This document shows, piece by piece, positions 1 through 64,000 of a stretch of DNA of 64,000 nucleotides. Within the stretch, counting starts at the first letter, position 1; every line of letters starts with the position of its first letter. The position numbers and the translations under genes are program-made. The stretch covers positions 124,001-188,000 of the forward strand of contig JAAZYX010000020.1 of NCBI GenBank assembly GCA_014239435.1. Reading direction: 5' to 3'. Origin of the DNA: Fidelibacterota bacterium (GTDB lineage: Bacteria; Fidelibacterota; Marinisomatia; Marinisomatales; TCS55). Below the pieces are notes generated by a model, which did not search any database, was not told the origin of the DNA, and worked only from the letters and a program-made list of their open reading frames with translations.

Positions 1-330
1 CTTACAATTACCGCATTCATTACTATAGGAATATTTTTCATAACACAAAACACCGATAGCATTACAGCCCTAAGCACGGACCATTGGAAAACATTACTAT
101 TGATTGTAGTCTCTACGGGATCGCTTGCCCTGTTCATTTATTACTATGGACTAAAACAACTACCGGCATCACACACAACTATTTATGAATTGTTTTGGCC
201 ATTATCGGCTGTACTCATCGATTGGCTTTATCGAGGGAGAGTTCTTGATCCTGCACAATTGGCCGGCGGAGTGCTGCTGCTGACTGCAATTATTACGCTA
301 ACACGCGAACCACGAAGTTCTCTTGACTAG
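1..330 (+). CDS. EamA/DMT-family transporter, C-terminal fragment
   Basis: The reading frame is open from the first base, so the gene starts left of the window and only the last 109 residues are seen. The protein is very hydrophobic, with about four membrane segments. It contains the family-like stretch YYYGLKQLPASHTTIYEL followed by LFWPLSAVLIDWL, typical of the second EamA repeat of drug/metabolite exporters. Internal TTG codons near base 100 could be mistaken for a start, but the upstream residues continue the same membrane pattern. The stop overlaps the next gene by 8 bases, which suggests co-transcription with the MFS transporter. The substrate cannot be told from sequence. Confidence 0.75.
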   Translation, partial: LTITAFITIGIFFITQNTDSITALSTDHWKTLLLIVVSTGSLALFIYYYGLKQLPASHTTIYELFWPLSAVLIDWLYRGRVLDPAQLAGGVLLLTAIITLTREPRSSLD

Positions 331-1591
331 CCTTACTCACAAACAACAGAAGACGAACTTAATCCTGAATTGTGCTCACGAATTCAGCTGGGGGTTCGGG
401 ATCGCCTTTCATACAACATATGCCGTTATACCGCTCTTTCTAAAAAAACTAGGAGCGCCAGACCCAATTGTAATTTCAGTGGCAGGTTTATTTAGTATAC
501 TCATTGCTGTGCCGCAATTTTTTTCAGCTATTGTCGGCAGAAATATCCGTAAACATAAAAAGTCAATTATTGGTGCGCATATACTCGTCCTTCCTCCCAT
601 ATTTATTGCCGGATTTATATTTGCTTTCTTGGGGCCTACCGGTCCGGGTGCGTGGGTTTTTTATTATACCTGTTTCATTCTTTACGGCCTTGCACTAGGG
701 TTTATTATCCCCATTTGGACTGAATTCATCTCTCATGTAAATCCGAGAGAAACCCGCGGTCGTTTTCTGGGAATTTCATTCGCATTTAACAGTCTTGGAG
801 GATTTATTGGCGGCATAATTGTAAAAATCATTTTAAATAGTTCCATTCCGTTCCCCAATAATTTTGGCTGGGGATTTTTATTCATGTTTGCTTCTTGTTC
901 TTTGGGAACTATCCTTTTTCTTTGGTATCACATAAGTAATACCGCCAATCAACGTTCTATGATTACTATTAAAGAATTTTGGATTCAAACGCGTTCGATC
1001 TTTTTGCTTGAAACAAACTTTCGAAAATATTTGTTTAGTAGAATTTTTATTACAGCGCATTTTCCGGGAATGTCGCTGTATGCTGTTCATGCTCAGGAAA
1101 AATTCGGATTTAATATCAGTGAAGCAGGCATCTTTACAGTATTAACAGTTATATCATCGGGGTTCTCAAGTTTTCTTACAGGAAAGATTGGCGATAAATT
1201 TGGGCATAAAACCGCCCTTGCGTTATCATTTACCGCTTACATGATGGCCGTCATGACGGCTCTTTCGCTTGAATCAATGGCGGGCGTATACGCGATTTTT
1301 ATTTTTCTGGGGATCGGGCATGGAGGATTTATGCCTTCCGCAATGAATATGATTTATGAATTCGCAGAAGAGCGGGATACAAAAGTATACATGGCAATTA
1401 TCGATACTTTCCTGATGCCATTCACCATTATTGCCATTATTCTGGCGGGGTATTTCAAGCCGATTGTAGGCACAAATTATATCCTAACAGCTATTGCAGT
1501 GTCTGTTGCTGTCGGTATTTTTTTGCTGGTTTTCAATGTGAAAGATCCGCGAAAAGCAAGAATAAACGACCCAAAATCAATGATTAACTGA
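323..1591 (+). CDS. MFS-type transporter
   Basis: This is a 422-residue, highly hydrophobic protein with about 12 membrane segments, as expected for the major facilitator superfamily. The loop GKIGDKFGHKTALALS fits the MFS cytoplasmic loop signature G-x-x-x-D-[RK]-x-G-[RH]-[RK], and NPRETRGRFLGISFAF resembles the loop preceding a central helix. The called start is a TTG inside the end of the EamA gene. An early in-frame ATG is not available before the first helix, so translational coupling is likely. The substrate is unknown; sugar or organic-anion transport is possible but not shown. Confidence 0.7.
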   Translation: MTSLTHKQQKTNLILNCAHEFSWGFGIAFHTTYAVIPLFLKKLGAPDPIVISVAGLFSILIAVPQFFSAIVGRNIRKHKKSIIGAHILVLPPIFIAGFIFAFLGPTGPGAWVFYYTCFILYGLALGFIIPIWTEFISHVNPRETRGRFLGISFAFNSLGGFIGGIIVKIILNSSIPFPNNFGWGFLFMFASCSLGTILFLWYHISNTANQRSMITIKEFWIQTRSIFLLETNFRKYLFSRIFITAHFPGMSLYAVHAQEKFGFNISEAGIFTVLTVISSGFSSFLTGKIGDKFGHKTALALSFTAYMMAVMTALSLESMAGVYAIFIFLGIGHGGFMPSAMNMIYEFAEERDTKVYMAIIDTFLMPFTIIAIILAGYFKPIVGTNYILTAIAVSVAVGIFLLVFNVKDPRKARINDPKSMIN

Positions 1592-1648
1592 TGTGAGTTT
1601 TCCCTTGCCTTTTGTCTGTCGGAAACCCCAATTTTAGTCAACCGAGGT

Positions 1649-2023
1649 ATGATAATCATTCAATCTAGAATTATGTTCTTAACTGTCGCTTTGCTTTCTC
1701 TAAGCGCATGTAAGGATGAGCCAAGCCGACATATTGATTTGGGAAACTGGTATGCCAAAAAAGGTTTAGTAGATGATGCTATCCTCGAATATCGCGAAGC
1801 CGCTCGCCTTTACCCCGAAAACCCTCGAGACCTATCGAGAAAAGAATTAACTGCGCTTTCCAGAACACATCATAACCTCGCGCTCATGTATACAAAAAAA
1901 GGGTGGTGGAATTATGCGCTTTCTGAGGCTAAGGCATGTTTCGAATTACAGCCTACTGTTGAAAACCACGAGTTGGTTCAGCTGGTAAAACGCAGAGCTG
2001 ATCTTGTAGATTCAGATTCCTAA
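1649..2023 (+). CDS. small TPR lipoprotein
   Basis: The 124-residue product has a short signal peptide ending in the lipobox LSAC, so Cys21 is probably lipidated and the protein is anchored in the envelope. The mature part holds about two tetratricopeptide-like helix pairs (WYAKKGLVDDAILEYREA and HHNLALMYTKKGWWNYAL). These usually act as a protein-binding scaffold. The ATG at 1649 gives a 20-residue signal peptide. A second ATG at 1673 would give a shorter one and cannot be excluded. The gene runs tail to tail with the PAP2 gene and overlaps its stop by four bases. No specific partner is evident. Confidence 0.65.
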   Translation: MIIIQSRIMFLTVALLSLSACKDEPSRHIDLGNWYAKKGLVDDAILEYREAARLYPENPRDLSRKELTALSRTHHNLALMYTKKGWWNYALSEAKACFELQPTVENHELVQLVKRRADLVDSDS

Positions 2024-2838
2024 AGCCTCAGTCGGGCAAACGCCCATGGCGCGCCCAAGCCAATCCACAATCCAATTCCTAAAAATCGTAGCCAGTTAAA
2101 CAAGTCCGTTGCCGGCAGTATTGACTTAAGTCCAATATAAAGTAAAACAGCGCCGGATATTCCGAGCAACGCTTTAGCCGCTTTTTTCCAAAAAGCGTGA
2201 GATATTTTAAATTGAACCCAAGCTTTTTCAAGGAAAAGTCCCGACAGCGCGCCTGCCATTAATCCTCCGCCCTTTACTGTCAGTTCGTGATAAAATATTG
2301 TAGGAACCAATACTCCAAGAAGTCCGAAAAGCAATGCCATTGGGATAGCTTCAAATTGAATCTTTCGCAATGCAATCCTTTGCTGAATATGTATTCCAAT
2401 ATACAGTGTCGTAAACCCAATCAGCCATCCTGCAAACACGTCTTGAATAAAATGAACTCCGAGATACACTCGGGATATTCCAATTAGAAATACAATGAGG
2501 GCAGGCCAGCGATACGATTTGGTGATCCATGCAATATATCCCCACAATACCATCGGTGCCTGTGCGTGCCCCGAAGGGAAACTGAACCCTGTTGCTTCAA
2601 TCAGCCGGACAGATTCATTGGGACGCGGAATTGCCCAGTATTCTTTCAGCCCCACATTCAAAACAAGAGTAGAAAGCAATAAAATCGCCAATGGGATAGC
2701 GGCATCTTTACGCCAACACCAATAGGCAATCGGCAAAACAAGAATGTAAAACACTTCATCGCTTAGATGTGTAATGCCGCGCATGAGATGAATCACAAAA
2801 GGAAAATCCACCTGCTGAAGAGCGGCAATTAAATCCAT
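2020..2838 (-). CDS. PAP2-family membrane phosphatase
   Basis: This is a 272-residue membrane protein with all three parts of the PAP2 (type 2 phosphatidic acid phosphatase) active site. They are KX6RP with Lys65 and Arg72-Pro73, PSGH at 88-91, and SRxxxxxHxxxD with Ser122-Arg123, His129 and Asp133. His129 is the expected nucleophile and His91 the general acid. Family members dephosphorylate lipid phosphates such as phosphatidate or undecaprenyl pyrophosphate at the periplasmic membrane face. An extra block of about four hydrophobic helices follows the catalytic core (residues 165-270). The gene lies 18 bases downstream of the enoyl reductase gene and is probably co-transcribed with it. Which lipid phosphate it acts on is not shown. 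Confidence 0.85.
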   Translation of the reverse strand: MDLIAALQQVDFPFVIHLMRGITHLSDEVFYILVLPIAYWCWRKDAAIPLAILLLSTLVLNVGLKEYWAIPRPNESVRLIEATGFSFPSGHAQAPMVLWGYIAWITKSYRWPALIVFLIGISRVYLGVHFIQDVFAGWLIGFTTLYIGIHIQQRIALRKIQFEAIPMALLFGLLGVLVPTIFYHELTVKGGGLMAGALSGLFLEKAWVQFKISHAFWKKAAKALLGISGAVLLYIGLKSILPATDLFNWLRFLGIGLWIGLGAPWAFARLRL

Positions 2839-2856
2839 GTTGTGTGAATTGAGTTG

Positions 2857-3642
2857 TTAGCTAAACGAGCCGGACCGGTGCTCTCCTCCATCGCAGTAAA
2901 TAATGGAGCAGTTTATAAAATCCGCTTCCGGCTGCAGAAGCATGGAAATTGTTTTGGCGATGTCTTCGGGCGTGGTTGTCCGACGCATGGGATTGCGTTT
3001 TTTAGTATTTTCAACCCAATCTTCCCAATGCTCGGTTATCTTTGTTAATGCGCGTGTCGGCGTTATGCCGGCCTGAACCGCATTTGCTGTAATTCCAAGT
3101 TCGCCGAGCTCCCATCCAATTTGTCTGATAATAGCCTCCATCGCAACCTTCGCAACACTTACAGGACCATATCCATCCATGGCAAGGTAATTCCCTTCGC
3201 TGGTAAGTCCTAAAATCCGTGAGCCGTTTCCAATCAATTTTGCATCAAAAAGTTTTTGAGTCCAGTACAGCATGGAATTCCCCATAACATGCACTGTCAT
3301 GTCCATTTGCTTTTGCGTAACCGGTTTCTCTCCAAAAAAGTTTGTGGTAGTTCCAAATGCTATGGAATGGAGCATAAGCTTCAAGGGTTTCCCGCCAGTT
3401 ATTTCTTTAATCTGTGGAATATATTCATCCATCGTATCTGAATCAGCAGCGTTCGTATTCCAAAAATGAACCCTTCCTCCATTGATTTCAGCTATAGCGT
3501 CCCGCGCTTCTTCTGCTACTTTTTTTACATCACCTCGATCAAAATGGAATCCTATGATTCCATACCCATCTTCTGCAAGGCGCTTTGCGGTCGCCCCGCC
3601 GTGCCCGGTAGAGCATCCAAGAATTAGTACCCAATCTGTCAT
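2857..3642 (-). CDS. enoyl-ACP reductase-like SDR (FabI/FabL type)
   Basis: The 261-residue protein is a short-chain dehydrogenase/reductase. It has an N-terminal dinucleotide-binding loop (GCSTGHGGATA, residues 9-19) and the catalytic pair Tyr158-X6-Lys165, the wider spacing typical of FabI and FabL rather than the YxxxK of ordinary SDRs. The C-terminal NPMRRTTTPEDIAKT and IIYCDGG stretches also fit this family. It would reduce trans-2-enoyl-ACP in the last step of fatty-acid elongation. I chose the ATG at 3642 because GGAGG lies four bases upstream; a 17-residue extension to 3693 adds nothing family-like. The gene is divergent from fabA, which strengthens the fatty-acid assignment. A non-FabI SDR role remains possible. 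Confidence 0.7.
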   Translation of the reverse strand: MTDWVLILGCSTGHGGATAKRLAEDGYGIIGFHFDRGDVKKVAEEARDAIAEINGGRVHFWNTNAADSDTMDEYIPQIKEITGGKPLKLMLHSIAFGTTTNFFGEKPVTQKQMDMTVHVMGNSMLYWTQKLFDAKLIGNGSRILGLTSEGNYLAMDGYGPVSVAKVAMEAIIRQIGWELGELGITANAVQAGITPTRALTKITEHWEDWVENTKKRNPMRRTTTPEDIAKTISMLLQPEADFINCSIIYCDGGEHRSGSFS

Positions 3643-3753
3643 TGTGCCTCCATGCGTTAAACTATAATTTAGGCACGCTTCCTGTTCCTGCAAAAGAGTA
3701 ACGCCGAATTCCTAAAGTAAGGTGTAAATTCACTATCTTACAGCAACAGTCAA

Positions 3754-4299
3754 ATGAAACAAAATTCATCATATTCCAAGGAAGATCTTCTTCAAATTAG
3801 CGAGGGACTGGTTTTTGGGCCAGAAAATGGAAAGCTCCCCACGCCTCCAATGCTCATGGTAGACCGCATCACCCATATTTCCAACGAAGGAGGAAAATAT
3901 GGGAAAGGTGAAATCAAGGCGGAGTTGGATATTGATCCTAAACAGTGGTTTTTTGATTGTCATTTTATACACGATCCGGTTATGCCGGGATGCCTTGGGT
4001 TAGATGGATTCTGGCAATTGGTGGGATTTTATCTCACGTGGTCAGGTGGAAACGGGCGAGGGCGAGCGTTGGGAGTAAAAGAAGTAAAATTTAAAGGTCA
4101 GGTAAGACCATATCATGACACTATTACCTACCAAATAGACATTAAAAAATTTATCACGAGACCGACATTTATGGCTTGGGCTGAAGGCGTATTACAGGTA
4201 AAAGATAGAACAATTTATTTTGCAAAAGATTTACAGGTCGGCCTTTTTGAAAAATTAGTTTGGGATACCGGAATGGACCCTTCATTGGATCCATTTTAA
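3754..4299 (+). CDS. fabA: 3-hydroxydecanoyl-ACP dehydratase/isomerase
   Basis: This 181-residue hotdog-fold protein carries the FabA active site within CHFIHDPVMPGCLGLDG. His70 and Asp84 fall at the same residue numbers as the catalytic pair in E. coli FabA. The GCLGLD wording favours FabA over FabZ, so the enzyme should dehydrate 3-hydroxyacyl-ACP and isomerise trans-2- to cis-3-decenoyl-ACP, the branch point to unsaturated fatty acids. No fabB lies nearby, although FabA usually works with it. The gene is divergent from the enoyl reductase gene, with about 110 bases between the two starts. Confidence 0.92.
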   Translation: MKQNSSYSKEDLLQISEGLVFGPENGKLPTPPMLMVDRITHISNEGGKYGKGEIKAELDIDPKQWFFDCHFIHDPVMPGCLGLDGFWQLVGFYLTWSGGNGRGRALGVKEVKFKGQVRPYHDTITYQIDIKKFITRPTFMAWAEGVLQVKDRTIYFAKDLQVGLFEKLVWDTGMDPSLDPF

Positions 4300-4333
4300 T
4301 TCACCTATTTTCATTCTTAGCGTTTAAGATAAT

Positions 4334-5431
4334 ATGGCCTTACGATGCGGTATAATTGGGTTACCCAATGTCGGGAAATCTACCATTTTTAATGCACTCA
4401 CTCAATCTTCCGTTCCCGCAGAAAATTATCCTTTTTGTACCATAGACCCTCATGTTGGTGTTGTGCCGGTGCCAGATTCAAGACTCAATCGAATGGCGGA
4501 AATTTATCAACCGGAAAAAACAACACCTGCTACTGTTGAGTTCACCGATATCGCTGGACTTGTTCGCGGTGCGAGTAAAGGAGAGGGGCTTGGAAATCAA
4601 TTCCTTGGACAAATTCGGCAAGTGGCTGCAATTGTACATGTGGTTCGGTGTTTCGAAGATGACAATACGGTCCATGTTGAGGGCTCTTTAGATCCGGTTA
4701 GAGATGCTGAATTAATTGAAACGGAATTACTTCTTGCGGATATAGAATCGCTAGAGAAACGGATTCGCATAACTGAGAAGGCAGCAAAGAAGGATAAAAT
4801 AGCAGCAAAGGAACTAGCGGTTTTAGATGGCCTTCTTTCCCATTGCAGTAATGGGCACCGCGCTAGGACGTTTCCAGTCGTCGAAGAGGATATTGCACTT
4901 ATTCGGTCGCTTCATCTTTTAACCCGCAAACCAATCCTGTATGTTGCCAATGTGGATGAAAATGAAATTATTCAAGATACACGCGGGAAACTGTGTCAGG
5001 CTCTTTTTGATTTTGCGGAGAAAGAAGGCAATTTGGCCATTCGTCTATGCGGCTCATTAGAGCAGGATATATCCTCTTTACCGGAGGAAGAAAAGCCTTT
5101 ATACCTCAGTGAATTCAACGTATCCGAGCAAGGGCTGCACAAGCTTATTCATGCCGGATTTAAGCTACTTGAATTGGAGACATTTTTTACGGGCGGACCA
5201 AAAGAAGTGCGGGCCTGGACTATCAAAATCAATACAACTGCGCCAAAGGCTGCTTCTGAAATTCATACTGACTTTGAGCGTGGATTTATTAAAGCAGAAG
5301 TTTTTTCCTTTTCAGAACTAGATCAGCTAGGTTCAGAAAAAGCAGTGAAAGAAGCGGGACATATTCAACTTCATGGCAAAGAGTATGTGGTTCGGGATGG
5401 AGATTGTATTTATTTCCATTTTAACGTGTGA
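4334..5431 (+). CDS. ychF: ribosome-associated OBG-family ATPase YchF
   Basis: The 365-residue length is very close to E. coli YchF (363). The P-loop GLPNVGKS is at residues 9-16. The base-recognition motif reads NVDE in place of the usual NKxD, which in this family gives ATP rather than GTP preference. A coiled-coil insert follows the G domain, and the C-terminal TGS domain includes FTGGPKEVRAWTI and ends in GDCIYFHFNV. YchF/Ola1 proteins bind ribosomes and act in translation and oxidative-stress responses. The gene sits 34 bases after fabA and 9 bases before the next gene, so it may share their transcript. Confidence 0.95.
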   Translation: MALRCGIIGLPNVGKSTIFNALTQSSVPAENYPFCTIDPHVGVVPVPDSRLNRMAEIYQPEKTTPATVEFTDIAGLVRGASKGEGLGNQFLGQIRQVAAIVHVVRCFEDDNTVHVEGSLDPVRDAELIETELLLADIESLEKRIRITEKAAKKDKIAAKELAVLDGLLSHCSNGHRARTFPVVEEDIALIRSLHLLTRKPILYVANVDENEIIQDTRGKLCQALFDFAEKEGNLAIRLCGSLEQDISSLPEEEKPLYLSEFNVSEQGLHKLIHAGFKLLELETFFTGGPKEVRAWTIKINTTAPKAASEIHTDFERGFIKAEVFSFSELDQLGSEKAVKEAGHIQLHGKEYVVRDGDCIYFHFNV

Positions 5432-5440
5432 GGCAACGGG

Positions 5441-5917
5441 ATGTGGTTCTTTATGATACTATCGTATATTTTGCTCGCATTTTCGTTCATCGGAATTGTC
5501 GCTATTGGAATAAATCATTACCAACACTTTTGGGCTCATCAGCATATTACACTGGATATTTTTGTGAGCCTTATCTTTTTGGCAGGACAGACATTGGTTA
5601 TGTTCTTTTTTGTCGGAACCGGGGTTAATGTGCGAGAATATTCAGAGGCACATCCGGAATTAGGAGATCGATTCACCAAAGGAATGCTGGCCCTCAAACG
5701 AAAATTGTACCCGCCAACCATGTTGACTACAATGGTATTTATGGCAATGGTAATTCTCGACGGTATATTTTTTATGGGAAGAGTATCTGAATGGTGGTTT
5801 CATATTTTATATCCGTTGACATTTTTACTATTTATTAGGGCAACCCTGATTCAACACAGGAGCTTTGTGGGAAGTACGAATATTGTTTTGGCGATGACGG
5901 AACCTTATAGAAAATAA
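5441..5917 (+). CDS. small four-helix membrane protein, function unknown
   Basis: I do not recognise this 158-residue protein. It has about four predicted membrane segments (roughly residues 2-22, 37-60, 85-110 and 118-135) and little soluble sequence apart from a charged loop (NVREYSEAHPELGDRFTKG). A GAGG ribosome-binding site lies seven bases before the ATG. The gene follows ychF by 9 bases and ends at a hairpin terminator that begins immediately after its stop, so it is the last gene of the fabA-ychF run. No enzymatic motif is visible. Confidence 0.6.
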   Translation: MWFFMILSYILLAFSFIGIVAIGINHYQHFWAHQHITLDIFVSLIFLAGQTLVMFFFVGTGVNVREYSEAHPELGDRFTKGMLALKRKLYPPTMLTTMVFMAMVILDGIFFMGRVSEWWFHILYPLTFLLFIRATLIQHRSFVGSTNIVLAMTEPYRK

Positions 5918-5940
5918 AAAAGGCAGATAACTGCCTTTTA
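5918..5940 (+). terminator. intrinsic terminator, possibly bidirectional
   Basis: A perfect 9-bp inverted repeat (AAAAGGCAG and CTGCCTTTT) surrounds an ATAA loop, with T-rich sequence on the plus-strand 3' side and A-rich sequence on the other. It starts right after the stop of the small membrane-protein gene and faces the end of the opposite-strand gene. Confidence 0.8.
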
Positions 5941-5964
5941 TTACATACATCAATTTAAAAGAAA

Positions 5965-6546
5965 CTATTCCTCTTCTTCGAGGTCTTCGTACTCATCATC
6001 GTAATATTCGGGAGGATAGGCATACATGTAAGGATTGTATTCCTGATAATCCCATTCATCAGATTCTTCTGTGTCTGACTCCACAGCATCCTGCTTAACT
6101 ACAATTACTTTTGTATTTTCATTCTCATTTCCCTCAAGAGCATCGCGGACAAGAGATGCTTCCTGTTCGGTCAATTCTGAATTCGAATTTTCAGGAGGGA
6201 GCGTGCGCTTAAATGCCAATCCCAAAAGCACAGTAAAAAACAAAATGATCAGAGACATCATTGTGCCTTCAGACCTGAATTCTATTCCGCCGAACATATT
6301 TTGAGACAACCCGTATGAAAGGAAAACCCCAATAGACAGCAACGTGCCAAATAAAATGAGAATATTCCCTGTTACAGATGGCACAGACGTTTCCATCACT
6401 GCCATGTAAATAAACCACCCTAAAATCCCAGCTACCACAAATATGATTCCAAGAATATATTGTCCGCCTAATAGAGATGAAACAAACCCCAAAAGCGCGC
6501 CTAGCGGGAACAGGAATCCAACGCCTGACCGAAGATTTTCAGACAT
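5965..6546 (-). CDS. membrane protein with acidic, tyrosine-rich tail
   Basis: This 193-residue protein is not assignable to a function. About four membrane helices occupy residues 8-110. A soluble tail of about 80 residues follows, dominated by Glu/Asp and Tyr (stretches such as EYNPYMYAYPPEYYDDEY) and ending in EEEE. I chose the ATG at 6546; a TTG four codons upstream is also open. The gene is convergent with the previous operon across a shared terminator and divergent from the lipid A operon. The tail could be a protein-interaction or cation-binding segment, but that is speculation. Confidence 0.6.
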   Translation of the reverse strand: MSENLRSGVGFLFPLGALLGFVSSLLGGQYILGIIFVVAGILGWFIYMAVMETSVPSVTGNILILFGTLLSIGVFLSYGLSQNMFGGIEFRSEGTMMSLIILFFTVLLGLAFKRTLPPENSNSELTEQEASLVRDALEGNENENTKVIVVKQDAVESDTEESDEWDYQEYNPYMYAYPPEYYDDEYEDLEEEE

Positions 6547-6710
6547 GTGAAGCCTCAACCAATGTCAAGTATTTATGAAAAGAAATGATAAGAACTTACC
6601 TCGAATTTGTTCAACCAAAATTGGCAGTATTTACCTCTAAATGCAAGGAAATTCGGGTTTTATAAAATGTCTTCCAATAGTGTAACTTTGCGAACTTATA
6701 TCGTTAAATC

Positions 6711-7703
6711 ATGCCTAATCCCGAAAAAATTAATATTGGTGTTATTGGTGTTGGACACTTAGGTCAGCATCATGCCCGGCACCTAAGTAGATTATCCAAC
6801 ATTAACCTTGCTGGTGTTTTTGACATTGACCAATCTCGCTGTAAAGAGATTGCAAATAAATACAAAACAACTGCATTTACAGAACTTCAAAATTTAATTG
6901 ATGCATCTGCCGGCCTCTGCGTTGTTACTCCCACTCGGGCACATACAGACGTCGCAACCCAGTGTATCAAATCCGGGAAACATGTCTTTATAGAAAAACC
7001 CATTACACAATCTATCAAGGAAGCTGACGCGCTGCTTGATCTTGCGGAAAAAAATAATGTGGCCATCCAAGTCGGTCATATAGAGCGATTAAATCCTGCA
7101 TTATTACCTCTTCGCCAATTTGATTTAAATCCGAAATTCATAGAGGTTCAACGCCTTGCTCCTTATACAGTGAGGGGCACAGATGTCCCGGTTGTCCTGG
7201 ATTTAATGATTCATGATATCGATATTATTTTATCTCTTGTCAAATCACCTGTGAAAAATATACGTGCAACCGGCGTGTCCATTATTACGGATTCGGTTGA
7301 TATTGCGCATGCCAGAATACGTTTCCAAAACGGCACCGTGGCCAGTATGCTGTCCAGCAGAATAGCAAAAGACAAAGTTCGGAAGGTAAAGGTATTCCAA
7401 AAAGACATGTATGTAACAATTGATTTTCTGCTAGGATTGACTGAGATTTACAGGGTGCTCGAAATGAAAGAGGGCGACCCGGAAGCGCTACTGTCCGCAC
7501 CTTTGGGAGAAGATGATTTAAGTAAACAGATTGTATATGAAAAACCACTTGTGCCGCAAATTGATGCGCTTCAAATGGAACTCGAAAATTTTGCAAATGT
7601 GATTCAAGGGACTGAAAAACCGATCGTGGATGGAAGGGCGGGGCGAGACGCTCTGGATATTGCCACCCAAATTCATGATCTCATTGTTGAGGATTTACAC
7701 TAA
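6711..7703 (+). CDS. Gfo/Idh/MocA oxidoreductase, GnnA-like
   Basis: The 330-residue protein has the N-terminal Rossmann motif of the Gfo/Idh/MocA family (GVIGVGHLGQHHARHL) and the sugar-binding EKP motif (HVFIEKPITQ). A C-terminal alpha/beta substrate domain follows, with LDLMIHDIDIILSLV. Such enzymes oxidise or reduce sugar and nucleotide-sugar hydroxyls with NAD(P). It is the first gene of an operon containing lpxB and lpxK. In organisms that make GlcN3N-containing lipid A, GnnA is a Gfo/Idh enzyme that oxidises UDP-GlcNAc at C3 and its gene lies with lpx genes, so a GnnA-like role is a reasonable inference. No GnnB aminotransferase is present in this window, so the assignment stays tentative. 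Confidence 0.75.
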   Translation: MPNPEKINIGVIGVGHLGQHHARHLSRLSNINLAGVFDIDQSRCKEIANKYKTTAFTELQNLIDASAGLCVVTPTRAHTDVATQCIKSGKHVFIEKPITQSIKEADALLDLAEKNNVAIQVGHIERLNPALLPLRQFDLNPKFIEVQRLAPYTVRGTDVPVVLDLMIHDIDIILSLVKSPVKNIRATGVSIITDSVDIAHARIRFQNGTVASMLSSRIAKDKVRKVKVFQKDMYVTIDFLLGLTEIYRVLEMKEGDPEALLSAPLGEDDLSKQIVYEKPLVPQIDALQMELENFANVIQGTEKPIVDGRAGRDALDIATQIHDLIVEDLH

Positions 7704-8278
7704 TGGATATTCGCCAATTCTTTTTTCAATTCAGGAGTTTTACGCCAATTCCAATTGCACTTTCAATTATTTATTTTGCCCAACCGGTTCTTACGCTAAT
7801 GATCCCCGGAGTGGGATTGCTTTTGATTGGAGAATACATAAGAATATGGGCCGTAAGCCACGCGGGCGGCGCTACTCGCACACGTGATGTGGGTGCACCT
7901 TTTCTATGCACATCAGGCCCATACAGTCGTGTGCGAAATCCACTATACATCGGCAATCTAATGATGTTTTCCGGGATAGTGCTGATTGCCGGTTCGCCAA
8001 ACCTTCCTCTAATGCTCGGGGTTACTGTTACATTCTTTATTGTTCAATATTCTCTAATTGTTTCTCTTGAAGAGGAAACGCTGATCGGGATTTTTGGAGA
8101 ACCTTATGCAATATATAGAAAAAATGTTCGAGCATTACTGCCTAGGCTAACGGCATGGAAAGATGCAGAGCCTAGAGAACCTTTGCCATTGGGAGAAACA
8201 CTTATTACAGAAAAACGTACATTGCAGAATATTGTACTGATTTTAATGTTCATAACATTGCGAACATATTTTTCCTGA
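7703..8278 (+). CDS. isoprenylcysteine methyltransferase-like membrane protein
   Basis: This is a 191-residue integral membrane protein with about four or five helices. It carries the ICMT/PEMT-type signature GPYSRVRNPLYIGNL, followed by the conserved EEETLIGIFGEPYAIYRKNV and LPR, which form the S-adenosylmethionine pocket in relatives. Bacterial members are mostly uncharacterised and methylate small or lipid-like substrates. Its start codon overlaps the stop of the oxidoreductase gene (TAATG), so the two are translationally coupled, and lpxB follows. The lipid A context makes a membrane-lipid substrate plausible, but nothing in the sequence identifies it. Confidence 0.7.
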   Translation: MDIRQFFFQFRSFTPIPIALSIIYFAQPVLTLMIPGVGLLLIGEYIRIWAVSHAGGATRTRDVGAPFLCTSGPYSRVRNPLYIGNLMMFSGIVLIAGSPNLPLMLGVTVTFFIVQYSLIVSLEEETLIGIFGEPYAIYRKNVRALLPRLTAWKDAEPREPLPLGETLITEKRTLQNIVLILMFITLRTYFS

Positions 8279-8300
8279 CTGATATTTGCTGGATCGCAAT

Positions 8301-9425
8301 ATGAATTCACCAACCTTTTTTCTCGTAGCCGGGGAAACGTCCGGAGACCTGCATGGAAGCAAATTAATCCTTGAAATAAAACGCCAATATCCGAAGGCCA
8401 AATTTATAGGGCACGGAGGCGACAGGATGGCGAAGGCGGGGATGAAAATTCTGGAGCATTCTGATAAATTATCAGTCATCGGCTTTACTGAGGTTATAAA
8501 ACATCTGCCGTATTTTACCAAGGTAATGGGAGAAACACTTGGCGCAATTCAAGAGGTGCTTCCATCAAGAATTATTCTCATTGATTATCCGGGCTTTAAC
8601 CTTCGCCTTGCAAAAAATATTCACGGTTTAGGAATCCCCATTACCTATTTCATTCTTCCCCAAGTATGGGCATGGAAAGAATCGCGAGTTAAAAAACTTA
8701 AACAATTTATTGATCAAGCATTGTGCATTTTCCCGTTTGAACAGGAATGGTTCGAATCTCGCGGAGTACCTGCGTTTTTCGTAGGACACCCATTTGCTGA
8801 ATCCATCTCAGTTGAAATGAATTCTGAAGAGTTTTATTCCAAACATAATCTGACCAAACAAGAACCAATCCTTACGTTGCTTCCCGGGAGCCGGCAGCAA
8901 GAAGTGGACAAGCACCTGCCTATTTTTCTAGATACTTTTCATATGCTTAAAAAAGATATTCCAGATCTTCAGTGTATCTTGGGAAAGGCGCCCGGCATTA
9001 AAACCAACCAACTGCCATCTGGTGTAAGGATTGAGTCCGATCATCCTCAATCGGCCATTCAATTTGGCACTGCAGCTCTTGCTGCATCCGGAACGGTGAC
9101 GCTAGAATGTGCCGTATTGGATACACCCGTCGCCGTATCTTACAAATTATCTTCACTATCTTATCAATTCATTAAGCGGATGTCAAAAGTGCCGTATGTA
9201 TCCATCGTTAACCTCATAGCTGGAAGGGAAATCGTTCCTGAGTTTCTACAGTCTAAAATGACACCCGGGAACCTTGCCAAAGCAGTACGTCCTCTTTTAT
9301 CAAAAACGGGCGAGAGAAAGACTATGATTTTAGGGTATGAAGAGGTCAGGAGAACCTTGGGATTACCCGGAGTCTATCAACGCGCTGCTGAGGCAGTTTT
9401 ATCAAAAACAATACAAGTAGGGTGA
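8301..9425 (+). CDS. lpxB: lipid-A-disaccharide synthase
   Basis: The 374-residue product compares well with E. coli LpxB (382). It begins with the diagnostic AGETSGDLHG motif (residues 10-19) and contains LPGSRQQEV and a GT-B type C-terminal nucleotide-binding region (TVTLECAVLDTPVAVSYKLS). It condenses UDP-2,3-diacylglucosamine with lipid X at the inner-membrane surface to form the lipid A disaccharide. I chose the ATG at 8301; a TTG five codons upstream lies between the genes and is less convincing. Its stop overlaps the GTG start of the next gene by four bases. Confidence 0.95.
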   Translation: MNSPTFFLVAGETSGDLHGSKLILEIKRQYPKAKFIGHGGDRMAKAGMKILEHSDKLSVIGFTEVIKHLPYFTKVMGETLGAIQEVLPSRIILIDYPGFNLRLAKNIHGLGIPITYFILPQVWAWKESRVKKLKQFIDQALCIFPFEQEWFESRGVPAFFVGHPFAESISVEMNSEEFYSKHNLTKQEPILTLLPGSRQQEVDKHLPIFLDTFHMLKKDIPDLQCILGKAPGIKTNQLPSGVRIESDHPQSAIQFGTAALAASGTVTLECAVLDTPVAVSYKLSSLSYQFIKRMSKVPYVSIVNLIAGREIVPEFLQSKMTPGNLAKAVRPLLSKTGERKTMILGYEEVRRTLGLPGVYQRAAEAVLSKTIQVG

Positions 9426-10075
9426 AAAAGAAACTGACTTACTGGATTGGCATTTATTTTGGGAAGCCATTCTTACGGTTTCTGTACAACACCAACCGCT
9501 GGGATGTAAAAGGTGAGCATCATGTTAAAGATGCATTAAACGCCGGGAAATCTGTTATTATTGCCTGTTGGCACGATTGTTTGCTGATACCTTTTATGCA
9601 TCTGTCCGGTCAAAATCATTATGGGATTGCGGGCACACATGGCGACGCTGAAATTATATCCAGAATTGGAGAAAAGCTCGGATGGCAGGTATTGAGAGGA
9701 TCAAGCACGGAGCGCGGGAAAGAAGTGTATGATGAACTCTTGGACATACTAAACCGACCGGGGAATTTGGTTGCAATTACTCCTGATGGACCGAAGGGTC
9801 CCGCAAAAATTCCAAAGGCCGGCGCAATCCGGGCAGCACAAAAAACAGGGGCTGTTATTATTCCCGTTGCAGGAAGATCCACTAAAAGCTGGGGGTTTAC
9901 AAACTGGGACACTTTTCTTGTTGCGAAACCGTTCGGAACCATCTCTGCCGTTTATGGTGAGTCACTCAAATTTCAATTGGATGAATCGTTTGAAGACTGC
10001 GCTGAAACATTAACAACAGCGCTCAATAAACTTGAAAAACTAGCGGAAGAAAATGTTGCGGCCAGATCGATTTAA
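9422..10075 (+). CDS. DUF374 lysophospholipid/lipid A acyltransferase-like protein
   Basis: This 217-residue protein has the DUF374 (LPLAT superfamily) pattern. The stretch IIACWHDCLLIPF holds the His-Asp active-site pair, and GTHGDAEIISRIGEKLGW, RGSSTERGKEVY and ITPDGPKGPAKIPKAGAI follow. These are inner-membrane acyltransferases related to the late acyltransferases of lipid A. Its GTG start overlaps the lpxB stop, and lpxK begins inside its 3' end. This tight packing suggests it adds a secondary acyl chain to a lipid A intermediate, which is inferred from context only. Confidence 0.8.
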   Translation: MKKKLTYWIGIYFGKPFLRFLYNTNRWDVKGEHHVKDALNAGKSVIIACWHDCLLIPFMHLSGQNHYGIAGTHGDAEIISRIGEKLGWQVLRGSSTERGKEVYDELLDILNRPGNLVAITPDGPKGPAKIPKAGAIRAAQKTGAVIIPVAGRSTKSWGFTNWDTFLVAKPFGTISAVYGESLKFQLDESFEDCAETLTTALNKLEKLAEENVAARSI

Positions 10076-11090
10076 ATCATTAAGAATTTTTTTATTCCCG
10101 CTTGCGCTTTTTTATAGGGCAATGATATTTTGGAGGAATTTCTTTTACAATATCGGATTTTTTGTTTCAAAGCGCTTATCGTGTAAAATAATTAGCATTG
10201 GAAATATATCGGTTGGCGGGACAGGAAAAACTCCCGCGGTGATTTACATTGCTGAACTACTGCAAGATCGAGGAAAGCATGTGGCAGTATTAAGCAGGGG
10301 TTATGCAAGAAAATCTAAAGGAACCGTCCTCGTATCCGATGGAAAAGGAAATGTTTCTTCTTGGATCGATGGCGGTGATGAGCCCGTATTAATAGCACAT
10401 AAAATTCCCCAAATTCCCATTGTCGCGGATGAAAATAGAGTCCGAGGCGGGACCTATTTAATAGACAATTTTAACCCTGACTTTATTTTATTGGACGACG
10501 CGTTTCAGCACAGGGCAATTGAGCGTGATTTGGATATTGTTTTGATCAATTCTCAAATACAGGAAAAGATGAATAAGCTACTACCCTATGGTTTACTGCG
10601 GGAACCAAAAAACCAATTAAAGAGAGCGGATATAATTTTTTTAACTAAAACAAATCTTGGAGAATTTGAACCATCATTATCAGCAAGTTTAGATGTTCCT
10701 GTTTTTAAAAGTTTTATGGTGACACAAAGTATCCTTAAGAGTATTTCCGGTGACACTCTGGGGATTGATGCAATATCCGCAAAAAATGTTTTTGCAGTAT
10801 CTGGATTAGGCGATCCCGAAAGTTTTCATTCTTCTATTACACGAATGGGGGCGCACATTTCCGGCCATTATACAAAACCGGATCATTACAATTATTCCGA
10901 TGATGATGTAAATAAAATAATAAAACATGCTCAGCAAACGAGTGCCGATTTAATTATAACGACTGAGAAGGATTTGGTTAAACTGGGAAGTTTTAATTGG
11001 GCAGAATTGCCGGTTTTGGCTATCCCGATTAGATTTGAGCCTGAAGAAACGGGGCGGAAAAAACTGTTACAATTGCTCAATCTGGAATGA
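10053..11090 (+). CDS. lpxK: tetraacyldisaccharide 4'-kinase
   Basis: The 345-residue LpxK phosphorylates the 4' position of the lipid A disaccharide. The N-terminal membrane-associated helix is followed by the family P-loop GNISVGGTGKTP (residues 50-61), and then by VLSRGYARKSKG, DDAFQHRAIERDLDIVLIN and the C-terminal TTEKDLVKL, all characteristic. A TTG start at 10053, inside the end of the acyltransferase gene, gives about the same N-terminal length as E. coli LpxK. The first ATG (10122) would remove most of the membrane helix. It is the last gene of the lipid A operon and ends three bases from a convergent gene, with no room for a separate terminator. Confidence 0.93.
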   Translation: MLRPDRFKSLRIFLFPLALFYRAMIFWRNFFYNIGFFVSKRLSCKIISIGNISVGGTGKTPAVIYIAELLQDRGKHVAVLSRGYARKSKGTVLVSDGKGNVSSWIDGGDEPVLIAHKIPQIPIVADENRVRGGTYLIDNFNPDFILLDDAFQHRAIERDLDIVLINSQIQEKMNKLLPYGLLREPKNQLKRADIIFLTKTNLGEFEPSLSASLDVPVFKSFMVTQSILKSISGDTLGIDAISAKNVFAVSGLGDPESFHSSITRMGAHISGHYTKPDHYNYSDDDVNKIIKHAQQTSADLIITTEKDLVKLGSFNWAELPVLAIPIRFEPEETGRKKLLQLLNLE

Positions 11091-11092
11091 TA

Positions 11093-14000
11093 TTATATCT
11101 GAGCCATCCCCCAAGCAAACATTACCCCAACAAAAGTCAATAATAACGGCCACCCTCGGTTTACCATTTGCCGAGCGCTCGGGTCTTCAAACACGTGCAC
11201 CTGAAATTCGTGGGCTGTGGTGGCGCCTCTTTCATCAATTGCGGTAATAATGATATCATTTGGGCCTCTCTGGCCGGCGCGCGGTTTCCAGCGGAATAGA
11301 CCCGTTTTCCTGTTAAACACAGAATATTTCGGAAGCTTTATTGCGCGGAACTGAATCCTGTCACTGTTTAAGTCTTCTGCCATAATCCGGTATCTATATT
11401 CATGTCCTGTAAGCGCTACGGGTTTCGGTGAAGAAATGATAGAGGGATTAGTGTTGACAAATATTTTGTTCTCCTGCACATCTTCTGTATATCCATCCTC
11501 TACCTTTACTGTAAAATAATTGTTATTAATCTGCGCCGTTTTGGGAATCCAAACCAATTTCCCCTTATCGCTGATTTGCATTCCTTGCGGTCCTTTTACC
11601 AAAGTATACCTGAGTTCTGCATCAGAATTTTTATCCTCAACGCGGACTTGATATTTATATACTTCCTCCACCATACCCGCGGCCGGCGCATTAGAAACGA
11701 TCACAGGCGGATAATTGACATATAAATCAAACATTTGCTCATCTTTCGTATAGCCGTCAGAAACAATTATTTTTACAGGATGGGAATCAAATTGATCTTT
11801 TCCCGGCGTCCAACGCAATGTTCCGGTATATTCATCCACAACCATAGCATCCGGAAAATCTACCAATGTATATTTAAATGGGCTCAGCCTCTCAACTAAA
11901 ACTCGAGGCGGTTTTCCTTGGCTTCCCTGGAAAAATTCCCAAAGTACATCCTTGATGGATACGGTGCGCTCGTCCAACATTTCCAAAATGACTAATAAGC
12001 GATCATTTTCATAGAATATGGAGTGAACATATTTTTTAAGATTCAGCCGGGCGAAATCTTCTTCATCTAAATGTTCCGGGTCAATTAAGTAAACTGCTTC
12101 AGCCGTTTCCCAATCACGGATATAGCGATCTATATTTTCTCTGTAAATATCATCTGAAATATTTATCGCATAAATTCTGACGCTCTTAACATCATCTAAC
12201 CGCACCGGATTTGTGTACGGCAGCAGCGATCCTTTGTTTTGATCTGAAACAAGAATCGGATATTCATACGGCGCATCCATCGACCCAATCATCGGAGGAA
12301 GCGATACAATGCGGGTAGGGGCGTTTACAAAAAAGTCCGACTCCACAATGCTTGTTTCCCGACCATCCGTTATTTCAATCATTAGGTGGGAAAAATCGAT
12401 ATTATCAACGTTGGGTTCCCAGTGAATCCGTGCTGTATATGGATCCATGCGCATTCCCTCCGGCATTTCCACAGCAGTATAAATAAGTTTATCATCTGCG
12501 TTTGGATCATTAGCAACAATCTCAAAATCATAATCTTCGCCAAGATTAATAACATTCATTGCCGGCGGAACTTCTTCAATAATGGGCGGATGATTTACAA
12601 ATAGATCAACCCATTGTGAATCTCTTGCCATTCCATGATTGGCAACCACAAAATAAGATTGCGTATCAATCTGAGATGCAGATGGTGTCCACTCAATGAG
12701 GCCTTCGTCCGAAATAGCCATTCCTTCTGGTTGATCAATTAGCTCATAGCCAACTTTGTAATCCAAGTCCGGGCGCCAAACTTCTACTTTATAGGTGTAG
12801 GGATTTTCAACCTTAATGACATTGTCAGATTGAGACAGAATTTTGATCCCGGCTCGCGCAAACAATCGGAATTGCTGAAGCGCGCGGTCAAACCCGTCTG
12901 ACACTGTAATCCTGACATCATACACATCTACGTGGGTGCTGTCAGTCTTCCATCGGATTGTGTTTGTTCCGTCTATTAGCATTCCTGCCGGCTTCACTTC
13001 TAATTCATACCGCAAATCAGCATCACTGTTTCTATCCTGAACAAGCGGCTTGTAAATAAATTCAGAATTGGCGATAAACTCTGTGCGGGACGGTTCGCTT
13101 AAGAAAGCCGGCAAATCATTTACATAAATCCAAAGTCTTTCATCGTATCCTTCTAAATCCGGAATCATTTGATAGGTCAAGAGCGTGTCATCATCAGATG
13201 TTTCCAGCTTAACATTTTCTCCAACTTTCATTTCAACATGGTATGATATGTGGTAGGCACCAAGCTGGGTTTCATCCGGAATCCATCGGATGGATTTAGA
13301 TTCATAATGAAAAAACATTCCCCGCGGCGGCGGCGCAAGCCAACGAAAACTGTAAAACCGGGTAGCTTCATCTTCCGGAAGCGTGTAAGCGAATGATTGG
13401 CTTACCGGCAGCACGTGCCTCGGAAGCACTCCCGCCGGAAGTGGCTGACCCATCGATTCGAATGGCTTTGGCACTCGTGGTAAATCTAAAATCATCTCGG
13501 GATTCAGTTCAGGATACATATCCAGCATATCTTCCTGATCTCGAATCTCTAACTCTGTGATGCCTGGCGAGGGCGGTACAAGGTCGGGGGAGGAACCAAT
13601 ATCCGTAATAAATACAGATGTTTGTCTTCCATCCCAACCGGCTGCAACAATAGAACCTGAATATTTACCGCGGGAAGTTATCGGCAGAGAAGTAAAAACC
13701 TGAGTGTCTTCATCCTCGGCTTCCAGCGTAAAATATTCTACGGGACTAATTAGTCCTGCGTCTGTTCCATAGGCCAATGAAAGGATATTCATTTCTCCGG
13801 ACACCAGCAGCAAATCACTAAATCCATCGTGATTAAAATCAGCAACATTCATGTCTGACATTGGGCCTCCATCTACAGGAAGAGTAGATACGGACACCCA
13901 TCCCGGCGAGAGTGTCAATCCAATGACATGGCCGCTTTGAAACGGCAGCAAGACATCCTGAAATCCATCAGCATCCCAATCCGTTCTGGATATTCTGAAT

Positions 14001-14779
14001 GGTAAGAATCCATCGATTCCATGAATTTCCTGTTCGACCAAATCGCCATTCAAAAATTCACCGCCGGTATTAAAAAATGGCTGTACCCTTAAAATACTGC
14101 CTTCAGGACTGAAAGCCAGCAATTCATCAAACCCGTCCCGATTATTGTCAACAGAGGCAACATAGACAAATCCAATTCCGGATTCGAGGCCGTCCGGCTT
14201 CAATTCTTTCAAAACCCGGATGGATCCATCATCGGCGATATCCAAAAGTTTTATTCCACGAACCGGGCTTCCAAGCGAAATGGCCAGTTCCTGATCTGCG
14301 TCGCCGTCTACATTAACCAAATCAAGATTATGACAACGTAAAAAACGCTTACCGCTTGATAAATTTAAAGTGCCTCCTGGATTTTCGTCGAATCCGTCTT
14401 CACCCCATGAATAGTAAAAAACAATCGGCTGAAGAATTTCTTCTTCTTCAACATCAGACACATTCAATACGGTTACAAGTTCGGGTACACCATCTCCGTC
14501 CAGGTCGCCAATTTTAACACCAACAAAACTTCCAAGAAGCCCTTCTGGTGTTTCCAATTCCCAGTTTAGGCGCTGATATCCATCTTCATCCATTTCGTAA
14601 TACCGCACGACCGACACTGCGGCTTCGTCGATAATCCCGTTTTCAATCGTCACAAACTCATGAAGCTGATCCTCATCTAAATCAAATGTTCCGTCCATAT
14701 AGGTGATTTTCAAATCCTGTGCTGCCCCAAAAGATATCATCAGGATTAATAGCGATAGTATTTTTCTCGAATGTATCAT
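11093..14779 (-). CDS. large secreted FG-GAP / Ig-like repeat protein
   Basis: This 1,228-residue protein starts with a signal peptide (about residues 1-20, ending FGAAQ). The first third contains FG-GAP/VCBS-type repeats marked by D-x-D-x-D-G loops (DLDGDGVPELV, DWDADGFQDVLLPF, DFNHDGFSDLLLV), which form a calcium-binding propeller in relatives. The rest contains about seven putative Ig-like (He_PIG/cadherin-like) domains, each ending in W-x-P followed by V-x-D-G. A hydrophobic C-terminal segment (WPLLLTFVGVMFAWGMA) could anchor it in a membrane. The start overlaps the stop of the upstream gene by four bases. An envelope or surface adhesion role is plausible, but no ligand can be inferred. 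Confidence 0.75.
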   Translation of the reverse strand: MIHSRKILSLLILMISFGAAQDLKITYMDGTFDLDEDQLHEFVTIENGIIDEAAVSVVRYYEMDEDGYQRLNWELETPEGLLGSFVGVKIGDLDGDGVPELVTVLNVSDVEEEEILQPIVFYYSWGEDGFDENPGGTLNLSSGKRFLRCHNLDLVNVDGDADQELAISLGSPVRGIKLLDIADDGSIRVLKELKPDGLESGIGFVYVASVDNNRDGFDELLAFSPEGSILRVQPFFNTGGEFLNGDLVEQEIHGIDGFLPFRISRTDWDADGFQDVLLPFQSGHVIGLTLSPGWVSVSTLPVDGGPMSDMNVADFNHDGFSDLLLVSGEMNILSLAYGTDAGLISPVEYFTLEAEDEDTQVFTSLPITSRGKYSGSIVAAGWDGRQTSVFITDIGSSPDLVPPSPGITELEIRDQEDMLDMYPELNPEMILDLPRVPKPFESMGQPLPAGVLPRHVLPVSQSFAYTLPEDEATRFYSFRWLAPPPRGMFFHYESKSIRWIPDETQLGAYHISYHVEMKVGENVKLETSDDDTLLTYQMIPDLEGYDERLWIYVNDLPAFLSEPSRTEFIANSEFIYKPLVQDRNSDADLRYELEVKPAGMLIDGTNTIRWKTDSTHVDVYDVRITVSDGFDRALQQFRLFARAGIKILSQSDNVIKVENPYTYKVEVWRPDLDYKVGYELIDQPEGMAISDEGLIEWTPSASQIDTQSYFVVANHGMARDSQWVDLFVNHPPIIEEVPPAMNVINLGEDYDFEIVANDPNADDKLIYTAVEMPEGMRMDPYTARIHWEPNVDNIDFSHLMIEITDGRETSIVESDFFVNAPTRIVSLPPMIGSMDAPYEYPILVSDQNKGSLLPYTNPVRLDDVKSVRIYAINISDDIYRENIDRYIRDWETAEAVYLIDPEHLDEEDFARLNLKKYVHSIFYENDRLLVILEMLDERTVSIKDVLWEFFQGSQGKPPRVLVERLSPFKYTLVDFPDAMVVDEYTGTLRWTPGKDQFDSHPVKIIVSDGYTKDEQMFDLYVNYPPVIVSNAPAAGMVEEVYKYQVRVEDKNSDAELRYTLVKGPQGMQISDKGKLVWIPKTAQINNNYFTVKVEDGYTEDVQENKIFVNTNPSIISSPKPVALTGHEYRYRIMAEDLNSDRIQFRAIKLPKYSVFNRKTGLFRWKPRAGQRGPNDIIITAIDERGATTAHEFQVHVFEDPSARQMVNRGWPLLLTFVGVMFAWGMAQI

Positions 14780-16866
14780 GAATCAGACATTTCGGCATTT
14801 TCTGAACTTGTTCTGTCTTCTAGCTTTATTGACGGAAGCGTTCTCGCCCGAATGGAATCTTCAGCAGAATGAATGAGGTTTGACATCATTTGTATTGGAT
14901 AAAAATTTTCTGAAAAACTGATTTCTGCCACCGTTGTAGCTGAGCCGTCTTCCCGGAATCTAACCGTTCCCCGAATGTGATGTAAACTGCCTTCATTAAA
15001 TAAAATTCTCATAACATGATCGGGTCTCGATGGCCCGATAATTTCAATCCACTGTGCAAAGGAATCCGACTGAATCTCTGTGCCTTCTCCATGAAAAACT
15101 ATGGACTTTTCTAATGAATCCATGACGATATCTTGTTTAAAACCATGGAAAAGAAATTCAGGAAAAGCGCTGAGACTCTGGTTCCAATCACCCGGATAAA
15201 ATGTCTGAGGAAGGGAATCTAATGCGGGATTAAGCGCCACGGAAAGCACATTCGAATTAAGATCGTGTATAAGAGATAGGGTTGTTTCCCCATCGGCATT
15301 GGCTGAGGATGACTCATAGGAAAAGGAAATTTCATCTTCTTGTGGAAGAGCTTCAATATTGGTAGAAATCGAATGATACAGCCCGCGTCTTCCCGGAAGT
15401 ATTTCGGTGGACAATTGATAAGAAGCAACGCCGTTGAAATTAAACGCAGCAGAATCATACTCATCCGTTGATACAGCAATCGAATACACTTTTTCCGGGA
15501 ATTGCGGATAAATCACCGGCGGCGGCGCGATCTTTGTAGAATCAATGACGACCATTCCCCACGTGCTGTCTCCGGAGGCCAGTATCGGCACAATTTGGTG
15601 TCGGTCGCCGAATGTATCCAAATCTTCATGAAGCGTTTCGCGAATTCGTACTTCATATAAATATGAAAATATATGGTGCCCAATATCTTCATATCGCGGA
15701 ATCCATCTTATCAAACCCGATAAAGGATCAAAATATGCTGATTCGGGCGGACGACTGGTCCACCTAAAACTATAGAATCCTGCAGATGAATCTGGGGAAG
15801 CAACAATAGAGATAGTATCACCAACAGATATTGTATCAATAAACGCCAGCTGAACAGAATCCGGGAAACCGTCCTCGAAAAACATGAGAAAATCTGGATC
15901 TATCAAACCGGCGCTGACTTGGGATTCCAATAAAGAATTAATGTCAGATATTGTTGCTGTATCCGGAAGTAAAAAGAGCTTGGTCTGACTAAGATCTGAT
16001 TTGAAAAATGTTAATGATGAATCTTTTACAGAAAGCGCACAAACATCATCATTTGCAAATGGAAGCAATAAATCCGAAAAACCATCGCCCGATAAATCTC
16101 GCGACATAACAGCATAAGATAAAAGTGGTGATTTGAGGATAGGAAATGACCCTGAATAAGCAGGGCTTTTCCATAAAGAATATTCAAATACATCTACAAT
16201 TACAGAATCCTGCTCTATCGCAAAAACTGCCAAGAGCGGGTTATTCGCTGTTCCGAACCATTCACACATTATTTTGCCAATTCCGCTTTTCATTGAAAGC
16301 GAATCAATTTTTTCAACCAATGTAAATCTTGGCAGATTGTGCTTAGTCTGATACAAAAGCACTTTGCGGGAAGGACTGTTTACCGACAATGCGGCAAGGT
16401 TTATATCTGGTGAATAAGAAACGTGGCCCGGCCGAAATCGGTCTCCATTGATAGCCCCAGACACAAGAGAAATTCCCGTGTCCGCAAATGTAGAGTCTTC
16501 CCAATTGTAATGGTTCAAAGGAATAAATTCATCTTGGGCTTCTATCGCGAGACTGGTGCCGCTTAAAACCAAAAATGGCAGGGAGGATTCGACACCAAGA
16601 ATCAATTCACAATGGTTTATTACAAATGGTAATTCATTTAAAGATTTCGACCATAATTCTACATGATCTAACCCTTTCGTCAATTCGATATAACGAACGA
16701 CAGGATTTGATTCCTGATTAATCAAAATAAATTCACCAAAACCATCCTCGTCTACATCATACCCCGGGATTATATGCACACCACCTGCAGACGTTTGTGA
16801 GACCATCACAACGAAAATGATAATTGGATAAATCCATTTGCGAACGATTCCCTTCATTCCATTCAT
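14776..16866 (-). CDS. secreted FG-GAP-like protein, partner of the downstream gene
   Basis: The 696-residue product has a signal peptide (about 1-27) followed by a D-x-D-x-D-G loop (GYDVDEDGFGEFILI) and a second near residue 270 (SRDLSGDGFSDLLLPF). It shares a recognisable module with the 1,228-residue neighbour: FYSFRW, a proline pair, then IRWIP and SYLYEV, about residues 360-420. The N-terminal regions are also alike, so the two are probably distant paralogues. The stop overlaps the next start (ATGA), implying coupled synthesis and perhaps a complex. The C-terminal third has no domain I recognise. It likely acts in the periplasm or on the surface. Confidence 0.65.
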   Translation of the reverse strand: MNGMKGIVRKWIYPIIIFVVMVSQTSAGGVHIIPGYDVDEDGFGEFILINQESNPVVRYIELTKGLDHVELWSKSLNELPFVINHCELILGVESSLPFLVLSGTSLAIEAQDEFIPLNHYNWEDSTFADTGISLVSGAINGDRFRPGHVSYSPDINLAALSVNSPSRKVLLYQTKHNLPRFTLVEKIDSLSMKSGIGKIMCEWFGTANNPLLAVFAIEQDSVIVDVFEYSLWKSPAYSGSFPILKSPLLSYAVMSRDLSGDGFSDLLLPFANDDVCALSVKDSSLTFFKSDLSQTKLFLLPDTATISDINSLLESQVSAGLIDPDFLMFFEDGFPDSVQLAFIDTISVGDTISIVASPDSSAGFYSFRWTSRPPESAYFDPLSGLIRWIPRYEDIGHHIFSYLYEVRIRETLHEDLDTFGDRHQIVPILASGDSTWGMVVIDSTKIAPPPVIYPQFPEKVYSIAVSTDEYDSAAFNFNGVASYQLSTEILPGRRGLYHSISTNIEALPQEDEISFSYESSSANADGETTLSLIHDLNSNVLSVALNPALDSLPQTFYPGDWNQSLSAFPEFLFHGFKQDIVMDSLEKSIVFHGEGTEIQSDSFAQWIEIIGPSRPDHVMRILFNEGSLHHIRGTVRFREDGSATTVAEISFSENFYPIQMMSNLIHSAEDSIRARTLPSIKLEDRTSSENAEMSDS

Positions 16867-17086
16867 ATGTACTCAATAGATATTTAAGGGAAGTTCTTAC
16901 TGGCAAAAGGACGCCTGTCGTCACTATTCCCTTACCTCAGATTCTCTGTAAATATAGAGCGCCCCCTCGGAATAATCAAATTAAAAGGGCGAATACAGCA
17001 ATATGATTTGTTAGGTGGATAAAGCCGATTATTAGACGTTTGATATTCTCGGCTATTATTCTAAATTGCTATTTCGTTCTCATCTT

Positions 17087-18019
17087 ATGACAGATATCCG
17101 CATCAAAATTCGTCGGACAGCGTTCGCTGTTTTCCTCATCCCAATCGCCATACAGGCACAGGGAGATTTATTCCCTGTAGAGGAATTTTATGGTGGAGGA
17201 ATCGGTTACAGTGCAATGTATATGACGCTGGACTCCATCCCCGGAAGCAATAAATTGAAATCCTTAGGCCTGAATCCCGACGAATTTAAAACACCGTTTG
17301 TGATTCACGGAGGTGAGGGTTTTGCACATATTGCTGGACGATGGAGGCTCGGTGGATATGCCGGAATGGGAAGCTCAGAAATTACGGACATTTTTCAAGT
17401 GTACCTTTACGTAAACCGGGATACCGTAAGCGGATACCAGACACCCGCGACGGGCTCAACAGGCGATTATGCCATCGAATATGAAAGTGAATTCCCAAAA
17501 CCTTCAATCAGGGCACGATTCTCCTTTTTGCTTGGTGCTGTTACGATGGAATATGTTATTCCTATTTACAGAGACCTCGAAATAACTGCCGGAGCGCTCA
17601 TGGGAATTGGAAGGGTGAATTTATCGTTTGACCAATTCGCCGGGAACCCTGAGTGGGGAGACCTTTTTTCTAACAACATGTACGGCGAGGTAACAAACGG
17701 AACTATTTATTATCCAGTAGACACAACCGGGTCGACGCTTCAAACGGCAATTGACACCTTACAGGGACAATACCTCAAGCCAATTAATGTTAGCCACAGC
17801 ATGACAAATCTGACCGGAACCTTTTTTAACTTTCAGCCCTATGTTGCTGTCAAGTGGCAGTTTTTGGATAGAATGGGGCTTAGAATAAGCGCTGGGTTTA
17901 ATAAGGGTACTATCGCAAAAAGCGGTTGGGTTCTAAACGATCATTATCCAATTGATGATTCTCCAAAATCAGCCATTCAGGGAATCACTATTCGCGCAAT
18001 GATTTATTTTGGTTTGTAG
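17087..18019 (+). CDS. secreted protein, probable outer-membrane barrel
   Basis: I do not recognise a named family. The 310-residue product has a signal peptide with a basic start (MTDIRIKIRR) and a cleavage site near IQAQG. It continues with alternating hydrophobic and polar strands rich in Gly and aromatics (YGGGIGYSAMYMTL, RWRLGGYAGMG, FNFQPYVAVKWQFLDRMGLRISAGF) and ends in MIYFGL, whose terminal hydrophobic residue fits a beta-barrel outer-membrane protein. I prefer the ATG at 17087 to the TTG at 17066, because the extra residues precede the basic n-region. It is the first plus-strand gene after a 220-base divergent spacer and lies 35 bases upstream of the protease gene. Confidence 0.55.
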   Translation: MTDIRIKIRRTAFAVFLIPIAIQAQGDLFPVEEFYGGGIGYSAMYMTLDSIPGSNKLKSLGLNPDEFKTPFVIHGGEGFAHIAGRWRLGGYAGMGSSEITDIFQVYLYVNRDTVSGYQTPATGSTGDYAIEYESEFPKPSIRARFSFLLGAVTMEYVIPIYRDLEITAGALMGIGRVNLSFDQFAGNPEWGDLFSNNMYGEVTNGTIYYPVDTTGSTLQTAIDTLQGQYLKPINVSHSMTNLTGTFFNFQPYVAVKWQFLDRMGLRISAGFNKGTIAKSGWVLNDHYPIDDSPKSAIQGITIRAMIYFGL

Positions 18020-18054
18020 TTTTTTTGGTTAATGAAAATTAGGATTTACTTTTA

Positions 18055-19674
18055 ATGAAATATTTCAATCAAAAGCAGGGCACAAGCAGGGTTTTTCTGT
18101 TGTTTTCGGGATGCATTGTTGCCGTTTTTATTGCGGTTCCATTTTTACAACAGCACTTTATTTCGGCTCAAAATCCGTATACTGTTCTCGAAAATAAAAT
18201 GAGGACTATGAATCAAATTTTATACCATGTAAATGATCTTTACTTTGAAGATGTTGATATGGAAAAACTCATGGATGGAGCTTTTTCCGGTATCATGAAA
18301 AAGCTCGATCCTCACTCTATTTACATCCCGGCTAAAAAGCAAAAAGATGTGGACGAACTATTTCGAGGGAAATTTCAGGGGATTGGAATTGAATTTGATA
18401 TTTTGAATGGATATATCACTGTGATTTCTCCGGTTGCCGACAGTCCATCAGAAAGGGTTGGATTGCTTCCTGGAGACCAAATAACTAGTATTGACGGTGA
18501 AGACGCGTTTCAAATAACCAAAGAAGAAGTATACCAAACCCTTCGCGGACCAAAGGGTACAAGCGTGGATTTAATGATCCGAAGAATTGGCGGTGAGGAA
18601 TTTCCTGTTACCATTGTTAGGGATGACATTCCTATCTACAGTGTGCGTACTGCTACCATGCTCGATGAAAAAACAGGCTATATTTGGTTAACACGGTTTT
18701 CAGCATCCACATCCGACGAAATGAAAACATCGCTCGAAAAACTTGAAAAGCTCGGAATGTCCCAGCTCATTTTGGACTTACGGATGAACAGTGGCGGCTA
18801 TCTTGAACAGGCAGCAGAAACGGCCAATATGTTCATTGCTAGGCCAGATACTTTGGTATACACCAAGGGAAAACAAAAAAAGGTAGAGCAGGTTTTTATA
18901 GCTGATCCCAAAAAAGGTAGAGAAGATTTCCCGTTAATAGTCCTGATTAACCGGGGATCTGCAAGCGCCAGCGAAATTGTTGCAGGCGCAGTACAAGATT
19001 TGGACCGTGGATTAATTGCCGGTGAAACCAGCTTCGGAAAGGGACTAGTTCAGCGGCAAATCCCAATGAGCGATGGCTCTGCGATACGAGTAACAATCGC
19101 CAGATATTTTACCCCAAGCGGGAGACTGATTCAAAGGCCGTACGAAGAAGGAAAAGATTTCGATTATTACAAAGAATTGTATGCAGAAGACCGAGAAGCA
19201 ACAATTGATTCTTTAATAAATCTCAGACCAAAATATAATACACGATTGGGGCGCGTCGTTTACGGAGGGGGAGGCATTACACCGGACAAATTTATTCCAC
19301 ATACATTTTCTCCGAAATCTGGAACACAAAAAATCTTAGCACATTCCAAACGCCCTCTGTTCAATTGGGGTTCGAACTACGCAAACGAGCATTGGGATGA
19401 ATTAACCAATTATAATGATTTTAAAAACAGTGAGTTGTCCGGAAAAGATTACAGTATATTTTTGGATTATTTAGGCGAACAAGGTATCAAACCAGATACA
19501 TCTGATTTGAACGATGACCGAAATTATTTGGTCACCATGTTGCGTGCCGAAATTGCCAGTGCAAGGTGGGGAAAGGATGCGGCATTCGGGATTAGAATTC
19601 GTGCTGACGACCAAATTATGACCGCATTTTCTTACTTTAATGAAGCTACTGCTTTCTTGCGATCTTCGCAGTAA
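18055..19674 (+). CDS. S41-family C-terminal processing protease (CtpA/Prc type)
   Basis: The 539-residue protein has one N-terminal membrane segment (about 14-35), a PDZ domain (about 105-190) and an S41 catalytic core. By the CtpB spacing (Ser, +25 Lys, +4 Gln), the catalytic residues are Ser304 in RGSASASE, Lys329 in FGKG and Gln333. It should cleave unfolded or tagged proteins in the periplasm at their C termini. A C-terminal region of about 150 residues after the core is lineage-specific. A 9-bp inverted repeat overlaps its stop and separates it from the ExbB gene. Confidence 0.9.
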   Translation: MKYFNQKQGTSRVFLLFSGCIVAVFIAVPFLQQHFISAQNPYTVLENKMRTMNQILYHVNDLYFEDVDMEKLMDGAFSGIMKKLDPHSIYIPAKKQKDVDELFRGKFQGIGIEFDILNGYITVISPVADSPSERVGLLPGDQITSIDGEDAFQITKEEVYQTLRGPKGTSVDLMIRRIGGEEFPVTIVRDDIPIYSVRTATMLDEKTGYIWLTRFSASTSDEMKTSLEKLEKLGMSQLILDLRMNSGGYLEQAAETANMFIARPDTLVYTKGKQKKVEQVFIADPKKGREDFPLIVLINRGSASASEIVAGAVQDLDRGLIAGETSFGKGLVQRQIPMSDGSAIRVTIARYFTPSGRLIQRPYEEGKDFDYYKELYAEDREATIDSLINLRPKYNTRLGRVVYGGGGITPDKFIPHTFSPKSGTQKILAHSKRPLFNWGSNYANEHWDELTNYNDFKNSELSGKDYSIFLDYLGEQGIKPDTSDLNDDRNYLVTMLRAEIASARWGKDAAFGIRIRADDQIMTAFSYFNEATAFLRSSQ

Positions 19675-19697
19675 ATTCCGCGTCTCGTCGCGGAATT
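19674..19697. repeat. 9-bp inverted repeat after the protease gene
   Basis: AATTCCGCG and CGCGGAATT flank a six-base loop, starting within the stop codon of the S41 protease gene. No T-run follows, so it may be an RNA-stabilising or attenuating hairpin rather than a true terminator. It lies upstream of the ExbB-ExbD-TonB genes. Confidence 0.6.
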
Positions 19698-19758
19698 AAC
19701 CGAGGGAGATAAACAACTTTGAAAGATATCAACTAACCACTTTACGGAGGTACAACCT

Positions 19759-20379
19759 ATGGTACAATATTTCATAGATGGCGGTCCTTTTATGTGGCCC
19801 ATTTTGCTATCACTGGTTTTCGGGCTGGCATTTGTTGGTGAACGCGCCTATTCATTGATTAAATCATCAATTGATTCAAAAAAGTTTTTTGATGATGTGA
19901 GTAGCACATTGAATGATAGCGGAGCTCAGGCGGCTTTGGAATTGTGTAATAATACTCATGGTCCTGTAGCGGAAATTTTTCATGCCGGTCTTTCCAGAAT
20001 GCACCGTGGACTCGGCACCGTAGAAAAAGCTATTCAAAATGCCGGTAGCCTTGAAATGTCTTTTCTTGAAAAAAACATGATATGGCTTAATGCGGTTATT
20101 ACCATTGCTCCAATGATTGGTTTTACGGGGACAGTTGTCGGTATGATTGGCGCGTTTGATGCTATCAAAGCTGCGAACGACATATCTCCGGCTGTGGTTG
20201 CCGGAGGAATTTCCCAAGCTCTCCTAACCACAGCATTTGGACTCGTTACGGCAATGATTATTCAGGTGTTCCAAAACTTTTTTGTATCCCGGATTGATAA
20301 ACTTATTCTGGAAATGGAAGAACATTCTGTTCAGCTTGTAGATCAGCTCTACGAACTGGAAGCAAAAAAGGCAGTATAA
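19759..20379 (+). CDS. exbB: ExbB/TolQ/MotA-family proton channel protein
   Basis: This is a 206-residue inner-membrane protein with three membrane segments (about 12-32, 108-132 and 150-175) and the family core (MIGFTGTVVGMIGAFDAI, then ISQALLTTAFGLVTAM). It forms the pentameric channel of a TonB-type energy transducer. GGAGG lies eight bases upstream of the ATG. The stop is immediately followed by the first ExbD gene, so the set is one operon ending in tonB. That context selects ExbB over TolQ. Confidence 0.9.
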   Translation: MVQYFIDGGPFMWPILLSLVFGLAFVGERAYSLIKSSIDSKKFFDDVSSTLNDSGAQAALELCNNTHGPVAEIFHAGLSRMHRGLGTVEKAIQNAGSLEMSFLEKNMIWLNAVITIAPMIGFTGTVVGMIGAFDAIKAANDISPAVVAGGISQALLTTAFGLVTAMIIQVFQNFFVSRIDKLILEMEEHSVQLVDQLYELEAKKAV

Positions 20380-20775
20380 ATGGCCGTGAAACGGCGAATT
20401 AAAGGAGGAGAAATCCCTACCTCTTCTATGGCAGATATTGCTTTTCTGCTTCTTATCTTTTTCCTCGTTACTACTACGATTGATATGGATAAAGGGCTTG
20501 GTATCATCCTGCCTGCGGAAGGGCAGGAAATGGAAATTAAGAAAAAGAATATCCTGAATTGTCTTATTAACTCCTCGGGGCAGGTTCTGCTTGGAGGAGA
20601 TCCAACCCCGGTAAGCGAAATCAACAAAGTCGTAAGAAGAAAAATCAAAGAAAACGATAAGCTGATTATTTCTGTAAAAGCGCACAATAAAACACCTTAC
20701 AAGTCATATGTGTCGGTAATTGATCAGCTTAAAATGGCCAATGCGACCAGAATTTCCATCGCAGATTCAGAATAA
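20380..20775 (+). CDS. exbD: ExbD/TolR-family protein, first copy
   Basis: The 131-residue protein has a short cytoplasmic start, one membrane helix that begins SSMADIAFLLLIFFLVTT, and a periplasmic domain. Asp19 at the start of the helix is the conserved proton-carrying aspartate. It starts immediately after exbB, with no spacer, and its stop overlaps the second ExbD start. The C-terminal part (VSVIDQLKMANATRISIAD) is the usual ExbD fold. Confidence 0.88.
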   Translation: MAVKRRIKGGEIPTSSMADIAFLLLIFFLVTTTIDMDKGLGIILPAEGQEMEIKKKNILNCLINSSGQVLLGGDPTPVSEINKVVRRKIKENDKLIISVKAHNKTPYKSYVSVIDQLKMANATRISIADSE

Positions 20776-21185
20776 TGGCTTTCAACAGAAAAACCCAACT
20801 TGACACTGAGATTCCAACGGCTTCTATGCCGGACATTATTTTTATGCTACTCATCTTTTTTATGGTCACAACAGTTCTTAGAGAATATTCAGGTTTGCCG
20901 ATTGAATTGCCACGAGCGAAACGTATTGAAAAGCTAAAATCAAAACGCCATACATCTCATATTTGGGTTTCAAAAGACGGACTTATTTCTATAGAAGATA
21001 AACTGTATGACGTTGCCAGCGTCCGGCATGTCATGTATGAAAAACGTGTTTCTGACCCACAACTTACTGTTTCGTTAAAAGCGGATGAATCTGCAAAAAT
21101 GAAGCTTATTTCCGGACTTCATGTTGAGCTCCGAAAAGCAGATGCGCTAAAATTGAACTATTCAACCAAAACAGCCGTAGACTAA
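20775..21185 (+). CDS. exbD: ExbD/TolR-family protein, second copy
   Basis: The 136-residue paralogue of the preceding gene has the conserved helix TASMPDIIFMLLIFFMVTT, with the proton-binding aspartate at residue 20. The periplasmic domain differs clearly from the first copy, so the pair may form a heterodimer in the ExbB channel. Its start overlaps the upstream stop by one base and tonB begins two bases after its stop. ExbB with two ExbD genes and TonB is a known arrangement in Bacteroidota-like genomes. Confidence 0.88.
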   Translation: MAFNRKTQLDTEIPTASMPDIIFMLLIFFMVTTVLREYSGLPIELPRAKRIEKLKSKRHTSHIWVSKDGLISIEDKLYDVASVRHVMYEKRVSDPQLTVSLKADESAKMKLISGLHVELRKADALKLNYSTKTAVD

Positions 21186-21187
21186 AT

Positions 21188-21817
21188 ATGGGACTAAGCG
21201 GAAACGAATTAATGACGTTAAAAAACCAGTATCGGATTACGGTGCGAATGGCTGGGCTTACCGGAATTTTATTGATCACTTTTGGGTTTTTAATTTTTCC
21301 AAGAGGTGCCGTTGTGATGGATTTGGATGAAGGCGTTCAAATAATCATTGAGCAAATTGACATTCCACAAACAGAGCAATTTGATCAGCCTCCGCCGCCT
21401 GCAAGGCCATCCGTCCCTGTGGAATCGGAAAGCGAAGATATTGCCGATGATGTAACTCTAGATGAATTTGATTTAGCCGGATTTGATCCATGGGCGGCAG
21501 CGCCGCCTCCACCAGAAGGTCCGCGTGTAAGATTTATTCCTTACGATGACCCTCCACAGCCCCTTTCACGTATCAATCCAAAATACCCGGACATTGCCCA
21601 GGAGGCCGGGATCGAAGGCACCGTTGTCATACAGGTGTTTATTGATAAAAAAGGTAGGGTTCAGGATATGCAAGTTCTAAAAGGTATTCCAAATACAGGG
21701 CTTGATGAAGCAGCAATGGAAGCAATTCGAAAAACAAGATTTACTCCAGCAAAACAACGAGACCGGCCGGTAGGTGTTTGGATTTCAATCCCGGTAAATT
21801 TTAGGCTCAAAAACTAA
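21188..21817 (+). CDS. tonB: TonB energy transducer
   Basis: The 209-residue protein has one N-terminal membrane helix (about 22-40), a proline-rich and acidic linker (PPPPARPSVPVE, PPPPEGP) and a C-terminal TonB domain. The domain contains INPKYPDIAQEAGIEGTVVI and ends in RPVGVWISIPVNFRLKN. It transmits the energy of the ExbBD channel to outer-membrane receptors. An ATG at 21212 is an alternative start with little effect. The gene ends just before a strong bidirectional terminator. Confidence 0.92.
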   Translation: MGLSGNELMTLKNQYRITVRMAGLTGILLITFGFLIFPRGAVVMDLDEGVQIIIEQIDIPQTEQFDQPPPPARPSVPVESESEDIADDVTLDEFDLAGFDPWAAAPPPPEGPRVRFIPYDDPPQPLSRINPKYPDIAQEAGIEGTVVIQVFIDKKGRVQDMQVLKGIPNTGLDEAAMEAIRKTRFTPAKQRDRPVGVWISIPVNFRLKN

Positions 21818-21832
21818 TCAGCTATAGATACC

Positions 21833-21858
21833 AAAAAGGCCGCAGCTGCGGCCTTTTT
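21833..21858. terminator. bidirectional intrinsic terminator between tonB and sdhB
   Basis: An 11-bp perfect stem (AAAAAGGCCGC and GCGGCCTTTTT) encloses an AGCT loop, with T-runs in both directions. It separates the convergent tonB operon and the sdh operon and serves both; the minus-strand sdhB stop lies inside its T-tract. Confidence 0.9.
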
Positions 21859-22607
21859 TATTTCTTCCTAAATAACCACCTAAACAATTTTACTACTGGA
21901 TCATAATACCGATCCACAACCCGCTCTTTTAATGGGATGATGCCGTTGTCTGTGATTTGAATATGCTCCGGGCACACATCTGTACAGCAACGAGTAATAT
22001 TACACATACCTGAGCCGTAAGAATCTTTTATGTCCGGGATTCTATCCTCTGTGTCAATCGGGTGCATTTCAAGGCTAGCAAGACGAATCATAAAACGCGG
22101 CCCTACAAATGCGTCCTTGCGGTTATGGTCCCGCAAGACATGGCACACATTCTGACATAAATAACATTCAATACATTTCCGAAATTCCTGAACGCGATCT
22201 ATGTCTTCCTGCATCATAACATAGTCACCATTCTCATTACGCTTGTGGGGATCGGGTTTAAAAGGTGCGATGCGCTTATTCTGCTCATAATTCCAGGATA
22301 CTTCCGGGACCAAATCTTTCATTATCGGGAAAGCTTTTAATGGGCGGATAGAAATTGTTTCATCCGCACCATATTCATTCATTCGGGTCATGCAGGCCAG
22401 CTTGGGTTTCCCATTGATCTCAACACTGCATGATCCACATTTCCCGGCTTTACAGTTCCAGCGAACAGCAAGATCTCCAGCCTGTTCTGCTTGGATTCGG
22501 TGAATAACATCCAGCACTACCATCCCCTGATCAACCTCTGTTTTATACTGCTCCATCGTTCCTTCATTGTTATCACCGCGGTAAATCTGAAAATTTCGCA
22601 AACGCAT
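21858..22607 (-). CDS. sdhB: succinate dehydrogenase iron-sulfur subunit
   Basis: The 249-residue SdhB carries three iron-sulfur clusters. The [2Fe-2S] cysteines are Cys52, Cys57, Cys60 and Cys72. The ferredoxin-like domain contains CIECYLCQNVC (Cys145, 148, 151 and 155) and CNITRCCTDVCPEH (Cys202, 207, 208 and 212), which hold the [4Fe-4S] and [3Fe-4S] clusters. It passes electrons from the flavoprotein to quinone. The gene is last in the sdh operon, one base after sdhA, and ends at the shared terminator. Confidence 0.95.
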   Translation of the reverse strand: MRLRNFQIYRGDNNEGTMEQYKTEVDQGMVVLDVIHRIQAEQAGDLAVRWNCKAGKCGSCSVEINGKPKLACMTRMNEYGADETISIRPLKAFPIMKDLVPEVSWNYEQNKRIAPFKPDPHKRNENGDYVMMQEDIDRVQEFRKCIECYLCQNVCHVLRDHNRKDAFVGPRFMIRLASLEMHPIDTEDRIPDIKDSYGSGMCNITRCCTDVCPEHIQITDNGIIPLKERVVDRYYDPVVKLFRWLFRKK

Positions 22608-22608
22608 A

Positions 22609-24459
22609 TTATATTTTGCCCGCCGCTTCCCTACTCACTTCTTCTTCAATTTCTTCTATGGACAAATTAGCAATTCGTTCCAGTTCTGAATCCGGGTTTT
22701 CTCGTTCAACGGTTTCCACAGACATGCTTCCGTCTTCTGATTTCCTCACCACAATATTAACTTTGAGCCACTCATCGCGTTCCCCCTCAAAATCTATCCG
22801 GGTGTGTGCGCCTCTGCTTTCTTTGCGCATTCTAGCGGCTCTTGCCACTGCCTCAGAAGTGATAAGAAGGTTTCTTAGAGAAATAGCTTCGTGCCAACCC
22901 GGATTGAATTGGCTGGATCCATCTGCCTTCACTTTATGAAAATCATCCCAAAGTATTTCAATATCAGAGATTCCCCTAGAAAGGAGTTCATCATCTCGCA
23001 CAATGCCAACATGGTTCTGCATTGTGTCCTGAAGTCTCTCGTGGATCAAATAGGGGTTTTCACCGCTTTCCCGATTCAAAATATCTGTGGCAGAACGAAT
23101 AATGGCTTTTACCTGAGTTTCATCTAGATCCGGTTCAGACTGTCCGGACTGTACAAAATTCGCCGCTCCTTCTCCGGCAAGTTTCCCACATACAAGCAGA
23201 TCGGATAGTGAATTTCCGCCCAACCTATTTGCTCCATGCACGCCGGCAGCGCATTCCCCAGCAGCAAATAATCCAGGGACACAGGTCATTTGTGAATCAG
23301 GATCAACGCGCACTCCACCCATAAAATAATGCAAAGTTGGACCGACCTCCATGGGTTCTTCGGTGATGTCCAATTCTGCCAAGACTTTAAATTGGTGATA
23401 CATGGAAGGCAGTTTCTTTTGTATATCTTCTGCGTTGCGCCGACTAGCAATATCTAAAAAGGCGCCGCCGTGGGGTGAGCCTAGCCCTGCTTTAACTTCT
23501 TTTCGGATTGCCCTAGCGACAACGTCTCGAGTCAGAAGTTCTGGCGGCCTGCGAGCATCCTTATCTCCTTCTAGCCATCGCGCAGCTTCTTTTTCGGTAT
23601 CTGCTGTTTCAGCGGAAAATCGTTCAGGAATATTATCAAACATAAACCGCTGACCCTCACTATTAACCAAAATACCGCCTTCCCCGCGCACTCCTTCGGT
23701 GACAAGTATTCCGCGGACAGATGGCGGCCAAATCATTCCTGTGGGATGAAACTGGGTAAATTCTATGTCCATTAGTTCGGCTCCGGCCTCATAGGCCATG
23801 CCGTAGCCATCGCCAGTATACTCCCAAGAATTGGAAGTAATTTTCCAGGCCTTTCCACCGCCTCCCGTAGCGAGAATTACTGCTTTGGATTTAAAGATTA
23901 CAAATTCGCCTGTTTCTCGCCACATGCCGACCATTCCTGAAATCCGGTCACCATCTTTCAATAAATCCAAACCGGTGCATTCCATATATACATCAATTCC
24001 CTGATGGATTCCATAATCTTGGAGCGTACGTATTATTTCAAGCCCCGTCCTATCGCCAACATGGGCTAATCTTGGATATCGGTGGCCGCCAAAATTCCGT
24101 TGGTTAATTAAACCTGATTTTGTGCGATCAAAAACAGCTCCCCATTCTTCTAATTCTCTGACCCTTTCTGGTGCTTCTTTTGCATGTAGCTCGGCCATGC
24201 GCCAATTGTTTAAAAATTTCCCACCACGCATTGTGTCCCGAAAATGAACCTTCCAATTATCTCGGGAATCAACATTGCCCAATGCCGCTGCTACTCCACC
24301 TTCAGCCATCACGGTATGTGCTTTGCCTAAAAGAGATTTGCAAACCAATCCGGTACTGAGTCCTTGCATGGAACATTCAATGGCCGCCCTGAGCCCTGCG
24401 CCACCGGCACCAAGCACTATAACATCGTGTTCAATGGTTTTAATTTCTGAAATATTCAT
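22609..24459 (-). CDS. sdhA: succinate dehydrogenase flavoprotein subunit
   Basis: The 616-residue flavoprotein has the FAD-binding GAGGAGLRAA (residues 18-26 region) and KAHTVMAEGG, in which His48 is the expected covalent FAD ligand. HFRDTMRGG, the substrate-site TQFHPTGM and the FAD-site HGANRLGGNSLSDLLVCG also fit SdhA/FrdA. It oxidises succinate to fumarate or the reverse on the cytoplasmic side. It lies between the membrane subunit gene (no spacer) and sdhB. Direction in vivo cannot be read from sequence. Confidence 0.95.
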   Translation of the reverse strand: MNISEIKTIEHDVIVLGAGGAGLRAAIECSMQGLSTGLVCKSLLGKAHTVMAEGGVAAALGNVDSRDNWKVHFRDTMRGGKFLNNWRMAELHAKEAPERVRELEEWGAVFDRTKSGLINQRNFGGHRYPRLAHVGDRTGLEIIRTLQDYGIHQGIDVYMECTGLDLLKDGDRISGMVGMWRETGEFVIFKSKAVILATGGGGKAWKITSNSWEYTGDGYGMAYEAGAELMDIEFTQFHPTGMIWPPSVRGILVTEGVRGEGGILVNSEGQRFMFDNIPERFSAETADTEKEAARWLEGDKDARRPPELLTRDVVARAIRKEVKAGLGSPHGGAFLDIASRRNAEDIQKKLPSMYHQFKVLAELDITEEPMEVGPTLHYFMGGVRVDPDSQMTCVPGLFAAGECAAGVHGANRLGGNSLSDLLVCGKLAGEGAANFVQSGQSEPDLDETQVKAIIRSATDILNRESGENPYLIHERLQDTMQNHVGIVRDDELLSRGISDIEILWDDFHKVKADGSSQFNPGWHEAISLRNLLITSEAVARAARMRKESRGAHTRIDFEGERDEWLKVNIVVRKSEDGSMSVETVERENPDSELERIANLSIEEIEEEVSREAAGKI

Positions 24460-25305
24460 TTAGTTGCTCCAAGTGCTGTAATCTACCCATTGTCCGCTTG
24501 CAACCATTCTTACATAAATATCGGCAAAGGCTACCCAAAGCATACTGGCCCAAGCCCAAAACATGTGGCGGCCATTCAGCCAAGAAACACCCTTCCACAC
24601 TTTATATCGTATGGTTGGTTCGCCATTTGGGCAGGTAAAACAATCCTGACTGCCGCCTGTAATATGCCTAAACGCGTGGCATCCGAATGCGTAGCCTGCC
24701 AGTAAAATCGGATTAATGATTAGGATGATGGATCCCACGCCAATTCCAAAATCACCTCCCCGGAATAAAGATAAAATTCCATCGTAAGAAAGTATCGCTA
24801 CAAAGCCAAGTGCAATATAAAGGGTGTACCTGTGCAGGTTTTGAAAAACGAGGAGCATTGTTTCTCCTTTATAATTTTTCTGTGGTACGCCCTCAACAGC
24901 ACAGGCTGGCGGGGACATAAAATAGGCACGGTAATAAAATTTACGATAATAATAACATGTCATCCGAAAGGACAGTGGCCCTGCAAGGATTAATATAGCG
25001 GGAGTTGCGGGAATGAGTTTTGGCCACCAGCCGGGCCATGACCCAAACCAAGCATGGTCCAGAGGCGCCGAACCAGAAACACCTTCTTTAATAAATAACA
25101 GTGGTGAATAAAAGGGTGAAAGGTAGCCACCAAACCCATCCTGTCCGGCGCTCCACCAATAATGGTCCCCCTGAAACATAGCCCATGTTGTATAGATTAC
25201 GAAGGCCAGGAAGCCTAATCCAGTCCATAGGGGTTCGAACCACCACTTATCAGTACGTCTGGATGCTAAGAATCCTGTAATATGCCCACCGGTAATTTTA
25301 GTCAT
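24460..25305 (-). CDS. sdhC: succinate dehydrogenase membrane subunit, Sdh1-like
   Basis: This is a single 281-residue membrane subunit with about five helices, much larger than the 120-130-residue SdhC and SdhD of the E. coli enzyme. The pattern RMTCYYYRKFYYRAYF followed by SPPACAVEG resembles the large anchor of mycobacterial Sdh1-type enzymes. It should bind quinone and possibly heme or iron-sulfur clusters and anchor SdhAB in the inner membrane. It is the first sdh gene and its stop abuts the sdhA start. The subfamily assignment rests on remembered resemblance. Confidence 0.75.
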   Translation of the reverse strand: MTKITGGHITGFLASRRTDKWWFEPLWTGLGFLAFVIYTTWAMFQGDHYWWSAGQDGFGGYLSPFYSPLLFIKEGVSGSAPLDHAWFGSWPGWWPKLIPATPAILILAGPLSFRMTCYYYRKFYYRAYFMSPPACAVEGVPQKNYKGETMLLVFQNLHRYTLYIALGFVAILSYDGILSLFRGGDFGIGVGSIILIINPILLAGYAFGCHAFRHITGGSQDCFTCPNGEPTIRYKVWKGVSWLNGRHMFWAWASMLWVAFADIYVRMVASGQWVDYSTWSN

Positions 25306-25401
25306 AAAAAATCAGCAATTGAAGATTGGTTGGTCAATCATATTATTTCATTTCATAATTATTAGCAATACCTTAAAAAATAATTTAAATCATAAAGCCC
25401 G

Positions 25402-25809
25402 TTAAATCCTGCCTGAAAGCAGGGCTCCGAGGTGAGAGCCGTAATGCAAAAGGCCTACAAGCACCAAGCCAACAACAAAATAGGGTTTCCCGGATATGAA
25501 TATTTTGGGTTCAATTTTTTTCCGCCAAACCCACAAGCCCGCAAATCCTAGAATGGAAAGAATTTGCACAGATCCATGTGTTGAAAATATTGGGAAGGGA
25601 TTATCCATGTGTCCGAAGTTTCCATCGGCGATAGTGCCGGTTATTATACCGGCTATAGCAAACAACAATCCAAAATTCAAGTTCCATGCTCCCGCATTCA
25701 ATAAAGAAGTATTCTTAATCATTATTCCTGCGCCATCGCTTAAAACCGAAATCGTAAGTAATGCAATCGGGAAATGGATTACCATGGGATGAAGATCGGT
25801 TATGGTCAT
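25402..25809 (-). CDS. DUF2231-like small membrane protein
   Basis: The 135-residue protein begins LHPMVIHFPIALLTISVLSD, the hallmark of DUF2231 membrane proteins with their HP-x(3)-HFPIAL start, and has four helices. Histidines near helix ends (LHPMVIHFP, FGHMDNPF, HYGSH) could be metal or heme ligands, but this is not shown. Its start overlaps the stop of the upstream gene by four bases. It is 97 bases upstream of the sdh genes on the same strand and might be read into them. Confidence 0.65.
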   Translation of the reverse strand: MTITDLHPMVIHFPIALLTISVLSDGAGIMIKNTSLLNAGAWNLNFGLLFAIAGIITGTIADGNFGHMDNPFPIFSTHGSVQILSILGFAGLWVWRKKIEPKIFISGKPYFVVGLVLVGLLHYGSHLGALLSGRI

Positions 25810-26264
25810 AAATCGAGTTTATTTAATTTTAATGTTGCCATGACACTTGTTAGGAAACATATCATATGTACATGCGAAAGATAGACAAAATGTGAAATGG
25901 GAATAAAGCGATATTCAATACAATAAATACCAATCAGCATTACTCCTAAAATAGGAAGAATTGTATTTCTCGCAAGCGCTGTTCCCAGGCGAGTCGTAAA
26001 AACAAAACTCAAAATCAATGCCCCGACAGCAAGCAGCCACAAACCGAAAAACCTGTACAATAGCGTGAGGTACTGTGGCAATTTCTGGTTGACGTCCTGC
26101 GCAAATAATTCGCCGTATGAAAGTCCGAGCAATGCTTCATTCGCTGTTTTGTCCAACATCCACGGCTCATCGGAAAGCATCCACCCTGGTGCAAGAAAGA
26201 CGGCCGTCAGCCCAATAAACGCAACGGGCATCCAAACAAGATTGTGTAAAGATTTTTGCGACAT
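25806..26264 (-). CDS. four-helix membrane protein, function unknown
   Basis: I do not recognise this 152-residue protein. It has four membrane helices (about 8-26, 68-90, 98-118 and 124-142), a periplasmic-type loop after the first helix, and His/Tyr-rich ends (PISHFVYLSHVHMICF). Its stop overlaps the start of the DUF2231-like gene, so the pair is translationally coupled and probably works together. It is divergent from the gamma-glutamyltransferase gene across about 75 bases. Confidence 0.55.
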   Translation of the reverse strand: MSQKSLHNLVWMPVAFIGLTAVFLAPGWMLSDEPWMLDKTANEALLGLSYGELFAQDVNQKLPQYLTLLYRFFGLWLLAVGALILSFVFTTRLGTALARNTILPILGVMLIGIYCIEYRFIPISHFVYLSHVHMICFLTSVMATLKLNKLDL

Positions 26265-26339
26265 AAATAAACTTACTCACGCCATTGAATTATTACAGCC
26301 TTGTTTTGTGCGGTATACGCAATTAGTTTAATTGCCATT

Positions 26340-27848
26340 ATGAAATACGGATTGATAGCCGCGGGGGAACGTCACACAGCTGAAGCAGGGCAGCATATCC
26401 TCGAGTCGGGCGGAAATGCTTTCGACGCAGCCGTGGGGGCGGTGTTCACTTCTATGACATCTGAGTATGGCCTTACCAGCGCAGGCGGAGGTGGCGCATG
26501 CTTAGCTTGGCGAAAAGGTGATAAACCAATCTTCTACGATTTTTTTGTAGATGCTCCAATAACTCCTAAATCAAAGGAGATAGATTTTTTCAGTACCATC
26601 ATTGATTTCGGAACCGCACAGCAAGAATTTCATATTGGGAAAGGATCCATTGCTGTGCCGGGGAATATTAAAGGGTTGTTCCAAATTCACAAAGAATTAG
26701 GCATCTTACCAATTTCCCGAGTTTTAGAACCGGCGATTCAGATAGCTAAAAATGGCATACCTCTTGATAAGCTTCAATCGTATGCCATAAAATTACTGGA
26801 ACCAATTCTGACTCTTGATCCCATAAATAGAAAATTATTTCAAAAGCCTGATGGAACGTTAATTAAGGAGGGTGATATACAGAAAAATCCGGATTTCGCG
26901 GATTTTCTTGAAATACTTATTAAAGAGGGTCCAGATTATTTTTATAATGGAAAAGGCGCTGAGCTTATTCTTTCTCAATCAGAATCGGGTGGTTTTTTAA
27001 ATGCTCAAGCTTTAGCCAAATATGACGTCAAAAAAAGACGTCCCGTCCAAACACAGTATTTGGGGAAGACTATTTATTCCAATCCCGCTCCATCTACGGG
27101 TGGAACCTTAATCAGCTTTTTTTTAGCGTTAATACATCAAAGCAACCTGAATATGTCTATAGAAAACATAGCCTTAGCTATGAATCTAACAAGTCAAGTA
27201 AGACATCAATTTGAGCAGCGTTCATTGGAAAATATTCTTTCGGAAAAATCAATTAAGACTTTTGTTTCAAAATTTAAAAATCATGACTGGGGCTTTACAA
27301 AACCGGGGGTGTATGGGCGAGGAGAAACCACACATGTCAGTATATTGGATAAAGCTGGAAATGCCGTCAGCCTTACAACAACCAATGGAGAAGGAAGCGG
27401 GCATGTTATTCGGGGAATGGGTGTTATGTTAAATAACATGCTGGGAGAAGAGGATTTAAATCCAAAAGGATTTCATCTATGGAACAAGCAGAGCAGAATC
27501 CCCAGCATGATTGCTCCTACAATTGTCGCAGGAGAAAGTGGGCCTGAGTTGATCCTGGGCAGCGGAGGAAGCAATAGAATTCGATCCGCAATTTCACAAG
27601 TGATACTCAATTACTATCAACAGAGAATGGACCTTGAATCCTCTATTTCCCAACCCAGAATTCACCTAGAAGGCAGTAGCCTCCACTGCGAGCCCGGTAT
27701 AGAGTTGCGAGCAAAAGAATCGATTCCATCTGAAATAGAAATAATAAATTGGAATGAACAAAATATGTTTTTTGGAGGAGTGAATGCCGTAACAAATGGC
27801 GCGGCGGTTGGTGATTCCCGTAGAGGATGTGTTGGGATAGTCTGTTAA
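26340..27848 (+). CDS. gamma-glutamyltransferase-family protein
   Basis: The 502-residue Ntn-hydrolase shows the GGT pattern from start to end: GGNAFDAAVGA, an AGGGGACLAW loop, GSIAVPGN, then the processing site ETTHVSILDKAGNAVSLTTT. Thr330 should be the catalytic nucleophile created by self-cleavage. GSGHVIRGMGVMLNNML and GGSNRIRSAISQV complete the small subunit. The ATG at 26340 gives a direct family start and no signal peptide, whereas typical GGTs are exported. It should hydrolyse or transfer gamma-glutamyl groups. Its 3' end overlaps the convergent gamma-glutamyl hydrolase gene by four bases, and glutamate-cysteine ligase is next to that. Confidence 0.85.
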   Translation: MKYGLIAAGERHTAEAGQHILESGGNAFDAAVGAVFTSMTSEYGLTSAGGGGACLAWRKGDKPIFYDFFVDAPITPKSKEIDFFSTIIDFGTAQQEFHIGKGSIAVPGNIKGLFQIHKELGILPISRVLEPAIQIAKNGIPLDKLQSYAIKLLEPILTLDPINRKLFQKPDGTLIKEGDIQKNPDFADFLEILIKEGPDYFYNGKGAELILSQSESGGFLNAQALAKYDVKKRRPVQTQYLGKTIYSNPAPSTGGTLISFFLALIHQSNLNMSIENIALAMNLTSQVRHQFEQRSLENILSEKSIKTFVSKFKNHDWGFTKPGVYGRGETTHVSILDKAGNAVSLTTTNGEGSGHVIRGMGVMLNNMLGEEDLNPKGFHLWNKQSRIPSMIAPTIVAGESGPELILGSGGSNRIRSAISQVILNYYQQRMDLESSISQPRIHLEGSSLHCEPGIELRAKESIPSEIEIINWNEQNMFFGGVNAVTNGAAVGDSRRGCVGIVC

Positions 27849-28573
27849 GTTTTTTTTCTGGTAGTTGCCTCAGTCGCAAGCCATTTAAATAATTTTATTT
27901 GATTCTTATTCCCCGGCATCATTTCAGGGTGCCATTGAACGGCAATAAACGCATTGCCCTGTTTTGCATCCTCTATAGCTTCAATAAGTCCGTCCGGAGA
28001 TGTCGCCACAGCTCGTAAGCCGTTACCAAGCGCTCGAATTCCTTGATGGTGTGTAGATGCTACTTCAATAGTATCAGTTCCTATAACCCTATAAATAGTA
28101 CTGTCTTTTTTTATGGTTACGGAATGGTAACCAAGCTCGCCGTTGAATTCTCCATGATAAACCGGATTTTCCATTTGTGTATTAATATCTTCGTAGAGCG
28201 TTCCTCCGTAAATAACATTGATATGCTGAAGTCCAAGACAGATAGCTAAAATTGGCTTCCCCCTGTTTTTGACTGCGTGAAATATCGCCCTATCAAAGGC
28301 CTCCCGAGTGGGATGAAGCACATCTTCATCTACAAGATCCGGATTCGATCCATTATATAAGTCATTCGGGATATCCGGCCCGCCTACAATAACAAGCGCA
28401 TCAACCGTGTCTGCAATTTCATTTATACCATTATTGTCAACCGGATAATGAACCGTAACCGGAATCCCGCCGCCATCCCAAACAGCCTTATAATACTGTT
28501 CCTTAGTCCCATTCCATTGGGCGTTATTCCAATGATAATAATATGGATTAATTCCAATAAGAGGTTTAGGCAT
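27845..28573 (-). CDS. class I glutamine amidotransferase-like gamma-glutamyl hydrolase (PuuD-like)
   Basis: The 242-residue protein belongs to the peptidase C26/PuuD group. The nucleophile Cys112 lies in AICLGLQHINV, and the other catalytic residues are His215 and Glu217 in VQWHPEMM. STHHQGI, typical of PuuD-like enzymes, supports hydrolysis of a gamma-glutamyl amide. I chose the ATG at 28573: it sits in ATGCCTAA, overlapping the stop of the glutamate-cysteine ligase gene, and has AAAGGCAGG upstream. The 57-base 5' extension lies wholly in the upstream gene. The substrate may be a gamma-glutamyl peptide or amine. Confidence 0.85.
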   Translation of the reverse strand: MPKPLIGINPYYYHWNNAQWNGTKEQYYKAVWDGGGIPVTVHYPVDNNGINEIADTVDALVIVGGPDIPNDLYNGSNPDLVDEDVLHPTREAFDRAIFHAVKNRGKPILAICLGLQHINVIYGGTLYEDINTQMENPVYHGEFNGELGYHSVTIKKDSTIYRVIGTDTIEVASTHHQGIRALGNGLRAVATSPDGLIEAIEDAKQGNAFIAVQWHPEMMPGNKNQIKLFKWLATEATTRKKT

Positions 28574-29867
28574 TGGCCTGCCTTTCAATAAGAAACTCTC
28601 GCACCGAAAGCCCAGATTTTCTAAAATCATTCTGGGTGGATAATGTTATAATTCCATTTGATTTAATATGATCCAAATATGGATTCAAATATTGATCCTC
28701 ATTTTCCCAATTGAATTTTTCAGCGCGCCCCCTTAAGCCCATAAGCGCAATGTCACAAAGAGCGTAGAGCCACTCTTCTATAGTTTTTCCATTCGGACCT
28801 AATTGATATATATCAATTTTTTCCACGGTTTTTTCAAGCGAAATGCGATCCTCATCCGTCCAATTTTGAACAATATCCAATATTGCATCACGTGATTCCT
28901 GTGCCATCAATATCCCCGTCCAAAAAGCTACCGGCGCCATTTCAAAGCCTCTTGGCGGTCTGTCCATTCCGCGAACTTCAATCACATTTTTGAAGCGGAC
29001 ATGCGTAAAAATTTGGTGTAAAACAGTTAGAATATCTTTTCTATCCAATTGGCCGGACGCTTTCAAGGATTCTAACCATTCACCCAGGGTGCCATCATAA
29101 TTATCAAAATTGTTATTCTTATCAATTATAAAAATGGCTGGTGCGGTCGGTATAAACCTACAGACTTTATCCAATAGATTTTGGCGGGTGTTAATCCCAT
29201 GATTTAATAAGGATCCTGTTCTGGATGGGTCCGTTTCATTCCAAATACCATATCTTAAGTTGTCTTTCCCAGAAGTCCGTCCTGACAGAAAGGGGCTGTT
29301 AGAGAACAAAAGCGATACAATCGGTGTGATACAGTCGGCAATAAACGCCATTTCCTCAGCATCAGATTCGGATGTTAAATCAATATTAACCTGAACGCTG
29401 CTAGAGCACCGCATCATCCATGGTCCACGGCCTCCTATTTTTTCATATCGGTCCCGCATTAATTGATATTTTTTTAAATCAATTAGTTCGATATCGTCTG
29501 GGCTAAAAAGTGGATCTATCGCATAATCAGCAAGAAATAATTCATGTTGCGCAGCAATATCGAAAAGAGTGTCCATATAAGATTCCAATTGCGCATGAAT
29601 ATCGTGAAGGCCGACAAAGGGTGTAGATCCCCATTCAATTTGCCCCCCCGGCTCAAGAGATGTTGAAACACCTATTTTATTAATAATTTCAGTTTTTTCG
29701 AGTGCCTCTAAAAAATCCGTTGCAGAAAATCTATCGCACGGATTTACCGGAATTCTCTTCATATCCCTGTCATAAAATATACATTCCAACTCGACACCAA
29801 TCTTTCGCTCATCCTCCTCAACAAGATTTGAAAGAATATAGTTTTTAATATGTTCTTGAATTGTCAT
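28566..29867 (-). CDS. gshA: glutamate-cysteine ligase family protein (plant/EgtA-like)
   Basis: This 433-residue ligase should join glutamate to cysteine using ATP. The region around GPWMMRCSSSVQVNIDL matches the MM-x-x-x-x-(S/T)-VQVN(I/L)D core of plant-type and alphaproteobacterial GCLs. EPGGQIEWGS, a nucleotide/glutamate-site segment, and VIEVRGMDRPPRGFEMAPVA, an active-site segment, also fit. No glutathione synthetase is nearby, so the product may be gamma-glutamylcysteine itself or enter another pathway such as ergothioneine synthesis. The gene starts 5 bases after the ABC permease gene and overlaps the gamma-glutamyl hydrolase start. Confidence 0.82.
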   Translation of the reverse strand: MTIQEHIKNYILSNLVEEDERKIGVELECIFYDRDMKRIPVNPCDRFSATDFLEALEKTEIINKIGVSTSLEPGGQIEWGSTPFVGLHDIHAQLESYMDTLFDIAAQHELFLADYAIDPLFSPDDIELIDLKKYQLMRDRYEKIGGRGPWMMRCSSSVQVNIDLTSESDAEEMAFIADCITPIVSLLFSNSPFLSGRTSGKDNLRYGIWNETDPSRTGSLLNHGINTRQNLLDKVCRFIPTAPAIFIIDKNNNFDNYDGTLGEWLESLKASGQLDRKDILTVLHQIFTHVRFKNVIEVRGMDRPPRGFEMAPVAFWTGILMAQESRDAILDIVQNWTDEDRISLEKTVEKIDIYQLGPNGKTIEEWLYALCDIALMGLRGRAEKFNWENEDQYLNPYLDHIKSNGIITLSTQNDFRKSGLSVREFLIERQANA

Positions 29868-29872
29868 GCTAT

Positions 29873-30889
29873 TTATGTTTCTGTCATCGTGGGGTCTAGG
29901 GCGTCGCGCAATCCGTCACCTAATAAATTAAACCCCAAAACCGTCAAAGCTATCGCAATCCCGGGGCTCAACGATATCCATGGCGCTGTCCGGATAAAAT
30001 CTTTTCCATTATTGATCATTGCGCCCCAGCTTGGAGTCGGCGGCTGTGCGCCTAATCCAAGAAACGACAAGCTTGCTTCTGCCATAATCGCGCCGGCGAT
30101 CCCCAAGGTATATGTTACCAATATTGGAGCAAGGCAGTTTGGCAAGATGTGCCTCCATAAAATTCTTTGAGTCCCGAATCCAAGGGTTTGTGCAGCAGAT
30201 ACAAATTGTTCTTCCTTTATTTTAAGCACTTGTCCTCTCATTAATCTGCACATTCCCGGCCAAGAAACCAATCCTATTGCGACAAATACTACTGTCAGAT
30301 TTGGGTCAAACGCAGCTGTTATTCCAATCAAAAACAATAAGGTTGGAAAGCCAAACATTACATCTGTGAATCGCATAATGAGTTTCGATGTAAATCCTTC
30401 CCTGTATCCTGCGAGTGCTCCCAAAATTACGCCTATCAACATCGAAATCGTACTCGCGCTAAATCCAACAATAAGTGAAATTCGGGCGCCGTACACAAGT
30501 CGGGAAAAAATATCTCTCCCAAAATGATCTGTACCTAAAAGATAAAAAACATCATCTTCAGATGTGAACTGTGAATCCATAAGTGTCCTGACGCGGCCGG
30601 TGAGATCTGTAAACTCAATTTTATCGCCTAATCTTCGAATGGATGCCACGGCTTCGATTTGTTCTGGTAAAGATGCATTGTATTGGAAGCGAATTACATG
30701 TCCACGAAATCCGGGCGATACATTTCTAAAATCCAAAACCTGCGTGGTGGGACCCATAGGTGCAATAACCGGTGCCAATAAGCCCAATAGCATAATAAGA
30801 ATCACCACCGCGAGCCCAATCATTGCCGCAACATTGGATTTTAACCGCATCCACGCAATCTGCCAAAAGCTTTCAGTCCGCCGAGGCAT
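29873..30889 (-). CDS. peptide ABC transporter permease, OppC/DppC type
   Basis: The 338-residue permease has an N-terminal OppC domain, an unusually long periplasmic loop (about residues 45-125, FRGHVIRFQYNA through GRVRTLMDSQF) and the family GTDHFGRDIFSRLVYGAR. Five further helices carry the ATPase-coupling EAA loop EEQFVSAAQTLGFGTQRILW. I prefer the ATG at 30889 over a TTG nine codons upstream. The gene overlaps the OppB-type permease gene by 17 bases. It would move peptides, perhaps gamma-glutamyl peptides given its neighbours, into the cytoplasm. Confidence 0.88.
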   Translation of the reverse strand: MPRRTESFWQIAWMRLKSNVAAMIGLAVVILIMLLGLLAPVIAPMGPTTQVLDFRNVSPGFRGHVIRFQYNASLPEQIEAVASIRRLGDKIEFTDLTGRVRTLMDSQFTSEDDVFYLLGTDHFGRDIFSRLVYGARISLIVGFSASTISMLIGVILGALAGYREGFTSKLIMRFTDVMFGFPTLLFLIGITAAFDPNLTVVFVAIGLVSWPGMCRLMRGQVLKIKEEQFVSAAQTLGFGTQRILWRHILPNCLAPILVTYTLGIAGAIMAEASLSFLGLGAQPPTPSWGAMINNGKDFIRTAPWISLSPGIAIALTVLGFNLLGDGLRDALDPTMTET

Positions 30890-31811
30890 TTCTTTCCATT
30901 CTGATTCGAGGATCAATTACACCATATAAAATATCCACAATCATATTTGCCATGATAAACATCAGTGCCATAAACAGCACTGTTCCTTGTATTACCGGGA
31001 AATCCCGTTTTAAAATTGCATCCAGGGCAAACCTGCCTATTCCAGGCCATCCAAAAATAGATTCGGTCAAAACAGCGCCGGAAAGGTAGCTCCCAAAATC
31101 GGTTCCTATTACTGTAATAACGGGAATCAGCGCATTGGGTAAAGCGTGCTTTAGCACAACTTTCCATTCAGGAATCCGCTTTGAGCGGGCTGTTCGTATA
31201 AAGTCTTTATTCATCACATCCAGCATAGACGCCCTCGTTATGCGTGCTAAATACGCTGCGGATCGAGCGCCGAGCGTTATTGCTGGTAGAATTAAATATT
31301 CAACTCCGCCAAACCCGGTTGGCGGGAGCCATTGCAGATAAACGCCAATAAACAGGGCCAGCATTAAGCCCAACCAGAATACCGGGGTGGAAATACCCGC
31401 AAGTGCAAAAATCATGATTCCTCTGTCCAAGAGCGAATTTGGCCGCAGTGACGACACAATACCAATACCAACACCAATCAGAACAGCAATAAACATAGCT
31501 GATGCTGCAAGCAATGCTGTATTCGGGAGTTTATCCATCAAGTCGGAAGTGACTGACCTGCCTGTGATAAACGAAGTCCCCAAATCCCCTCTGACAATCT
31601 GGCTCAAATACACTGCAAACTGCTTCCACAATGGATCGTTTAAATGTAAATCTTCTCTCAACTCTTGTATTCGCGCTTCATCAAACCGCTCTCCCACCAT
31701 TGACACAACCGGGTCGCCTGGGATGATGTACATCAAGATAAAGGTGATAATAATAACTCCCAGAATTACCGGGACAGATTGCCAAATACGTTTAAAGATG
31801 TATTGAATCAT
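30873..31811 (-). CDS. peptide ABC transporter permease, OppB/DppB type
   Basis: The 312-residue integral membrane protein starts MIQYIFKRIWQSVPVILGV, as OppB/DppB/GsiC proteins do, and has six helices. The EAA-like loop is DFIRTARSKRIPEWKVVLKH followed by ALPNALIPV. It pairs with the OppC-type permease to make the translocation pore. Its start overlaps the substrate-binding protein stop by four bases. No ATPase gene follows. Confidence 0.9.
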   Translation of the reverse strand: MIQYIFKRIWQSVPVILGVIIITFILMYIIPGDPVVSMVGERFDEARIQELREDLHLNDPLWKQFAVYLSQIVRGDLGTSFITGRSVTSDLMDKLPNTALLAASAMFIAVLIGVGIGIVSSLRPNSLLDRGIMIFALAGISTPVFWLGLMLALFIGVYLQWLPPTGFGGVEYLILPAITLGARSAAYLARITRASMLDVMNKDFIRTARSKRIPEWKVVLKHALPNALIPVITVIGTDFGSYLSGAVLTESIFGWPGIGRFALDAILKRDFPVIQGTVLFMALMFIMANMIVDILYGVIDPRIRMERNASAD

Positions 31812-33370
31812 AATTCTTTCTTGTGAATGTCTATATACCTTTCAGCATTAAATATCAGCTTTGGAGCATATCCATCAATCCATGGCTGCACTGCCGTATG
31901 GGTTCTCCCATGCCATAAAAATACCCAAGGAACATCGTTTTTTATCATGATATGGGTTTCCTCTATAAGCATATTTCTTTCCTTCCCGGGAAGCATCTGC
32001 TGAATTTTTTCTATCATTCTGTCTACCATTGGATTACTGTACCGATTTCGTTTTGTCATGGATTCTTGACTGTGAAATAAGGGATATAAAAAATTTTCTG
32101 CATCAGGATAATCGGCGAACCAGTCAAGATAGTACAAATCCGGTTTACCTTGGCGCACTGCTGTTTTGAACACATTCCAATCGCTTCTTATTATTTCTAC
32201 AAATATTCCGACTGCAGACCAATACGATTGAAATGCCTCCAATACATGAAACATTTCTGATCCACCCGCTACCCATAGTTCGGTTTGAATGCCTTCATTA
32301 TAGCCGGCCGATTTCAACTGTTGGATAGCTTCTTCCGGATTAAACGGAATCGGATTTTCTTGAGGCGATTCCATAAGCTGCGGCGGGACAGGGCCTTCCG
32401 CCCTAGTCCCGGATCCCGACAAAAGTAGTGATAATATTTTTTCTCTATCTATGGCGAGGTTCATGGCTAATCTTACGCGTCTGTCATTAAACGGAGGGCG
32501 CGAACAATTCATTCCTATATACCAAATATTCAACTCATCTTTTTCTACAACACGGCCTTCCCATGTATTTTTTGATTTCCATCGTTTCAGCTCAATATCC
32601 GGGATATCTACTAAGTCTAAATTCCCAGCTTCAAATTCTGCCATTCTTGCTAAAGATTCCGACAAAATTCGAAACAAAAGTTTTTTGGCTTTTGGGCGAC
32701 TTCCCCAATACATTTCATTCCGCTTAAATGAAATCTGACCGTCCCGCTGCCAATCCAACAGAATCCATGGTCCGCTCCCGGCTGGATTTTCTTTTAGCGA
32801 TGATACCTTTTTAGCGTTTACAATGGATGCAGACGGCATTGCTAGATATTGGATAAAAGGTGCAAACGGTTCCTCTAATTCGATAACCAGCGTGGAATCA
32901 TTGATGTTCTTTAAACCTGACACAATCGCTGCGCCTTTATCCATAAACGCATCCGCACCTTTAATTCTGTTAAAGAGCCAAGACTGCGGAGAGCCAACTG
33001 CTGGAGACAATACTCTTTGAAAAGATAAAACCACATCTGAGGCAGTCACTCGAGTGCCGTCATGAAATTGTGCAGAGGTGTTTAAATGGAAAGTGTATCG
33101 CGTACCTTTTGCATCCAGTTTCCATGAATGGGCTATCCCGGGAATGATATTTGTAGATTCTCCAAAATGAACAAGATTATCGTAAACAAGTGTCATCATT
33201 TTCCCGGTTCGGATATCAGTAGCAAATGCCGGATCAAAGCCTCGGATATCGGCCGAAATGGCAAAACTTAGCGCTGCCTGAGGGCGATCTGTTTTAACAC
33301 AGCCCGCACCAAGAATTAAGCAGATAGTTAAGATGCTCGACCCATAAGTTTTTAGAATTTTGGCTTGCAT
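31808..33370 (-). CDS. peptide-binding lipoprotein, SBP_bac_5 family
   Basis: The 520-residue protein has a lipoprotein signal peptide with lipobox LGAGC (Cys24) and the extracellular solute-binding family 5 fold. Typical segments are FDPAFATDIRTGKMMTLVYD, HLNTSAQFHDGTRVTASDVV and RRVRLAMNLAIDREKIL. It would capture oligopeptides or glutathione-like peptides in the periplasm and deliver them to the two permeases downstream. It heads a five-gene run that ends with glutamate-cysteine ligase and gamma-glutamyl hydrolase. GsiB, the E. coli glutathione-binding protein, belongs to the same family. Confidence 0.9.
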   Translation of the reverse strand: MQAKILKTYGSSILTICLILGAGCVKTDRPQAALSFAISADIRGFDPAFATDIRTGKMMTLVYDNLVHFGESTNIIPGIAHSWKLDAKGTRYTFHLNTSAQFHDGTRVTASDVVLSFQRVLSPAVGSPQSWLFNRIKGADAFMDKGAAIVSGLKNINDSTLVIELEEPFAPFIQYLAMPSASIVNAKKVSSLKENPAGSGPWILLDWQRDGQISFKRNEMYWGSRPKAKKLLFRILSESLARMAEFEAGNLDLVDIPDIELKRWKSKNTWEGRVVEKDELNIWYIGMNCSRPPFNDRRVRLAMNLAIDREKILSLLLSGSGTRAEGPVPPQLMESPQENPIPFNPEEAIQQLKSAGYNEGIQTELWVAGGSEMFHVLEAFQSYWSAVGIFVEIIRSDWNVFKTAVRQGKPDLYYLDWFADYPDAENFLYPLFHSQESMTKRNRYSNPMVDRMIEKIQQMLPGKERNMLIEETHIMIKNDVPWVFLWHGRTHTAVQPWIDGYAPKLIFNAERYIDIHKKEL

Positions 33371-33477
33371 GGGGCTATAAACTTACAATATTCGTTTATT
33401 GTTAGGAATCTTCCTTGCGGGCGCTAAAGATAGCTTATTAACTTCCTCGCCAATTTAACTCCATGAGGAATAGGATT

Positions 33478-36177
33478 ATGAATCACAACGTTTATTTCTT
33501 TGGCGGCGATAGTGCAGACGGATCCGCAGATATGAAAAACCTTTTAGGAGGGAAGGGCGCCAATATGGCCGAAATGGTAAACCTTGGTATTCCTGTTCCC
33601 CCCGGGTTCACTATTACAACAGATGTCTGCACCCATTATTACGAAAATGACAATGCTTATCCAGACGCTCTTGAGGGAGACGTGAAGGAGGGAATTGAAA
33701 AAATTGAAAAGACAATCGAAGGAATATTCGGAGATAGTAATAATCCGCTTCTGGTATCCATTCGTTCGGGGGCTCGAATATCAATGCCGGGAATGATGGA
33801 AACGGTGCTAAATGTTGGGCTCACATCTAAAACCATCCCCGGGCTTATCGAGAAAACAAATAATCCCCGATTCGTGTATGATGCATACCGTAGACTTATC
33901 ATGATGTATGCAGATGTTGTGATGGAAAAAGCAGCCGGAGTTGATGTGCTAGATGGACATGGAATTAGACATAGGCTCGAGTGCATAATTGATGATTATA
34001 AAAAAGGAAAAGGGTTTACTGCTGACACCGATTTGTCGGGTGATGATTGGCATACCGTTTCAGATGCATTCAAACTGGAAATAAATAATACACTAGGGAA
34101 GGAATTCCCGGACGATCCGTATGAACAACTTTGGGGAGGAATTGAGGCAGTTTTCAGAAGTTGGAATGGAAAGCGTGCGGTGAATTATCGGCGTATAGAA
34201 AACATTCCGGGTAAATGGGGGACGGCAGTCAACATTCAAGCAATGGTTTTTGGAAATATGGGCGAAGATTCGGCTACCGGTGTCGCATTTACTCGAAATC
34301 CTGCTACAGGCGAAAACGTATTTTATGGAGAATGGCTCACAAATGCGCAGGGTGAAGATGTCGTTGCCGGTACAAGAACTCCTAATCCGCTAAACGAATC
34401 TACAAAAACCTATGATACCCAAGAGTTGCTTTCTCTTGAAAATTCTATGCCGGAGATATACAAAGAACTTTCCGATATCCGTACTAAGCTTGAAAACCAT
34501 TATTCCGATATGCAGGATATTGAATTTACCATTCAAAATGGCCGACTATGGATGCTTCAAACTCGCGTAGGGAAACGAAATGGGGTGGCTGCCATAAAGA
34601 TGGCTGTAGACATGGCAACAGAAGGAATGATAAATAAAGAAACTGCGTTAATGAGAGTAAACCCAGACCAATTAGACGAGCTGCTTCATCCAATGCTGAA
34701 TCCGGACAGCGAGCAAAGAGCGACACTCCTTGCAAAAGGGCTTCCTGCTGGTCCGGGCGGAGCTTCCGGAAAAATTGTTTTTTCAGCTGATGCTGCGGAA
34801 GCGTGGAAAAATAAGGGAGAACAGGTAATTCTTATTCGCGAAGAAACATCGCCGGAAGATGTGCACGGAATGCACGCGGCGGAAGCTGTTTTAACCGCAA
34901 AAGGCGGCATGACATCTCATGCAGCACTGGTTGCCAGAGGATGGGGGAAATGTTGCATTGTTGGCTGTTCCGATCTTCATATTAATGTTTCAGATAAAGA
35001 AGTTCATATTGGAGAAAATGTGCTCAAAGAAGGCGACTGGATTACCATGAATGGAACACTAGGAAATATATATGAAGGGCAGATTGACCTCATTCCGGCA
35101 AAACCCGACACACATCCGGAATATTTGGAATTGATGGAATGGGCTGATGAAACCCGGAAAATGAAAATCAGAACAAACGCCGATACTCCAGAAGACGCCA
35201 AGCAGGCGATTCAATTTGGCGCTGAAGGGATTGGATTGTGCAGAACAGAACATATGTTTTTCGATGAAGACAGGATTTTAGCGATTCGAAAAATGATTCT
35301 GTCTGATAATGAAAGGGATCGGAGAGCCGCGGTGATGGAACTCCTGCCTTTTCAAAAGGAAGATTTTAAAAGAATTTTTATGGCTATGGACGGAAATCCA
35401 GTAACCATCCGACTATTGGATCCGCCGTTGCATGAATTCATGACTCTTACTGATTCCCAAACAACGGAACTAGCAGCACATGTTGGTCTAGACAAAATCC
35501 GGGTGGAAAAAAGAATATCAGGACTGCATGAATTAAATCCGATGCTCGGTCACCGAGGATGTCGTCTCGGAATCGCATATCCTGAAATTACAGAAATGCA
35601 GGCGCAGGCAATATTAGAAGCTGCGACAGAGCTCATAAAAGATGGTATTTCTGTCTCGCCAGAAATTATGATTCCACTCGTTGGAACTGTTGCTGAGTTT
35701 GCAGATCAGGAAAAAATTGTTAGATCGATTGCTGAAAAAGTACATGCCAAATCAAAAATTAAGGTGAATTTTTTGGTTGGAACAATGATCGAGCTACCGC
35801 GGGCGTGTTTAACCGCAGATGAAATAGCAGAGAGGGCGGAGTTTTTCAGCTTTGGGACCAATGATCTTACTCAAACCACTTTTGGATTCAGCCGAGATGA
35901 CATAGGATCGTTTTTGCCTGATTATTTAACCCGAAGCATTCTTCCGGAAGACCCATTCCAAAGTCTTGATATAACAGGTGTTGGGAAACTGGTTTCTATG
36001 GCAGTTGGGTTGGGGCGCGCTGTCAGTCCTGATTTAAAAATTGGAATTTGCGGAGAGCATGGCGGTGATCCATCTTCTATTAAATTCTGCAAAGAAACCG
36101 GTTTAGATTATGTGAGTTGTTCCCCATTTCGTATACCCATCGCCCGCCTAGCAGCTGCTCAGTCTGAGCTAAATTAA
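33478..36177 (+). CDS. ppdK: pyruvate, phosphate dikinase
   Basis: This is a complete 899-residue PPDK that interconverts pyruvate, ATP and phosphate with PEP, AMP and pyrophosphate. The ATP-grasp domain is N-terminal (LLGGKGANMAEMVNLGIPVP). The phosphohistidine lies in GGMTSHAALVARGWGKCC (His481 from this start) and the catalytic Cys858 in GICGEHGGDP within the C-terminal barrel. I chose the ATG at 33478 because GAGGA lies about nine bases upstream and the family start MNHNVYFFGG follows. An ATG five codons upstream overlaps that site. It is a single-gene transcript ending in a clear terminator. Confidence 0.95.
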   Translation: MNHNVYFFGGDSADGSADMKNLLGGKGANMAEMVNLGIPVPPGFTITTDVCTHYYENDNAYPDALEGDVKEGIEKIEKTIEGIFGDSNNPLLVSIRSGARISMPGMMETVLNVGLTSKTIPGLIEKTNNPRFVYDAYRRLIMMYADVVMEKAAGVDVLDGHGIRHRLECIIDDYKKGKGFTADTDLSGDDWHTVSDAFKLEINNTLGKEFPDDPYEQLWGGIEAVFRSWNGKRAVNYRRIENIPGKWGTAVNIQAMVFGNMGEDSATGVAFTRNPATGENVFYGEWLTNAQGEDVVAGTRTPNPLNESTKTYDTQELLSLENSMPEIYKELSDIRTKLENHYSDMQDIEFTIQNGRLWMLQTRVGKRNGVAAIKMAVDMATEGMINKETALMRVNPDQLDELLHPMLNPDSEQRATLLAKGLPAGPGGASGKIVFSADAAEAWKNKGEQVILIREETSPEDVHGMHAAEAVLTAKGGMTSHAALVARGWGKCCIVGCSDLHINVSDKEVHIGENVLKEGDWITMNGTLGNIYEGQIDLIPAKPDTHPEYLELMEWADETRKMKIRTNADTPEDAKQAIQFGAEGIGLCRTEHMFFDEDRILAIRKMILSDNERDRRAAVMELLPFQKEDFKRIFMAMDGNPVTIRLLDPPLHEFMTLTDSQTTELAAHVGLDKIRVEKRISGLHELNPMLGHRGCRLGIAYPEITEMQAQAILEAATELIKDGISVSPEIMIPLVGTVAEFADQEKIVRSIAEKVHAKSKIKVNFLVGTMIELPRACLTADEIAERAEFFSFGTNDLTQTTFGFSRDDIGSFLPDYLTRSILPEDPFQSLDITGVGKLVSMAVGLGRAVSPDLKIGICGEHGGDPSSIKFCKETGLDYVSCSPFRIPIARLAAAQSELN

Positions 36178-36179
36178 GA

Positions 36180-36225
36180 AAAGCCCCGTTTTTTTCAATT
36201 GAAGCATGATAAGAAACGGGGCTTT
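36180..36225 (+). terminator. intrinsic terminator of ppdK, possibly bidirectional
   Basis: A 12-bp perfect stem (AAAGCCCCGTTT and AAACGGGGCTTT) with a 22-base loop begins two bases after the ppdK stop. The minus-strand motor operon ends 29 bases beyond it, so it may serve both. Confidence 0.8.
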
Positions 36226-36253
36226 CCTGTTCAAGAAGGTACTGTTTCAAGTA

Positions 36254-37186
36254 TTATTCCACCATTTCGGATCCACCTACAAAGTCTTCTAAATTATATG
36301 CCCCGTCTTTTTCCATCTGTTTCGCGGCCTGCACAACAGACTTGCGAGCACCATCTACCTCGCGTTTCGAAATTGCTCCTTCAACCGGCTCATACATCGC
36401 CTGTTTTTTCTGAGGAAGATTTTCAATTACTCGGCCACTGATGTCGTCGGACATGCCTTTTAGAGCCAATGCAACCACATCCAGTTCCACAGAATTCATC
36501 AAATCGCGAATGATATTATCCGGGAATAGCTCAAAAATAGAATCAAACGTAATGTGATATTTTCTTACTTCTTCCGCAAGCTCTGGGTCTTCTATAGTAA
36601 GCGCTTCCAGAAATTGTTTTTCTTCCTCCGGGCTCATTTCACCCAATAAATCTGCCACTTCTTTTCCGCCGCCTCTTGAAAATTCCACAGTTTTGGGCAA
36701 TACTTGTGAATTCTTTTTTAGCCTTGTAGCGATATTGACAATGGCCTGAAGGGGGACATCCTGCAAATTCCCCATATTTCTAAGGACTGTATTCCTCACC
36801 TCTCCATCCAATCTACCCATAACGGCCGTTTTCCGATCATTGGGAACCTGAGCCAGAATAATTGCAATTACACGCGGTGCTTCTGTACTTAACAGAGCTA
36901 CGAGTTGCTCATCTGTTATTTCTGTAAGAAACTCAAAAGGTTTTTTAGGCTCATCGCTATCGTCTTCTTCGAATTTTTCACTCACAAAATTGAAGTAAAA
37001 ATCTTCCATGACCCGCTTTTTAACAGAAAAAGCCACGTCGCCCATCTCTCGAATTGCAGACCTAATTTTCCGGATATCCGTTTTGCTTAAATCCTTTACC
37101 AAAGTAAGCGCTAGGCTCTCACCCAAAGTTGAAAACAGGATGGCAACCTTTTGCAGGCCAGACAGCTGGTTATAATCAGTAATCAT
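36254..37186 (-). CDS. fliG: FliG-like rotor (motor switch) protein
   Basis: The 310-residue protein matches FliG (331 residues in E. coli) over its whole length. The N-terminal domain (about 8-75) corresponds to the FliF-binding part. The middle domain contains STEAPRVIAIILAQVPNDRK (about 100-119). A glycine linker GGGKEVADLL (172-181) precedes the C-terminal domain, with DPELAEEVRKYHITFDSIFEL and SVELDVVALALKGM. Arg227 appears to fall where the torque-helix arginine of FliG sits. In flagella FliG is the rotor ring on which MotA acts. Here it is last in an operon with MotA, MotB and a FliF-like protein, with no other flagellar gene. Confidence 0.85.
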   Translation of the reverse strand: MITDYNQLSGLQKVAILFSTLGESLALTLVKDLSKTDIRKIRSAIREMGDVAFSVKKRVMEDFYFNFVSEKFEEDDSDEPKKPFEFLTEITDEQLVALLSTEAPRVIAIILAQVPNDRKTAVMGRLDGEVRNTVLRNMGNLQDVPLQAIVNIATRLKKNSQVLPKTVEFSRGGGKEVADLLGEMSPEEEKQFLEALTIEDPELAEEVRKYHITFDSIFELFPDNIIRDLMNSVELDVVALALKGMSDDISGRVIENLPQKKQAMYEPVEGAISKREVDGARKSVVQAAKQMEKDGAYNLEDFVGGSEMVE

Positions 37187-37196
37187 TTCCTATCCT

Positions 37197-38741
37197 CTAC
37201 TTTTTCTTTTTCTTCTTTTTTTTCTTTTTACCGTCATCGTCACCGTCTGCGGATTCTTCTGCCTGAGGTGTTTCTGGTTCCGGCGGAGCCGGTGCTTCGG
37301 TAACAATCCAATCCTGCACAATCTTTGTTGCCGTGGAAGGCTGACCAACGCTCATGGAAACAACTGCCTGCTTCATATCATTGATTTCACTCTGAATAAC
37401 ACTCGGATCCTCAATGGAACTCGGCACAATTGTTTGCTGAGGCGCTGGAGTCGCCGTTTGTTTTGATTCACCATTTACTGGGCTATCTTTTTTTTTACGT
37501 GGGCGGGGAGGGTACATCCACGGTGGAGGAGGCGGAAACGCCTGCTGCTTATTCTTATTCCCCATGAGTACCATTACCAAAACTACCACAAGAACAATTA
37601 CAAGTGCTCCAAGAATAGACATGAAAACCACCATCATTGTAGAACTCCCGCCGGAGCGCCGGTCCAAATCCGATTGTACCGATTCCAGCATAGCCATCTT
37701 TTCGGCTATTTGCGCATCCAACTGAATTTTTTCGCCTTCTTTAAGATCCATTTGCGCCTGTAATTCTGAATCCGGCGCTGCAGAAATCAAATCCCTCAAT
37801 CCTTGGATTTCATCGTTTAAAGACTGAAGCTTCATTGAATCATCCTGAAGAATGTCTGTTTTTTCCTCCTCATAGGCCCGAGCGCGGGCAGCCATTTCAA
37901 GCTCCGACAGCTTCGATTGGAAATAAAGCCTGTCTTCTTCTCTGCGCTGAGCTTCGTTTTCTTTATAACGGTCTAGTTCAGACTTCCACGTTTCCTCATC
38001 TTCGGCATCATCCGCGGTTTGCTCTTCGAGGGATTCCAGTTTTTCCGCAATATTTTTTAACAGGATATGTTCAGCCGTTTTTTCATCTCTGCGCTCCTTA
38101 AAAGATGCGGTCATAATACTGAGCACATCCCCGCGCGCGCGGTTAAAACGGGATGCTACCATCACAACTTGTCGGATATTTTCAATTAGCTCAGGCGAGG
38201 CGCCTTCCTGTAGAATAATGGAAATATCCATTGCTTTAACACTTGCCACAGATGGGCGGATTTCTTTATGTGTTCTCGAATGGCGTTGTTTATCTTCAGA
38301 TTGTTGCTCAAACGGTTCGTATAATTCCTCTTCAACTTCAATGTCCGAAACAACTGCCGAAGGTTCCGGCTCTACTTCAAAATCAAACCCGGGGATTGGC
38401 AGACCCACTCCGGATACAGTCTGAGAGGAAGATTCCGCCTCAGATTCAATATCTTCAGAAAGGTTGTTAATTCTGTTGCGTGCTGGAGAAGATGATTCTT
38501 CTCCAGTCATGACAGTATACTGTTCCTCAACTGATCTACTCAATTCCAAATCTACGCTGACATCAACTACATACTTTTTATTATCAATTACTTTTGATAA
38601 AGCATCTGTAATTCTTGCGCGCAGATCATTTTCAACCATCAGTTTTTGAGCCAGATAACCCGACCCCTCTTGGGCGCCGAGGATTCCCAAGCAGAGGGCA
38701 GTCACCCACAAGATTGGATGATTCTTGAACCTCTTCATCAT
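37197..38741 (-). CDS. reduced FliF-like MS-ring protein
   Basis: The 514-residue protein has a signal peptide or anchor (about 5-23) and then a split domain resembling the third ring-building motif of FliF. Its first half is ITDALSKVIDNKKYVVDVSV and VDLELS (44-68). Its second half is AMDISIILQEG, then ASPELIENIRQVVMVASRF and RARGDVLSI (170-209). An acidic, Ser-rich insert lies between (80-165). A long coiled coil (215-365), a membrane helix (369-393) and a proline-rich cytoplasmic tail follow. The tail contains QPSTATKIVQDWI (467-479), like the FliG-binding motif at the FliF C terminus, and ends in ten lysines. The first two FliF ring motifs are absent. Position next to fliG supports the assignment. 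Confidence 0.65.
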   Translation of the reverse strand: MMKRFKNHPILWVTALCLGILGAQEGSGYLAQKLMVENDLRARITDALSKVIDNKKYVVDVSVDLELSRSVEEQYTVMTGEESSSPARNRINNLSEDIESEAESSSQTVSGVGLPIPGFDFEVEPEPSAVVSDIEVEEELYEPFEQQSEDKQRHSRTHKEIRPSVASVKAMDISIILQEGASPELIENIRQVVMVASRFNRARGDVLSIMTASFKERRDEKTAEHILLKNIAEKLESLEEQTADDAEDEETWKSELDRYKENEAQRREEDRLYFQSKLSELEMAARARAYEEEKTDILQDDSMKLQSLNDEIQGLRDLISAAPDSELQAQMDLKEGEKIQLDAQIAEKMAMLESVQSDLDRRSGGSSTMMVVFMSILGALVIVLVVVLVMVLMGNKNKQQAFPPPPPWMYPPRPRKKKDSPVNGESKQTATPAPQQTIVPSSIEDPSVIQSEINDMKQAVVSMSVGQPSTATKIVQDWIVTEAPAPPEPETPQAEESADGDDDGKKKKKKKKKK

Positions 38742-38771
38742 AATAAACTCCTTCTTAATTCCATGATAATT

Positions 38772-39563
38772 TTATCCTGCGCCTGCCTGCTCGATAAATT
38801 TACTCGAGTGGTGCGCCGGTTTCAAAAATGTAATTTCTACTCGTCTGTTTCGTGCCTTTTTCTCCGGAGTGGCATTATAAGCCCCCACTGTTTGGGTGTT
38901 TAATGCCATCATGGGATCTTTATCGCGCGGTACCCAATGCGCATACCCCGTTGCAATGAGTCGCGTTGGATCCACACCAAGAATAATGGCTTCCCGCACC
39001 ACAGCTGATGCCCGAGATGAGGCTAGTTCCCAATTACTTGGAAATCTGGTGTGAAATTTTTCAGGGAGAAGATCGCTATCTGTATGCCCGGCAACTTCGA
39101 TTTGAAATATAGAATTTTGAATTTGTGGTACTATATGATCTTTTAGCAGGTTTTTTAAATCATCCTTTAAATCAGCGCTTCCGGATCCAAAACTGAAGTC
39201 TCCGCTAATCTCCAATGTTACACCCTTGGGTCCTGTAGTGATCTCCACAGGCGGACTGCCTTCTGATTCTTCTTTTAAATCTTCGATCATCTCTTCCAAA
39301 TTATCTTTTACGTCGGCCAAGTTTGATGCTGCATTGTCCTTTTTTATTTTAGTTCCGAGCGACTTTCCTGTTGAGTTTGCCATTTCCATTAGTTTTACAG
39401 GATCGATGGTAGAGATTGCTGCCAGCAATACAAAGAAAGCGAACAACAAAGTCATCATATCCGCAAATGTTCCAAACCATCCCGGTAATCCTTCATCAAC
39501 TAAAGTTTTTCCCTTTTTAATTCCTTTTTTGAATTCCTTTTTTTCTTTTGATGTTTTAGGCAT
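38772..39563 (-). CDS. motB: MotB-like stator protein with OmpA peptidoglycan-binding domain
   Basis: The 263-residue protein has a very basic cytoplasmic start, one membrane helix with GTFADMMTLLFAFFVLLAAI, and a linker followed by a C-terminal OmpA/MotB domain (about 150-258; IEVAGHTDSD, ELASSRASAVV, KARNRRVEITF). Asp35 in the helix matches the proton- or sodium-carrying aspartate of MotB. It should anchor the stator to peptidoglycan. Five bases separate it from motA upstream and 30 from the FliF-like gene downstream. ExbD/TolR is excluded by the large peptidoglycan-binding domain. Confidence 0.9.
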   Translation of the reverse strand: MPKTSKEKKEFKKGIKKGKTLVDEGLPGWFGTFADMMTLLFAFFVLLAAISTIDPVKLMEMANSTGKSLGTKIKKDNAASNLADVKDNLEEMIEDLKEESEGSPPVEITTGPKGVTLEISGDFSFGSGSADLKDDLKNLLKDHIVPQIQNSIFQIEVAGHTDSDLLPEKFHTRFPSNWELASSRASAVVREAIILGVDPTRLIATGYAHWVPRDKDPMMALNTQTVGAYNATPEKKARNRRVEITFLKPAHHSSKFIEQAGAG

Positions 39564-39568
39564 TTAAC

Positions 39569-40351
39569 CTACTCGGGAGCTTTCCATTCCTTTGGCGGAA
39601 TAAATGAATTCAGTTTTTCTCGCACAATTAATGGATGCTTTTTTTGGTGAATGAGCCTCGATGCCTCTACAAGCATTGCTTGAAGAGTACTGGTAAAGCT
39701 GGTTCGTGTATCTAGTTTTTCACTCATTGGTAAAAAGAATAAATTCGCAAATACTGCCCCATAAAAAGTGGTAATCAACGCGGCGGACATCCCCGGGCCC
39801 AAAGAGTCTGCGCCACCCTCTCCTCCAAAGCCTGATAACATAATTACCAACCCGATTAAAGTTCCGATCATTCCCCAGGCGGGAGCCATTGTCCCCATGG
39901 ATTTAAACAAACCTGCCTGAGTTTTTTCGCGAACTTCTCTGTATTCAATACGTGTCTCTAAAATTTCTGTCAATTCATCCAATGAATAACCATCTACAAC
40001 CATTTGAACGCCGTCTCTGAAAAACGGGTTTCTAATTCCTTCTACAGCTTTCTCGAGGTCTGCTACGCCTTTCCTTCCTACATCTGCGGCTTCTACTGCA
40101 TCATCAACAACATCGCCTAATTTTAACTTACCGCCTTTAAATACCGCGCCCATTGCTGCGCCCAACTTCATTACATCAGATAGGGGGAATGCAACCGAAA
40201 CAGAAGCAACCATTCCTCCAAAGACAATCGCAAAACTAGAGGGTGAAATAAACCCTGCCATGCTGGCATTAGCAGCGGCGGCGGCCATGAATATCCCTCC
40301 GAAAATGGAAGCCAATCCAATAATAATACCTACTATTGTTGCAATATCCAT
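39569..40351 (-). CDS. motA: MotA/PomA-like stator protein
   Basis: The 260-residue protein has four membrane segments (about 5-25, 38-55, 152-172 and 188-208) and a cytoplasmic loop between the second and third. That loop holds VGRKGVADLEKAVE, with Arg93 and Glu100 near where MotA/PomA carry the charged residues that engage FliG. GTMAPAWGMIGTLIGLVIML and ALITTFYGAVFANLFFLPMSEKL are MotA family blocks. Its length is closer to PomA/LafT than to E. coli MotA. It forms the ion channel with MotB and lies between the outer-membrane barrel gene (6-base gap) and motB. Confidence 0.92.
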   Translation of the reverse strand: MDIATIVGIIIGLASIFGGIFMAAAAANASMAGFISPSSFAIVFGGMVASVSVAFPLSDVMKLGAAMGAVFKGGKLKLGDVVDDAVEAADVGRKGVADLEKAVEGIRNPFFRDGVQMVVDGYSLDELTEILETRIEYREVREKTQAGLFKSMGTMAPAWGMIGTLIGLVIMLSGFGGEGGADSLGPGMSAALITTFYGAVFANLFFLPMSEKLDTRTSFTSTLQAMLVEASRLIHQKKHPLIVREKLNSFIPPKEWKAPE

Positions 40352-40357
40352 AAAGTG

Positions 40358-41722
40358 TTACTCCTCTAAAAAACTGGTGGACTTCAAACGGTTTTCATGA
40401 AGCGCCTTTAATACATTCCTTACATCATCATATTCAGGATCAAGGCGCAATGCCAAATTCCAATTAATAGTCGCTCTCTGTATATCTCCCAGTTTGTAAT
40501 AGATAGAACCTCTCCGAGCATAGGCCAACGCAAGATCTGGCCGGAGATCTAAAGCCATGTCAACTTCCTGGAGCGCTTCCCTGTAATCGCCTGCATAAAA
40601 ATATCTTAGAGAACGTGATAAATGGCGCATGGCTTCATTCATATGCTGCTCATCAACGTTTTTTGTGAGCTTAATCGACGATAAAGAATCTTCAAGAAAC
40701 TGGGATTTTTGTTCCATCGCAGCCAATCGAATCATCAGATTCCGCATTTCATTATTCATCATACTCATCGAATCTCGAAGCGAGTGTACGGTAAAATCGG
40801 CTGCCATGAGTGTAGAGTCAAATTGAACACCATATTCTCCCGTTCCCGGAAGTGTGGACGGATAGATGGGCGATGGGCCGTCAATTGGCGCTGCTCTTGC
40901 GGCACCTCGAGGAACGGACATGTCCAGGCCAAGCGTCCATCCGGGGTGCCCCTTCCAATACCGCTTGTTCCAGTCTGGTAATTTTTCAATGTGGGTGAAC
41001 CCTAGGTTCAGGCGATAATCCGAGGTAAGGGGGATGCGGAGTCCCACATTGATGCCCGTCCCGTCGAATTCACCCACAAGATCTATTCCTCCCCAGTTTT
41101 TCATAAAGGGAGTATTTAAAATAAAACCCGCAAACACGCCGGCGCCGGTTCCGGCTGTTTGGGATGTATCAAGGGCGGAAAGTGTATCCTGCGAAGAAAA
41201 TCCGCCGGTTCCAAACCCTATAAAAGTATTCATGGCATATGTTCCAAGCTGTTTTTCACTGCTTACAACACCAAAAAAAGAAAGCTGGTCCGGGTCGAGC
41301 GCCAAGCCGCCCTGTTCTTGATTTTCAAAAACTACATCATGCATTCCAATAGATAGGGACACGTGATTATATGTATAAACCCGCTGTTGGAAATGAAAGC
41401 CAAACTCTACGGGAGGCGTATAGGTGGACACATCTAGATTGGCAATGGATGTCGTGTCGCCACCTTGGGCCGATGAAAACCCGAGAATAAAGTTTTTCCC
41501 GAGGCCCATATCAAAATACACGCCTTTTGATGTATTGAGATTCCCAAAGTTATACACCTCTGACCCAAACCCAACGCGGAATAAATACGGCAGCTGACCG
41601 GATCTGCTGGTCGGGATTTTCATCATCACACCAGGACGTGTATAGGCAACACGCGTTGCGCTAAAGGCAGATGCGCCTAGGGCAACCAAAAGGGATATAC
41701 TTATAATCCGCAAATTTTTCAT
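40358..41722 (-). CDS. outer-membrane barrel-like protein with C-terminal TPR domain
   Basis: The 454-residue protein has a signal peptide (about 1-21, ASAFSA) and about 260 residues of Gly/aromatic alternating strands. These include FRVGFGSEVYNFGN, VYFDMGLGKNFILGFSSA and NVGLRIPLTSDYRLNLGFTH, which look like an outer-membrane beta-barrel. A short helical region (about 305-350) leads to a TPR domain (about 365-445; YFYAGDYREALQEVDMALDL, ARRGSIYYKLGDIQRAT). The TPR tail would face the periplasm or the surface and bind partners. Between the CpoB-like gene (4-base overlap) and motA (6-base gap), it is a strong candidate for the outer-membrane part of the motor. Confidence 0.65.
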   Translation of the reverse strand: MKNLRIISISLLVALGASAFSATRVAYTRPGVMMKIPTSRSGQLPYLFRVGFGSEVYNFGNLNTSKGVYFDMGLGKNFILGFSSAQGGDTTSIANLDVSTYTPPVEFGFHFQQRVYTYNHVSLSIGMHDVVFENQEQGGLALDPDQLSFFGVVSSEKQLGTYAMNTFIGFGTGGFSSQDTLSALDTSQTAGTGAGVFAGFILNTPFMKNWGGIDLVGEFDGTGINVGLRIPLTSDYRLNLGFTHIEKLPDWNKRYWKGHPGWTLGLDMSVPRGAARAAPIDGPSPIYPSTLPGTGEYGVQFDSTLMAADFTVHSLRDSMSMMNNEMRNLMIRLAAMEQKSQFLEDSLSSIKLTKNVDEQHMNEAMRHLSRSLRYFYAGDYREALQEVDMALDLRPDLALAYARRGSIYYKLGDIQRATINWNLALRLDPEYDDVRNVLKALHENRLKSTSFLEE

Positions 41723-42573
41723 TTAATTGCTTCGGCCTTTGCCAATTCGAGCCCGGCTAGTTTTGCATATTCGCTGTTTGGGTGCCACCTTACAATAGCA
41801 GAAAAAGCATTAAGTGCTTCGGATTCACGGCCGAGCTTACGATACACCAAGCCTTTTTGAATTAATGCATCTGCTTCTCGGCTTAAATCAGGACGGTGCA
41901 ATAAATCCTCAAGAATTTCTAAGGCTTTTTGATATTCCCCCTTTTGTAAATAGGAATCTGCCATCCAATACAAAATATTTTCTGCTGTGCGCGGCTGGGC
42001 CAATTCCAGCTTTAAGGATGAAAAATGTTTTAATGCGGCATCATAGTCCTCCCGCTGATATGCGAAAACACCTGACATGTAAATAGATGTGCTAAACCCT
42101 GCCTTGGGAGAGGCTTGAGCAGTGTAGATTGGCGCAGATTCGGTTAGCGGAATCTGGGGAGTCCTTGATTCCATGTAAGATTCTTTTAAATCTGCGATTA
42201 GGGTTTTGAGTTCGCTGTTTTCCTGCTTTAGAAATGCAATGTCGCTCTTGATAGAGTTATCCAATGAGGATACTTTTTCCTGTATCCTGTCCAGCGTTTC
42301 CATCATTTCTTTGGACGATGCCATATATACGGAGCCGCTTTGAATTTTTTTTACCCTGAATTTCACCTCATCAGATGTAGAGGCAACGACGCGGGAATAG
42401 GTTTCACTACCGTCCGACGGCTCAATTACGATTCCAAGGTCTAGAAAAAAGATGTCCGCGATGGATTCGCGGCTTACGTCTTGGGCTGTACTTAATGACA
42501 GTATTGTTAGTAACGACAGGGCGCTAAGCATGTGAGTCCTCAGATATAACAAAATCCCGACATTTTGATTCAT
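41719..42573 (-). CDS. periplasmic coiled-coil/TPR protein, CpoB/YbgF-like
   Basis: The 284-residue protein has a signal peptide (the inner ATG at 42531 gives MLSALSLLTILSLSTAQ). A coiled-coil segment (about 87-135) and at least three TPR-like helix pairs follow (GVFAYQREDYDAALKHFSSL, ENILYWMADSYLQKGEYQKA, LVYRKLGRESEALNAF). This layout is that of the Tol-Pal protein CpoB/YbgF. It overlaps the upstream stop (TAATG) and the downstream start (ATGA), so it belongs to the motor operon, where it could link inner- and outer-membrane parts. No tol or pal gene lies nearby. Confidence 0.7.
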   Translation of the reverse strand: MNQNVGILLYLRTHMLSALSLLTILSLSTAQDVSRESIADIFFLDLGIVIEPSDGSETYSRVVASTSDEVKFRVKKIQSGSVYMASSKEMMETLDRIQEKVSSLDNSIKSDIAFLKQENSELKTLIADLKESYMESRTPQIPLTESAPIYTAQASPKAGFSTSIYMSGVFAYQREDYDAALKHFSSLKLELAQPRTAENILYWMADSYLQKGEYQKALEILEDLLHRPDLSREADALIQKGLVYRKLGRESEALNAFSAIVRWHPNSEYAKLAGLELAKAEAIK

Positions 42574-43766
42574 TACTCGTATTCCTCCCAGTCGATTACA
42601 TAGGAATATCCTATGAACGATCCAAAAGAGTGTGGGACATAAAGTTCAAACGCGCCCGACGCGCCGGGCAAAAGCGTTGCATCCGTTGTAATGCCGGATT
42701 CAAATGTGTGATAGGCACCGCGAACAAAGGTTGTAAGTGTTTTTGTTTCGCCGCTCCAGTTTTTTCTAAATACAAAATCAACTTTAACAAAATCTGAGCG
42801 CCGCCCTCCAATATTTTTTACTTCGCCGGTAAAGATATAATTACCCTGCTTATCTTTTTTCTCACTGATATTCCCAACCAAAACACAATTGGCTGAATAT
42901 TGTTTTGCAGCATCTCTGCTTAAGCTGCCGGATGTATACTGAGGTTGGGCCAATTTTGGCATAGGCGGTGGGGAATAGCTGTCACGAATTTGCTCCGGCA
43001 CATACTCCTGAGATTCTTCCGTAACTACATTTTCAATAATGCGCACCACATTTTTGCGCTGAATAATCAGGTAGCCTACAAGTGTCTCAACTTTTAATGT
43101 TTCTTCGTCCTGATATACAATTTTCCCAAATACGGTGCTGCCGTTTTTAAGAATAATTTCTTTTGAATAAATGGCGAGAGGATTAACCCACATTTTGCTC
43201 AGCGCTTTTAGATCTTCCATCTCTGTATTTAAATGCTTGATTTCAGCATTGAGTTTTTTAACCTCGAAGCTTAATTCATTGATCACATAATTTTCATCAG
43301 AGCCGGGGACTTCGACTGGGGATGCTTCACCCGTGGAGCTTGCTTCTGCTGATTCCGTTTCCGCATTGGAAGAATCATCTGATTTTTCTTCTTTTGCCGT
43401 AGCCGCTCCGCCGCCGGATAAGGTTACTTCGTCCAAATCTACATCATCGTCTACAACGGATACCGGTATGTTTGCGGATCCCTGTTCACCTGCGTCAATT
43501 TGAAGGGTGTATTCGCCCGGGAGCACATCTTCAAAGTCAAAATTCCCGCCGCCGCGGCCAAACCGTTTTTTGGAAGTTTCTGTTCGCTGAGATTCCGACC
43601 CGTCTTCTTTTAATAATAAAACCGTTGTTTCGGTGACGCGTTCTTCGTCGACACCCACAACGGTTCCGGAAATCTCATATTCGTCCTTAGCCTGAAGGCC
43701 CGGCACAAATACCGCAAGAAGCAAGGGGTATAGGATTACCCCCTTCAAAATGTTGTTTTTACTCAT
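42573..43766 (-). CDS. secreted protein with carboxypeptidase-regulatory-like and FxLYD-like domains
   Basis: The 397-residue first gene of the motor operon has a signal peptide (about 1-26, GLQAK). A carboxypeptidase-regulatory-like beta-sandwich (about 30-115; YEISGTVVGVDEE, PGEYTLQIDAG) is followed by a Ser/Glu-rich linker. Next come a short coiled coil (about 165-190), a small all-beta segment (ILKNGSTVFGKIVYQDEETL to NVVRIIENV) and a C-terminal FxLYD-like domain (EVKNIGGRRSDFVKVDFVF). The parts suggest a periplasmic scaffold. I do not recognise the full architecture. It lies about 50 bases downstream of a good promoter. Confidence 0.6.
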   Translation of the reverse strand: MSKNNILKGVILYPLLLAVFVPGLQAKDEYEISGTVVGVDEERVTETTVLLLKEDGSESQRTETSKKRFGRGGGNFDFEDVLPGEYTLQIDAGEQGSANIPVSVVDDDVDLDEVTLSGGGAATAKEEKSDDSSNAETESAEASSTGEASPVEVPGSDENYVINELSFEVKKLNAEIKHLNTEMEDLKALSKMWVNPLAIYSKEIILKNGSTVFGKIVYQDEETLKVETLVGYLIIQRKNVVRIIENVVTEESQEYVPEQIRDSYSPPPMPKLAQPQYTSGSLSRDAAKQYSANCVLVGNISEKKDKQGNYIFTGEVKNIGGRRSDFVKVDFVFRKNWSGETKTLTTFVRGAYHTFESGITTDATLLPGASGAFELYVPHSFGSFIGYSYVIDWEEYE

Positions 43767-43823
43767 TTACAATTACCTCGGATCGAAAAGGCAGGCTATT
43801 ATTTAGCCTACCAAGTGCAGTCA

Positions 43824-43852
43824 ATTTTACTTCCGCTACGCTAAGGTGTCAA
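43824..43852 (-). promoter_or_regulatory. sigma70-like promoter of the motor operon
   Basis: On the minus strand TTGACA (43852-43847) is followed by exactly 17 bases and TAAAAT (43829-43824), one mismatch from the combined consensus. Transcription would start near 43817, about 50 bases upstream of the first gene of the motor operon. Confidence 0.65.
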
Positions 43853-43854
43853 GT

Positions 43855-43886
43855 AAAAAACCTGATCACCGCGGGTGGGGTTTTTA
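43855..43886 (-). terminator. probable terminator of the TPR lipoprotein gene
   Basis: On the minus strand an AAAAACC/GGTTTTT outer stem and a CACC-CGC-GGTG inner stem, separated by an internal loop, end in a T-run. It lies between the phhA/TPR-lipoprotein pair and the motor operon promoter. The stem is imperfect, so this is tentative. Confidence 0.45.
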
Positions 43887-43933
43887 GTCTGGATTATGGG
43901 GAAATTACAATAAAGGCGATGAACAACTTTTCG

Positions 43934-44488
43934 CTATTTCCAGAATTCTTCAAAAGTTTTTTGGCGAGCTTTAGCTTGAGATAGGTATTGCATTGCGTCT
44001 GAGCGAACGGCTGGAGGCATTTCTAGAGATATTGCTTTTTCATAGGCCTCTATAATCAGCTCAAAGTCTTGTGAGTCCTTTTTTTCATACACCCTCCCCA
44101 TCCAATAATGCGCCTCTCCAAGCGAGTCAATTAATACAGTAGCGCTAGCATAAGATTTCAATGCTTTCCAAAGCGAGGGGGCATCTCCTCTTTTATAAAG
44201 TTTGTGCCCATCCAAAATAGCGAGATGGTATTTTGCATCAAGATTGTTCGGGTCCAGGGCCAACACATTATTGAAAGAGTTTTCAGGCGCTGTTGATGTT
44301 TTAGCAATCGTGAGGTGCGCGACTATCAAAGCTGCTCGAATGATTTTATCATTTGGGTTCGCAGCCAACAATGAATCTTGATTTGCGATTACTTTTTTTG
44401 GATTGGTTTCCGCGAGAGATGTAATGGACGGCGCGCAGGACAGCCACATTATCACCATACATGAAAGAATAGAAATGAGGTGCCGCAT
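43934..44488 (-). CDS. TPR-containing lipoprotein
   Basis: The 184-residue product has a signal peptide ending in MWLSC, a plausible lipobox with Cys18. Helical repeat units follow (AALIVAHLTIAKTSTA, NVLALDPNNLDAKYHLAIL, AHYWMGRVYEKKDSQDFELI), characteristic of TPR proteins. It should be a membrane-anchored periplasmic scaffold. It follows phhA by 43 bases on the same strand and is separated from the motor operon by a probable terminator and promoter, so it is likely not part of that transcript. No specific role can be assigned. Confidence 0.6.
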   Translation of the reverse strand: MRHLISILSCMVIMWLSCAPSITSLAETNPKKVIANQDSLLAANPNDKIIRAALIVAHLTIAKTSTAPENSFNNVLALDPNNLDAKYHLAILDGHKLYKRGDAPSLWKALKSYASATVLIDSLGEAHYWMGRVYEKKDSQDFELIIEAYEKAISLEMPPAVRSDAMQYLSQAKARQKTFEEFWK

Positions 44489-44531
44489 AATGGTTTGGTG
44501 TACGATCGCCTGTTGAGGCGGGTTCCCCCAA

Positions 44532-45464
44532 TCAACCTTTAAACCAAAATAATTCCTGATGGTCGTAAAAAGACTGATATAAGCTTTCCATGGAATCTAT
44601 TACAAAATACCGATCCTGAATTTCACTGTAATCAAAACGGGTCATTACCGCCTCCTCTATATTATAAGGAATAAATTCTGATAATGAATTTTCCCCTTTA
44701 CTGCATGCGGCAACATGAGCCGTCTCTGCATAGCTTGACATAATCCCCGCTCCATAAATTTCATGATTCATATCGTTGGGGATTGCCCGAAGTGTATCGG
44801 TGTTGTCCTGTTTTTTCAGGATGCCAAATTCATATGTCCACCACGCAAAGTTCTGAAGCCGTTTTAAATTATGCGCAACAAGTTCTGGGCCAAGGCCTTT
44901 ATCGTCCTTCAAGATTTCATCCCCAAGAATTCCAACGTCGGCCAAAAAATCACCATAATTTCTATTCATAAGCATTGGGACATGCCCACGTACATCATGG
45001 AAAATATCCGGCTCAGGCGTATAGTCATCCTCATTTTGGATTGCGCCTTCGCTGTATTTTTCGTCCATCCTGCCCGATTGTCGAACAATGTCTGTTACCG
45101 GGAATTTCCGAGCGGCATTAAGCTCAAAGAAAACATACTCATCTAAAAATCCGGCAACTGTTACCAGTTCCCAGCCGCTTGCGTTTCTAATTTTGGGGTT
45201 CAGTACTGCAAAATTTGGCATTTTGGTGGATTCTAAACCAAGAGAGCGAAGACCGTTGATATATTCCGCGCAGGCATACTGATCGAGGGGCTTAATCAGT
45301 TTCTCAAAGAGCCGTTTCCAAATACTGTGTTCTTCATCTGACAGCGAGTCGTAATCCTGCTGAATAATAAATGCATCATTCCTAGAAAATATTTTGATCC
45401 CTCCGACGGCATTCGGGCGAAGATTTAAAAACAAATGGTCATATTTTGTATATTGTTCTAGCAT
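44532..45464 (-). CDS. phhA: phenylalanine 4-monooxygenase (aromatic amino acid hydroxylase)
   Basis: The 310-residue enzyme holds the two-His-one-Glu iron site of pterin-dependent hydroxylases: His156 and His161 in PDIFHDVRGHVP and Glu212 in WWTYEFGIL. SYAETAHVA near the C terminus is also typical. It would convert phenylalanine to tyrosine with tetrahydropterin and oxygen, in the cytoplasm. Tyrosine or tryptophan as substrate cannot be excluded from sequence. No pterin carbinolamine dehydratase (phhB) is adjacent. The need for oxygen points to at least microaerobic growth. Confidence 0.88.
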   Translation of the reverse strand: MLEQYTKYDHLFLNLRPNAVGGIKIFSRNDAFIIQQDYDSLSDEEHSIWKRLFEKLIKPLDQYACAEYINGLRSLGLESTKMPNFAVLNPKIRNASGWELVTVAGFLDEYVFFELNAARKFPVTDIVRQSGRMDEKYSEGAIQNEDDYTPEPDIFHDVRGHVPMLMNRNYGDFLADVGILGDEILKDDKGLGPELVAHNLKRLQNFAWWTYEFGILKKQDNTDTLRAIPNDMNHEIYGAGIMSSYAETAHVAACSKGENSLSEFIPYNIEEAVMTRFDYSEIQDRYFVIDSMESLYQSFYDHQELFWFKG

Positions 45465-45522
45465 TAAATCAAACTAACCTATTACGTGAATTTACTAAAT
45501 TCTTGGGAAAATTGAATAGGAG

Positions 45523-45843
45523 CTAATACAACCAAATGTAGGTCACTCCTCGATTCAATTTGCCAAAATCCACCTGCGTTTTAATTCCACATTCTGAGCG
45601 CATGTCCATACTGTCACCATGAAACATCTCATAATCTTCGCCAAAAACAACCGCCCTGAAGCGCCCGGTTTGATCAACGCACCAATCTCGAACCGCCTTT
45701 CGCATCGCACCTTTCCCGTGACCGTGTATCACTTTTATAATACGGATTGATCCGTCGTGCGTCGCCTGGCTAACTGTGGTTTGAAGCTCTACTATCGCCC
45801 TGTCTAGCGAATAATTACTGTGCCCAATATCCAGTATTTTCAT
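45523..45843 (-). CDS. small Smr-domain protein
   Basis: The 106-residue protein consists almost only of an Smr domain: a start KILDIGHSNYSLDRAI (the LDLHG-like motif is altered to LDIGH), then VIHGHGKGAMRKAVRDWC, the conserved HGxGxG loop, and a C-terminal strand GVTYIWLY. Smr domains bind or cut nucleic acids, and many are nicking nucleases or act on stalled ribosomes. The missing first histidine motif may reduce nuclease activity. It is about 60 bases upstream of phhA on the same strand and divergent from the aldo/keto reductase gene. Confidence 0.75.
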   Translation of the reverse strand: MKILDIGHSNYSLDRAIVELQTTVSQATHDGSIRIIKVIHGHGKGAMRKAVRDWCVDQTGRFRAVVFGEDYEMFHGDSMDMRSECGIKTQVDFGKLNRGVTYIWLY

Positions 45844-45895
45844 TTTATTTGTAATTCATTAACCATGTTAATTTAGGGGAAAGGAAAATAGGCAT

Positions 45896-46858
45896 ATGCG
45901 AAACATTATATTAGGAAGAACTCGGGAAAGCGTATCGGCAGTTAGCCTTGGTACGTGGTCATATGGTAGCGGGAATAAGAGTGGGAATGTTTCTGTCGGC
46001 TGGGCCGGGCAGGATGATGCTGACTCCCTGGCGGCTCTATTAAAAGCATGGGAATCCGGTATTAACCACTGGGATACTGCTGATGTATATGGAGATGGGC
46101 ATTCAGAGCTAATGATCGGCGCCATGTGGGACACTGTTCCAAGAGAAGACATTTTTCTTGCGACGAAAGTTGGGTGGGATAAGGGGCCGCACGATATGTG
46201 GTATAATCCTGATCATATGCGAAAAAATATGAATTATTCACTTCAAAATCTTAAAACAGACGCAGTGGATCTCTTATATTTACATCACTGTAATTTTGGG
46301 AAAAATGGGGAGTATTTTGATGATGCGCTTGACGTTGTACGTAGATTCAAAGAAGAGGGGAAAACCCGATTTATCGGGCTATCAGACTGGAGCGCAAAAA
46401 AGATATTAACTTATATCGAAAAAGCAGACCCCGACGTGGTACAGCCTTACAGAAATATTTGGGATGATGATTATGAATCTAGTGGATTAAAAAAATGGAT
46501 TGAAAATCACAACTTGGGAGTTTGTTTTTTTTCGCCTCTGAAGCACGGATTGCTTTCCGGTAAATACGCCGAACTGCCCTCATTCGAAGATGGAGATTTC
46601 AGAACCAATGTAGAGGATTTTAAAAACAGGGAAGTAGTTGATTTAATGAATCGCAATGCAGATAAACTTCGCCAAAAATTTCCCGATCACCCAAATCCTG
46701 TCTTACGTGGCGTTATCGATATTCTGCATTCGGATTCAAATAACAGCTGTGTCCTGCTTGGCCAGAGAAACGTAAGCCAGGTAAATGTAGCTGCTAGTTT
46801 AGGCGAATTGCTGACCAATGCTGAGGCAAGCTCTGTAAAGGAATTATACCGGCACTAA
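45896..46858 (+). CDS. aldo/keto reductase
   Basis: This 320-residue TIM-barrel NADPH-dependent oxidoreductase carries the AKR tetrad: Asp60 and Tyr65 in NHWDTADVYGDGHSE, Lys91 in LATKVGW and His130 in DLLYLHHCN. The cofactor loop near the C terminus (CVLLGQRNVSQVNVAASLGEL) fits the family. It reduces aldehydes or ketones; the substrate is unknown. Its stop overlaps the convergent apaG gene by four bases. Confidence 0.9.
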   Translation: MRNIILGRTRESVSAVSLGTWSYGSGNKSGNVSVGWAGQDDADSLAALLKAWESGINHWDTADVYGDGHSELMIGAMWDTVPREDIFLATKVGWDKGPHDMWYNPDHMRKNMNYSLQNLKTDAVDLLYLHHCNFGKNGEYFDDALDVVRRFKEEGKTRFIGLSDWSAKKILTYIEKADPDVVQPYRNIWDDDYESSGLKKWIENHNLGVCFFSPLKHGLLSGKYAELPSFEDGDFRTNVEDFKNREVVDLMNRNADKLRQKFPDHPNPVLRGVIDILHSDSNNSCVLLGQRNVSQVNVAASLGELLTNAEASSVKELYRH

Positions 46859-47238
46859 TTAACCGAAAAGGGAACAGATAGTTTGAAGGGTTCGATTTTT
46901 GCTTCGAAGCTTTCGCCATTATCCCGCATCATTCTAAATGATCCTTTCATCACGCCAAAAGCGGTTGGAAGCGGACAGAAACTGGTATACTCAAACGTCT
47001 CATTTTCTTGAAGCCTTGGATGATTGCCAACCACTCCGGGCCCGCGGATTTCCTCAATATTCCCATTCGCATCCGTAATGTGCCAATAACGGTCTTTCAG
47101 CTCTGCCGGCTGGTCGCCTTCATTTTTGATGGTGATATGATACGCAAAAATAAATAGCGGCTTTGGAGGATTGGATCGTTCGGGAAGGAAGCTGGACTTT
47201 ACTTCAATCCGGATACCGTTTGTGATCGTTTTCGACAT
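46855..47238 (-). CDS. apaG: ApaG-domain protein
   Basis: The 127-residue length agrees with ApaG (125 in E. coli). Family segments are all present: IFAYHITIKNEGDQPAELKD, RYWHITDANGN, GPGVVGNHPRLQ, and FEYTSFCPLPTAFGVMKGSF. ApaG has an immunoglobulin-like fold; its exact function is unsettled, with links to metal ion efflux and nucleotide metabolism. It is 15 bases downstream of the prsW-like gene on the same strand and may be co-transcribed with it. Confidence 0.92.
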   Translation of the reverse strand: MSKTITNGIRIEVKSSFLPERSNPPKPLFIFAYHITIKNEGDQPAELKDRYWHITDANGNIEEIRGPGVVGNHPRLQENETFEYTSFCPLPTAFGVMKGSFRMMRDNGESFEAKIEPFKLSVPFSVN

Positions 47239-47253
47239 GGTGATAAATCCAAA

Positions 47254-48324
47254 TTAAACTTCTTTACCCAGCATGTGCAGCTGCCAAAGATCCTGACTGC
47301 TCTGATGTAGAAACGGACCCAAGGCCATCATGCCTGTTTTCCCAATATTGTCTTCTAAAAAATGAAGCTCATTGAATTTGTCTTTTAAATCCGCATCTGG
47401 CTCTACATCAACACCCGCCTCTCTCATCATTAGCACACCTTTGGCGCGCATAGACAATTCAAGGTGGACACGGAGGAGGCAAATCATATCAAATACCACC
47501 TCTCCCGGGAAGCGGTCTTTTATAGACTGTAAATATTCTCCGACTTTCGTGTCAACAACTTTCCCCTGATTTACCATGTCCAATAGTTCCTGATCTGAAT
47601 CAAATCCAACGCCAAGCCAGTTTTGCAGAAATTTTTCAGATCGCTTGAAAATGATCATTAAAATCACGGGAACTGTTATCACATTCAAAAGTGTCAATAT
47701 TAAGGGATTGAAAAAGAAATGATTATAGAAAGAGTGAAAAACGGCTGCCGTAAGAAAGCCGGGGATGAATCCACCCCATTCGCCCCAAACTTTGCGGTCT
47801 GTCATTGTCTTCGCAATGATGGCGAATAAAGTCATGGTTCCGCCGTGCATCACCGCAGTTCCAAAGCCGCGGATAATAAATACCGTCAAATTTGTATCAG
47901 TCGCAAGCACATAGACATAATACAAATTTTCAATGATCGCAAAACCAGCGCCCAACCCAAACCCATAAATAGCCGCATCAATATTGAACCCGATCTTATT
48001 CGTGCGAATGAGGTAAACTAAAATGAATCCTTTAAAGAATTCCTCAATAATGGGTGCGCCATATCTGGAATAATATTTCCAAACCATATCCTCGGCATCA
48101 TACAGCGCCATATCCTTGGCGGCTGCCACCTTTTCTGCGATAAGCCCGACAAGCGGATCGTTCACAAAATACGACACCACAGCTGCAAGAGAGCCAATCG
48201 CAATCGCAATGACAACGCTTTTTATATCCATCAGTTTGTAGCTGTCCATAAACATAAATACAAGCAGCATAATCACCGCCGGAAGAAGGCTGATGATTAT
48301 TTTTATAATCAAGTCAATTGTCAT
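47254..48324 (-). CDS. PrsW-family intramembrane metalloprotease
   Basis: The 356-residue protein has about eight membrane helices and the PrsW/Abi-type active-site motifs: PIIEEFFKGFILVYLI (Glu94, Glu95), GFAIIENLYYVY, MHGGTMTLFAIIAK and FHSFYNHFFFNP. These place two glutamates and histidines in the membrane as metal and catalytic residues. PrsW proteases cleave membrane substrates such as anti-sigma factors. A soluble C-terminal region of about 125 residues, predicted helical, is added to the usual core. It follows the 1,025-residue protease gene by one base, so the two are likely co-expressed. Confidence 0.85.
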   Translation of the reverse strand: MTIDLIIKIIISLLPAVIMLLVFMFMDSYKLMDIKSVVIAIAIGSLAAVVSYFVNDPLVGLIAEKVAAAKDMALYDAEDMVWKYYSRYGAPIIEEFFKGFILVYLIRTNKIGFNIDAAIYGFGLGAGFAIIENLYYVYVLATDTNLTVFIIRGFGTAVMHGGTMTLFAIIAKTMTDRKVWGEWGGFIPGFLTAAVFHSFYNHFFFNPLILTLLNVITVPVILMIIFKRSEKFLQNWLGVGFDSDQELLDMVNQGKVVDTKVGEYLQSIKDRFPGEVVFDMICLLRVHLELSMRAKGVLMMREAGVDVEPDADLKDKFNELHFLEDNIGKTGMMALGPFLHQSSQDLWQLHMLGKEV

Positions 48325-48325
48325 A

Positions 48326-51300
48326 TTAGTCTAATATTTGAAGGGAAATCATTGTCTCCGGAGCATAGCTGTGTGTTGTGCCGTCTTTCAGGCTGCTCTG
48401 CGCAGTTGCGTATCCAATAGACAAAGTGGATCGCATATACGAAAACAATACTAACCGAATATCAAGCTGAACGCCGAAGTTTGTGGCTTGGGTAATATCC
48501 GATCCATAGGTGGCTGCATCCGTTCCGATAAGGTTTGATCCTAACATCCCGCCTTTTAGCACAGTCGAAAATAGAGATAGGCGTGCCCAGTTTAGGTAAA
48601 GGAAGGGTGTACCAACGCGTCGGAATCTAAATGCCGGTAGCACCATTTCTCCCATGACCCTCACAAAGTTATCACCGCCGATGCTGGTGATACCCGCACC
48701 CGGGAATGAATAATACTGCCGATATCGCTTGATTCCCTGATAATCAATCCAGTTGTTTCCAAATCCGCCAAAAAAGTAATACCCAAAAAATTCATTATCA
48801 TCTCCAGCCGACCCAACTTCGCCCATCATTGCTTTTGATTTACCAACAGATGTGCGAATCCAAAATGGAAGATGGTCTATGAGCGGCAAAAGAGTGCCAA
48901 AAGATGCATTAAGGGTTCCTTTGGTGTAAAGTTTTGGCGTATCACCAGAGTGAGGCAAATACGACCCGGATAAGGAAAGGGAAGCAATTCTGCCTTTTTC
49001 AGAATCTATGGATCCTAGGGTCCGCCGTGCTTTGTAATGGCTGAATGAGAGGCTTCCTGTAAAGAATTTAGAATACGCGGCGGGCTGATCTTGATAGTCG
49101 GGCAATTCTTCAAATCCGCCATAAACCGCAACGCTTGTGGACATTTTTAAAGGCAGATGGTTATCAACCGACTTCGAAAAACTTGTGCGGAAGAAGGACC
49201 CTTTCCGGCTACTGATGGTTGGGCCAAAAAGATCATAAAAGTCCGAAGCATCTTTTCCACCGCTGAATGTCCACGACCCAGCTAGAAGGCCGGTCAGCAC
49301 ATTCAATTTTAATGTTCCTGTCGCGTGAATTTTTTGATCATCCGGAATCGAATCTTGGGGAGAATACGTTACGGTAAGGTCGCCTTTATTTAATCCCAGT
49401 GTAGACATAAAATTCATTCTTACGCCATACGCGGGATATTTAGGATCCTGATAAGCCTGCACAACGGGGTAGATCGATGAAAGCCCAATAGTAGACATCG
49501 GATTATACCCGCCTTCTTTAATCACAATTTTATCAAGATCAAGATTGGTGGGCGCCTTGGTTGCCCATTGTTGAACAATGGGGTGATTATCATATATTTC
49601 CCAGCCCAAAAAATTAACCGCGCTTACATCTTCTACCTCTTGATTGGGAATCATCACAGGGCGAAAGCCGTCGCTTGTATACCGCAGCACAATTAAAGAA
49701 TCATCGGAAACTGGGATTGGATTGAAGAACCCGGTTTCTGCGTTACTCAGAGCAACAACTGTATCTTCCACCACATCATAGCGAAAAATGTTTGATACGC
49801 CCGAATAATAGGATGAGCCGTATTGATATCGCCCCTCATTCGAAAACACAAAACTTTCCGGTGCGCTGCTGTCAAAATCAAATATCGGTTTTCCAGTGAA
49901 GTCCCCTGACATCGCGCTTTCCATCGGGATATGCATAAGTTTATGAATGCCGTTCATATCTACTTTTACAATAGATAGGGTGCTTCCGTCCGGTGAAATA
50001 TCCATTGTATGCGCGTCGTATTCATCAAAAGACCCTCCATAACCAAACGTTTTTATTGAGCTGTAATCATCGTACGGTGCTTCCATGCGGATGACCGTAG
50101 AATATCCGTCTGCATTCCGAATTCCCCAGAGCGATTTGTCTGAGCGATTAAAAGCTAAATGCCCGGTCCGCAAATCTTCTTTCAGTTTTTTCGATTCTTT
50201 GGTGTACACATTCACCACCCATAGATCGCGCCAGTGCCCATTATCCATAGTGTAATACAAATCGCCTGTATCCGGATCGAAAGCAGCTGACATCACAAAA
50301 AAGATCGCCGCTCCATGGATATCGGCTACTTTTTCCATTTCCCCTGTTGCTATGTCAATAGCGGCTATATGTGAAACTTCCGCAGGATAAAATACGCCAA
50401 GATAAATTTTACCGTTTTTCTCATCATAGAAGCCTTTTGAAACTGACCCGAGCGGCATATCAGACACGGGTCTGAATGGTGTCGTGGGATATTGCCTGAC
50501 GAGCTCAAGATTCTTCGTTTGGAAATCACGTTCCCACTGAATCCAATCAGACCATGCTTTGTCAATGCTCACTCCAAATACTTTTTTGAACTGAGATGTA
50601 AAGTAGGCTTTGCTGCCATCTTTTCTCGAAACCCATTCCACAAATTTTTCAGGACCGTAGGTATTGGCCGCATAGCTGATAAACCGAGTGCCGTATAAAT
50701 ATGAGTTTACACCTATTTGAAAATCGGTCGTTTTCCCTTCGGATTCAAGCCCCACGATATCATAAATAACAGCCTCGTCTCTTACTCGGGTCCTAAATAC
50801 CATTTCATCGTATGCGCCGAAAACGCGCCCTTTCGTATTCGCCATCCAGGATTCCATAAATACGGCAGATCCTTCATGATACCATCGCGGTGCGTACCTT
50901 CTTGGATTGGTAAGGTAGCTGTACATAATGGAAATAGGATCGTCAATGGAGGTGGAAACTTTCCCTCGAAAAAGCCCACGCCAAAACCGGTCAACATTGT
51001 TCGGCATATCTGTGGTAACAATGTGTGTCAACTCGTGGTGCATCAGCCAGTTCATGCGTTCGCTGGCCGGCATGGTTTCATATACATAATTAAAGGGGCC
51101 GATCCCAATATTGACATTGTTCGTTGGAAGTGCGTCTGCGCCGCCATGACCGAAGTCACCAAAATCCTGCATCAGTATTGTAATATTTTCAGTAGGCGTA
51201 TAATCAAACATATTCCTGTGAAAATTGTAGGAATTGGTAAAGGTGCTTACAAGCTGCGGCATCAGATATTTATGAAGTGGGCTTGTATAGATAATTTGAA

Positions 51301-51403
51301 CGTCTTCTGTCTCTAAAGACTTCAGCTGTGCATTGCCCGGCGCAATAAATATGGCTGTTGCCAGAATCACTGCGGCAATGAATTGAAATGCTGTTTTAGG
51401 CAT
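48326..51403 (-). CDS. secreted HExxH metalloprotease with propeller and barrel regions
   Basis: This is a 1,025-residue protein. The ATG at 51403 gives a clean signal peptide (ending PGNAQ) and has GGGAG upstream, whereas a GTG eight codons earlier does not improve it. A peptidase MA-like domain follows, with the zinc motif HELTH (residues 123-127) and the downstream RWYHEGSAVFMESW that may give the third ligand. The middle (about 320-600) has repeated ITIADIATGE-like and S-DGSTLSIV-like strands of a TolB/WD40-type propeller. The last 350 residues look like outer-membrane beta strands, ending FSYMRSTLSIGYATAQ and ISLQILD. It probably sits in the outer membrane with the protease on one side. 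Confidence 0.75.
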   Translation of the reverse strand: MPKTAFQFIAAVILATAIFIAPGNAQLKSLETEDVQIIYTSPLHKYLMPQLVSTFTNSYNFHRNMFDYTPTENITILMQDFGDFGHGGADALPTNNVNIGIGPFNYVYETMPASERMNWLMHHELTHIVTTDMPNNVDRFWRGLFRGKVSTSIDDPISIMYSYLTNPRRYAPRWYHEGSAVFMESWMANTKGRVFGAYDEMVFRTRVRDEAVIYDIVGLESEGKTTDFQIGVNSYLYGTRFISYAANTYGPEKFVEWVSRKDGSKAYFTSQFKKVFGVSIDKAWSDWIQWERDFQTKNLELVRQYPTTPFRPVSDMPLGSVSKGFYDEKNGKIYLGVFYPAEVSHIAAIDIATGEMEKVADIHGAAIFFVMSAAFDPDTGDLYYTMDNGHWRDLWVVNVYTKESKKLKEDLRTGHLAFNRSDKSLWGIRNADGYSTVIRMEAPYDDYSSIKTFGYGGSFDEYDAHTMDISPDGSTLSIVKVDMNGIHKLMHIPMESAMSGDFTGKPIFDFDSSAPESFVFSNEGRYQYGSSYYSGVSNIFRYDVVEDTVVALSNAETGFFNPIPVSDDSLIVLRYTSDGFRPVMIPNQEVEDVSAVNFLGWEIYDNHPIVQQWATKAPTNLDLDKIVIKEGGYNPMSTIGLSSIYPVVQAYQDPKYPAYGVRMNFMSTLGLNKGDLTVTYSPQDSIPDDQKIHATGTLKLNVLTGLLAGSWTFSGGKDASDFYDLFGPTISSRKGSFFRTSFSKSVDNHLPLKMSTSVAVYGGFEELPDYQDQPAAYSKFFTGSLSFSHYKARRTLGSIDSEKGRIASLSLSGSYLPHSGDTPKLYTKGTLNASFGTLLPLIDHLPFWIRTSVGKSKAMMGEVGSAGDDNEFFGYYFFGGFGNNWIDYQGIKRYRQYYSFPGAGITSIGGDNFVRVMGEMVLPAFRFRRVGTPFLYLNWARLSLFSTVLKGGMLGSNLIGTDAATYGSDITQATNFGVQLDIRLVLFSYMRSTLSIGYATAQSSLKDGTTHSYAPETMISLQILD

Positions 51404-51467
51404 GGTTTGGGTCTCCCAATAATTCACGGAATTTCGACAGACACCTGTTCCAAAGTCAAACTGTATA

Positions 51468-51501
51468 AAAAAAGAAGGAGATGGTTTCCCATCTCCTTCT
51501 T
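51468..51501 (-). terminator. intrinsic terminator after the shorter nonapeptide-repeat gene
   Basis: A 13-bp perfect stem (AAGAAGGAGATGG and CCATCTCCTTCTT) with a TTTC loop is followed on the minus strand by a run of seven T. It closes the two-gene nonapeptide-repeat unit upstream of the protease gene. Confidence 0.85.
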
Positions 51502-51541
51502 ACCAGAACGCAGGCCTGCAGTGGGCCTTATGGCAATTCTG

Positions 51542-52411
51542 TTATTTTATTGAAAGGCTAAAGCGCGATTGAAATTCAGGACTTGACAGTAAGCTGTGAA
51601 ATTCCCCCGCCGAAAGCATATTTTTGAAAGCACCCAGAGACAGCATGGATTTAAAATTTGGGCTCATTAGCACAGCTGAAAATTCTGCGCTTCTCATGAG
51701 GGACCGAAACTCGGCCATGTTGTACAAGGCAGCAAATCCCGGATTACCTAATAAACTTTCAAATTCTCTGATGGTAGATAGAGCAGCTGCTCCGTCTGTA
51801 TCGCCGGAAAGACCTCCGCCTTGAGAAATGTCTGATCCTCCGCCACCGCCAGAGAGACCCGACCCTCCGGCTGCAATCATCGTAATGGTTGTTGCAACAT
51901 CAGAACTGCCGTCAGATATTTTAATCGACAGGCTTCCGTCTGCCTCTTTAATAATCTGATCTTCAGATATTTGTCCGAGTTGATCTGCTAAATTTTCAGC
52001 CGATATGCTCGTTTCTTCGCTCATACTGATAAGGCCTCCTTCAAGGGCCTTAAACTCCGGGCTCGAAATAAGCGCGGCAAAAGCAGGATCTGCCATTAGA
52101 TTTTGAAATCTTGCATCCGCAACCATGTTTTTAAAATCTGCATTTGCTATTAAACTGGCAAATTCTCCGCTTGTTACAAGGTCACTAAATTTTTTATTCT
52201 GCATAAGGCGTGAAAGCCGGGCATCGTTTTCACCCAAGGCAACATCGCCTTCTTTAAACTGCTGTTTTTCTATTGATTGCCGTTTGCCGATGGTTCCGGA
52301 TACATCGTCGCCTCCCCACTGATCTCTCGTGAAAATCAAAGCGAGAAATACAACAACGAGACCACCGGTTAATATTAGCGGAGTATTTTTATTGGATGAA
52401 TTTTCAGCCAT
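51542..52411 (-). CDS. membrane-anchored nonapeptide-repeat protein, short paralogue
   Basis: This 289-residue protein is not assignable to a family I know. A single membrane helix (about 12-28) is followed by GTIGKR and an acidic segment. Then comes a repeat in which Phe recurs exactly every nine residues (75, 84, 93, 102, 111, 120), with the pattern F-x-x-[LM]-[LIV]-x-[SN/AD]-x-[ED]. After a Gly/Ser-rich spacer (about 125-210), eight more phased units follow (217 to 280). The end, FQSRFSLSIK, resembles the partner protein. Orientation suggests that the repeats are periplasmic. It lies 67 bases downstream of its paralogue. Confidence 0.8.
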   Translation of the reverse strand: MAENSSNKNTPLILTGGLVVVFLALIFTRDQWGGDDVSGTIGKRQSIEKQQFKEGDVALGENDARLSRLMQNKKFSDLVTSGEFASLIANADFKNMVADARFQNLMADPAFAALISSPEFKALEGGLISMSEETSISAENLADQLGQISEDQIIKEADGSLSIKISDGSSDVATTITMIAAGGSGLSGGGGGSDISQGGGLSGDTDGAAALSTIREFESLLGNPGFAALYNMAEFRSLMRSAEFSAVLMSPNFKSMLSLGAFKNMLSAGEFHSLLSSPEFQSRFSLSIK

Positions 52412-52435
52412 AGTGAATCCTAGCGTTGTGTGATT

Positions 52436-52462
52436 GGGAGAGACGAAAAAATCGCCTCTCCC
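52436..52462. repeat. inverted repeat between the two nonapeptide-repeat genes
   Basis: GGGAGAG and CTCTCCC flank an inner CG/CG pair and an A-rich loop. It lies in the 67-base spacer after the longer gene. There is no T-run beyond the stem, so it may act as a weak terminator or an RNA-stability element that sets the ratio of the two proteins. Confidence 0.5.
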
Positions 52463-52478
52463 GTCATCACAGTTTTAG

Positions 52479-53918
52479 TTATCTGATGTTTAGGTTAAAT
52501 GCGCTGTTGAATTCGGAACTCTGGAGCATGTTTTTAAACTCACCTGCACCTAGAATATTTTTGAATTCTGCGTTTCCGAGCATTGAATTGAACTCAGAAG
52601 AACCAAGCATGGAAGCGAACTCCGCGTTGCCAAGCATGGAAGCGAACTCTGCGTTGCCAAGCATGGATGCGAATTCAGCATTGCCTAACATGGATGCAAA
52701 TGCTGCGGTTCCTGCCATTGCCTGAAAAGCGCCGCCGCTTAGTACAGATCCAAATTTCTTTTTGAATTTTGGAATTTTCTTCGACATTTTATCGTTCCCA
52801 AGCGCCTTGGAAAGCCCCTGTTTTTTGAGGGATGCGGCAAATTCCGCGTTTCCAAGAAGCGACTGAAATTCGGAAGACGCAAGCATCGAACTAAATTCCG
52901 CGTTACCTGCTAATGCCTGAAATTCAGCAGAACCAAGCATGGCGCCAAATTTCTTCTTTGGGAATTTCTTCTTCGCTTCATCGCTCTTCATTGCTTTCGA
53001 AAGTCCGTTTTTCTTAAGAGATGCCGCAAATTCTGCATTGCCAAGCATGGATGCAAATTCTGAGGATCCAAGCATGGCATTAAACTGCGCATTGCCTAAA
53101 ACATTCGCGAATTCCGCGCCGCTGGAAAGTGCTCTAAACTCTGCAGATCCCATCAGTGCGCCGTATTTTTTCTTCGGAAATGCTTTCTTTGCATGGTCGC
53201 TCTTCATTGCTTTCGAAAGACCGTTTGTCTTAAGTGATGCAGCAAATTCAGCATTACCCAAAAGATTGGCAAATTCAGGGGACCCAAGAATTGCATTAAA
53301 CTCGGGGCTTCCTGCCATTGCCTGAAATTCAGCAGAACCAAGCATGGCGCCAAATTTCTTCTTTGGGAATTTCTTCTTCGCTTCATCGCTCTTCATTGCT
53401 TTCGAAAGACCGTTTTTCTTAAGAGATGCCGCAAATTCTGCATTGCCGAGTAGTGCTTTAAATTCAGCAGAGCCAAGCATGGCACCAAATTTTCCTTTGG
53501 AAAACTTTTTCCCTTTTTCGCCTTTCATTTCTCCGCCTTCTGCCATTTTACTGAGCTTGCCCGATTTTAGGGCTGCAGCGAATTCAGCGTTGCCGAGTAA
53601 AGCTTGAAACTCTCCGCTGGAGAGCATATTCATAAACTCTGCATTTTGGGTCATGTTCTGGAATTCTTTGCTGGTGACCAGCTTTTCAAATCCCTTGTCC
53701 TGCATAAGCCGGCTTATACCGGCCCCTTCGCCAAGGCGAGTGTCGCCTTCTTCAAACTGTCCTTTTTCCGCAGCACGGCGTTTTCCAATAGTACCGGAAA
53801 GACCGTCGTCGCCTGGAGGATAGTTCATAACTACCAACGCTATCACCACGGCAACTACGCCGATGCCGATAAGCAACTTGGTATTTTTATTACCACTATC
53901 GTCTAATTTACTTGCCAT
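52479..53918 (-). CDS. membrane-anchored nonapeptide-repeat protein, long paralogue
   Basis: The 479-residue protein has the same head as its short paralogue (membrane helix about 14-32, then SGTIGKR, an acidic segment and SRLMQDKGFEKLVTSKEF). Phe or Tyr then recurs every nine residues almost without exception, from 77 to 470. The repeat, LGNAEFASM in its commonest form, is interrupted five times by a lysine-rich linker (SLKKNGLSKAMKSDEAKKKF-type). Three of these linkers span exactly 27 residues and so keep the nine-residue phase. The end FNSAFNLNIR matches the paralogue. A strong AGGAGG site precedes the ATG. I know no family or function for it. Confidence 0.85.
   Translation of the reverse strand: MASKLDDSGNKNTKLLIGIGVVAVVIALVVMNYPPGDDGLSGTIGKRRAAEKGQFEEGDTRLGEGAGISRLMQDKGFEKLVTSKEFQNMTQNAEFMNMLSSGEFQALLGNAEFAAALKSGKLSKMAEGGEMKGEKGKKFSKGKFGAMLGSAEFKALLGNAEFAASLKKNGLSKAMKSDEAKKKFPKKKFGAMLGSAEFQAMAGSPEFNAILGSPEFANLLGNAEFAASLKTNGLSKAMKSDHAKKAFPKKKYGALMGSAEFRALSSGAEFANVLGNAQFNAMLGSSEFASMLGNAEFAASLKKNGLSKAMKSDEAKKKFPKKKFGAMLGSAEFQALAGNAEFSSMLASSEFQSLLGNAEFAASLKKQGLSKALGNDKMSKKIPKFKKKFGSVLSGGAFQAMAGTAAFASMLGNAEFASMLGNAEFASMLGNAEFASMLGSSEFNSMLGNAEFKNILGAGEFKNMLQSSEFNSAFNLNIR
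52604..52690 (-). repeat. tandem 27-bp repeats encoding nine-residue units
   Basis: Near-identical 27-bp units begin at 52604, 52631, 52658 and, more diverged, 52685. Each encodes one LGNAEFASM-type nonapeptide of the long paralogue. The first two full units differ at a single base. Confidence 0.9.
52915..53042 (-). repeat. 128-bp direct repeat, copy A
   Basis: This 128-bp stretch in the long nonapeptide gene matches 53320-53447 at 127 positions, with the one difference at 53004. It encodes one lysine-rich linker and the flanking repeat units. The offset of 405 bp is an exact multiple of 27. Confidence 0.9.
53320..53447 (-). repeat. 128-bp direct repeat, copy B
   Basis: This is the second copy of the 52915-53042 repeat. 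A more diverged relative of the linker part lies around 53157-53235. Near-identity at DNA level points to recent duplication or gene conversion within the gene. Confidence 0.9.
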
Positions 53919-53963
53919 TATAGACCTCCTGTCTATTTGTCTGTTTTGCCCATAGTAAAACCG

Positions 53964-53992
53964 AGTTTATCATGGTTTCACTTTTTGTACAA
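53964..53992 (-). promoter_or_regulatory. sigma70-like promoter of the nonapeptide-repeat genes
   Basis: On the minus strand TTGTAC (53992-53987) is followed by 17 bases and TAAACT (53969-53964). The start would lie about 40 bases upstream of the long paralogue, whose ribosome-binding site AGGAGG is a consensus match. Confidence 0.5.
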
Positions 53993-54133
53993 GAAAATAA
54001 GGGATTCATTTAATACGAGTATGTGATATGGGGCACATATACGCCTTTTTCCCTTACCGGGGGAATTCTCTCATATAATTCCTATATTTTATCCTGTTTT
54101 ACCTAATCTAAACAATCAATAAATTACGGGGCA

Positions 54134-54550
54134 ATGAGCGCGCATCAGTCTATCCAAATCCCTAATGACAGAGACCAAATTGACAGCGTCCGAAAATTCT
54201 TCGATCAGTTTGGGGAGGAAAACCAACTTTCCGAAAAAGTAGTACATGATATCCAAATGGCTCTTGACGAGCTTTTGACCAATATTGTGAATTATGGGTA
54301 TGAAGATGACGGTGAGCACATTATTGACGTTCGCTTCGAAGTAGGCGGAAAAAACCTAAAAGTGGAGATTGTGGATGACGCTAAACCGTATAATATGCTG
54401 GAGCGTGAAGATCCCGATACAACTCTTTCTGTAGAGGATAAACCGATTGGGGGCCTTGGGGTATACCTCGTAAAGCAACTCATGTCTCATACGGAATATT
54501 TTACAAAAGGGAATAAAAACCATTTTATTATGATAAAAGGACTAGAATAA
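54134..54550 (+). CDS. RsbW/SpoIIAB-like serine kinase (HATPase_c)
   Basis: The 138-residue GHKL ATP-binding protein has an N box with Glu46 and Asn50 (ALDELLTNIVNYGY), a DDAKPYNML segment at the G1 position and the G2-like GGLGVYLVKQLM. Such proteins are anti-sigma factors or switch kinases that phosphorylate a STAS partner. The partner gene lies 12 bases downstream, followed by a PP2C phosphatase, a complete partner-switching set. No sigma factor is in the window, so the controlled target is unknown. About 215 bases of divergent spacer precede it. Confidence 0.88.
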   Translation: MSAHQSIQIPNDRDQIDSVRKFFDQFGEENQLSEKVVHDIQMALDELLTNIVNYGYEDDGEHIIDVRFEVGGKNLKVEIVDDAKPYNMLEREDPDTTLSVEDKPIGGLGVYLVKQLMSHTEYFTKGNKNHFIMIKGLE

Positions 54551-54562
54551 GGAAACCATTTC

Positions 54563-54895
54563 ATGGAAATACGAGACAAAAAAGAGGGCGAAGTCGCCAT
54601 CATTGAACCGGTAGGAAGAATTGATACCAATACATCCGGTGAGTTTGAAGATAAAATTGTGGAAGTAATGGATCGGGGAGAAACCAGGTTTGTCGTTGAT
54701 TTAAAAGAAATCGACTATATTTCCAGTGCCGGGCTCAGGGTATTCCTGATGGCGGCTAAGAAGCTTAAATCTTCGGGCGGATCGTTTGTCCTATGTTCGA
54801 TGAGTGATCATATTAAGGAAGTATTCGACATTTCCGGGTTTACCCCTATTTTTACGATTACACCGGACCAAGCTTCCGGTGCGGAAGCTGCTTAG
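54563..54895 (+). CDS. STAS-domain anti-sigma factor antagonist (RsbV/SpoIIAA-like)
   Basis: The 110-residue protein is a single STAS domain. VVDLKEIDYISSAGLRVFLM contains the phosphorylation loop with Ser54 and Ser55, one of which should be the switch serine. When unphosphorylated it would bind the RsbW-like kinase encoded 12 bases upstream and release that kinase's target. The phosphatase gene 13 bases downstream would reactivate it. Confidence 0.9.
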   Translation: MEIRDKKEGEVAIIEPVGRIDTNTSGEFEDKIVEVMDRGETRFVVDLKEIDYISSAGLRVFLMAAKKLKSSGGSFVLCSMSDHIKEVFDISGFTPIFTITPDQASGAEAA

Positions 54896-54908
54896 GAAAT
54901 ATTCGAAC

Positions 54909-56174
54909 ATGAGTGAAAACCGCCAAGTCAGAAATCTAAATGCGCTCCTAGACGTCGCCAAAGCGCTTGGCGGTGAAATGCAGCTCGATAACCTCCTCCC
55001 TATTATCCTGCAAAAAACAACCGAAGTCATGGATGCAGACAGAAGCAGCCTTTTTATTTATGATGATACAACCAATGAGTTGTGGAGTAAAGTTGCCGAA
55101 GGAATGGGGGAAAAGGAAATTCGATTCCCGGTCGGAATCGGAATCGCAGGCGATGTGGCTAAAACACTGAAAACGGCGAATATTCCCGATGCATACGAAG
55201 ACGATCGCTTCAATCCCGCATTTGATAAAAAATCCAACTATCGTACCAAATCCGTGTTATGTATGCCGATGATTAATAACGATGGTTCGCTGGTTGGCGT
55301 TGTGCAGGTACTCAATAAAATGGACGGTGGCGCGTTTGACGATCAAGATGAAAACTTGCTTGAAGCATTATCCGTTCAAGCAGCGGTGGCCATCCAAAGA
55401 GCACAGCTTTTGGAAGCATTCGTTGAAAAACAGCGGATCCAGGAGTCCTTAAAGCTTGCGGCGGATATCCAAATGGGGATGCTTCCCAAAAATTTCCCTG
55501 CTTTCCCGGAAAGAGATGATTTTGATTTGTTTGCAAGTATCATTCCAGCAAAAGAAGTCGGAGGCGATTTCTACGACTTTTTCCTTATAGATGAAGATCA
55601 TCTGTGTTTTGTGATTGGCGATGTCTCTGGAAAAGGGGTACCCGCAGCGCTGTTTATGGCGGTAACCAAAACGCATGTGGCTGCAAGCACAATCCCCGGA
55701 GTGGAGCCGTCCGATATTTTATTCCGTGCAAATAATGAATTGAGTAAGGATAATGATCAGGGCATGTTTTGCACCATATTCTATGGAATCTTGAACACCA
55801 AAACAGGCGAGGTTCATTATTCGAATGGAGGGCACAATCCTCCCTACATCGTCCGCGAAGACGGTACCAATGAACAAGTGGAGGGCACCATGGGCATTGC
55901 GCTCGGGGTGATGGATGAAATGGATTTCGGCGTCAACGCTATTACTCTGAAAAAGGGGGATTCCATGTATTTATATACAGATGGAGTAAACGAGGCGATG
56001 GATATTGGCGGGAATGAATACTCCTACGAAAGACTAGAAGAATTCCTAACATCAACCGCCGGACAAAAAACAACGGATATTGTTGCGGGAAGCTTGTCAG
56101 ATATTGAGGTATTTGTCGGAAACGCGGAGCAGTCCGACGATATTACCGTCCTGATGGTGAAATATACGGGCTGA
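54909..56174 (+). CDS. GAF-PP2C (SpoIIE/RsbU-type) phosphatase
   Basis: The 421-residue protein has an N-terminal GAF domain (about 15-165; DADRSSLFIYDD, LVGVVQVLNKMDGGAFDDQD) and a C-terminal SpoIIE-type PP2C domain (about 200-420). The metal-binding stretches are PAKEVGGDFYDFF, VIGDVSGKGVPAALFMA and SDDITVLMV. It should dephosphorylate the STAS protein when its GAF domain senses a signal. I chose the ATG at 54909, because the 35-residue upstream extension lies inside the STAS gene. Its terminator overlaps the end of the convergent transglycosylase gene. Confidence 0.9.
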   Translation: MSENRQVRNLNALLDVAKALGGEMQLDNLLPIILQKTTEVMDADRSSLFIYDDTTNELWSKVAEGMGEKEIRFPVGIGIAGDVAKTLKTANIPDAYEDDRFNPAFDKKSNYRTKSVLCMPMINNDGSLVGVVQVLNKMDGGAFDDQDENLLEALSVQAAVAIQRAQLLEAFVEKQRIQESLKLAADIQMGMLPKNFPAFPERDDFDLFASIIPAKEVGGDFYDFFLIDEDHLCFVIGDVSGKGVPAALFMAVTKTHVAASTIPGVEPSDILFRANNELSKDNDQGMFCTIFYGILNTKTGEVHYSNGGHNPPYIVREDGTNEQVEGTMGIALGVMDEMDFGVNAITLKKGDSMYLYTDGVNEAMDIGGNEYSYERLEEFLTSTAGQKTTDIVAGSLSDIEVFVGNAEQSDDITVLMVKYTG

Positions 56175-56996
56175 TTAGTCCCCGGGGTTCGCCGGGGGTT
56201 TTTCAATGTTTTCCTTCAGTTCCGTTCTCAGGTCCAATACCGCCCTTACGTAATTCTCTGAATGGTTGTAGGCCCAAACCGACTTCCAAATCGGTTTACC
56301 CTTCGAAAAGTCGGTGCCGGCATATCCATTCTTTTTTAGATAATTCGCAATGCTTCCGAGAACGTCCGGCCATTCCAAATGATGCCGAACGCCATCACCG
56401 TCAAAGTCCACAGAGAACCGATTAAAACTTGAGGGAATAAATTGCCCGAATCCGAACGCGCCTGCATAGGATCCTGAAATATCCTGCGGCCCCATTCCGT
56501 TTTCGTAACAGTGTTTCAGAAAATCCGACAATTCATTTGCCGCCCATTTTTCTTTTCTGGGCAAGGTGTGGATTATGGAATAAAGCGCATTAAATACCGA
56601 ATACTGCGCATGATGAACTCCATAATTGCTTTCCACTCCGGCAATACTCAAAATAAGAAACGGATCCACATAAAAGCTGTCTGAAACAGCATGAATAATA
56701 CGTTTATTTTCGGTATAAAATATGGTTCCCTTTTGGATTCTCGACTCTGTAACAAACAGCTTCTTGTATGCCGGGTAGTCTTTTTTCTCCCATGGATTAT
56801 TAAATTTATCAGCTATATCGTTGTGGATTTTTATGCGAGGATTTGTAAATGCGCTGTCTAAAAAAGACCTCGGAACCGAGGAGTTGGTGAAGGATTCGAT
56901 TATAAGGTTAAATGCTTTATCTTCGTTAATGTGATGCGAAAAGCCGGGCCCAAAAAAAATGGCGGCAGTAAAGATGTATAAAATTCTGTAATTCAT
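56175..56996 (-). CDS. lytic murein transglycosylase, MltB-like
   Basis: The 273-residue protein has a signal peptide (about 1-20) and a lysozyme-like domain with catalytic Glu122 in SIAGVESNYG. GAFGFGQFIPSSF and SVDFDGDGVRHH follow, typical of the MltB group (SLT_2). It cleaves peptidoglycan between MurNAc and GlcNAc, forming anhydro-MurNAc ends. There is no clear lipobox, so it may be soluble in the periplasm. Its last eight or so codons are formed by the plus-strand terminator hairpin of the phosphatase gene. Confidence 0.88.
   Translation of the reverse strand: MNYRILYIFTAAIFFGPGFSHHINEDKAFNLIIESFTNSSVPRSFLDSAFTNPRIKIHNDIADKFNNPWEKKDYPAYKKLFVTESRIQKGTIFYTENKRIIHAVSDSFYVDPFLILSIAGVESNYGVHHAQYSVFNALYSIIHTLPRKEKWAANELSDFLKHCYENGMGPQDISGSYAGAFGFGQFIPSSFNRFSVDFDGDGVRHHLEWPDVLGSIANYLKKNGYAGTDFSKGKPIWKSVWAYNHSENYVRAVLDLRTELKENIEKPPANPGD
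56180..56203 (+). terminator. intrinsic terminator of the partner-switching genes, inside a coding tail
   Basis: CCCCGG and CCGGGG surround a six-base loop and are followed by GGTTTTT on the plus strand. The hairpin lies within the minus-strand transglycosylase gene and encodes its final PPANPGD. Confidence 0.75.
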
Positions 56997-57057
56997 GCGA
57001 TTGTTAAGATATGTAATTTACACGCTTCCAATTGTTCCGCATTCACCAATTTCCACT

Positions 57058-57909
57058 ATGAGCACTAAACTGATACTATTGCTTTTCGTTGCACTTTTGG
57101 CAACAAGTTCGTCCTCTATTTTAGCCCGTATGCTTCCCGATATGCATCCTGTTGCCATTGCTTTTTGGCGCGTTTTTATTGCGGGAACCATCTTATGGAT
57201 TTACAGCGTGTTTGTTCCTCAGGGGTCTATAAAAAGTAGCCGCAGGGGTACCATTGTTTTTGCAGGGATTCTTTTGGGGTTTCATTTCGCATGTTTTTTC
57301 CAGGCAGTTAAACTAACAACCGTTGCAAACGCAACCCTGTTTTCAACAATTCCTCCGCTGTTTACCGCTTTGGTTGAACGGTTTTTTCTGAAACGCGGGT
57401 GGAATACCAAAATCATTTTAGGGCTCGTTTTAGCGTTTGCCGGCCTTGCCGCTGTTTTCTCAAATCAGCTTAGCTTGGATGCCAGCCATAAAACAGGCAT
57501 TGGTTTTGCGGTATTGGGGTCCGTATTTATTTCCGCGGTGTGGCTCATGTCAGAACGCATCCGGCAGAATACAGAGTCAGTTGTGTATATCAGAACTCTA
57601 TTTTTATCGGCCTCTCTTCCGCTGGCGGTACTTTCATTTTTTGTAGGCGAAAAGATATTAAACATTGGTTACGCTGATATTGCTTGGCTTACGGCTCTGG
57701 CAATTCTTCCAACCGTCTTTGGGCACGGTTTGTACAATCATGTGTTAAAATTTATCAGGCCTACGGTTGTTGCATCGTTTCCGCTTGGAGAGCCGGTTAT
57801 TGCGGCCGTTCTGGCGTATTTTATTTTTGGAGAGCCCATTGGATTATTGTGGGCGGCGGGTGGAATTATCACGCTTTCCGGCTTGGCTGTGATAACCTTA
57901 AATCAGTAA
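57058..57909 (+). CDS. EamA-family (DMT) transporter
   Basis: The 283-residue protein has ten membrane helices in two EamA repeats. RMLPDMHPVAIAFWRVFIAG and TTVANATLFSTIPPLFTALV mark the first, and HVLKFIRPTVVASFPLGEPV with FGEPIGLLWAAGGIITLSGL marks the second. I chose the ATG at 57058, where the first helix begins. An ATG at 56995 would add 21 unhelpful residues and overlap the divergent start codon. The substrate is unknown; amino acid or metabolite export is common. Its end overlaps the convergent acyltransferase gene by seven bases. Confidence 0.88.
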   Translation: MSTKLILLLFVALLATSSSSILARMLPDMHPVAIAFWRVFIAGTILWIYSVFVPQGSIKSSRRGTIVFAGILLGFHFACFFQAVKLTTVANATLFSTIPPLFTALVERFFLKRGWNTKIILGLVLAFAGLAAVFSNQLSLDASHKTGIGFAVLGSVFISAVWLMSERIRQNTESVVYIRTLFLSASLPLAVLSFFVGEKILNIGYADIAWLTALAILPTVFGHGLYNHVLKFIRPTVVASFPLGEPVIAAVLAYFIFGEPIGLLWAAGGIITLSGLAVITLNQ

Positions 57910-58619
57910 CCGTTCTGCTTTTTATACTGTAAGACTTCCTTCCTTCCGCGAAATGATCCGTGATATTTTTCCGGCATCAGCGCTGCAATCCGGCACATGA
58001 TTTCATCCCCGAATTTTTCCAGCGCATCCTCTTTAGAGTCGCCGTATTCTTTCAAATTAACCGGACCGAACTTTTTTCCGATATTTATCTTAACTGTTGG
58101 GCGTACGCCCCGGAAAATGCTTTCCCAGGCTTTGTGCGTCCCTTCCAAGCCAATCGGTACAACAGGCACTTTTGTTATGGCTGACAGGTAGGCTGCGCCT
58201 TTTTTTGCCGGACGAAGCTTTGTTGCATGAGATGTCGCTTCGGGGAAAATAACCAGAATTTCGCCTTCTTTTATGGCAGCAATCGCCTTTTTAATAACAG
58301 AGGGCGCAAGCTGCTCGCGATTCAATGGAATTAGTCCGTAAATCCACGGAGCCCAAAAATAAAACCAGTCCACGTGCTGATCGCTTGCCATTAAAAAAAC
58401 CCCCGGGCGCAGCATACCAAATACAACGAAAGCTCCATCGATGAGACTGAAGTGGTTCACCACAATAATAAAAGGACCTTTTTTCGGAAGATGGTGGCGC
58501 CCCCGTACTTTTGTTTTCGTCAGCGTAGAAAACAGTAGCATTGCAAGGTAGCCTAACAATTTTCTCACCACCTTTGGGCGGGGCGTAAGGTTCTTTAATA
58601 TATCGGGGCCAACTTTCAT
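57903..58619 (-). CDS. PlsC-like 1-acylglycerol-3-phosphate acyltransferase
   Basis: The 238-residue membrane-associated acyltransferase has the HX4D catalytic motif with His56 and Asp61 (VVNHFSLIDGAF), the glycerol-phosphate site variant FPEATSH (usually FPEGTR), and VVPIGLEGT. It would acylate lysophosphatidate to phosphatidate or a related lysolipid. The altered FPEATSH leaves the exact acceptor open. It is convergent with the transporter gene and about 110 bases from the divergent PAS-UbiA gene. Confidence 0.85.
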   Translation of the reverse strand: MKVGPDILKNLTPRPKVVRKLLGYLAMLLFSTLTKTKVRGRHHLPKKGPFIIVVNHFSLIDGAFVVFGMLRPGVFLMASDQHVDWFYFWAPWIYGLIPLNREQLAPSVIKKAIAAIKEGEILVIFPEATSHATKLRPAKKGAAYLSAITKVPVVPIGLEGTHKAWESIFRGVRPTVKINIGKKFGPVNLKEYGDSKEDALEKFGDEIMCRIAALMPEKYHGSFRGRKEVLQYKKQNGY

Positions 58620-58727
58620 TTATTCATTTCGTTTGAATCCCAATTTAAGGCGGTTAATCCTTTGTGAAATCATGAAAAAGCAATACCTTTTGGGTTCAAT
58701 TCCAATCAACAATTATCGGGAGTTTTT

Positions 58728-59996
58728 ATGCCGGAAGAAATGAAAAGTGTCATTACCTGCGATCTGGACGGAAAAGTTGAAACCTTTAGTGAGGGAGCTG
58801 AAGCGCTGTTCGGGTTTACCGCAAATGAAATTATTGGGAAAGCGCGTGTAGGCGATTTTAGCGATGGACAGGTGGTGTTGGGGCATGTTGTCGGCTGGCT
58901 CAAAGAAGCCGTGGAAAAAGGTGAATGGGAGGGTAACACTGTTTTTTTGCACAAAGATAAAAGTGAAATCCCCTGCCATATCAAGATAACTCCCACAAAA
59001 GGTCCGGAGGGTGAGCACATCGGCTATTGCGGAGTAACGTCGCGCCTTCAGGATAAAACAGCCGAGGAGGTTCGTCCAAAAATTAACCTGATGACAAAAA
59101 TCTTTACTTGGCTGGTAATTATGCGCCTGCCGTTTCTGACCGCTACATTGGTGCCTCTTTTGGTCGGTGGGGCCGTTGTAAACTATCTTGGAATGGATGT
59201 GAGTTGGGGATGGCTCGGGCTTACTATTCTTGGAGGGTTTTTCCTTCATATCGGCACTAATACCGCAAACGATTATTTTGATCACACCAGCGGTACAGAT
59301 GAGGCAAACTACAATTATATGGTCCCCTTTTCCGGAGGCAGCCGCAGTATTCAAATGGGGCTTATTTCCGCAAAAGGAATGTTAACTGTGTCGGTGGTTT
59401 CATTCGCCATGGCTGCGGCTATTGGTGTGCCGCTGATTCAAAAAGCAGGCATAAATGTACTCTGGCTCGGGCTCGCCGGATTTCTTTCAGGATTCTTTTA
59501 TACGGCACCGCCGTTTAGGTTTGCATCGCGCAAAGGGTTGGGCGAACTTCTGATCGGACTCAATTTTGGACCTATGATGGTGGCCGGATCCGCGCTCGTG
59601 CAAACGGGTAATATTCTCCCGGAAGCGTTGTTGGCCGGGATCCCGGTCGGACTTTTGGTTGCTGCGATTGTTTACATCAACGAATTCCCCGATCATGACG
59701 GAGATAAGGCTACCGGTAAAAATACACTGATTGTGGTGTTCGGTCCGGAAAAAGCAAGATTCGGGTATGTTTTGTTAGTTGGGAGCGCTTTTGCCAGTAT
59801 TGTTGTCATGGCGCTGAGTGGTACATTTCCATTGCTGTCGCTGATTGCCCTTCCAACCATGTGGTTTGGGTTTAAAGCCATGACTACGTTATATCAGTAT
59901 TACAACGACAGATTGCTGATGCCGGCGAATGCAGGAACGATTAATATGCACTTTCTTGCAGGTATTCTCTTTTGTATCGGAATCTGGCTCGGCTAA
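58728..59996 (+). CDS. PAS-UbiA fusion: prenyltransferase (MenA-like) with N-terminal sensor domain
   Basis: The 422-residue protein joins a PAS domain (about 1-115; TFSEGAEALFGFTANEIIGK, with GYCGVTSRLQDK at its end) to a UbiA-superfamily prenyltransferase (about 122-420) with about nine helices. The two aspartate motifs are present: NDYFDHTSGTD at 181-191 and the PDHDGDKATGK stretch (Asp322, Asp326). These bind the prenyl diphosphate through magnesium. The relation to MenA/quinone synthesis is by resemblance only. The PAS part has no attached kinase. One uninterrupted frame spans both parts, so it is not an annotation artefact of two overlapping ORFs. Confidence 0.85.
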   Translation: MPEEMKSVITCDLDGKVETFSEGAEALFGFTANEIIGKARVGDFSDGQVVLGHVVGWLKEAVEKGEWEGNTVFLHKDKSEIPCHIKITPTKGPEGEHIGYCGVTSRLQDKTAEEVRPKINLMTKIFTWLVIMRLPFLTATLVPLLVGGAVVNYLGMDVSWGWLGLTILGGFFLHIGTNTANDYFDHTSGTDEANYNYMVPFSGGSRSIQMGLISAKGMLTVSVVSFAMAAAIGVPLIQKAGINVLWLGLAGFLSGFFYTAPPFRFASRKGLGELLIGLNFGPMMVAGSALVQTGNILPEALLAGIPVGLLVAAIVYINEFPDHDGDKATGKNTLIVVFGPEKARFGYVLLVGSAFASIVVMALSGTFPLLSLIALPTMWFGFKAMTTLYQYYNDRLLMPANAGTINMHFLAGILFCIGIWLG

Positions 59997-60020
59997 GATT
60001 TAACAAAAAACCAGCACATA

Positions 60021-60050
60021 AAAAAGCCTCGTGAAAGCGGGGCTTTTTTT
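60021..60050. terminator. bidirectional intrinsic terminator between the PAS-UbiA gene and ssb
   Basis: AAAAAGCCTCG and CGGGGCTTTTT (one G-U wobble) surround a six-base loop, with T-runs on both strands. It separates two convergent genes. Confidence 0.85.
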
Positions 60051-60053
60051 ATG

Positions 60054-60455
60054 TTAAAACGGAAGTTCTTCTTGGTCTGCTGATTCACCTTCGGATTCTG
60101 GATTGGCCGTAGTTGAGGATGATTTTCCAAATAGTATCACATCTTCGGCTATGATTTCTGTAACAGAGTGGCGAATGCCATCCTTTGTATCCCAAGACCG
60201 GGATCGAATATGCCCGCCTACATGAACCGTTTGGCCGCGTTTGAGGGTTGGCCCCACCGTTTCCGCCAGCTCGCCGAATACAACAATCTTGTGCCATTCG
60301 GTCCAATCGTATGTTTCGCCGTCCTGTTTTCTTCGTTCTTCGTGGGTAGCAAGATTAAACCGAAGGACTGCAATGCCTGTCGGCGTATATCTGTTTTCGG
60401 GATCCCGCTCAAGATCACCGATAAGAATAACCTTATTTAGACTTGTTTTCTGCAT
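60054..60455 (-). CDS. ssb: single-stranded DNA-binding protein
   Basis: The 133-residue SSB has an OB fold (about 5-105) starting LNKVILIGDLERDPENRYTP and containing WHKIVVFGELAETVGPTLKRG and GHIRSRSWDTKDG. A short acidic tail ends EELPF, close to the conserved DDIPF tip that binds replication and repair partners. It binds single-stranded DNA as a tetramer. It stands alone between terminators. Confidence 0.95.
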   Translation of the reverse strand: MQKTSLNKVILIGDLERDPENRYTPTGIAVLRFNLATHEERRKQDGETYDWTEWHKIVVFGELAETVGPTLKRGQTVHVGGHIRSRSWDTKDGIRHSVTEIIAEDVILFGKSSSTTANPESEGESADQEELPF

Positions 60456-60475
60456 ATATGCCTCATTTGAAGCAG

Positions 60476-60503
60476 ATTACAAAAGATGACAGAAGGCAAG
60501 CAA
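60476..60503 (-). promoter_or_regulatory. candidate sigma70-like promoter of ssb
   Basis: On the minus strand TTGCTT (60503-60498) is followed by 16 bases and TGTAAT (60481-60476), just upstream of the ssb start at 60455. The resulting leader would be very short. Confidence 0.35.
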
Positions 60504-60593
60504 GGAATTAAAATAAATCACCTTGAGCCCGCCGAAAGGTGTCATTAATAAACTGATGTAATACGAATAATTTTAGGTCACCATCTCTTACAT

Positions 60594-60628
60594 AAAAAAA
60601 GAAGGGGCTCCCTTTCGGAAACCCCTTC
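60594..60628 (-). terminator. intrinsic terminator of the large adhesin-like gene
   Basis: On the minus strand GAAGGGG and CCCCTTC form the stem, extended by wobble pairs to a GAAA tetraloop, with seven T following. It lies 25 bases after the stop of the large secreted protein gene. Confidence 0.85.
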
Positions 60629-60652
60629 CATCATTTCGAATGAGTCGAAACT

Positions 60653-63600
60653 TTATTTCATTAAGACCAGCTTACGGATGTCTGTAAACGTTCCCGTTGC
60701 GCCGGCTGCCTGAATCCGATAGATATACATACCAGAAGCTACAGCAGAGCCGCGGTCGTTCAAGCCGTTCCAGCGAACTGCATGATATCCAGCCTGATGA
60801 TCGCCGCTCACAAGCGTCCGAATGCGCATTCCAAGGAGGTTGTACACCTCGATGGTTACCTTAGACATTTCAGGTACGTCGTACCGGATGGTCGTAATCG
60901 GGTTGAACGGGTTCGGATAGTTCTGATGCAGTGTAAACTGCTCCGGAACAAGTCCGTGTCCATCTACGCCCAAGAACCAGCCAACATCAATCGTCAGAGC
61001 GAATGGTCCGTTATCCGAATCGGTTGTATCCATTCCGTCGGTTGCAGACACATCCCAGATGAGTGTGAATAAACCGCCGGATATATCAACCGTGGATGAA
61101 TCGGCCGCTGCCATTAATCTCATATAAAGCGCGTCGAGGTATTCGCCGGACAGGGTTGAATCCATGTCTAGAGATACCGCCATACCTGTGCCGTCATCTA
61201 CGCCGAGCGTAAGAATGTAGCTTACTGCGTCTCCGTCATCGTCTGTAGAGCCTGACCATTCAAAGCGAATATCATCGTTGCCGGCCGCCAGCATTTCCGG
61301 AGTAACCACAACTGTGTCGCCGTCGTCCGGGGTAAGCAGTGCCACAGCAGACGGAGCGTTGTTCGCTTCGTCGCCTTCCACTAGCACATCATCAATGTAC
61401 CAGTTAGTGGCATAATCACCGTGATAGACAAATGCGATGTGCACACGCTCTTCGCCGTCATAGGCGCTGAGGTCTAGTAGGGTTTCCGTATATGCGGTGT
61501 ATGCTGTGCTTTCCTCGCTCAGTTCTACCCATGTCATATCCGTAGAAGGATCGCCTCCAACTGTGGATACATAGACGCCGTGATAATCATAATAGCTCGC
61601 CATATACGTATTCTTCTGATAGAACGACAGCTCAGAGTTCGCAAAATCCGACAGATCAATGGCCGGAGAAACGATCCAGTCATTGGCGCCTGTTGCCACA
61701 TTATTATCATCATGCCAGATTGCATAATCACCCGAGTTGGATGATGTTGTGAGCTCCCATGCGTCATTAGCATCGCCGAGCTGGTACACCAGCCAGTCTG
61801 GGGCGCCTGTTTCAAACCCTTCGGCAAGCGCAGCATTCACACCCTCACCCATTACATAGACCGTATCGGGGCTGGAATCGCCGTCATGTGTAATAACCAC
61901 ATTTCCGGCGTACATGCCCGTATCCGATGCTGTAAAGGTGATGGTCAGCGTATCAAAGCCGAGACTGTCCACCGTGCCGCTTACAGGAGTAACCGTAAAT
62001 GCAGCATTGTCAGACGTAACTGTGTATGTCAGGTCCGCTGCTCCTTCATTCCTGATTGGAAGAGAAACATCTGATCCGTCCGTATCAGACAGAAGCCCAA
62101 GCCCAAAATCGAGCGTATCTGCATCCACCACAAGTACAGGATCTGTGCTGACAAACTTCTCAGGCAGCAGCACATCGTCCACGCGCAGGTAACTGTAGTT
62201 GTTCGTTCCAGCAGCGCCGTTGTGCACAATGGCCACATAAATATCCTGGCCGTTGTAGAGGCTTAAGTCCGCGCCGGAGCGTCCGTTTACACCGTATACC
62301 GGAATAACCGTCGTCAGAGGCGTAGATCCAAAACTCGTTATTGCATTATCCGTTGTGGATACAAACACCTTCAGCGTTTCTGCCGTTACGGATGAACTGC
62401 TTGAGTTATGGAAGAAAATGATCGAGTCATCGGCTACCACGGAAAGCTTCCGTGTAATCAACCAGTCATCGGCACCGGATGTAGAGAATTTAGAGCGAGC
62501 ATAGTTGCCGCTTTCTCCCGGCCCGTAAGAGCTGTAATCAAACGACCACATATTGCCGTCTCCGTCATTATCCACATTGGTCCAGCCGTATGGAATTGCC
62601 GCATCATCAAAATTGGCAACCATGCGCCCCGCGTCTCCGTTAAAGACAACGGTTTGCGGACTGTTTGGATCGTTGGAATAAAATGTGACTGTATAGGATG
62701 ATCGTCCAAACGAGCTCGGTGAATAGGTAATATCCACAAGAACATCGTCGCCGGAGGCCGTTGTGTCGCCGGCCGCCACGCTGGCAAGACTGACCGAGAG
62801 GTCAGCACTGCTGGACATGACACTGTCAATCACAAGGCCAATACCGCCTTGGCTTGAGCCGATATCAAAGGATGTGTCCGAAGCTGTTGCGCCAATGGTA
62901 CCGATAAGCAAGTCAAGCGTATCGCTGTCAAGCGTAAAAGCTGCCGTTGCCGGATAGTATGTCGGCGGTATGTACACATCGTCAAGGTAAATCTGCCAAG
63001 CAGAGAATGATCCGTCACCAACATAATTCCACTGAATATAGACATCGTCTGAGCGCAGTACACCAAGGTCGTAAGACTCAAAGGTCCACGCTCCGCCGCT
63101 TCCGCCGCCAACCACATCAACCTGTACCCACGATGCGCCGCCATCGGAAGAAACCGACACAATCGTGCTGTCCGGGTTTCCGGTGGATGTTTCTGCCCAC
63201 CAGAATGCAAGGTAATGATTCCCGTCATCGTTTGTATCTAATCTGCGGGTAATCAGTTTTGCATCCGTATTCGTATAGGTTGAATAATAGCTTGCGCTTC
63301 CGCTATGCGCTGAAGTAGAGGCTGTCCACGAGCCACCGGTGCCGGTATCGTCTGACCATGAGTCAGGCAAGCCGCCTTCAAATCCTTCGTGTGTATAGTC
63401 ATCCGCAACCGCAAATCCACTTAAGGTAATGGCTGAATCGCCACCGACGCTGTTGCTGTGGAACATGGCTGCATCTTCATATATGCCCGCTGCTGACGGA
63501 TCGAAGTAGATATCCACGTAACCCGTATCTCCGGGGTTGATGGACATAGCTGCTGATAAATCATCTGAATAGCCGCTTCCAACGTAGGAAATGCTGTCAA

Positions 63601-64000
63601 TCGTCAAAATTGCCGCTCCGTTGTTATAGATCTCAAGATTGTTCAGAGTATCCGTTTCGGTTCCGGCAACCACCACATCAAATGTAGCTGCTGTTCCCTG
63701 AAGCTCTAAGAGCGGATCCGGGCTTACCCAAGCCGCCGGGAGATATGCGTCGTCAAGATAGAAGTAATCAGATGTCGTATAAGATCCCGACCCTGTGTAC
63801 GTCCATTTGAAGACAACATTATCCGAAGCAATTTCGCCAAGATCATAGGAAGAAAACGCCCATGTGCTTGCTGCGCCTTTTTCAATGCCACCGGCTGCTA
63901 CCCATGTAGCACCTCCATCGGTGGAAACATAGAACGTTGTGGAATCAGCAGAGCCGTCTCCAAAGCCGCGATTCATGTGCCAGAATCCGACTTCGTGGCT
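60653..64000 (-). CDS. large secreted protein, cleaved-adhesin and choice-of-anchor domains, FlgD-like C-terminal sorting domain (5' end outside window)
   Basis: The frame is open to the window edge, so at least 1,115 residues are seen and the N terminus is missing. Three or four cleaved-adhesin (MAM-like) domains alternate with choice-of-anchor D/HYDIN-like Ig domains. The former are marked by FEGGLPDSW, WLITRKLSV, FETGAPDW and YIDDVLV; the latter by NPGDTGYVDIYFDPSAAGIY and similar. An Ig-like stretch (NAPSAVALLTPDDGD) and the C-terminal FlgD-like domain (HQNYPNPFNPITTIRYDVP, VEVYNLLGMRIRTLV, SGMYIYRIQA) follow. Such C-terminal domains direct export and surface attachment through type IX secretion in Bacteroidota and related phyla. 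An adhesin or surface enzyme is likely. Confidence 0.85.
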   Translation of the reverse strand, partial: SHEVGFWHMNRGFGDGSADSTTFYVSTDGGATWVAAGGIEKGAASTWAFSSYDLGEIASDNVVFKWTYTGSGSYTTSDYFYLDDAYLPAAWVSPDPLLELQGTAATFDVVVAGTETDTLNNLEIYNNGAAILTIDSISYVGSGYSDDLSAAMSINPGDTGYVDIYFDPSAAGIYEDAAMFHSNSVGGDSAITLSGFAVADDYTHEGFEGGLPDSWSDDTGTGGSWTASTSAHSGSASYYSTYTNTDAKLITRRLDTNDDGNHYLAFWWAETSTGNPDSTIVSVSSDGGASWVQVDVVGGGSGGAWTFESYDLGVLRSDDVYIQWNYVGDGSFSAWQIYLDDVYIPPTYYPATAAFTLDSDTLDLLIGTIGATASDTSFDIGSSQGGIGLVIDSVMSSSADLSVSLASVAAGDTTASGDDVLVDITYSPSSFGRSSYTVTFYSNDPNSPQTVVFNGDAGRMVANFDDAAIPYGWTNVDNDGDGNMWSFDYSSYGPGESGNYARSKFSTSGADDWLITRKLSVVADDSIIFFHNSSSSSVTAETLKVFVSTTDNAITSFGSTPLTTVIPVYGVNGRSGADLSLYNGQDIYVAIVHNGAAGTNNYSYLRVDDVLLPEKFVSTDPVLVVDADTLDFGLGLLSDTDGSDVSLPIRNEGAADLTYTVTSDNAAFTVTPVSGTVDSLGFDTLTITFTASDTGMYAGNVVITHDGDSSPDTVYVMGEGVNAALAEGFETGAPDWLVYQLGDANDAWELTTSSNSGDYAIWHDDNNVATGANDWIVSPAIDLSDFANSELSFYQKNTYMASYYDYHGVYVSTVGGDPSTDMTWVELSEESTAYTAYTETLLDLSAYDGEERVHIAFVYHGDYATNWYIDDVLVEGDEANNAPSAVALLTPDDGDTVVVTPEMLAAGNDDIRFEWSGSTDDDGDAVSYILTLGVDDGTGMAVSLDMDSTLSGEYLDALYMRLMAAADSSTVDISGGLFTLIWDVSATDGMDTTDSDNGPFALTIDVGWFLGVDGHGLVPEQFTLHQNYPNPFNPITTIRYDVPEMSKVTIEVYNLLGMRIRTLVSGDHQAGYHAVRWNGLNDRGSAVASGMYIYRIQAAGATGTFTDIRKLVLMK

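What the first reader, a model, noticed from the sequence alone, without database searches (positions are those of the whole stretch)
37197..38741. Minimal FliF: one ring-building motif, a long coiled coil and a retained FliG-binding tail
Seen: a split RBM3-like domain (44-68 and 170-209) with an acidic insert where FliF has its beta-collar insert, then about 150 residues of coiled coil, one membrane helix, and a tail with TATKIVQDWI. Known: the FliF C-terminal helix inserts into the FliG N domain. Inference: the first two ring motifs, which house the export gate, were lost because nothing is exported, while the rotor link was kept. The coiled coil might set the ring diameter or reach other periplasmic parts.
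Basis: partly seen in the sequence, partly recalled or inferred. Interest (0 to 1): 0.8.

Follow-up and report, generated by a model that had tools for sequence, protein, structure and literature searches.

The report
Flagellar-type motor without a flagellum
A phylum of ocean bacteria (Marinimicrobia) carries a conserved seven-gene set that joins the bare rotor and stator of the flagellar motor, with a cut-down ring protein, to predicted outer-membrane and periplasmic parts; most of these bacteria have no flagellum, so this looks like an undescribed ion-driven machine that may span the cell envelope.

Summary
The minus-strand gene at 37197-38741 encodes a FliF relative with only ring motif 3 (RBM3; Pfam YscJ_FliF_C, E=3e-9). 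The AlphaFold model matches the FliF S-ring (Foldseek E=1e-6, Z=15). A long helical stalk, one membrane helix and a FliF-type FliG-binding tail follow; the tail beat 200 of 200 shuffles. No RBM1/RBM2 was found.

It belongs to a tight seven-gene operon: CarboxypepD-like protein, TPR protein, outer-membrane barrel with TPR, MotA, MotB, FliF, FliG. The operon is conserved across Marinimicrobia (FliF in 129 of 175 genomes). It is not a decayed flagellum: 31 of 36 relatives with flagellar FlhA carry it, as do 98 of 139 without. FliG has lost the FliM-binding EHPQ motif; this genome has no FliM/FliN or export gate. Key MotA, MotB and some FliG torque residues remain.

Best reading: a non-flagellar, ion-driven rotor passing torque from MotAB through FliG and an RBM3 ring towards the outer membrane. 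Identity is well supported; rotation, outer-membrane link and role are inferred. Loss versus primitive absence of RBM1-2 is unresolved. Stalk length varies (39-203 residues), against a diameter-setting role. I found no published description; occurrence outside the phylum was not testable.

The parts
37197..38741 (-). fliF-like gene, 514 aa: signal peptide, one split RBM3, helical stalk, one membrane helix, FliG-binding tail, poly-lysine end
38670..38741 (-). residues 1-24, probable cleavable signal peptide (conserved Q after a hydrophobic stretch); the first hydrophobic segment is not a typical FliF TM1
   Evidence: alignment A1, model helix 5-24; cleavage is own inference, not tested
38508..38663 (-). 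residues 27-78, first half of RBM3 (helix, two strands)
38280..38507 (-). residues 79-154, acidic, mostly disordered insert at the place of the FliF beta-collar insert, with invariant PIPGF (residues 115-119)
38106..38279 (-). residues 155-212, second half of RBM3 (two strands, helix, strand), conserved RGDxLSIMT
37647..38084 (-). residues 220-365, long helical stalk between RBM3 and the membrane; 39-203 residues by one measure in homologues
37569..37634 (-). residues 370-391, the single membrane helix
37296..37406 (-). residues 446-482, two helices with motif VVSMSVGQPxTATxIVKEW, counterpart of the FliG-binding C-terminus of FliF
36254..37186 (-). fliG-like gene, 310 aa: FliG_N, FliG_M and FliG_C present; FliM-binding EHPQ lost; K264 kept, R281 to K; D288/D289 not kept in this clade
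38772..39563 (-). motB-like gene with the conserved channel Asp (FADMMT) and an OmpA peptidoglycan-binding domain
39569..40351 (-). motA-like gene; R90 and E98 equivalents conserved; groups with flagellar MotA, not TolQ/ExbB
40358..41722 (-). predicted outer-membrane beta-barrel followed by a 74-residue helix and TPR repeats; very conserved
41719..42573 (-). envelope TPR protein similar to YbgF/CpoB; one or two copies in other lineages
42573..43766 (-). first gene of the operon: CarboxypepD_reg-like domain, helix, a domain similar to the Leptospira LA_0442 N-terminal domain, conserved C-terminal domain; function unknown

Best explanation
The gene encodes a reduced FliF paralogue that forms the membrane ring of a non-flagellar, ion-driven machine. 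Shown: it has a single FliF-type RBM3, a helical stalk, one membrane helix and a FliF-type tail; it is encoded in a tight seven-gene operon with FliG, MotA, MotB, a predicted outer-membrane barrel-TPR protein and two further envelope proteins; the operon is conserved across the phylum and exists beside, and independently of, true flagella. Inferred: RBM3 assembles into a periplasmic ring held above the inner membrane by the stalk; the cytoplasmic tail binds FliG-N, giving a one-layer rotor without FliM/FliN and thus without the known switch; MotA rotates on MotB and drives FliG through the R90/E98 contact; torque passes up the stalk to the RBM3 ring and from there to the outer-membrane barrel-TPR protein, while MotB holds on to peptidoglycan. 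The likely role is moving or energising something at the outer membrane: surface motility, movement of surface adhesins, or outer-membrane upkeep.
For: RBM3: Pfam E=3e-9, Foldseek E about 1e-6 to 2e-5 with probability 1.0 against 17 FliF S-ring/MS-ring chains, Z 12.7-15.0 over 122-134 residues. RBM3 alone is reported to form rings (PMC8786727). Tail: 0 of 200 shuffles reach the observed score; FliG_N domain retained. Operon: gaps of -1, -4, 6, 5, 30 and 10 bases; same order in 20 order-mates as far as their contigs reach and in 13 deep-branching genomes. Distribution: FliF 129 of 175, FliG 135, first gene 137 (the FliG and first-gene counts can include flagellar FliG or partial matches). FlhA in 36 of 175, 31 of them with this FliF. 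Flagellated relatives carry a separate RBM1/2-containing FliF and a second FliG. EHPQ is lost in 23 of 23 sequences while K264 and a basic residue at 281 are kept in 23 of 23. MotA R90 18/18 and E98 17/18; MotB Asp kept in every lineage inspected. FliM/FliN absent from 54 of 61 relatives including this genome.
Against: No complex was modelled or measured. The link from the RBM3 ring to the outer membrane rests on gene order and a medium-confidence barrel model (mean pLDDT 72). The stalk is as short as 39 residues in one family, too short to reach the outer membrane alone. The acidic pair D288/D289 of the FliG torque helix is missing in this clade, although kept in 8 deeper-branching sequences, so torque transfer may differ. 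Rotation itself is not shown; a rotor without a known load or switch is unusual.
Confidence: 0.6

Rival explanations
1. The machine is the motor of a type IX secretion/gliding system: it replaces the Bacteroidota GldLM motor and drives SprA-dependent secretion or adhesin movement.
For: SprA is found in 172 of 175 genomes of the phylum, while GldM, the usual motor subunit, is found in 1 of 175, and that one lies on a 15.8-kb contig with GC 0.28 and a GldK/L/M-like gene order in a genome rated 5% contaminated, so probably foreign. T9SS sorting domains in SAR406 are reported (PMC5596340).
Against: SprA is present in lineages that lack the FliF operon, such as families f13 and f15, so secretion does not need it. 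GldM was sought with one model only, and a diverged GldM could be missed. No T9SS gene lies in the operon.
Confidence: 0.2
2. A decaying remnant of a flagellum, kept by chance.
For: Most genomes of the order lack FlhA and FliM/FliN; non-motile genomes with leftover rotor genes are known: 11% of non-motile species in one survey (PMC12199754).
Against: Strong conservation (45% mean column identity in FliF, 71% in FliG, 68% in the barrel-TPR protein, 57% in the first gene), fixed gene order across the phylum, and coexistence with a second FliF/FliG set in flagellated relatives.
Confidence: 0.03
3. An envelope-tethering or outer-membrane constriction system like Tol-Pal, in which MotAB pulls or charges the complex but nothing turns continuously.
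For: The TPR protein resembles YbgF/CpoB, MotB binds peptidoglycan through an OmpA domain, and the first gene and the barrel-TPR protein look like envelope proteins.
Against: A TolQ-like gene exists separately in the same genome. MotA groups with flagellar stators, not with TolQ/ExbB (100/100), and FliG plus a ring-forming FliF make sense mainly for a rotor.
Confidence: 0.15

Closest known systems
Flagellar FliF (MS-ring; RBM1-RBM2-RBM3, two membrane helices)
   Same: RBM3 fold with split domain and insert, membrane helix after RBM3, C-terminal FliG-binding motif, gene next to fliG
   Different: No RBM1/RBM2, signal peptide instead of TM1 and N-terminal cytoplasmic tail, 39-203-residue helical stalk between RBM3 and the membrane, poly-lysine end in the window's clade, no export apparatus
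Flagellar FliG (rotor ring)
   Same: All three domains, K264 and a basic residue at position 281 kept
   Different: EHPQ motif for FliM lost, the stretch between FliG_N and FliG_M shorter by about 28 residues, torque helix shortened in this clade; separate branch from flagellar FliG with 100/100 support
MotAB flagellar stator
   Same: R90/E98 of MotA, channel Asp of MotB, OmpA domain, groups with flagellar MotA
   Different: Own clade (95/96 support) linked to a rotor without FliM/FliN
SpoIIIAG (sporulation complex)
   Same: A FliF-RBM3-like split ring motif in a membrane-anchored protein without a flagellum (PMC4768692)
   Different: Not linked to FliG or MotAB; no FliG-binding tail (own knowledge)
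Chlamydia FliF-FliG fusion
   Same: Reduced FliF kept together with FliG in a bacterium without flagella (PMC4768692)
   Different: The reverse reduction: lacks the RBM3-like domain and part of the SctJ-like part; no stator operon described there
T9SS/gliding motor GldLM and myxobacterial AglRQS
   Same: Ion-driven 5:2-type motors that act on outer-membrane or surface parts (PMC13104615)
   Different: Those systems are described without FliF or FliG (neither name occurs in that review); here the flagellar rotor pair is kept

Membership tests
FliF (MS-ring protein) | RBM3 fold with split and collar insert | tested here: met
   Pfam E=3e-9; Foldseek E=1e-6 and Z=15
FliF (MS-ring protein) | RBM1 and RBM2 (PF01514) | tested here: not met
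   No PF01514 in the protein or in 45 homologues; none in the genome
FliF (MS-ring protein) | Two membrane helices with both ends in the cytoplasm | tested here: inconclusive
   One strong membrane segment, 370-391; the N-terminal segment reads as a signal peptide rather than TM1, but cleavage was not tested (own inference)
FliF (MS-ring protein) | C-terminal FliG-binding motif | tested here: met
   Profile match to flagellar FliF C-terminus, 0 of 200 shuffles as good; binding itself not tested
FliF (MS-ring protein) | Forms a ring | not testable with these tools
   No multimer prediction; RBM3 of Salmonella alone forms rings (PMC8786727)
FliF (MS-ring protein) | NCBIfam fliF equivalog score (129.75 bits) | tested here: not met
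   TIGR00206 matches with E=2e-8, 33.7 bits, positions 240-448 only
Bacterial flagellum | Export gate (FlhA) in the genome | tested here: not met
   None in G000 (93.4% complete); found in 36 of 175 genomes of the phylum
Bacterial flagellum | FliM/FliN switch ring | tested here: not met
   None in G000; EHPQ lost in FliG
Bacterial flagellum | Rod, hook and filament proteins | not tested
   Only FlhA, FliM/FliN and RBM1/2 were sought genome-wide; none of the seven operon proteins matched such a family
FliG | FliG_N, FliG_M and FliG_C domains | tested here: met
   E=8e-15, 1.4e-15 and 3e-21, all over Pfam cut-offs; below the NCBIfam equivalog cut-off
Type III secretion injectisome (SctJ) | RBM1/RBM2 of SctJ and export gate | tested here: not met
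   PF01514 and FHIPEP (the FlhA/SctV family) both absent from G000
T9SS motor (GldLM) | GldM homologue | tested here: not met
   TIGR03517 in 1 of 175 genomes, not in G000; a diverged form is not excluded

The most novel reading that the evidence does not exclude
The operon preserves, or independently represents, a rotor from before the flagellum acquired its export gate: an RBM3-only FliF ring with FliG and MotAB that worked as a trans-envelope motor by itself, so that RBM1-RBM2 were a later addition to flagellar FliF rather than a loss here. The rooted MotA tree does not reject all flagellar MotA forming one group with this MotA outside it (p-AU 0.378).
Probability: 0.1. Interest if true: 0.95.

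Novelty: new variant of a known kind. Interest (0 to 1): 0.78.

Why it matters
[quoted passage not shown] It gives a minimal natural rotor for studying how FliF, FliG and MotAB make torque, bears on how the flagellum was assembled in evolution, and suggests an unknown envelope activity in an abundant, mostly uncultured marine phylum.

Tried and rejected
Degenerate flagellum: rejected, because the operon coexists with full flagellar FliF/FliG sets and is strongly conserved. Search for RBM1/RBM2 or an export gate elsewhere in the genome: none found. Origin by recent duplication from the phylum's own flagellar FliG: not supported, since FliG of this operon is separated from all sampled flagellar FliG with 100/100 support. 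Order of events from a rooted MotA tree: unresolved; a first version held wrong reading frames for two rows and was redone. Identity of the barrel in the barrel-TPR protein: matches to several unrelated porins, so no family assigned. Diameter-setting role of the stalk: its length varies five-fold. Literature: eight searches found no description of this operon; only open-licence papers are held. Distribution outside the phylum: the one named-genome scan was filled by Marinimicrobia, so other phyla remain untested.

Full report
1. What is there. The minus-strand ORF 37197-38741 encodes 514 aa. Pfam finds YscJ_FliF_C at residues 48-214 across the full profile, E=3e-9, and nothing for YscJ_FliF (RBM1/2). 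Of 46 homologues 45 match YscJ_FliF_C and none PF01514. NCBIfam's fliF model matches only its RBM3 part and stays far below the equivalog cut-off.

2. Structure. The AlphaFold model (mean pLDDT 70.6; RBM3 core and stalk mostly above 80) shows a split ring motif (27-78 and 155-212), a disordered acidic insert, helices 220-321 and 325-365, a membrane helix and two tail helices 446-464 and 468-482. Foldseek's 18 matches at E of 1e-3 or better are all FliF, 17 of them S-ring/MS-ring structures at E about 1e-6 to 2e-5. VIA-align gives Z up to 15.0 over 130 residues; its large rmsd (about 9 Angstrom) probably reflects the moving collar hairpin (own reading), while unrelated folds start at Z 9.4. In the profile alignment the conserved GLPIPGF of the insert lies near the GxPG stretch of flagellar FliF.

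3. Tail. The profile of the tail aligns with the extreme C-terminus of flagellar FliF (score 33.0; maximum of 200 column shuffles 19.7). The tail's Trp478 is invariant in 46 homologues. FliG_N, which receives this tail in flagella, is present in the neighbouring FliG.

4. Operon. Seven genes in a row with gaps of -1, -4, 6, 5, 30 and 10 bases: first gene (CarboxypepD_reg-like, LA_0442-like), TPR, barrel-TPR, MotA, MotB, FliF, FliG. The order is the same in 20 genomes of the same order, as far as their contigs reach, and in 13 deep-branching genomes, where the TPR gene is often doubled. The barrel-TPR protein is predicted as a beta-barrel followed by a 74-residue helix and TPR repeats (medium confidence), with porin-like matches.

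5. Distribution. The organism belongs to Candidatus Marinimicrobia/Neomarinimicrobiota (names). FliF is found in 129 of 175 genomes of the phylum at 80% completeness or more, the first gene in 137, FliG in 135 (this can include flagellar FliG). It is missing from small-genome family f15 and from f13. FlhA is found in 36 of 175. Comparing the lists, 31 of these 36 also have this FliF and 98 of the 139 without FlhA have it. Flagellated members carry a second, full FliF with RBM1/2 and a second FliG. So the machine is independent of the flagellum.

6. Motor residues. FliG of this operon has lost EHPQ and Arg160 in 23 of 23 sequences (own knowledge: this surface binds FliM) while keeping K264 and K/R281; D288/D289 are kept in 8 deep-branching sequences and lost in the rest. 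MotA keeps R90 (18/18) and E98 (17/18), and MotB its channel Asp. FliM/FliN are absent from this genome. This pattern fits a rotor driven by MotAB but without a switch ring.

7. Ancestry. FliG of this operon and all sampled flagellar FliG are separated with 100/100 support (unrooted). With TolQ-like proteins as outgroup, MotA of this operon lies with flagellar MotA, but whether it is inside or beside them is not resolved (p-AU 0.378). So 'RBM1-2 were lost' and 'never had' are both open. FliF has been described as a fusion-like protein of SctJ-type RBMs and a SpoIIIAG-like RBM3 (PMC4768692), which makes the second option worth testing.

8. Mechanism. Inferred chain: ion flow turns MotA around MotB; MotA drives FliG; FliG is fixed to the FliF tail; the FliF ring turns; the stalk lifts the RBM3 ring into the periplasm (151 residues here by the measure, up to about 22 nm if fully extended at 0.15 nm per residue; the model has a break at 322-324, so it may be shorter); the ring acts on the barrel-TPR protein. 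Only the parts list, residues and conservation are shown; assembly, rotation and load are not.

9. Role. SprA of type IX secretion occurs in 172 of 175 genomes and GldM in one, probably a contaminant contig. A link to T9SS or gliding is thus attractive, but SprA also occurs where the FliF operon is absent, so the operon is not needed for secretion as such.

10. Novelty. Reduced FliF (Chlamydia), single split RBM proteins (SpoIIIAG) and ion-driven envelope motors without FliF/FliG (GldLM, Agl) are known. I found no paper describing a FliF-FliG-MotAB machine without a flagellum; leftover rotor genes in non-motile genomes have been counted but not explained.

Noticed in passing
G000 contig C20, about 8550-10100 (L275 5055-6601, minus); L276 4130-6355: A further stand-alone MotA-MotB pair in this flagellum-less genome and in the closed genome G062; its MotA groups with the phylum's flagellar MotA (the two form a pair at 100/99) and no FliG or FliF was recognised beside it.
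   Followed up: partly
window 19759-21817: Tol-like cluster: TolQ-type protein (19759-20379, grouped with TolQ in the MotA tree) followed by three short genes that look like TolR/ExbD and a TonB/TolA-like protein from position alone.
   Followed up: partly
175 Marinimicrobia genomes (e.g. G000:C26:95894-100168): SprA, the T9SS outer-membrane translocon usually called Bacteroidota-specific, is nearly universal in the phylum while GldM is not detected apart from one probable contaminant.
   Followed up: partly
L279 (G125:C9:3000-15818): GldK/GldL/GldM-like genes on a short low-GC contig in a genome rated 5% contaminated; probably flavobacterial contamination. This genome also shows no FliF operon.
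   Followed up: partly
L175 and L176 (G006, G013): Two genomes of one genus have FlhA, FliM/FliN and MotAB but no RBM1/2-type FliF or flagellar FliG was found; their contigs end before the expected place, so this may be only assembly breaks.
   Followed up: no
window 37200-37229: Ten C-terminal lysines, a lysine-rich end shared by most order-level homologues but not by most deep-branching ones; meaning unknown.
   Followed up: no

Follow-up and report, generated by a model that had tools for sequence, protein, structure and literature searches.

Membrane-anchored nonapeptide-repeat proteins encoded between putative protease and partner-switching genes in Fidelibacterota

The STI1/HOP-DP domains (PF17830) of ubiquilin, Sgt2 and Sti1 are eukaryotic, cytosolic modules of 5-6 short amphipathic helices with tight turns and Met-rich hydrophobic positions, and steps of about nine residues separate some of their helix starts. 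Single-helix units are also found in the N-terminal domain of MgtE (PF03448), while the nonapeptide repeats of RTX proteins combine a nine-residue unit with the motif GGxGxD. Among regulatory systems, the Bacillus anti-sigma factor RsiW is a cleavage substrate of PrsW, and RsbU, RsbV and RsbW act in partner switching. Alpha-solenoids, such as TPR, HEAT, ankyrin and Sel1 proteins, consist of tandem helical repeats with units of about 30-44 residues and two helices each (PMC11514114).

Here, we describe a pair of membrane-anchored proteins with nine-residue repeats, encoded in a 64,000-nt window (the whole stretch of DNA that was analysed) from a Fidelibacterota bacterium (TCS55; assembly GCA_014239435.1, contig JAAZYX010000020.1, positions 124,001-188,000), together with the genes surrounding them (Table 1). 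Like STI1/HOP-DP, these proteins and their relatives may combine short amphipathic helices and tight turns, drawn in low-confidence models, with hydrophobic positions that are Met-rich in some members; unlike it, they carry up to 44 units, are membrane-anchored and predicted to be periplasmic, and score below the cut-off of that family. The likeness to MgtE concerns a relative with a 12-residue array (G192), which resembles the single-helix units of PF03448 and has no MgtE channel attached; this model gives no match on the two nine-residue proteins encoded in the window. With RTX repeats the proteins share the unit length, and two units would give an 18-residue coil, but they have no GGxGxD, a helix-forming composition and a membrane-anchored N-terminus. 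They resemble alpha-solenoids in being predicted tandem helical repeats, and differ from them in having one short helix per nine residues. Homologues of the parts of both PrsW/RsiW proteolysis and RsbU-RsbV-RsbW partner switching are encoded next door; in contrast to the PrsW/RsiW system, the repeat protein has no anti-sigma domain, and a predicted outer-membrane metallopeptidase and the repeat protein itself are added. We know of no description of a set combining PrsW, a partner switch, an outer-membrane metallopeptidase and a repeat protein.

Table 1. Features of the repeat locus; positions refer to the window unless another locus is named.
Feature	Position	Strand	Basis
Putative PrsW-type intramembrane protease	47254..48324	-	PF13367, 1.3e-17
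Putative gluzincin-type metallopeptidase (HELTH ... HEG) with propeller and predicted outer-membrane barrel	48326..51427	-	Catalytic residues
Hairpin resembling an intrinsic terminator, located between the peptidase gene and the repeat genes	51472..51501	-	
Short nonapeptide-repeat protein (289 aa), a paralogue of the long protein	51542..52411	-	ORF; dN/dS
Short protein, second array (residues 217-289; eight in-phase Phe)	51545..51763	-	
Short protein, first array (residues 75-128; six in-phase Phe)	52028..52189	-	
Stable hairpin in the gap separating the repeat genes; lacks a T tract	52412..52478	-	z = -6.7
Long nonapeptide-repeat protein, 479 aa	52479..53918	-	ORF; Phe phase; dN/dS
Long protein, nine-residue array (residues 77-470), including five Lys-rich degenerate stretches	52509..53690	-	
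Long protein, GTIGKR head motif (residues 42-47)	53778..53795	-	Nearly invariant in family alignment
Long protein, N-terminal membrane anchor (residues 13-31)	53826..53882	-	Hydropathy and flanking charges; helix 11-32 in AlphaFold2 model
RsbW-like HATPase_c_2 anti-sigma-type kinase	54134..54550	+	PF13581
STAS anti-sigma-factor antagonist	54563..54895	+	PF01740
GAF-SpoIIE phosphatase (RsbU-like)	54804..56174	+	PF07228, PF01590; listed ORF start, true start probably further in
12-residue arrays, family f20, sub-period [DN][RK]x[AS][LM][FA]	L084 5103-6434; L085 5231-6478		

Both open reading frames lie where the original prediction had placed them, on the minus strand, and the phase it described is present: Phe recurs every nine residues in the short protein (six times at residues 75-120 and eight times at 217-280) and nearly throughout residues 77-470 of the long one. 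The short protein has 12 Phe pairs at distance 9 among 16 Phe in total, as compared with a maximum of 6 in 1000 shuffles, and the long protein has 27 among 40 Phe (shuffled maximum 11). In a profile of 230 units, position 1 is F in 94%, position 4 is M or L, position 5 is L, position 7 is N, S or D in 92% and position 9 is E or D in 75%, giving the consensus F-A-[NA]-M-L-A-[NS]-x-E. The Lys-rich linkers of the long protein, which are themselves degenerate units (LSKAMKSDE), had been described as phase-keeping stretches of 27 residues; this holds for three of the five, the Phe-to-Phe spans being 31, 27, 27, 27 and 29, so that the first and the last depart from it, and the second 27-residue span ends at a Tyr replacing Phe. 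The membrane anchor and GTIGKR are common to both proteins, as predicted, and GTIGKR is nearly invariant across the alignment of the whole family. The closing FxSxFxLxI[RK], also described as shared, is common to the window pair and occurs in the long protein of the congener G002, but it is not a feature of the family, being absent from G001, from the short protein of G002 and from the other families. Additionally, spurious long open reading frames in other frames or on the other strand overlie arrays at L045 5204-6424 and L046 5457-6812; with a unit of 27 bases, an array free of stop codons in one frame remains so in further frames and on the opposite strand.

Relatives were searched for systematically in 245 Marinimicrobia genomes, and a family profile found the repeat gene in 13 of them; a contig scan over all phyla with a single protein, which reaches only close relatives, returned one congener. 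G001 and G002 are congeners of the window genome, the former with the long form only in the stretch read. Nearly pure arrays (e.g. ANREFANML) are found in G043, G089 and G090, from another family of the same order, and in G196, from another class, with 35-44 units by the strict pattern in the three arrays among them that are complete, and the Met content is 10-12% in G089, G090 and G196. In family f29 (G209, G211, G220, G221), the nine-residue arrays are short and degenerate and the middle of the protein is not repetitive, while family f20 (G192, G193) has the same anchor and GTIG-KR head with a period of 12 residues and a sub-period of 6; the head and the gene surroundings are thus kept while the unit changes.

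Downstream, the repeat gene belongs to a module with two putative proteases. In the metallopeptidase, the HExxH and HEG residues are invariant in all nine sequences aligned, of which five have weak PD40 (propeller) matches and one a Porin_4 match. The PrsW homologue matches PF13367 with the family's EExxK, FxxxE (here FxxxEN) and His conserved. Across the 245 genomes of the phylum, the metallopeptidase is present in 14 and the PrsW homologue in 15, and the union of all three genes covers 16 genomes spanning several families and more than one class; just four of these (G043, G088, G134, G210) are without one or two of the three genes, all at contig ends, and in G134 the PrsW frame is also broken. 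Hypergeometric P values for co-occurrence are 1.6e-17 for repeat and peptidase and 6.8e-22 for peptidase and PrsW, both too small because shared ancestry is ignored. Among the peptidases, the one encoded in the window comes nearer to its counterpart in G196, from another class (52-53%), than to those of G192 and G193 in its own class (44-46%), a hint that the module may have moved between lineages.

On the other side, all three parts of a partner-switching module, i.e. SpoIIE phosphatase, STAS protein and HATPase_c_2 kinase, are found at the neighbouring genes. STAS and SpoIIE genes adjoin the repeat gene in every locus readable on that side, with calls by Pfam for the G000, G196, G192 and G211 loci and by plain similarity for the others. 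In most loci these genes are divergent from the repeat gene; in family f29, where SpoIIE and STAS are the only members of the set seen, the repeat gene is immediately preceded by a STAS gene of the same orientation, and this in turn by a phosphatase gene. A full Cache-HAMP-SpoIIE domain set was recognised by Pfam in G211, the one locus checked for it. The partner-switching genes of the window are adjoined by an SLT_2 lytic transglycosylase gene (56175-56996, minus strand), with a matching open reading frame at the same place in G001. Farther away, homologues of FliG (N, M and C domains), FliF-C-like, MotB and MotA proteins are encoded in a row (36254-40351, minus strand; Pfam), followed by TPR and envelope-type proteins (40358-43766), and no other flagellar gene was recognised nearby.

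Long hairpins between the repeat and peptidase genes occur in eight loci (G000, G001, G002, G089, G090, G196, G192, G193), followed by a T tract in most cases, with z-scores of -2.9 to -5.3 for the region; the counterparts of the window hairpin in the seven other loci differ in sequence, and in G089 and G090 the whole gap between the genes is 90 bases. No strong hairpin is present at this place in the four loci of family f29, where the arrays are short and degenerate. Such a terminator-like hairpin suggests partial termination, with more repeat protein made than protease; in fimbrial operons, the major subunit is likewise made in excess over its machinery. The hairpin between the paired repeat genes, which is also present in G002 (z = -5.6; further coordinates L001 763-827), possibly serves mRNA stability or differential expression. 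Codon usage gave no sign of high expression of the repeat genes in the window genome, a measure that is uninformative here because ribosomal genes barely differ from the genome background.

The explanation we prefer, which we regard as plausible if short of probable, is that of an anchored periplasmic array of short helices that is controlled by a partner switch, made in excess, engaged in binding or scaffolding, and processed by two proteases. The switch (phosphatase, STAS protein and usually kinase) would probably control the adjoining envelope genes, and their main product would be an inner-membrane-anchored protein with a periplasmic tandem array of short amphipathic helices, one in every nine residues, each having an Asn/Ser cap and Phe, Met and Leu on one face. 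The terminator-like hairpin would pass only part of the transcription on to the protease genes, leaving the repeat protein in excess. The array may act as a multivalent, self-associating scaffold, as a chaperone-like binder of hydrophobic segments that holds unfolded envelope proteins, or as both, and PrsW and the outer-membrane metallopeptidase may trim, release or clear it, a tie that we infer from gene order and co-occurrence.

Searches against known families bear on what such an array might be. That the repeat matches no known family, as originally claimed, agrees with the absence of any Pfam or NCBIfam model at cut-off on either window protein; for the same proteins, PADLOC models gave no match and a PDB sequence search no convincing match. 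The earlier exclusion of two families also stands: GGxGxD of RTX is absent from the unit profile, and the period is 9, with none at 5 as in pentapeptide repeats (A[DN]Lxx), neither family giving a Pfam match on the window proteins. No Pfam model of an alpha-solenoid (TPR, HEAT, ankyrin) matched them, the period being nine residues. Viral and plasmid searches returned no relative of the repeat proteins, and four Pseudomonas plasmid matches at 22-24% identity were taken as low-complexity. Among the relatives, the repeats of G196, G089 and G090 exceed the Pfam cut-off of 25 for Med31 (41, 42.9 and 31.1), which we judged compositional because they fit the same model at several shifted places, and weak matches of repeat stretches to the unrelated spore_II_R, YdhT, sigma-factor and PHROG models were also read as compositional. 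MgtE_N (PF03448) is barely above cut-off on the 12-residue relative G192 (26.5 vs 25.9), which may be due to composition or to a true similarity of single-helix units, and gave no match on the window proteins.

STI1-HOP_DP (PF17830, cut-off 29.1) matched neither window protein in Pfam and was above cut-off in none of eight genomes, the best score being 17.5 bits in G196. In G089 and G196, sub-threshold matches nevertheless coincide with the repeat genes, and they would fit a specific form of our explanation, a membrane-tethered periplasmic chaperone like STI1, ubiquilin and Sgt2, in which hydrophobic segments would be held in grooves of Met-rich short helices, with the metallopeptidase disposing of clients that fail. 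The repeat unit, which we take to resemble the DPEVQxIM-type helices of STI1, favours this form, and STAS/SpoIIE switches often serve stress responses, which would suit it. We nonetheless find it unlikely, given scores below cut-off everywhere, control genomes that are weakly positive too and the lack of a known client; further, we know of no STI1 protein with 40 near-identical units.

For the short-helix array as such, AlphaFold2 models reached a mean pLDDT of 38 for the short protein (three sequences) and 44 for the long one (single sequence), both with a pTM of about 0.2, no defined packing and shallow or no alignments. Both of these low-confidence models draw most units as a 7-residue helix plus a 2-residue turn, with longer or merged helices in linkers and elsewhere; Foldseek found no structural neighbour in the PDB, as expected for a low-confidence model. 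The stacking expected of a solenoid or polymer, which the original prediction derived from the strict phase, is neither borne out nor contradicted by these models. The residues at positions 7 and 9 of the unit fit a helix N-cap pattern, and the composition of the repeats has a higher propensity for helix than for strand. The hydrophobic moment is 0.05-0.09 for a continuous helix and 0.3-0.5 for 7-residue helices at their best register, a figure that picking the best register per unit inflates by itself. Taken together, these features speak for a series of short amphipathic helices rather than a single long one; a continuous amphipathic helix is unlikely, and the array of short helices is moderately supported.

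A beta-solenoid rod could be built instead with coils of 18 residues, each coil comprising a pair of nonapeptides or, in the family with 12- and 6-residue periods, three hexapeptides. The arithmetic (9x2 = 6x3 = 18) and the 6-residue sub-period of the 12-residue arrays are in its favour, as is the periodicity of G089, G090 and G196, which is strongest at 18. We consider it improbable, as the composition favours helix, AlphaFold2 draws helices in most units, albeit at low confidence, no Gly/Asp turn motif is present, and the linkers that keep phase, at 27 residues, do not amount to a whole number of 18-residue coils.

The short-helix array would be periplasmic, as originally proposed: in all 14 heads, flanking charges favour an N-terminus inside and repeats outside, though for some of them the preference is weak. 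This topology also bears on regulated intramembrane proteolysis, in which the repeat protein would act as a sensor that signals inward after cleavage by the metallopeptidase (site 1) and by PrsW. The precedent of PrsW and RsiW and the adjoining partner-switching genes fit such a role, but the excess of repeat protein suggested by the hairpins would be unlike a regulator, and the 8-18 residues that precede the membrane segment in all heads leave no cytoplasmic domain to release. No head has a cytoplasmic anti-sigma domain before this segment, and a classical anti-sigma role is unlikely because so few residues face the cytoplasm; regulated proteolysis as a whole seems quite improbable.

The repeat genes are under purifying selection, and the arrays are old and held at the protein level. 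For the long gene, dN/dS against two congeners is 0.04 (C-terminal part) and 0.13; it is 0.09 for the short gene and lies at 0.03-0.05 in the genes of the peptidase and of PrsW, all rough values given the high dS, and adjacent units in nine-residue arrays have a mean DNA identity of 45-71%. Repetition, variable unit number and spurious open frames could point to a functionless low-complexity product of slippage, which can be dismissed as extremely improbable in view of the low dN/dS, the divergence of neighbouring units in DNA and the conserved head and gene module.

These observations point to a cell-envelope system without earlier study. We further suggest, tentatively and as a possibility only, that this new system consists of a switch-controlled anchored polymer or client-binding array with a new single-short-helix repeat fold, which a dedicated PrsW and an outer-membrane metallopeptidase-barrel would assemble, release or clear, and that the unit can change from 9 to 12 residues without loss of the system. 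If this is true, the repeats would represent a new class of helical tandem repeat, whose single-helix unit of nine residues is much shorter than the usual 30-44, and the locus would provide a whole envelope module, with obvious candidate partners, in a marine phylum of which few members have been cultured. The switch in unit length within one gene family would, moreover, offer a way to find out what physical property of the array selection maintains.

Follow-up and report, generated by a model that had tools for sequence, protein, structure and literature searches.

A PAS domain fused to a MenA/UBIAD1-like UbiA prenyltransferase in Marinimicrobia and Anaerolineales, with a possible role in the control of quinone synthesis

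The fusion gene and its genomic context

The window, i.e. the entire 64,000-nucleotide stretch of DNA analysed here, carries an open reading frame at 58728..59996 (+) that encodes 422 amino acids plus stop, as judged from the ORF listing, Pfam, and intact relatives. It contains no internal stops over the 422 residues in a single frame, and a GGGAG element (58718..58722, +), on direct reading a likely ribosome-binding site, is located 5' of the ATG. A preliminary description of this locus reported a PAS domain and a UbiA prenyltransferase with both aspartate motifs in one frame, and this is confirmed by the ORF, Pfam, and the invariant aspartates. The PAS domain (residues 1-106, with the fold spanning 7-106; 58728..59045, +) is defined by PAS_9 (PF13426; residues 8-100, E 4.5e-10, 40.2 bits vs a cut-off of 27), by the structural model and by a match to the solved chain 3lyx_A, and the Pfam PAS model scores 26 vs a cut-off of 22.6. 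A linker, delimited on the structural model (residues 107-120; 59046..59087, +), connects the PAS to the first membrane helix of the UbiA domain (residues 121-422; 59088..59993, +), which is identified by PF01040 (residues 141-387, E 2.9e-31, 109.1 bits vs a cut-off of 34.2) and by a match to 8djk_B. The AlphaFold model, run on a 28-row alignment, has a mean pLDDT of 84.7 and displays a PAS fold, a linker of ~14 residues, and an all-helical UbiA membrane domain, with low confidence in the loops past both aspartate motifs.

Alignments place the first aspartate motif, NDYFDHTSGTD, at residues 181-191 (59268..59300, +) and the second, NEFPDHDGD, at residues 318-326 (59679..59705, +). Both are intact, and D182, D185, D191, D322, and D326 are invariant among 28 aligned PAS-UbiA proteins. 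By Pfam, motifs, and predicted fold, PAS-UbiA is a UbiA superfamily prenyltransferase, and prenyl transfer is its predicted activity. Four residues of the PAS domain, placed by alignment and model, are candidates for sensing: Cys11 in strand A-beta (58758..58760, +), His53 in helix F-alpha (58884..58886, +), which is a possible haem or quinone ligand, Trp57, and Cys101 in strand I-beta (59028..59030, +). His53, Trp57, and Cys11 are invariant among the 28 proteins, and Cys101 is nearly so.

The gene is flanked by an acyltransferase gene upstream and an SSB gene downstream, each on the opposite strand. No conserved quinone operon surrounds PAS-UbiA, as the neighbours are unrelated in the window and vary among lineages. 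Further upstream, ATPase-like, STAS-like, and GAF-SpoIIE phosphatase genes are arranged in series (54134-56174) and resemble a partner-switching signalling set, of which the GAF-SpoIIE protein alone was scanned with Pfam. Downstream, 60653-64000 (-) encodes a large repetitive secreted-type protein of >1100 aa with an apparent C-terminal sorting domain at its own end, its frame being still open where the window stops. The window genome is 1.74 Mb and 93.4% complete, and the closest named loci belong to Candidatus Neomarinimicrobiota/Marinimicrobia MAGs, with protein identity up to 84%.

A check of this genome for menA or ubiA elsewhere returned only CtaB and a GGGP-synthase-like protein, so that it encodes three UbiA proteins including PAS-UbiA. 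CtaB scores 284 bits on TIGR01473, over cut-off, and adjoins a CtaA-like ORF; the best models of the GGGP-synthase-like protein give 188 and 177 bits, both below cut-off. PAS-UbiA is therefore the sole MenA-like enzyme of the window genome. Its best NCBIfam matches are MenA models, at 149 bits for the window protein and 162 bits for an Anaerolineales member (L061). On the MenA model TIGR00751, the window protein reaches 93.1 bits, below the cut-off of 102.15, with scores of 100.3 for L061, 83.1 for L110 (one of the PNPOx-UbiA proteins described below), 132.8 for Archaeoglobus L071, and 246.8 for L121, a MenB-linked MenA. The best structure match of the enzyme domain is UBIAD1 (8djk_B; Z 25.8, rmsd 3.2, 267 residues, 18% identity), and 4od4_A is a further fold match (Z 21.9). 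The second motif reads NEFPD or NQFPD in 25/25 PAS rows and NNMRD or NNLRD in all four MenA rows, i.e. E. coli MenA and three MenB-linked MenA. True MenA was rejected as a family label since the score is below the TIGR00751 cut-off, the motif differs, and the partner genes are missing, although the protein may still work like MenA.

Distribution, origin and conservation

A match spanning PAS and UbiA was found in 26 of 61 genomes, comprising the window's own and 60 relatives. To be counted, a genome needed a match that started no later than residue 5 and extended beyond residue 130; in three of the 26 (G013, G023, and G034) the match is cut at contig ends. In a set of 76 named loci, which overlaps with the 61-genome set, the PAS part is present in 31. 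This count includes L053, where a contig end inside the PAS leaves the domain visible only from residue 34, and leaves out L058, which starts at a contig edge past the PAS. Five of the 31 loci are from Anaerolineales (Chloroflexota), with 47-49% identity, and two loci of ~80% identity, titled Chloroflexi (L036) and Nitrospina (L038), look like misbinned Marinimicrobia. The preliminary description had considered a frameshift or stop between the domains in other assemblies, and orthologues devoid of the PAS part. No such interruption was seen in these genomes and loci, and the orthologues keep the PAS part; the fusion of a PAS domain to a quinone-type UbiA was thus borne out, as a conserved architecture. 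An assembly or frameshift artefact, or a chimera, was rejected because numerous separate assemblies from two phyla show the uninterrupted fusion with both parts conserved, and we regard the probability of such an artefact as negligible. Unfused members of the PAS-UbiA clade also exist.

In a tree of UbiA domains, which is a quick tree with long branches and no bootstrap, the PAS-UbiA fusion has a single origin, and the 25 PAS rows lie on one side of a single branch (SH-aLRT 99). Nine PNPOx rows likewise lie on one side of their own branch in this tree of 83 (SH-aLRT 100), and a branch of 2.0 substitutions (SH-aLRT 100) separates the PAS and PNPOx UbiAs from E. coli MenA and three MenB-linked MenA. 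The tree represents 83 of 129 UbiA matches, namely the window protein and 24 other PAS rows, nine PNPOx, three MenB-linked MenA, E. coli MenA, and 45 others, after removal of stretches <200 aa, duplicates, and loci absent from the chosen lists. A long-branched UbiA from a Gloeobacterales bin (L103:1537-2502) groups with the wider clade, apart from E. coli MenA, and is noted as a lead only. A search of plasmids gave 45 matching records, none spanning 80% of the query, and among the five matches listed all start at residue 103 or later, past the PAS fold.

The two parts of the protein are conserved to different degrees at different distances. The six members farthest from the window protein (L059-L064) are 53-56% identical to it in the PAS and 39-48% in UbiA, which indicates that the PAS is under strong constraint and not decaying. 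Compared to the closest Marinimicrobia, the PAS is slightly less conserved than UbiA, and PAS dN is at least twice UbiA dN in two of six close pairs (L034/L035 and L043/L044), which is mildly against a stronger constraint on the PAS at short range. Comparisons of dN/dS with the window protein were saturated, dS being mostly not computable, and identities and the six close pairs alone were therefore used.

Quinone-pathway markers and a parallel fusion

Markers of quinone pathways were counted as matches over curated cut-offs in the 61 genomes (26 with PAS-UbiA and 35 others). The genomes are MAGs, with a completeness of 58-97% in the PAS set. Matches to MenB, MenD, and UbiE below cut-off were taken as paralogues; similar levels also occur in genomes that carry the true gene. 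The totals were 12 genomes for MenB, 13 for MenD, 0 for MqnC, 31 for UbiE, 6 for UbiD, 32 for HPPD, and 57 for NuoH. MenB was found in 0/26 PAS-UbiA genomes vs 12/35 others (p 0.0006), MenD in 0/26 vs 13/35 (p 0.0003), and UbiE in 3/26 (G017, G034, and G044) vs 28/35 (p 9e-8), with kinship ignored in these and the following p values, as the Fisher tests treat related genomes as independent. UbiD was present in one PAS-UbiA genome (G017) vs 5/35 others (p 0.23), and HPPD in 18/26, the window's own included, vs 14/35 (p 0.04). NuoH of complex I was present in 24 of the 26 and missing in G008 and G049, which implies that the carriers need a quinone. MqnC was over cut-off in none of the 61 genomes; its best match (G021:C2:6381-7436, L123) scored 413 against 428 bits and is a lone gene; the PAS-UbiA genome that carries it has 4% contamination.

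PAS-UbiA and MenB are mutually exclusive across the 61 genomes. The split is also seen inside genus codes g3 (MenB in G004 and G011, PAS-UbiA in G017) and g6 (MenB in G014, G019, and G028, PAS-UbiA in G033-G036, and PNPOx-UbiA in G032), which counts against a mere lineage effect. In all but one of the 12 MenB genomes, UbiA is encoded within ~1.3 kb of MenB on the same contig, and in 13/61 genomes PAS-UbiA, PNPOx-UbiA, MenB, and MenD are all missing over cut-off. MenB was over cut-off in 0/10 further genomes (five Anaerolineales and two Marinimicrobia with PAS-UbiA, and three with unfused relatives), and MqnC in 0/14. The MqnC match of Archaeoglobus (357 bits) suggests that it may use the futalosine route. 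In G014, a MenB-linked MenA (L119:5192-2388, -) is continuous in a single open frame with a sulfatase-like protein, giving 935 aa, which is either a real fusion or the result of a lost stop.

Nine relative genomes, including one of the window's own genus (G001), encode a UbiA that belongs to the same broader clade and is preceded by ~165-195 non-PAS residues, and by more in one open frame (L110:5032-6645; L111:5803-7287 (-); L112, L113, L114, L115, L116, L117, and L118). The two Marinimicrobia proteins of the nine that were scanned with Pfam both matched PNPOx_N over the cut-off of 28.1 (37.8 for L110 and 35.1 for L111), and the nearest solved chain to the PNPOx-like domain is Lin2891 (E 1.4e-4). 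PNPOx_N was below cut-off in the two archaeal relatives scanned. Two archaeal UbiAs have N-terminal extensions of other kinds: L104:2164-3612 has a weak PNPOx_N match below cut-off, and UbiA is the sole Pfam match in L094:2077-3408. In the PNPOx group, UbiE is present in 9/9 genomes and MenB in 1/9. UbiE lies at most ~1.1 kb from PNPOx-UbiA on the same contig in five of the nine (G001, G032, G039, G052, and G055), the neighbour in G001 scoring 189.5 on the UbiE model. PNPOx-UbiA resembles PAS-UbiA in carrying a soluble domain ahead of TM1 at the equivalent place and in the lack of MenB in 8/9 genomes, but the domain is a split-barrel, flavin-type PNPOx_N instead of a PAS, and UbiE is never missing. 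As both groups are fused, soluble domains have been put before the UbiA enzyme at least twice.

The interpretation offered in the preliminary description is borne out in part. The prenylation of a quinone precursor that it proposed has indirect support from the MenA-like clade, the UBIAD1 fold match, the UbiE-linked PNPOx group, and complex I. What stands out beyond that description is that the quinone-pathway markers tested do not accompany PAS-UbiA.

Candidate signals, proposed function and relation to known systems

When the modelled PAS domain was compared with solved chains, the best match was 3lyx_A (Z 17.4, rmsd 1.8, 107 residues, 20% identity), and NifL (2gj3, Z 14.9) and Aer (8dik, Z 14.8) ranked lower. 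Alignments with reference sensors included nine (FixL/DosP set) and ten (EvgS/ArcB set) of the 28 family proteins. His53 shares a column with the haem His of FixL/DosP in 3/3 MAFFT modes, with compensating gaps, one on either side, which leave the register of the helix uncertain. PAS-UbiA lacks a five-residue stretch of FixL and DosP, which we take to sit close to the distal residue, and its FG stretch is shorter. 3lyx likewise has a His at the place of His53, and its title names no haem or ligand. Trp57 falls on a Trp in NifL and Aer, and F73 occupies the expected Asn position; Trp and Asn at these positions are presumably flavin contacts. A LOV sensor was rejected: the photoactive Cys of LOV domains sits in a GxNCRFLQ motif, no Cys is found where NCRFLQ of 2z6d aligns, and the window protein is Cys-free between residues 12 and 82. 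Among quinone-related sensors, His53 aligns with EvgS His636 and Cys101 with EvgS Cys683 in 3/3 modes; EvgS is so divergent, however, that this His and Cys could by themselves have driven the alignment. Cys180 and Cys241 of ArcB do not coincide with the Cys positions of PAS-UbiA. EvgS and ArcB have been reported to respond to quinones via PAS Cys residues, according to the portion of PMC8174306 that we consulted. The quinone-binding motif aliphatic-X3-H-X2/3-L/T/S, as quoted in the same portion of PMC8174306, is absent at His53 in the window protein and occurs there in 5/28 family proteins.

Taken together, we interpret PAS-UbiA as a quinone-pathway prenyltransferase of the MenA/UBIAD1-like branch under direct PAS control, a reading to which we assign a probability of roughly 0.55. 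Polyprenyl transfer chemistry is established for the UbiA superfamily, and PAS-UbiA would accordingly attach a polyprenyl tail to an aromatic precursor of a quinone on the cytosolic side. The PAS domain, N-terminal and beside TM1, would alter the activity of the enzyme directly through the short linker. The substrate is likely to be a quinone precursor, and the PAS probably regulates catalysis and does more than dimerise. There is a strong likelihood that none of the known Men, futalosine, or UbiD-dependent routes supplies the precursor, in which case the carrier would have an unrecognised route or salvage its precursor; UbiD-dependent routes were rejected on finding UbiD in only 1/26 PAS-UbiA genomes. 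Tuning by redox state, oxygen, or a ligand, as suggested in the preliminary description, is plausible. More tentatively, the signal could be the redox state, with the quinone pool as its likeliest form, perceived via the invariant His of F-alpha and both conserved Cys as product or redox feedback. The positions of the Cys and of the F-alpha His are similar to those in the quinone-responsive PAS of EvgS, and this analogy was counted for the feedback reading, which we favour over haem-based gas sensing.

Several other explanations share part of this evidence. PAS-UbiA could be a salvaging MenA variant that imports a naphthoquinone precursor (DHNA/menadione-like) from neighbours and adds the tail, with the PAS sensing supply or redox, modelled on animal UBIAD1 acting on menadione. 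The MenA models at the top of the NCBIfam matches, UBIAD1 as the top fold match, and the lack of MenB, MenD, and MqnC over cut-off in all 26 PAS-UbiA genomes agree with salvage. However, UbiE, which finishes menaquinone, is over cut-off in only three of these genomes, so that the product would have to remain demethylated; moreover, the MenA motif NNxRD is N-E/Q-FPD in every PAS row, and free-living ocean cells would presumably have to rely on a precursor that is scarce. We consider salvage possible, albeit on the unlikely side. PAS-UbiA could also act on homogentisate supplied by 4-hydroxyphenylpyruvate dioxygenase (HPPD), as the prenyltransferase of a route like that to plastoquinone or tocopherol. 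The higher frequency of HPPD in PAS-UbiA genomes speaks for this, but HPPD is missing over cut-off in 8/26, including G054 (92% complete) and G017 (91%), it serves tyrosine breakdown in any case, and the MenA models score best on the UbiA part, which makes this route very improbable.

Other alternatives concern the PAS domain. It may be purely structural, dimerising or stabilising the enzyme without sensing. Many PAS domains serve in dimer contacts, no ligand motif is fully present, and unfused members of the same clade occur, all in agreement with such a role. It is nevertheless an unlikely explanation, given that conservation at long range is higher in the PAS than in the catalytic domain, that His53, Trp57, and Cys11 are invariant, and that a PNPOx-like soluble domain is fused at the equivalent place in related enzymes. 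A PAS that binds haem via His53 in the manner of FixL/DosP would match quinone synthesis to oxygen, and the shared haem His column speaks for it; the uncertain register, the missing five-residue stretch, and the His of 3lyx at the same place speak against it and render an oxygen or gas sensor improbable. Direct PAS control of a quinone-pathway prenyltransferase remains our preferred reading. In a bolder and rather doubtful extension of it, PAS-UbiA would carry out the membrane step of a respiratory-quinone pathway yet to be discovered in marine Marinimicrobia and certain Anaerolineales, yielding a quinone independent of UbiE methylation and sensing the redox state of its own product pool via the PAS, with PNPOx-UbiA as a parallel, flavin-type solution. 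If true, this would be a quinone synthase with a quinone sensor built in.

To our knowledge, little is known about post-translational control of respiratory-quinone synthesis. Neither a PAS-UbiA fusion nor any UbiA with an N-terminal sensor domain is described in the literature searched, which left most subscription papers outside. In PAS-UbiA, a sensor is part of the same polypeptide as the enzyme that adds the tail, an arrangement maintained across two phyla. With complex I, no Men or futalosine markers, almost no UbiD, and a lone prenyltransferase, these Marinimicrobia are also a case of a missing quinone pathway. Many lineages without a known quinone pathway, the majority in Bacillota and Chloroflexota, are described in the portion consulted of a 2026 survey covering 26,264 bacterial genomes, which suggests that further quinones have yet to be found (PMC13386864). 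The same portion states that Gloeobacter makes menaquinone without a known pathway; a text search of the main text gave no mention of Marinimicrobi, Fidelibacter, or Anaerolin. The portion of PMC6143742 consulted contains nothing on quinone synthesis.

Compared to known systems, PAS-UbiA is closest to MenA (TIGR00751 and PRK06080 being the closest curated models), with which it shares the UbiA fold and the first motif NDYxD. It differs from MenA by NEFPD in place of NNxRDxxxD, an additional stretch ending in GGSR, the N-terminal PAS, and the missing MenB/MenD partners. UBIAD1, the animal menaquinone-4 synthase, is its top structural match, yet is only 18% identical and has no PAS. NifL, Aer, FixL, and DosP have the PAS fold and single aligned residues in common with PAS-UbiA, from which their complete ligand signatures are missing, and we know of no FAD or haem PAS of these types that controls a membrane enzyme of lipid synthesis. 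UBIAD1 has itself been described as sensing GGPP and binding HMGCR, in the portion of PMC9579336 consulted. PAS-UbiA resembles EvgS in its Cys in I-beta and His in F-alpha, although the quoted quinone motif is lacking in the window protein. The quinone- or redox-responsive PAS domains of ArcB, EvgS, and BvgS reside in histidine kinases, whereas the PAS of PAS-UbiA resides in a prenyltransferase.
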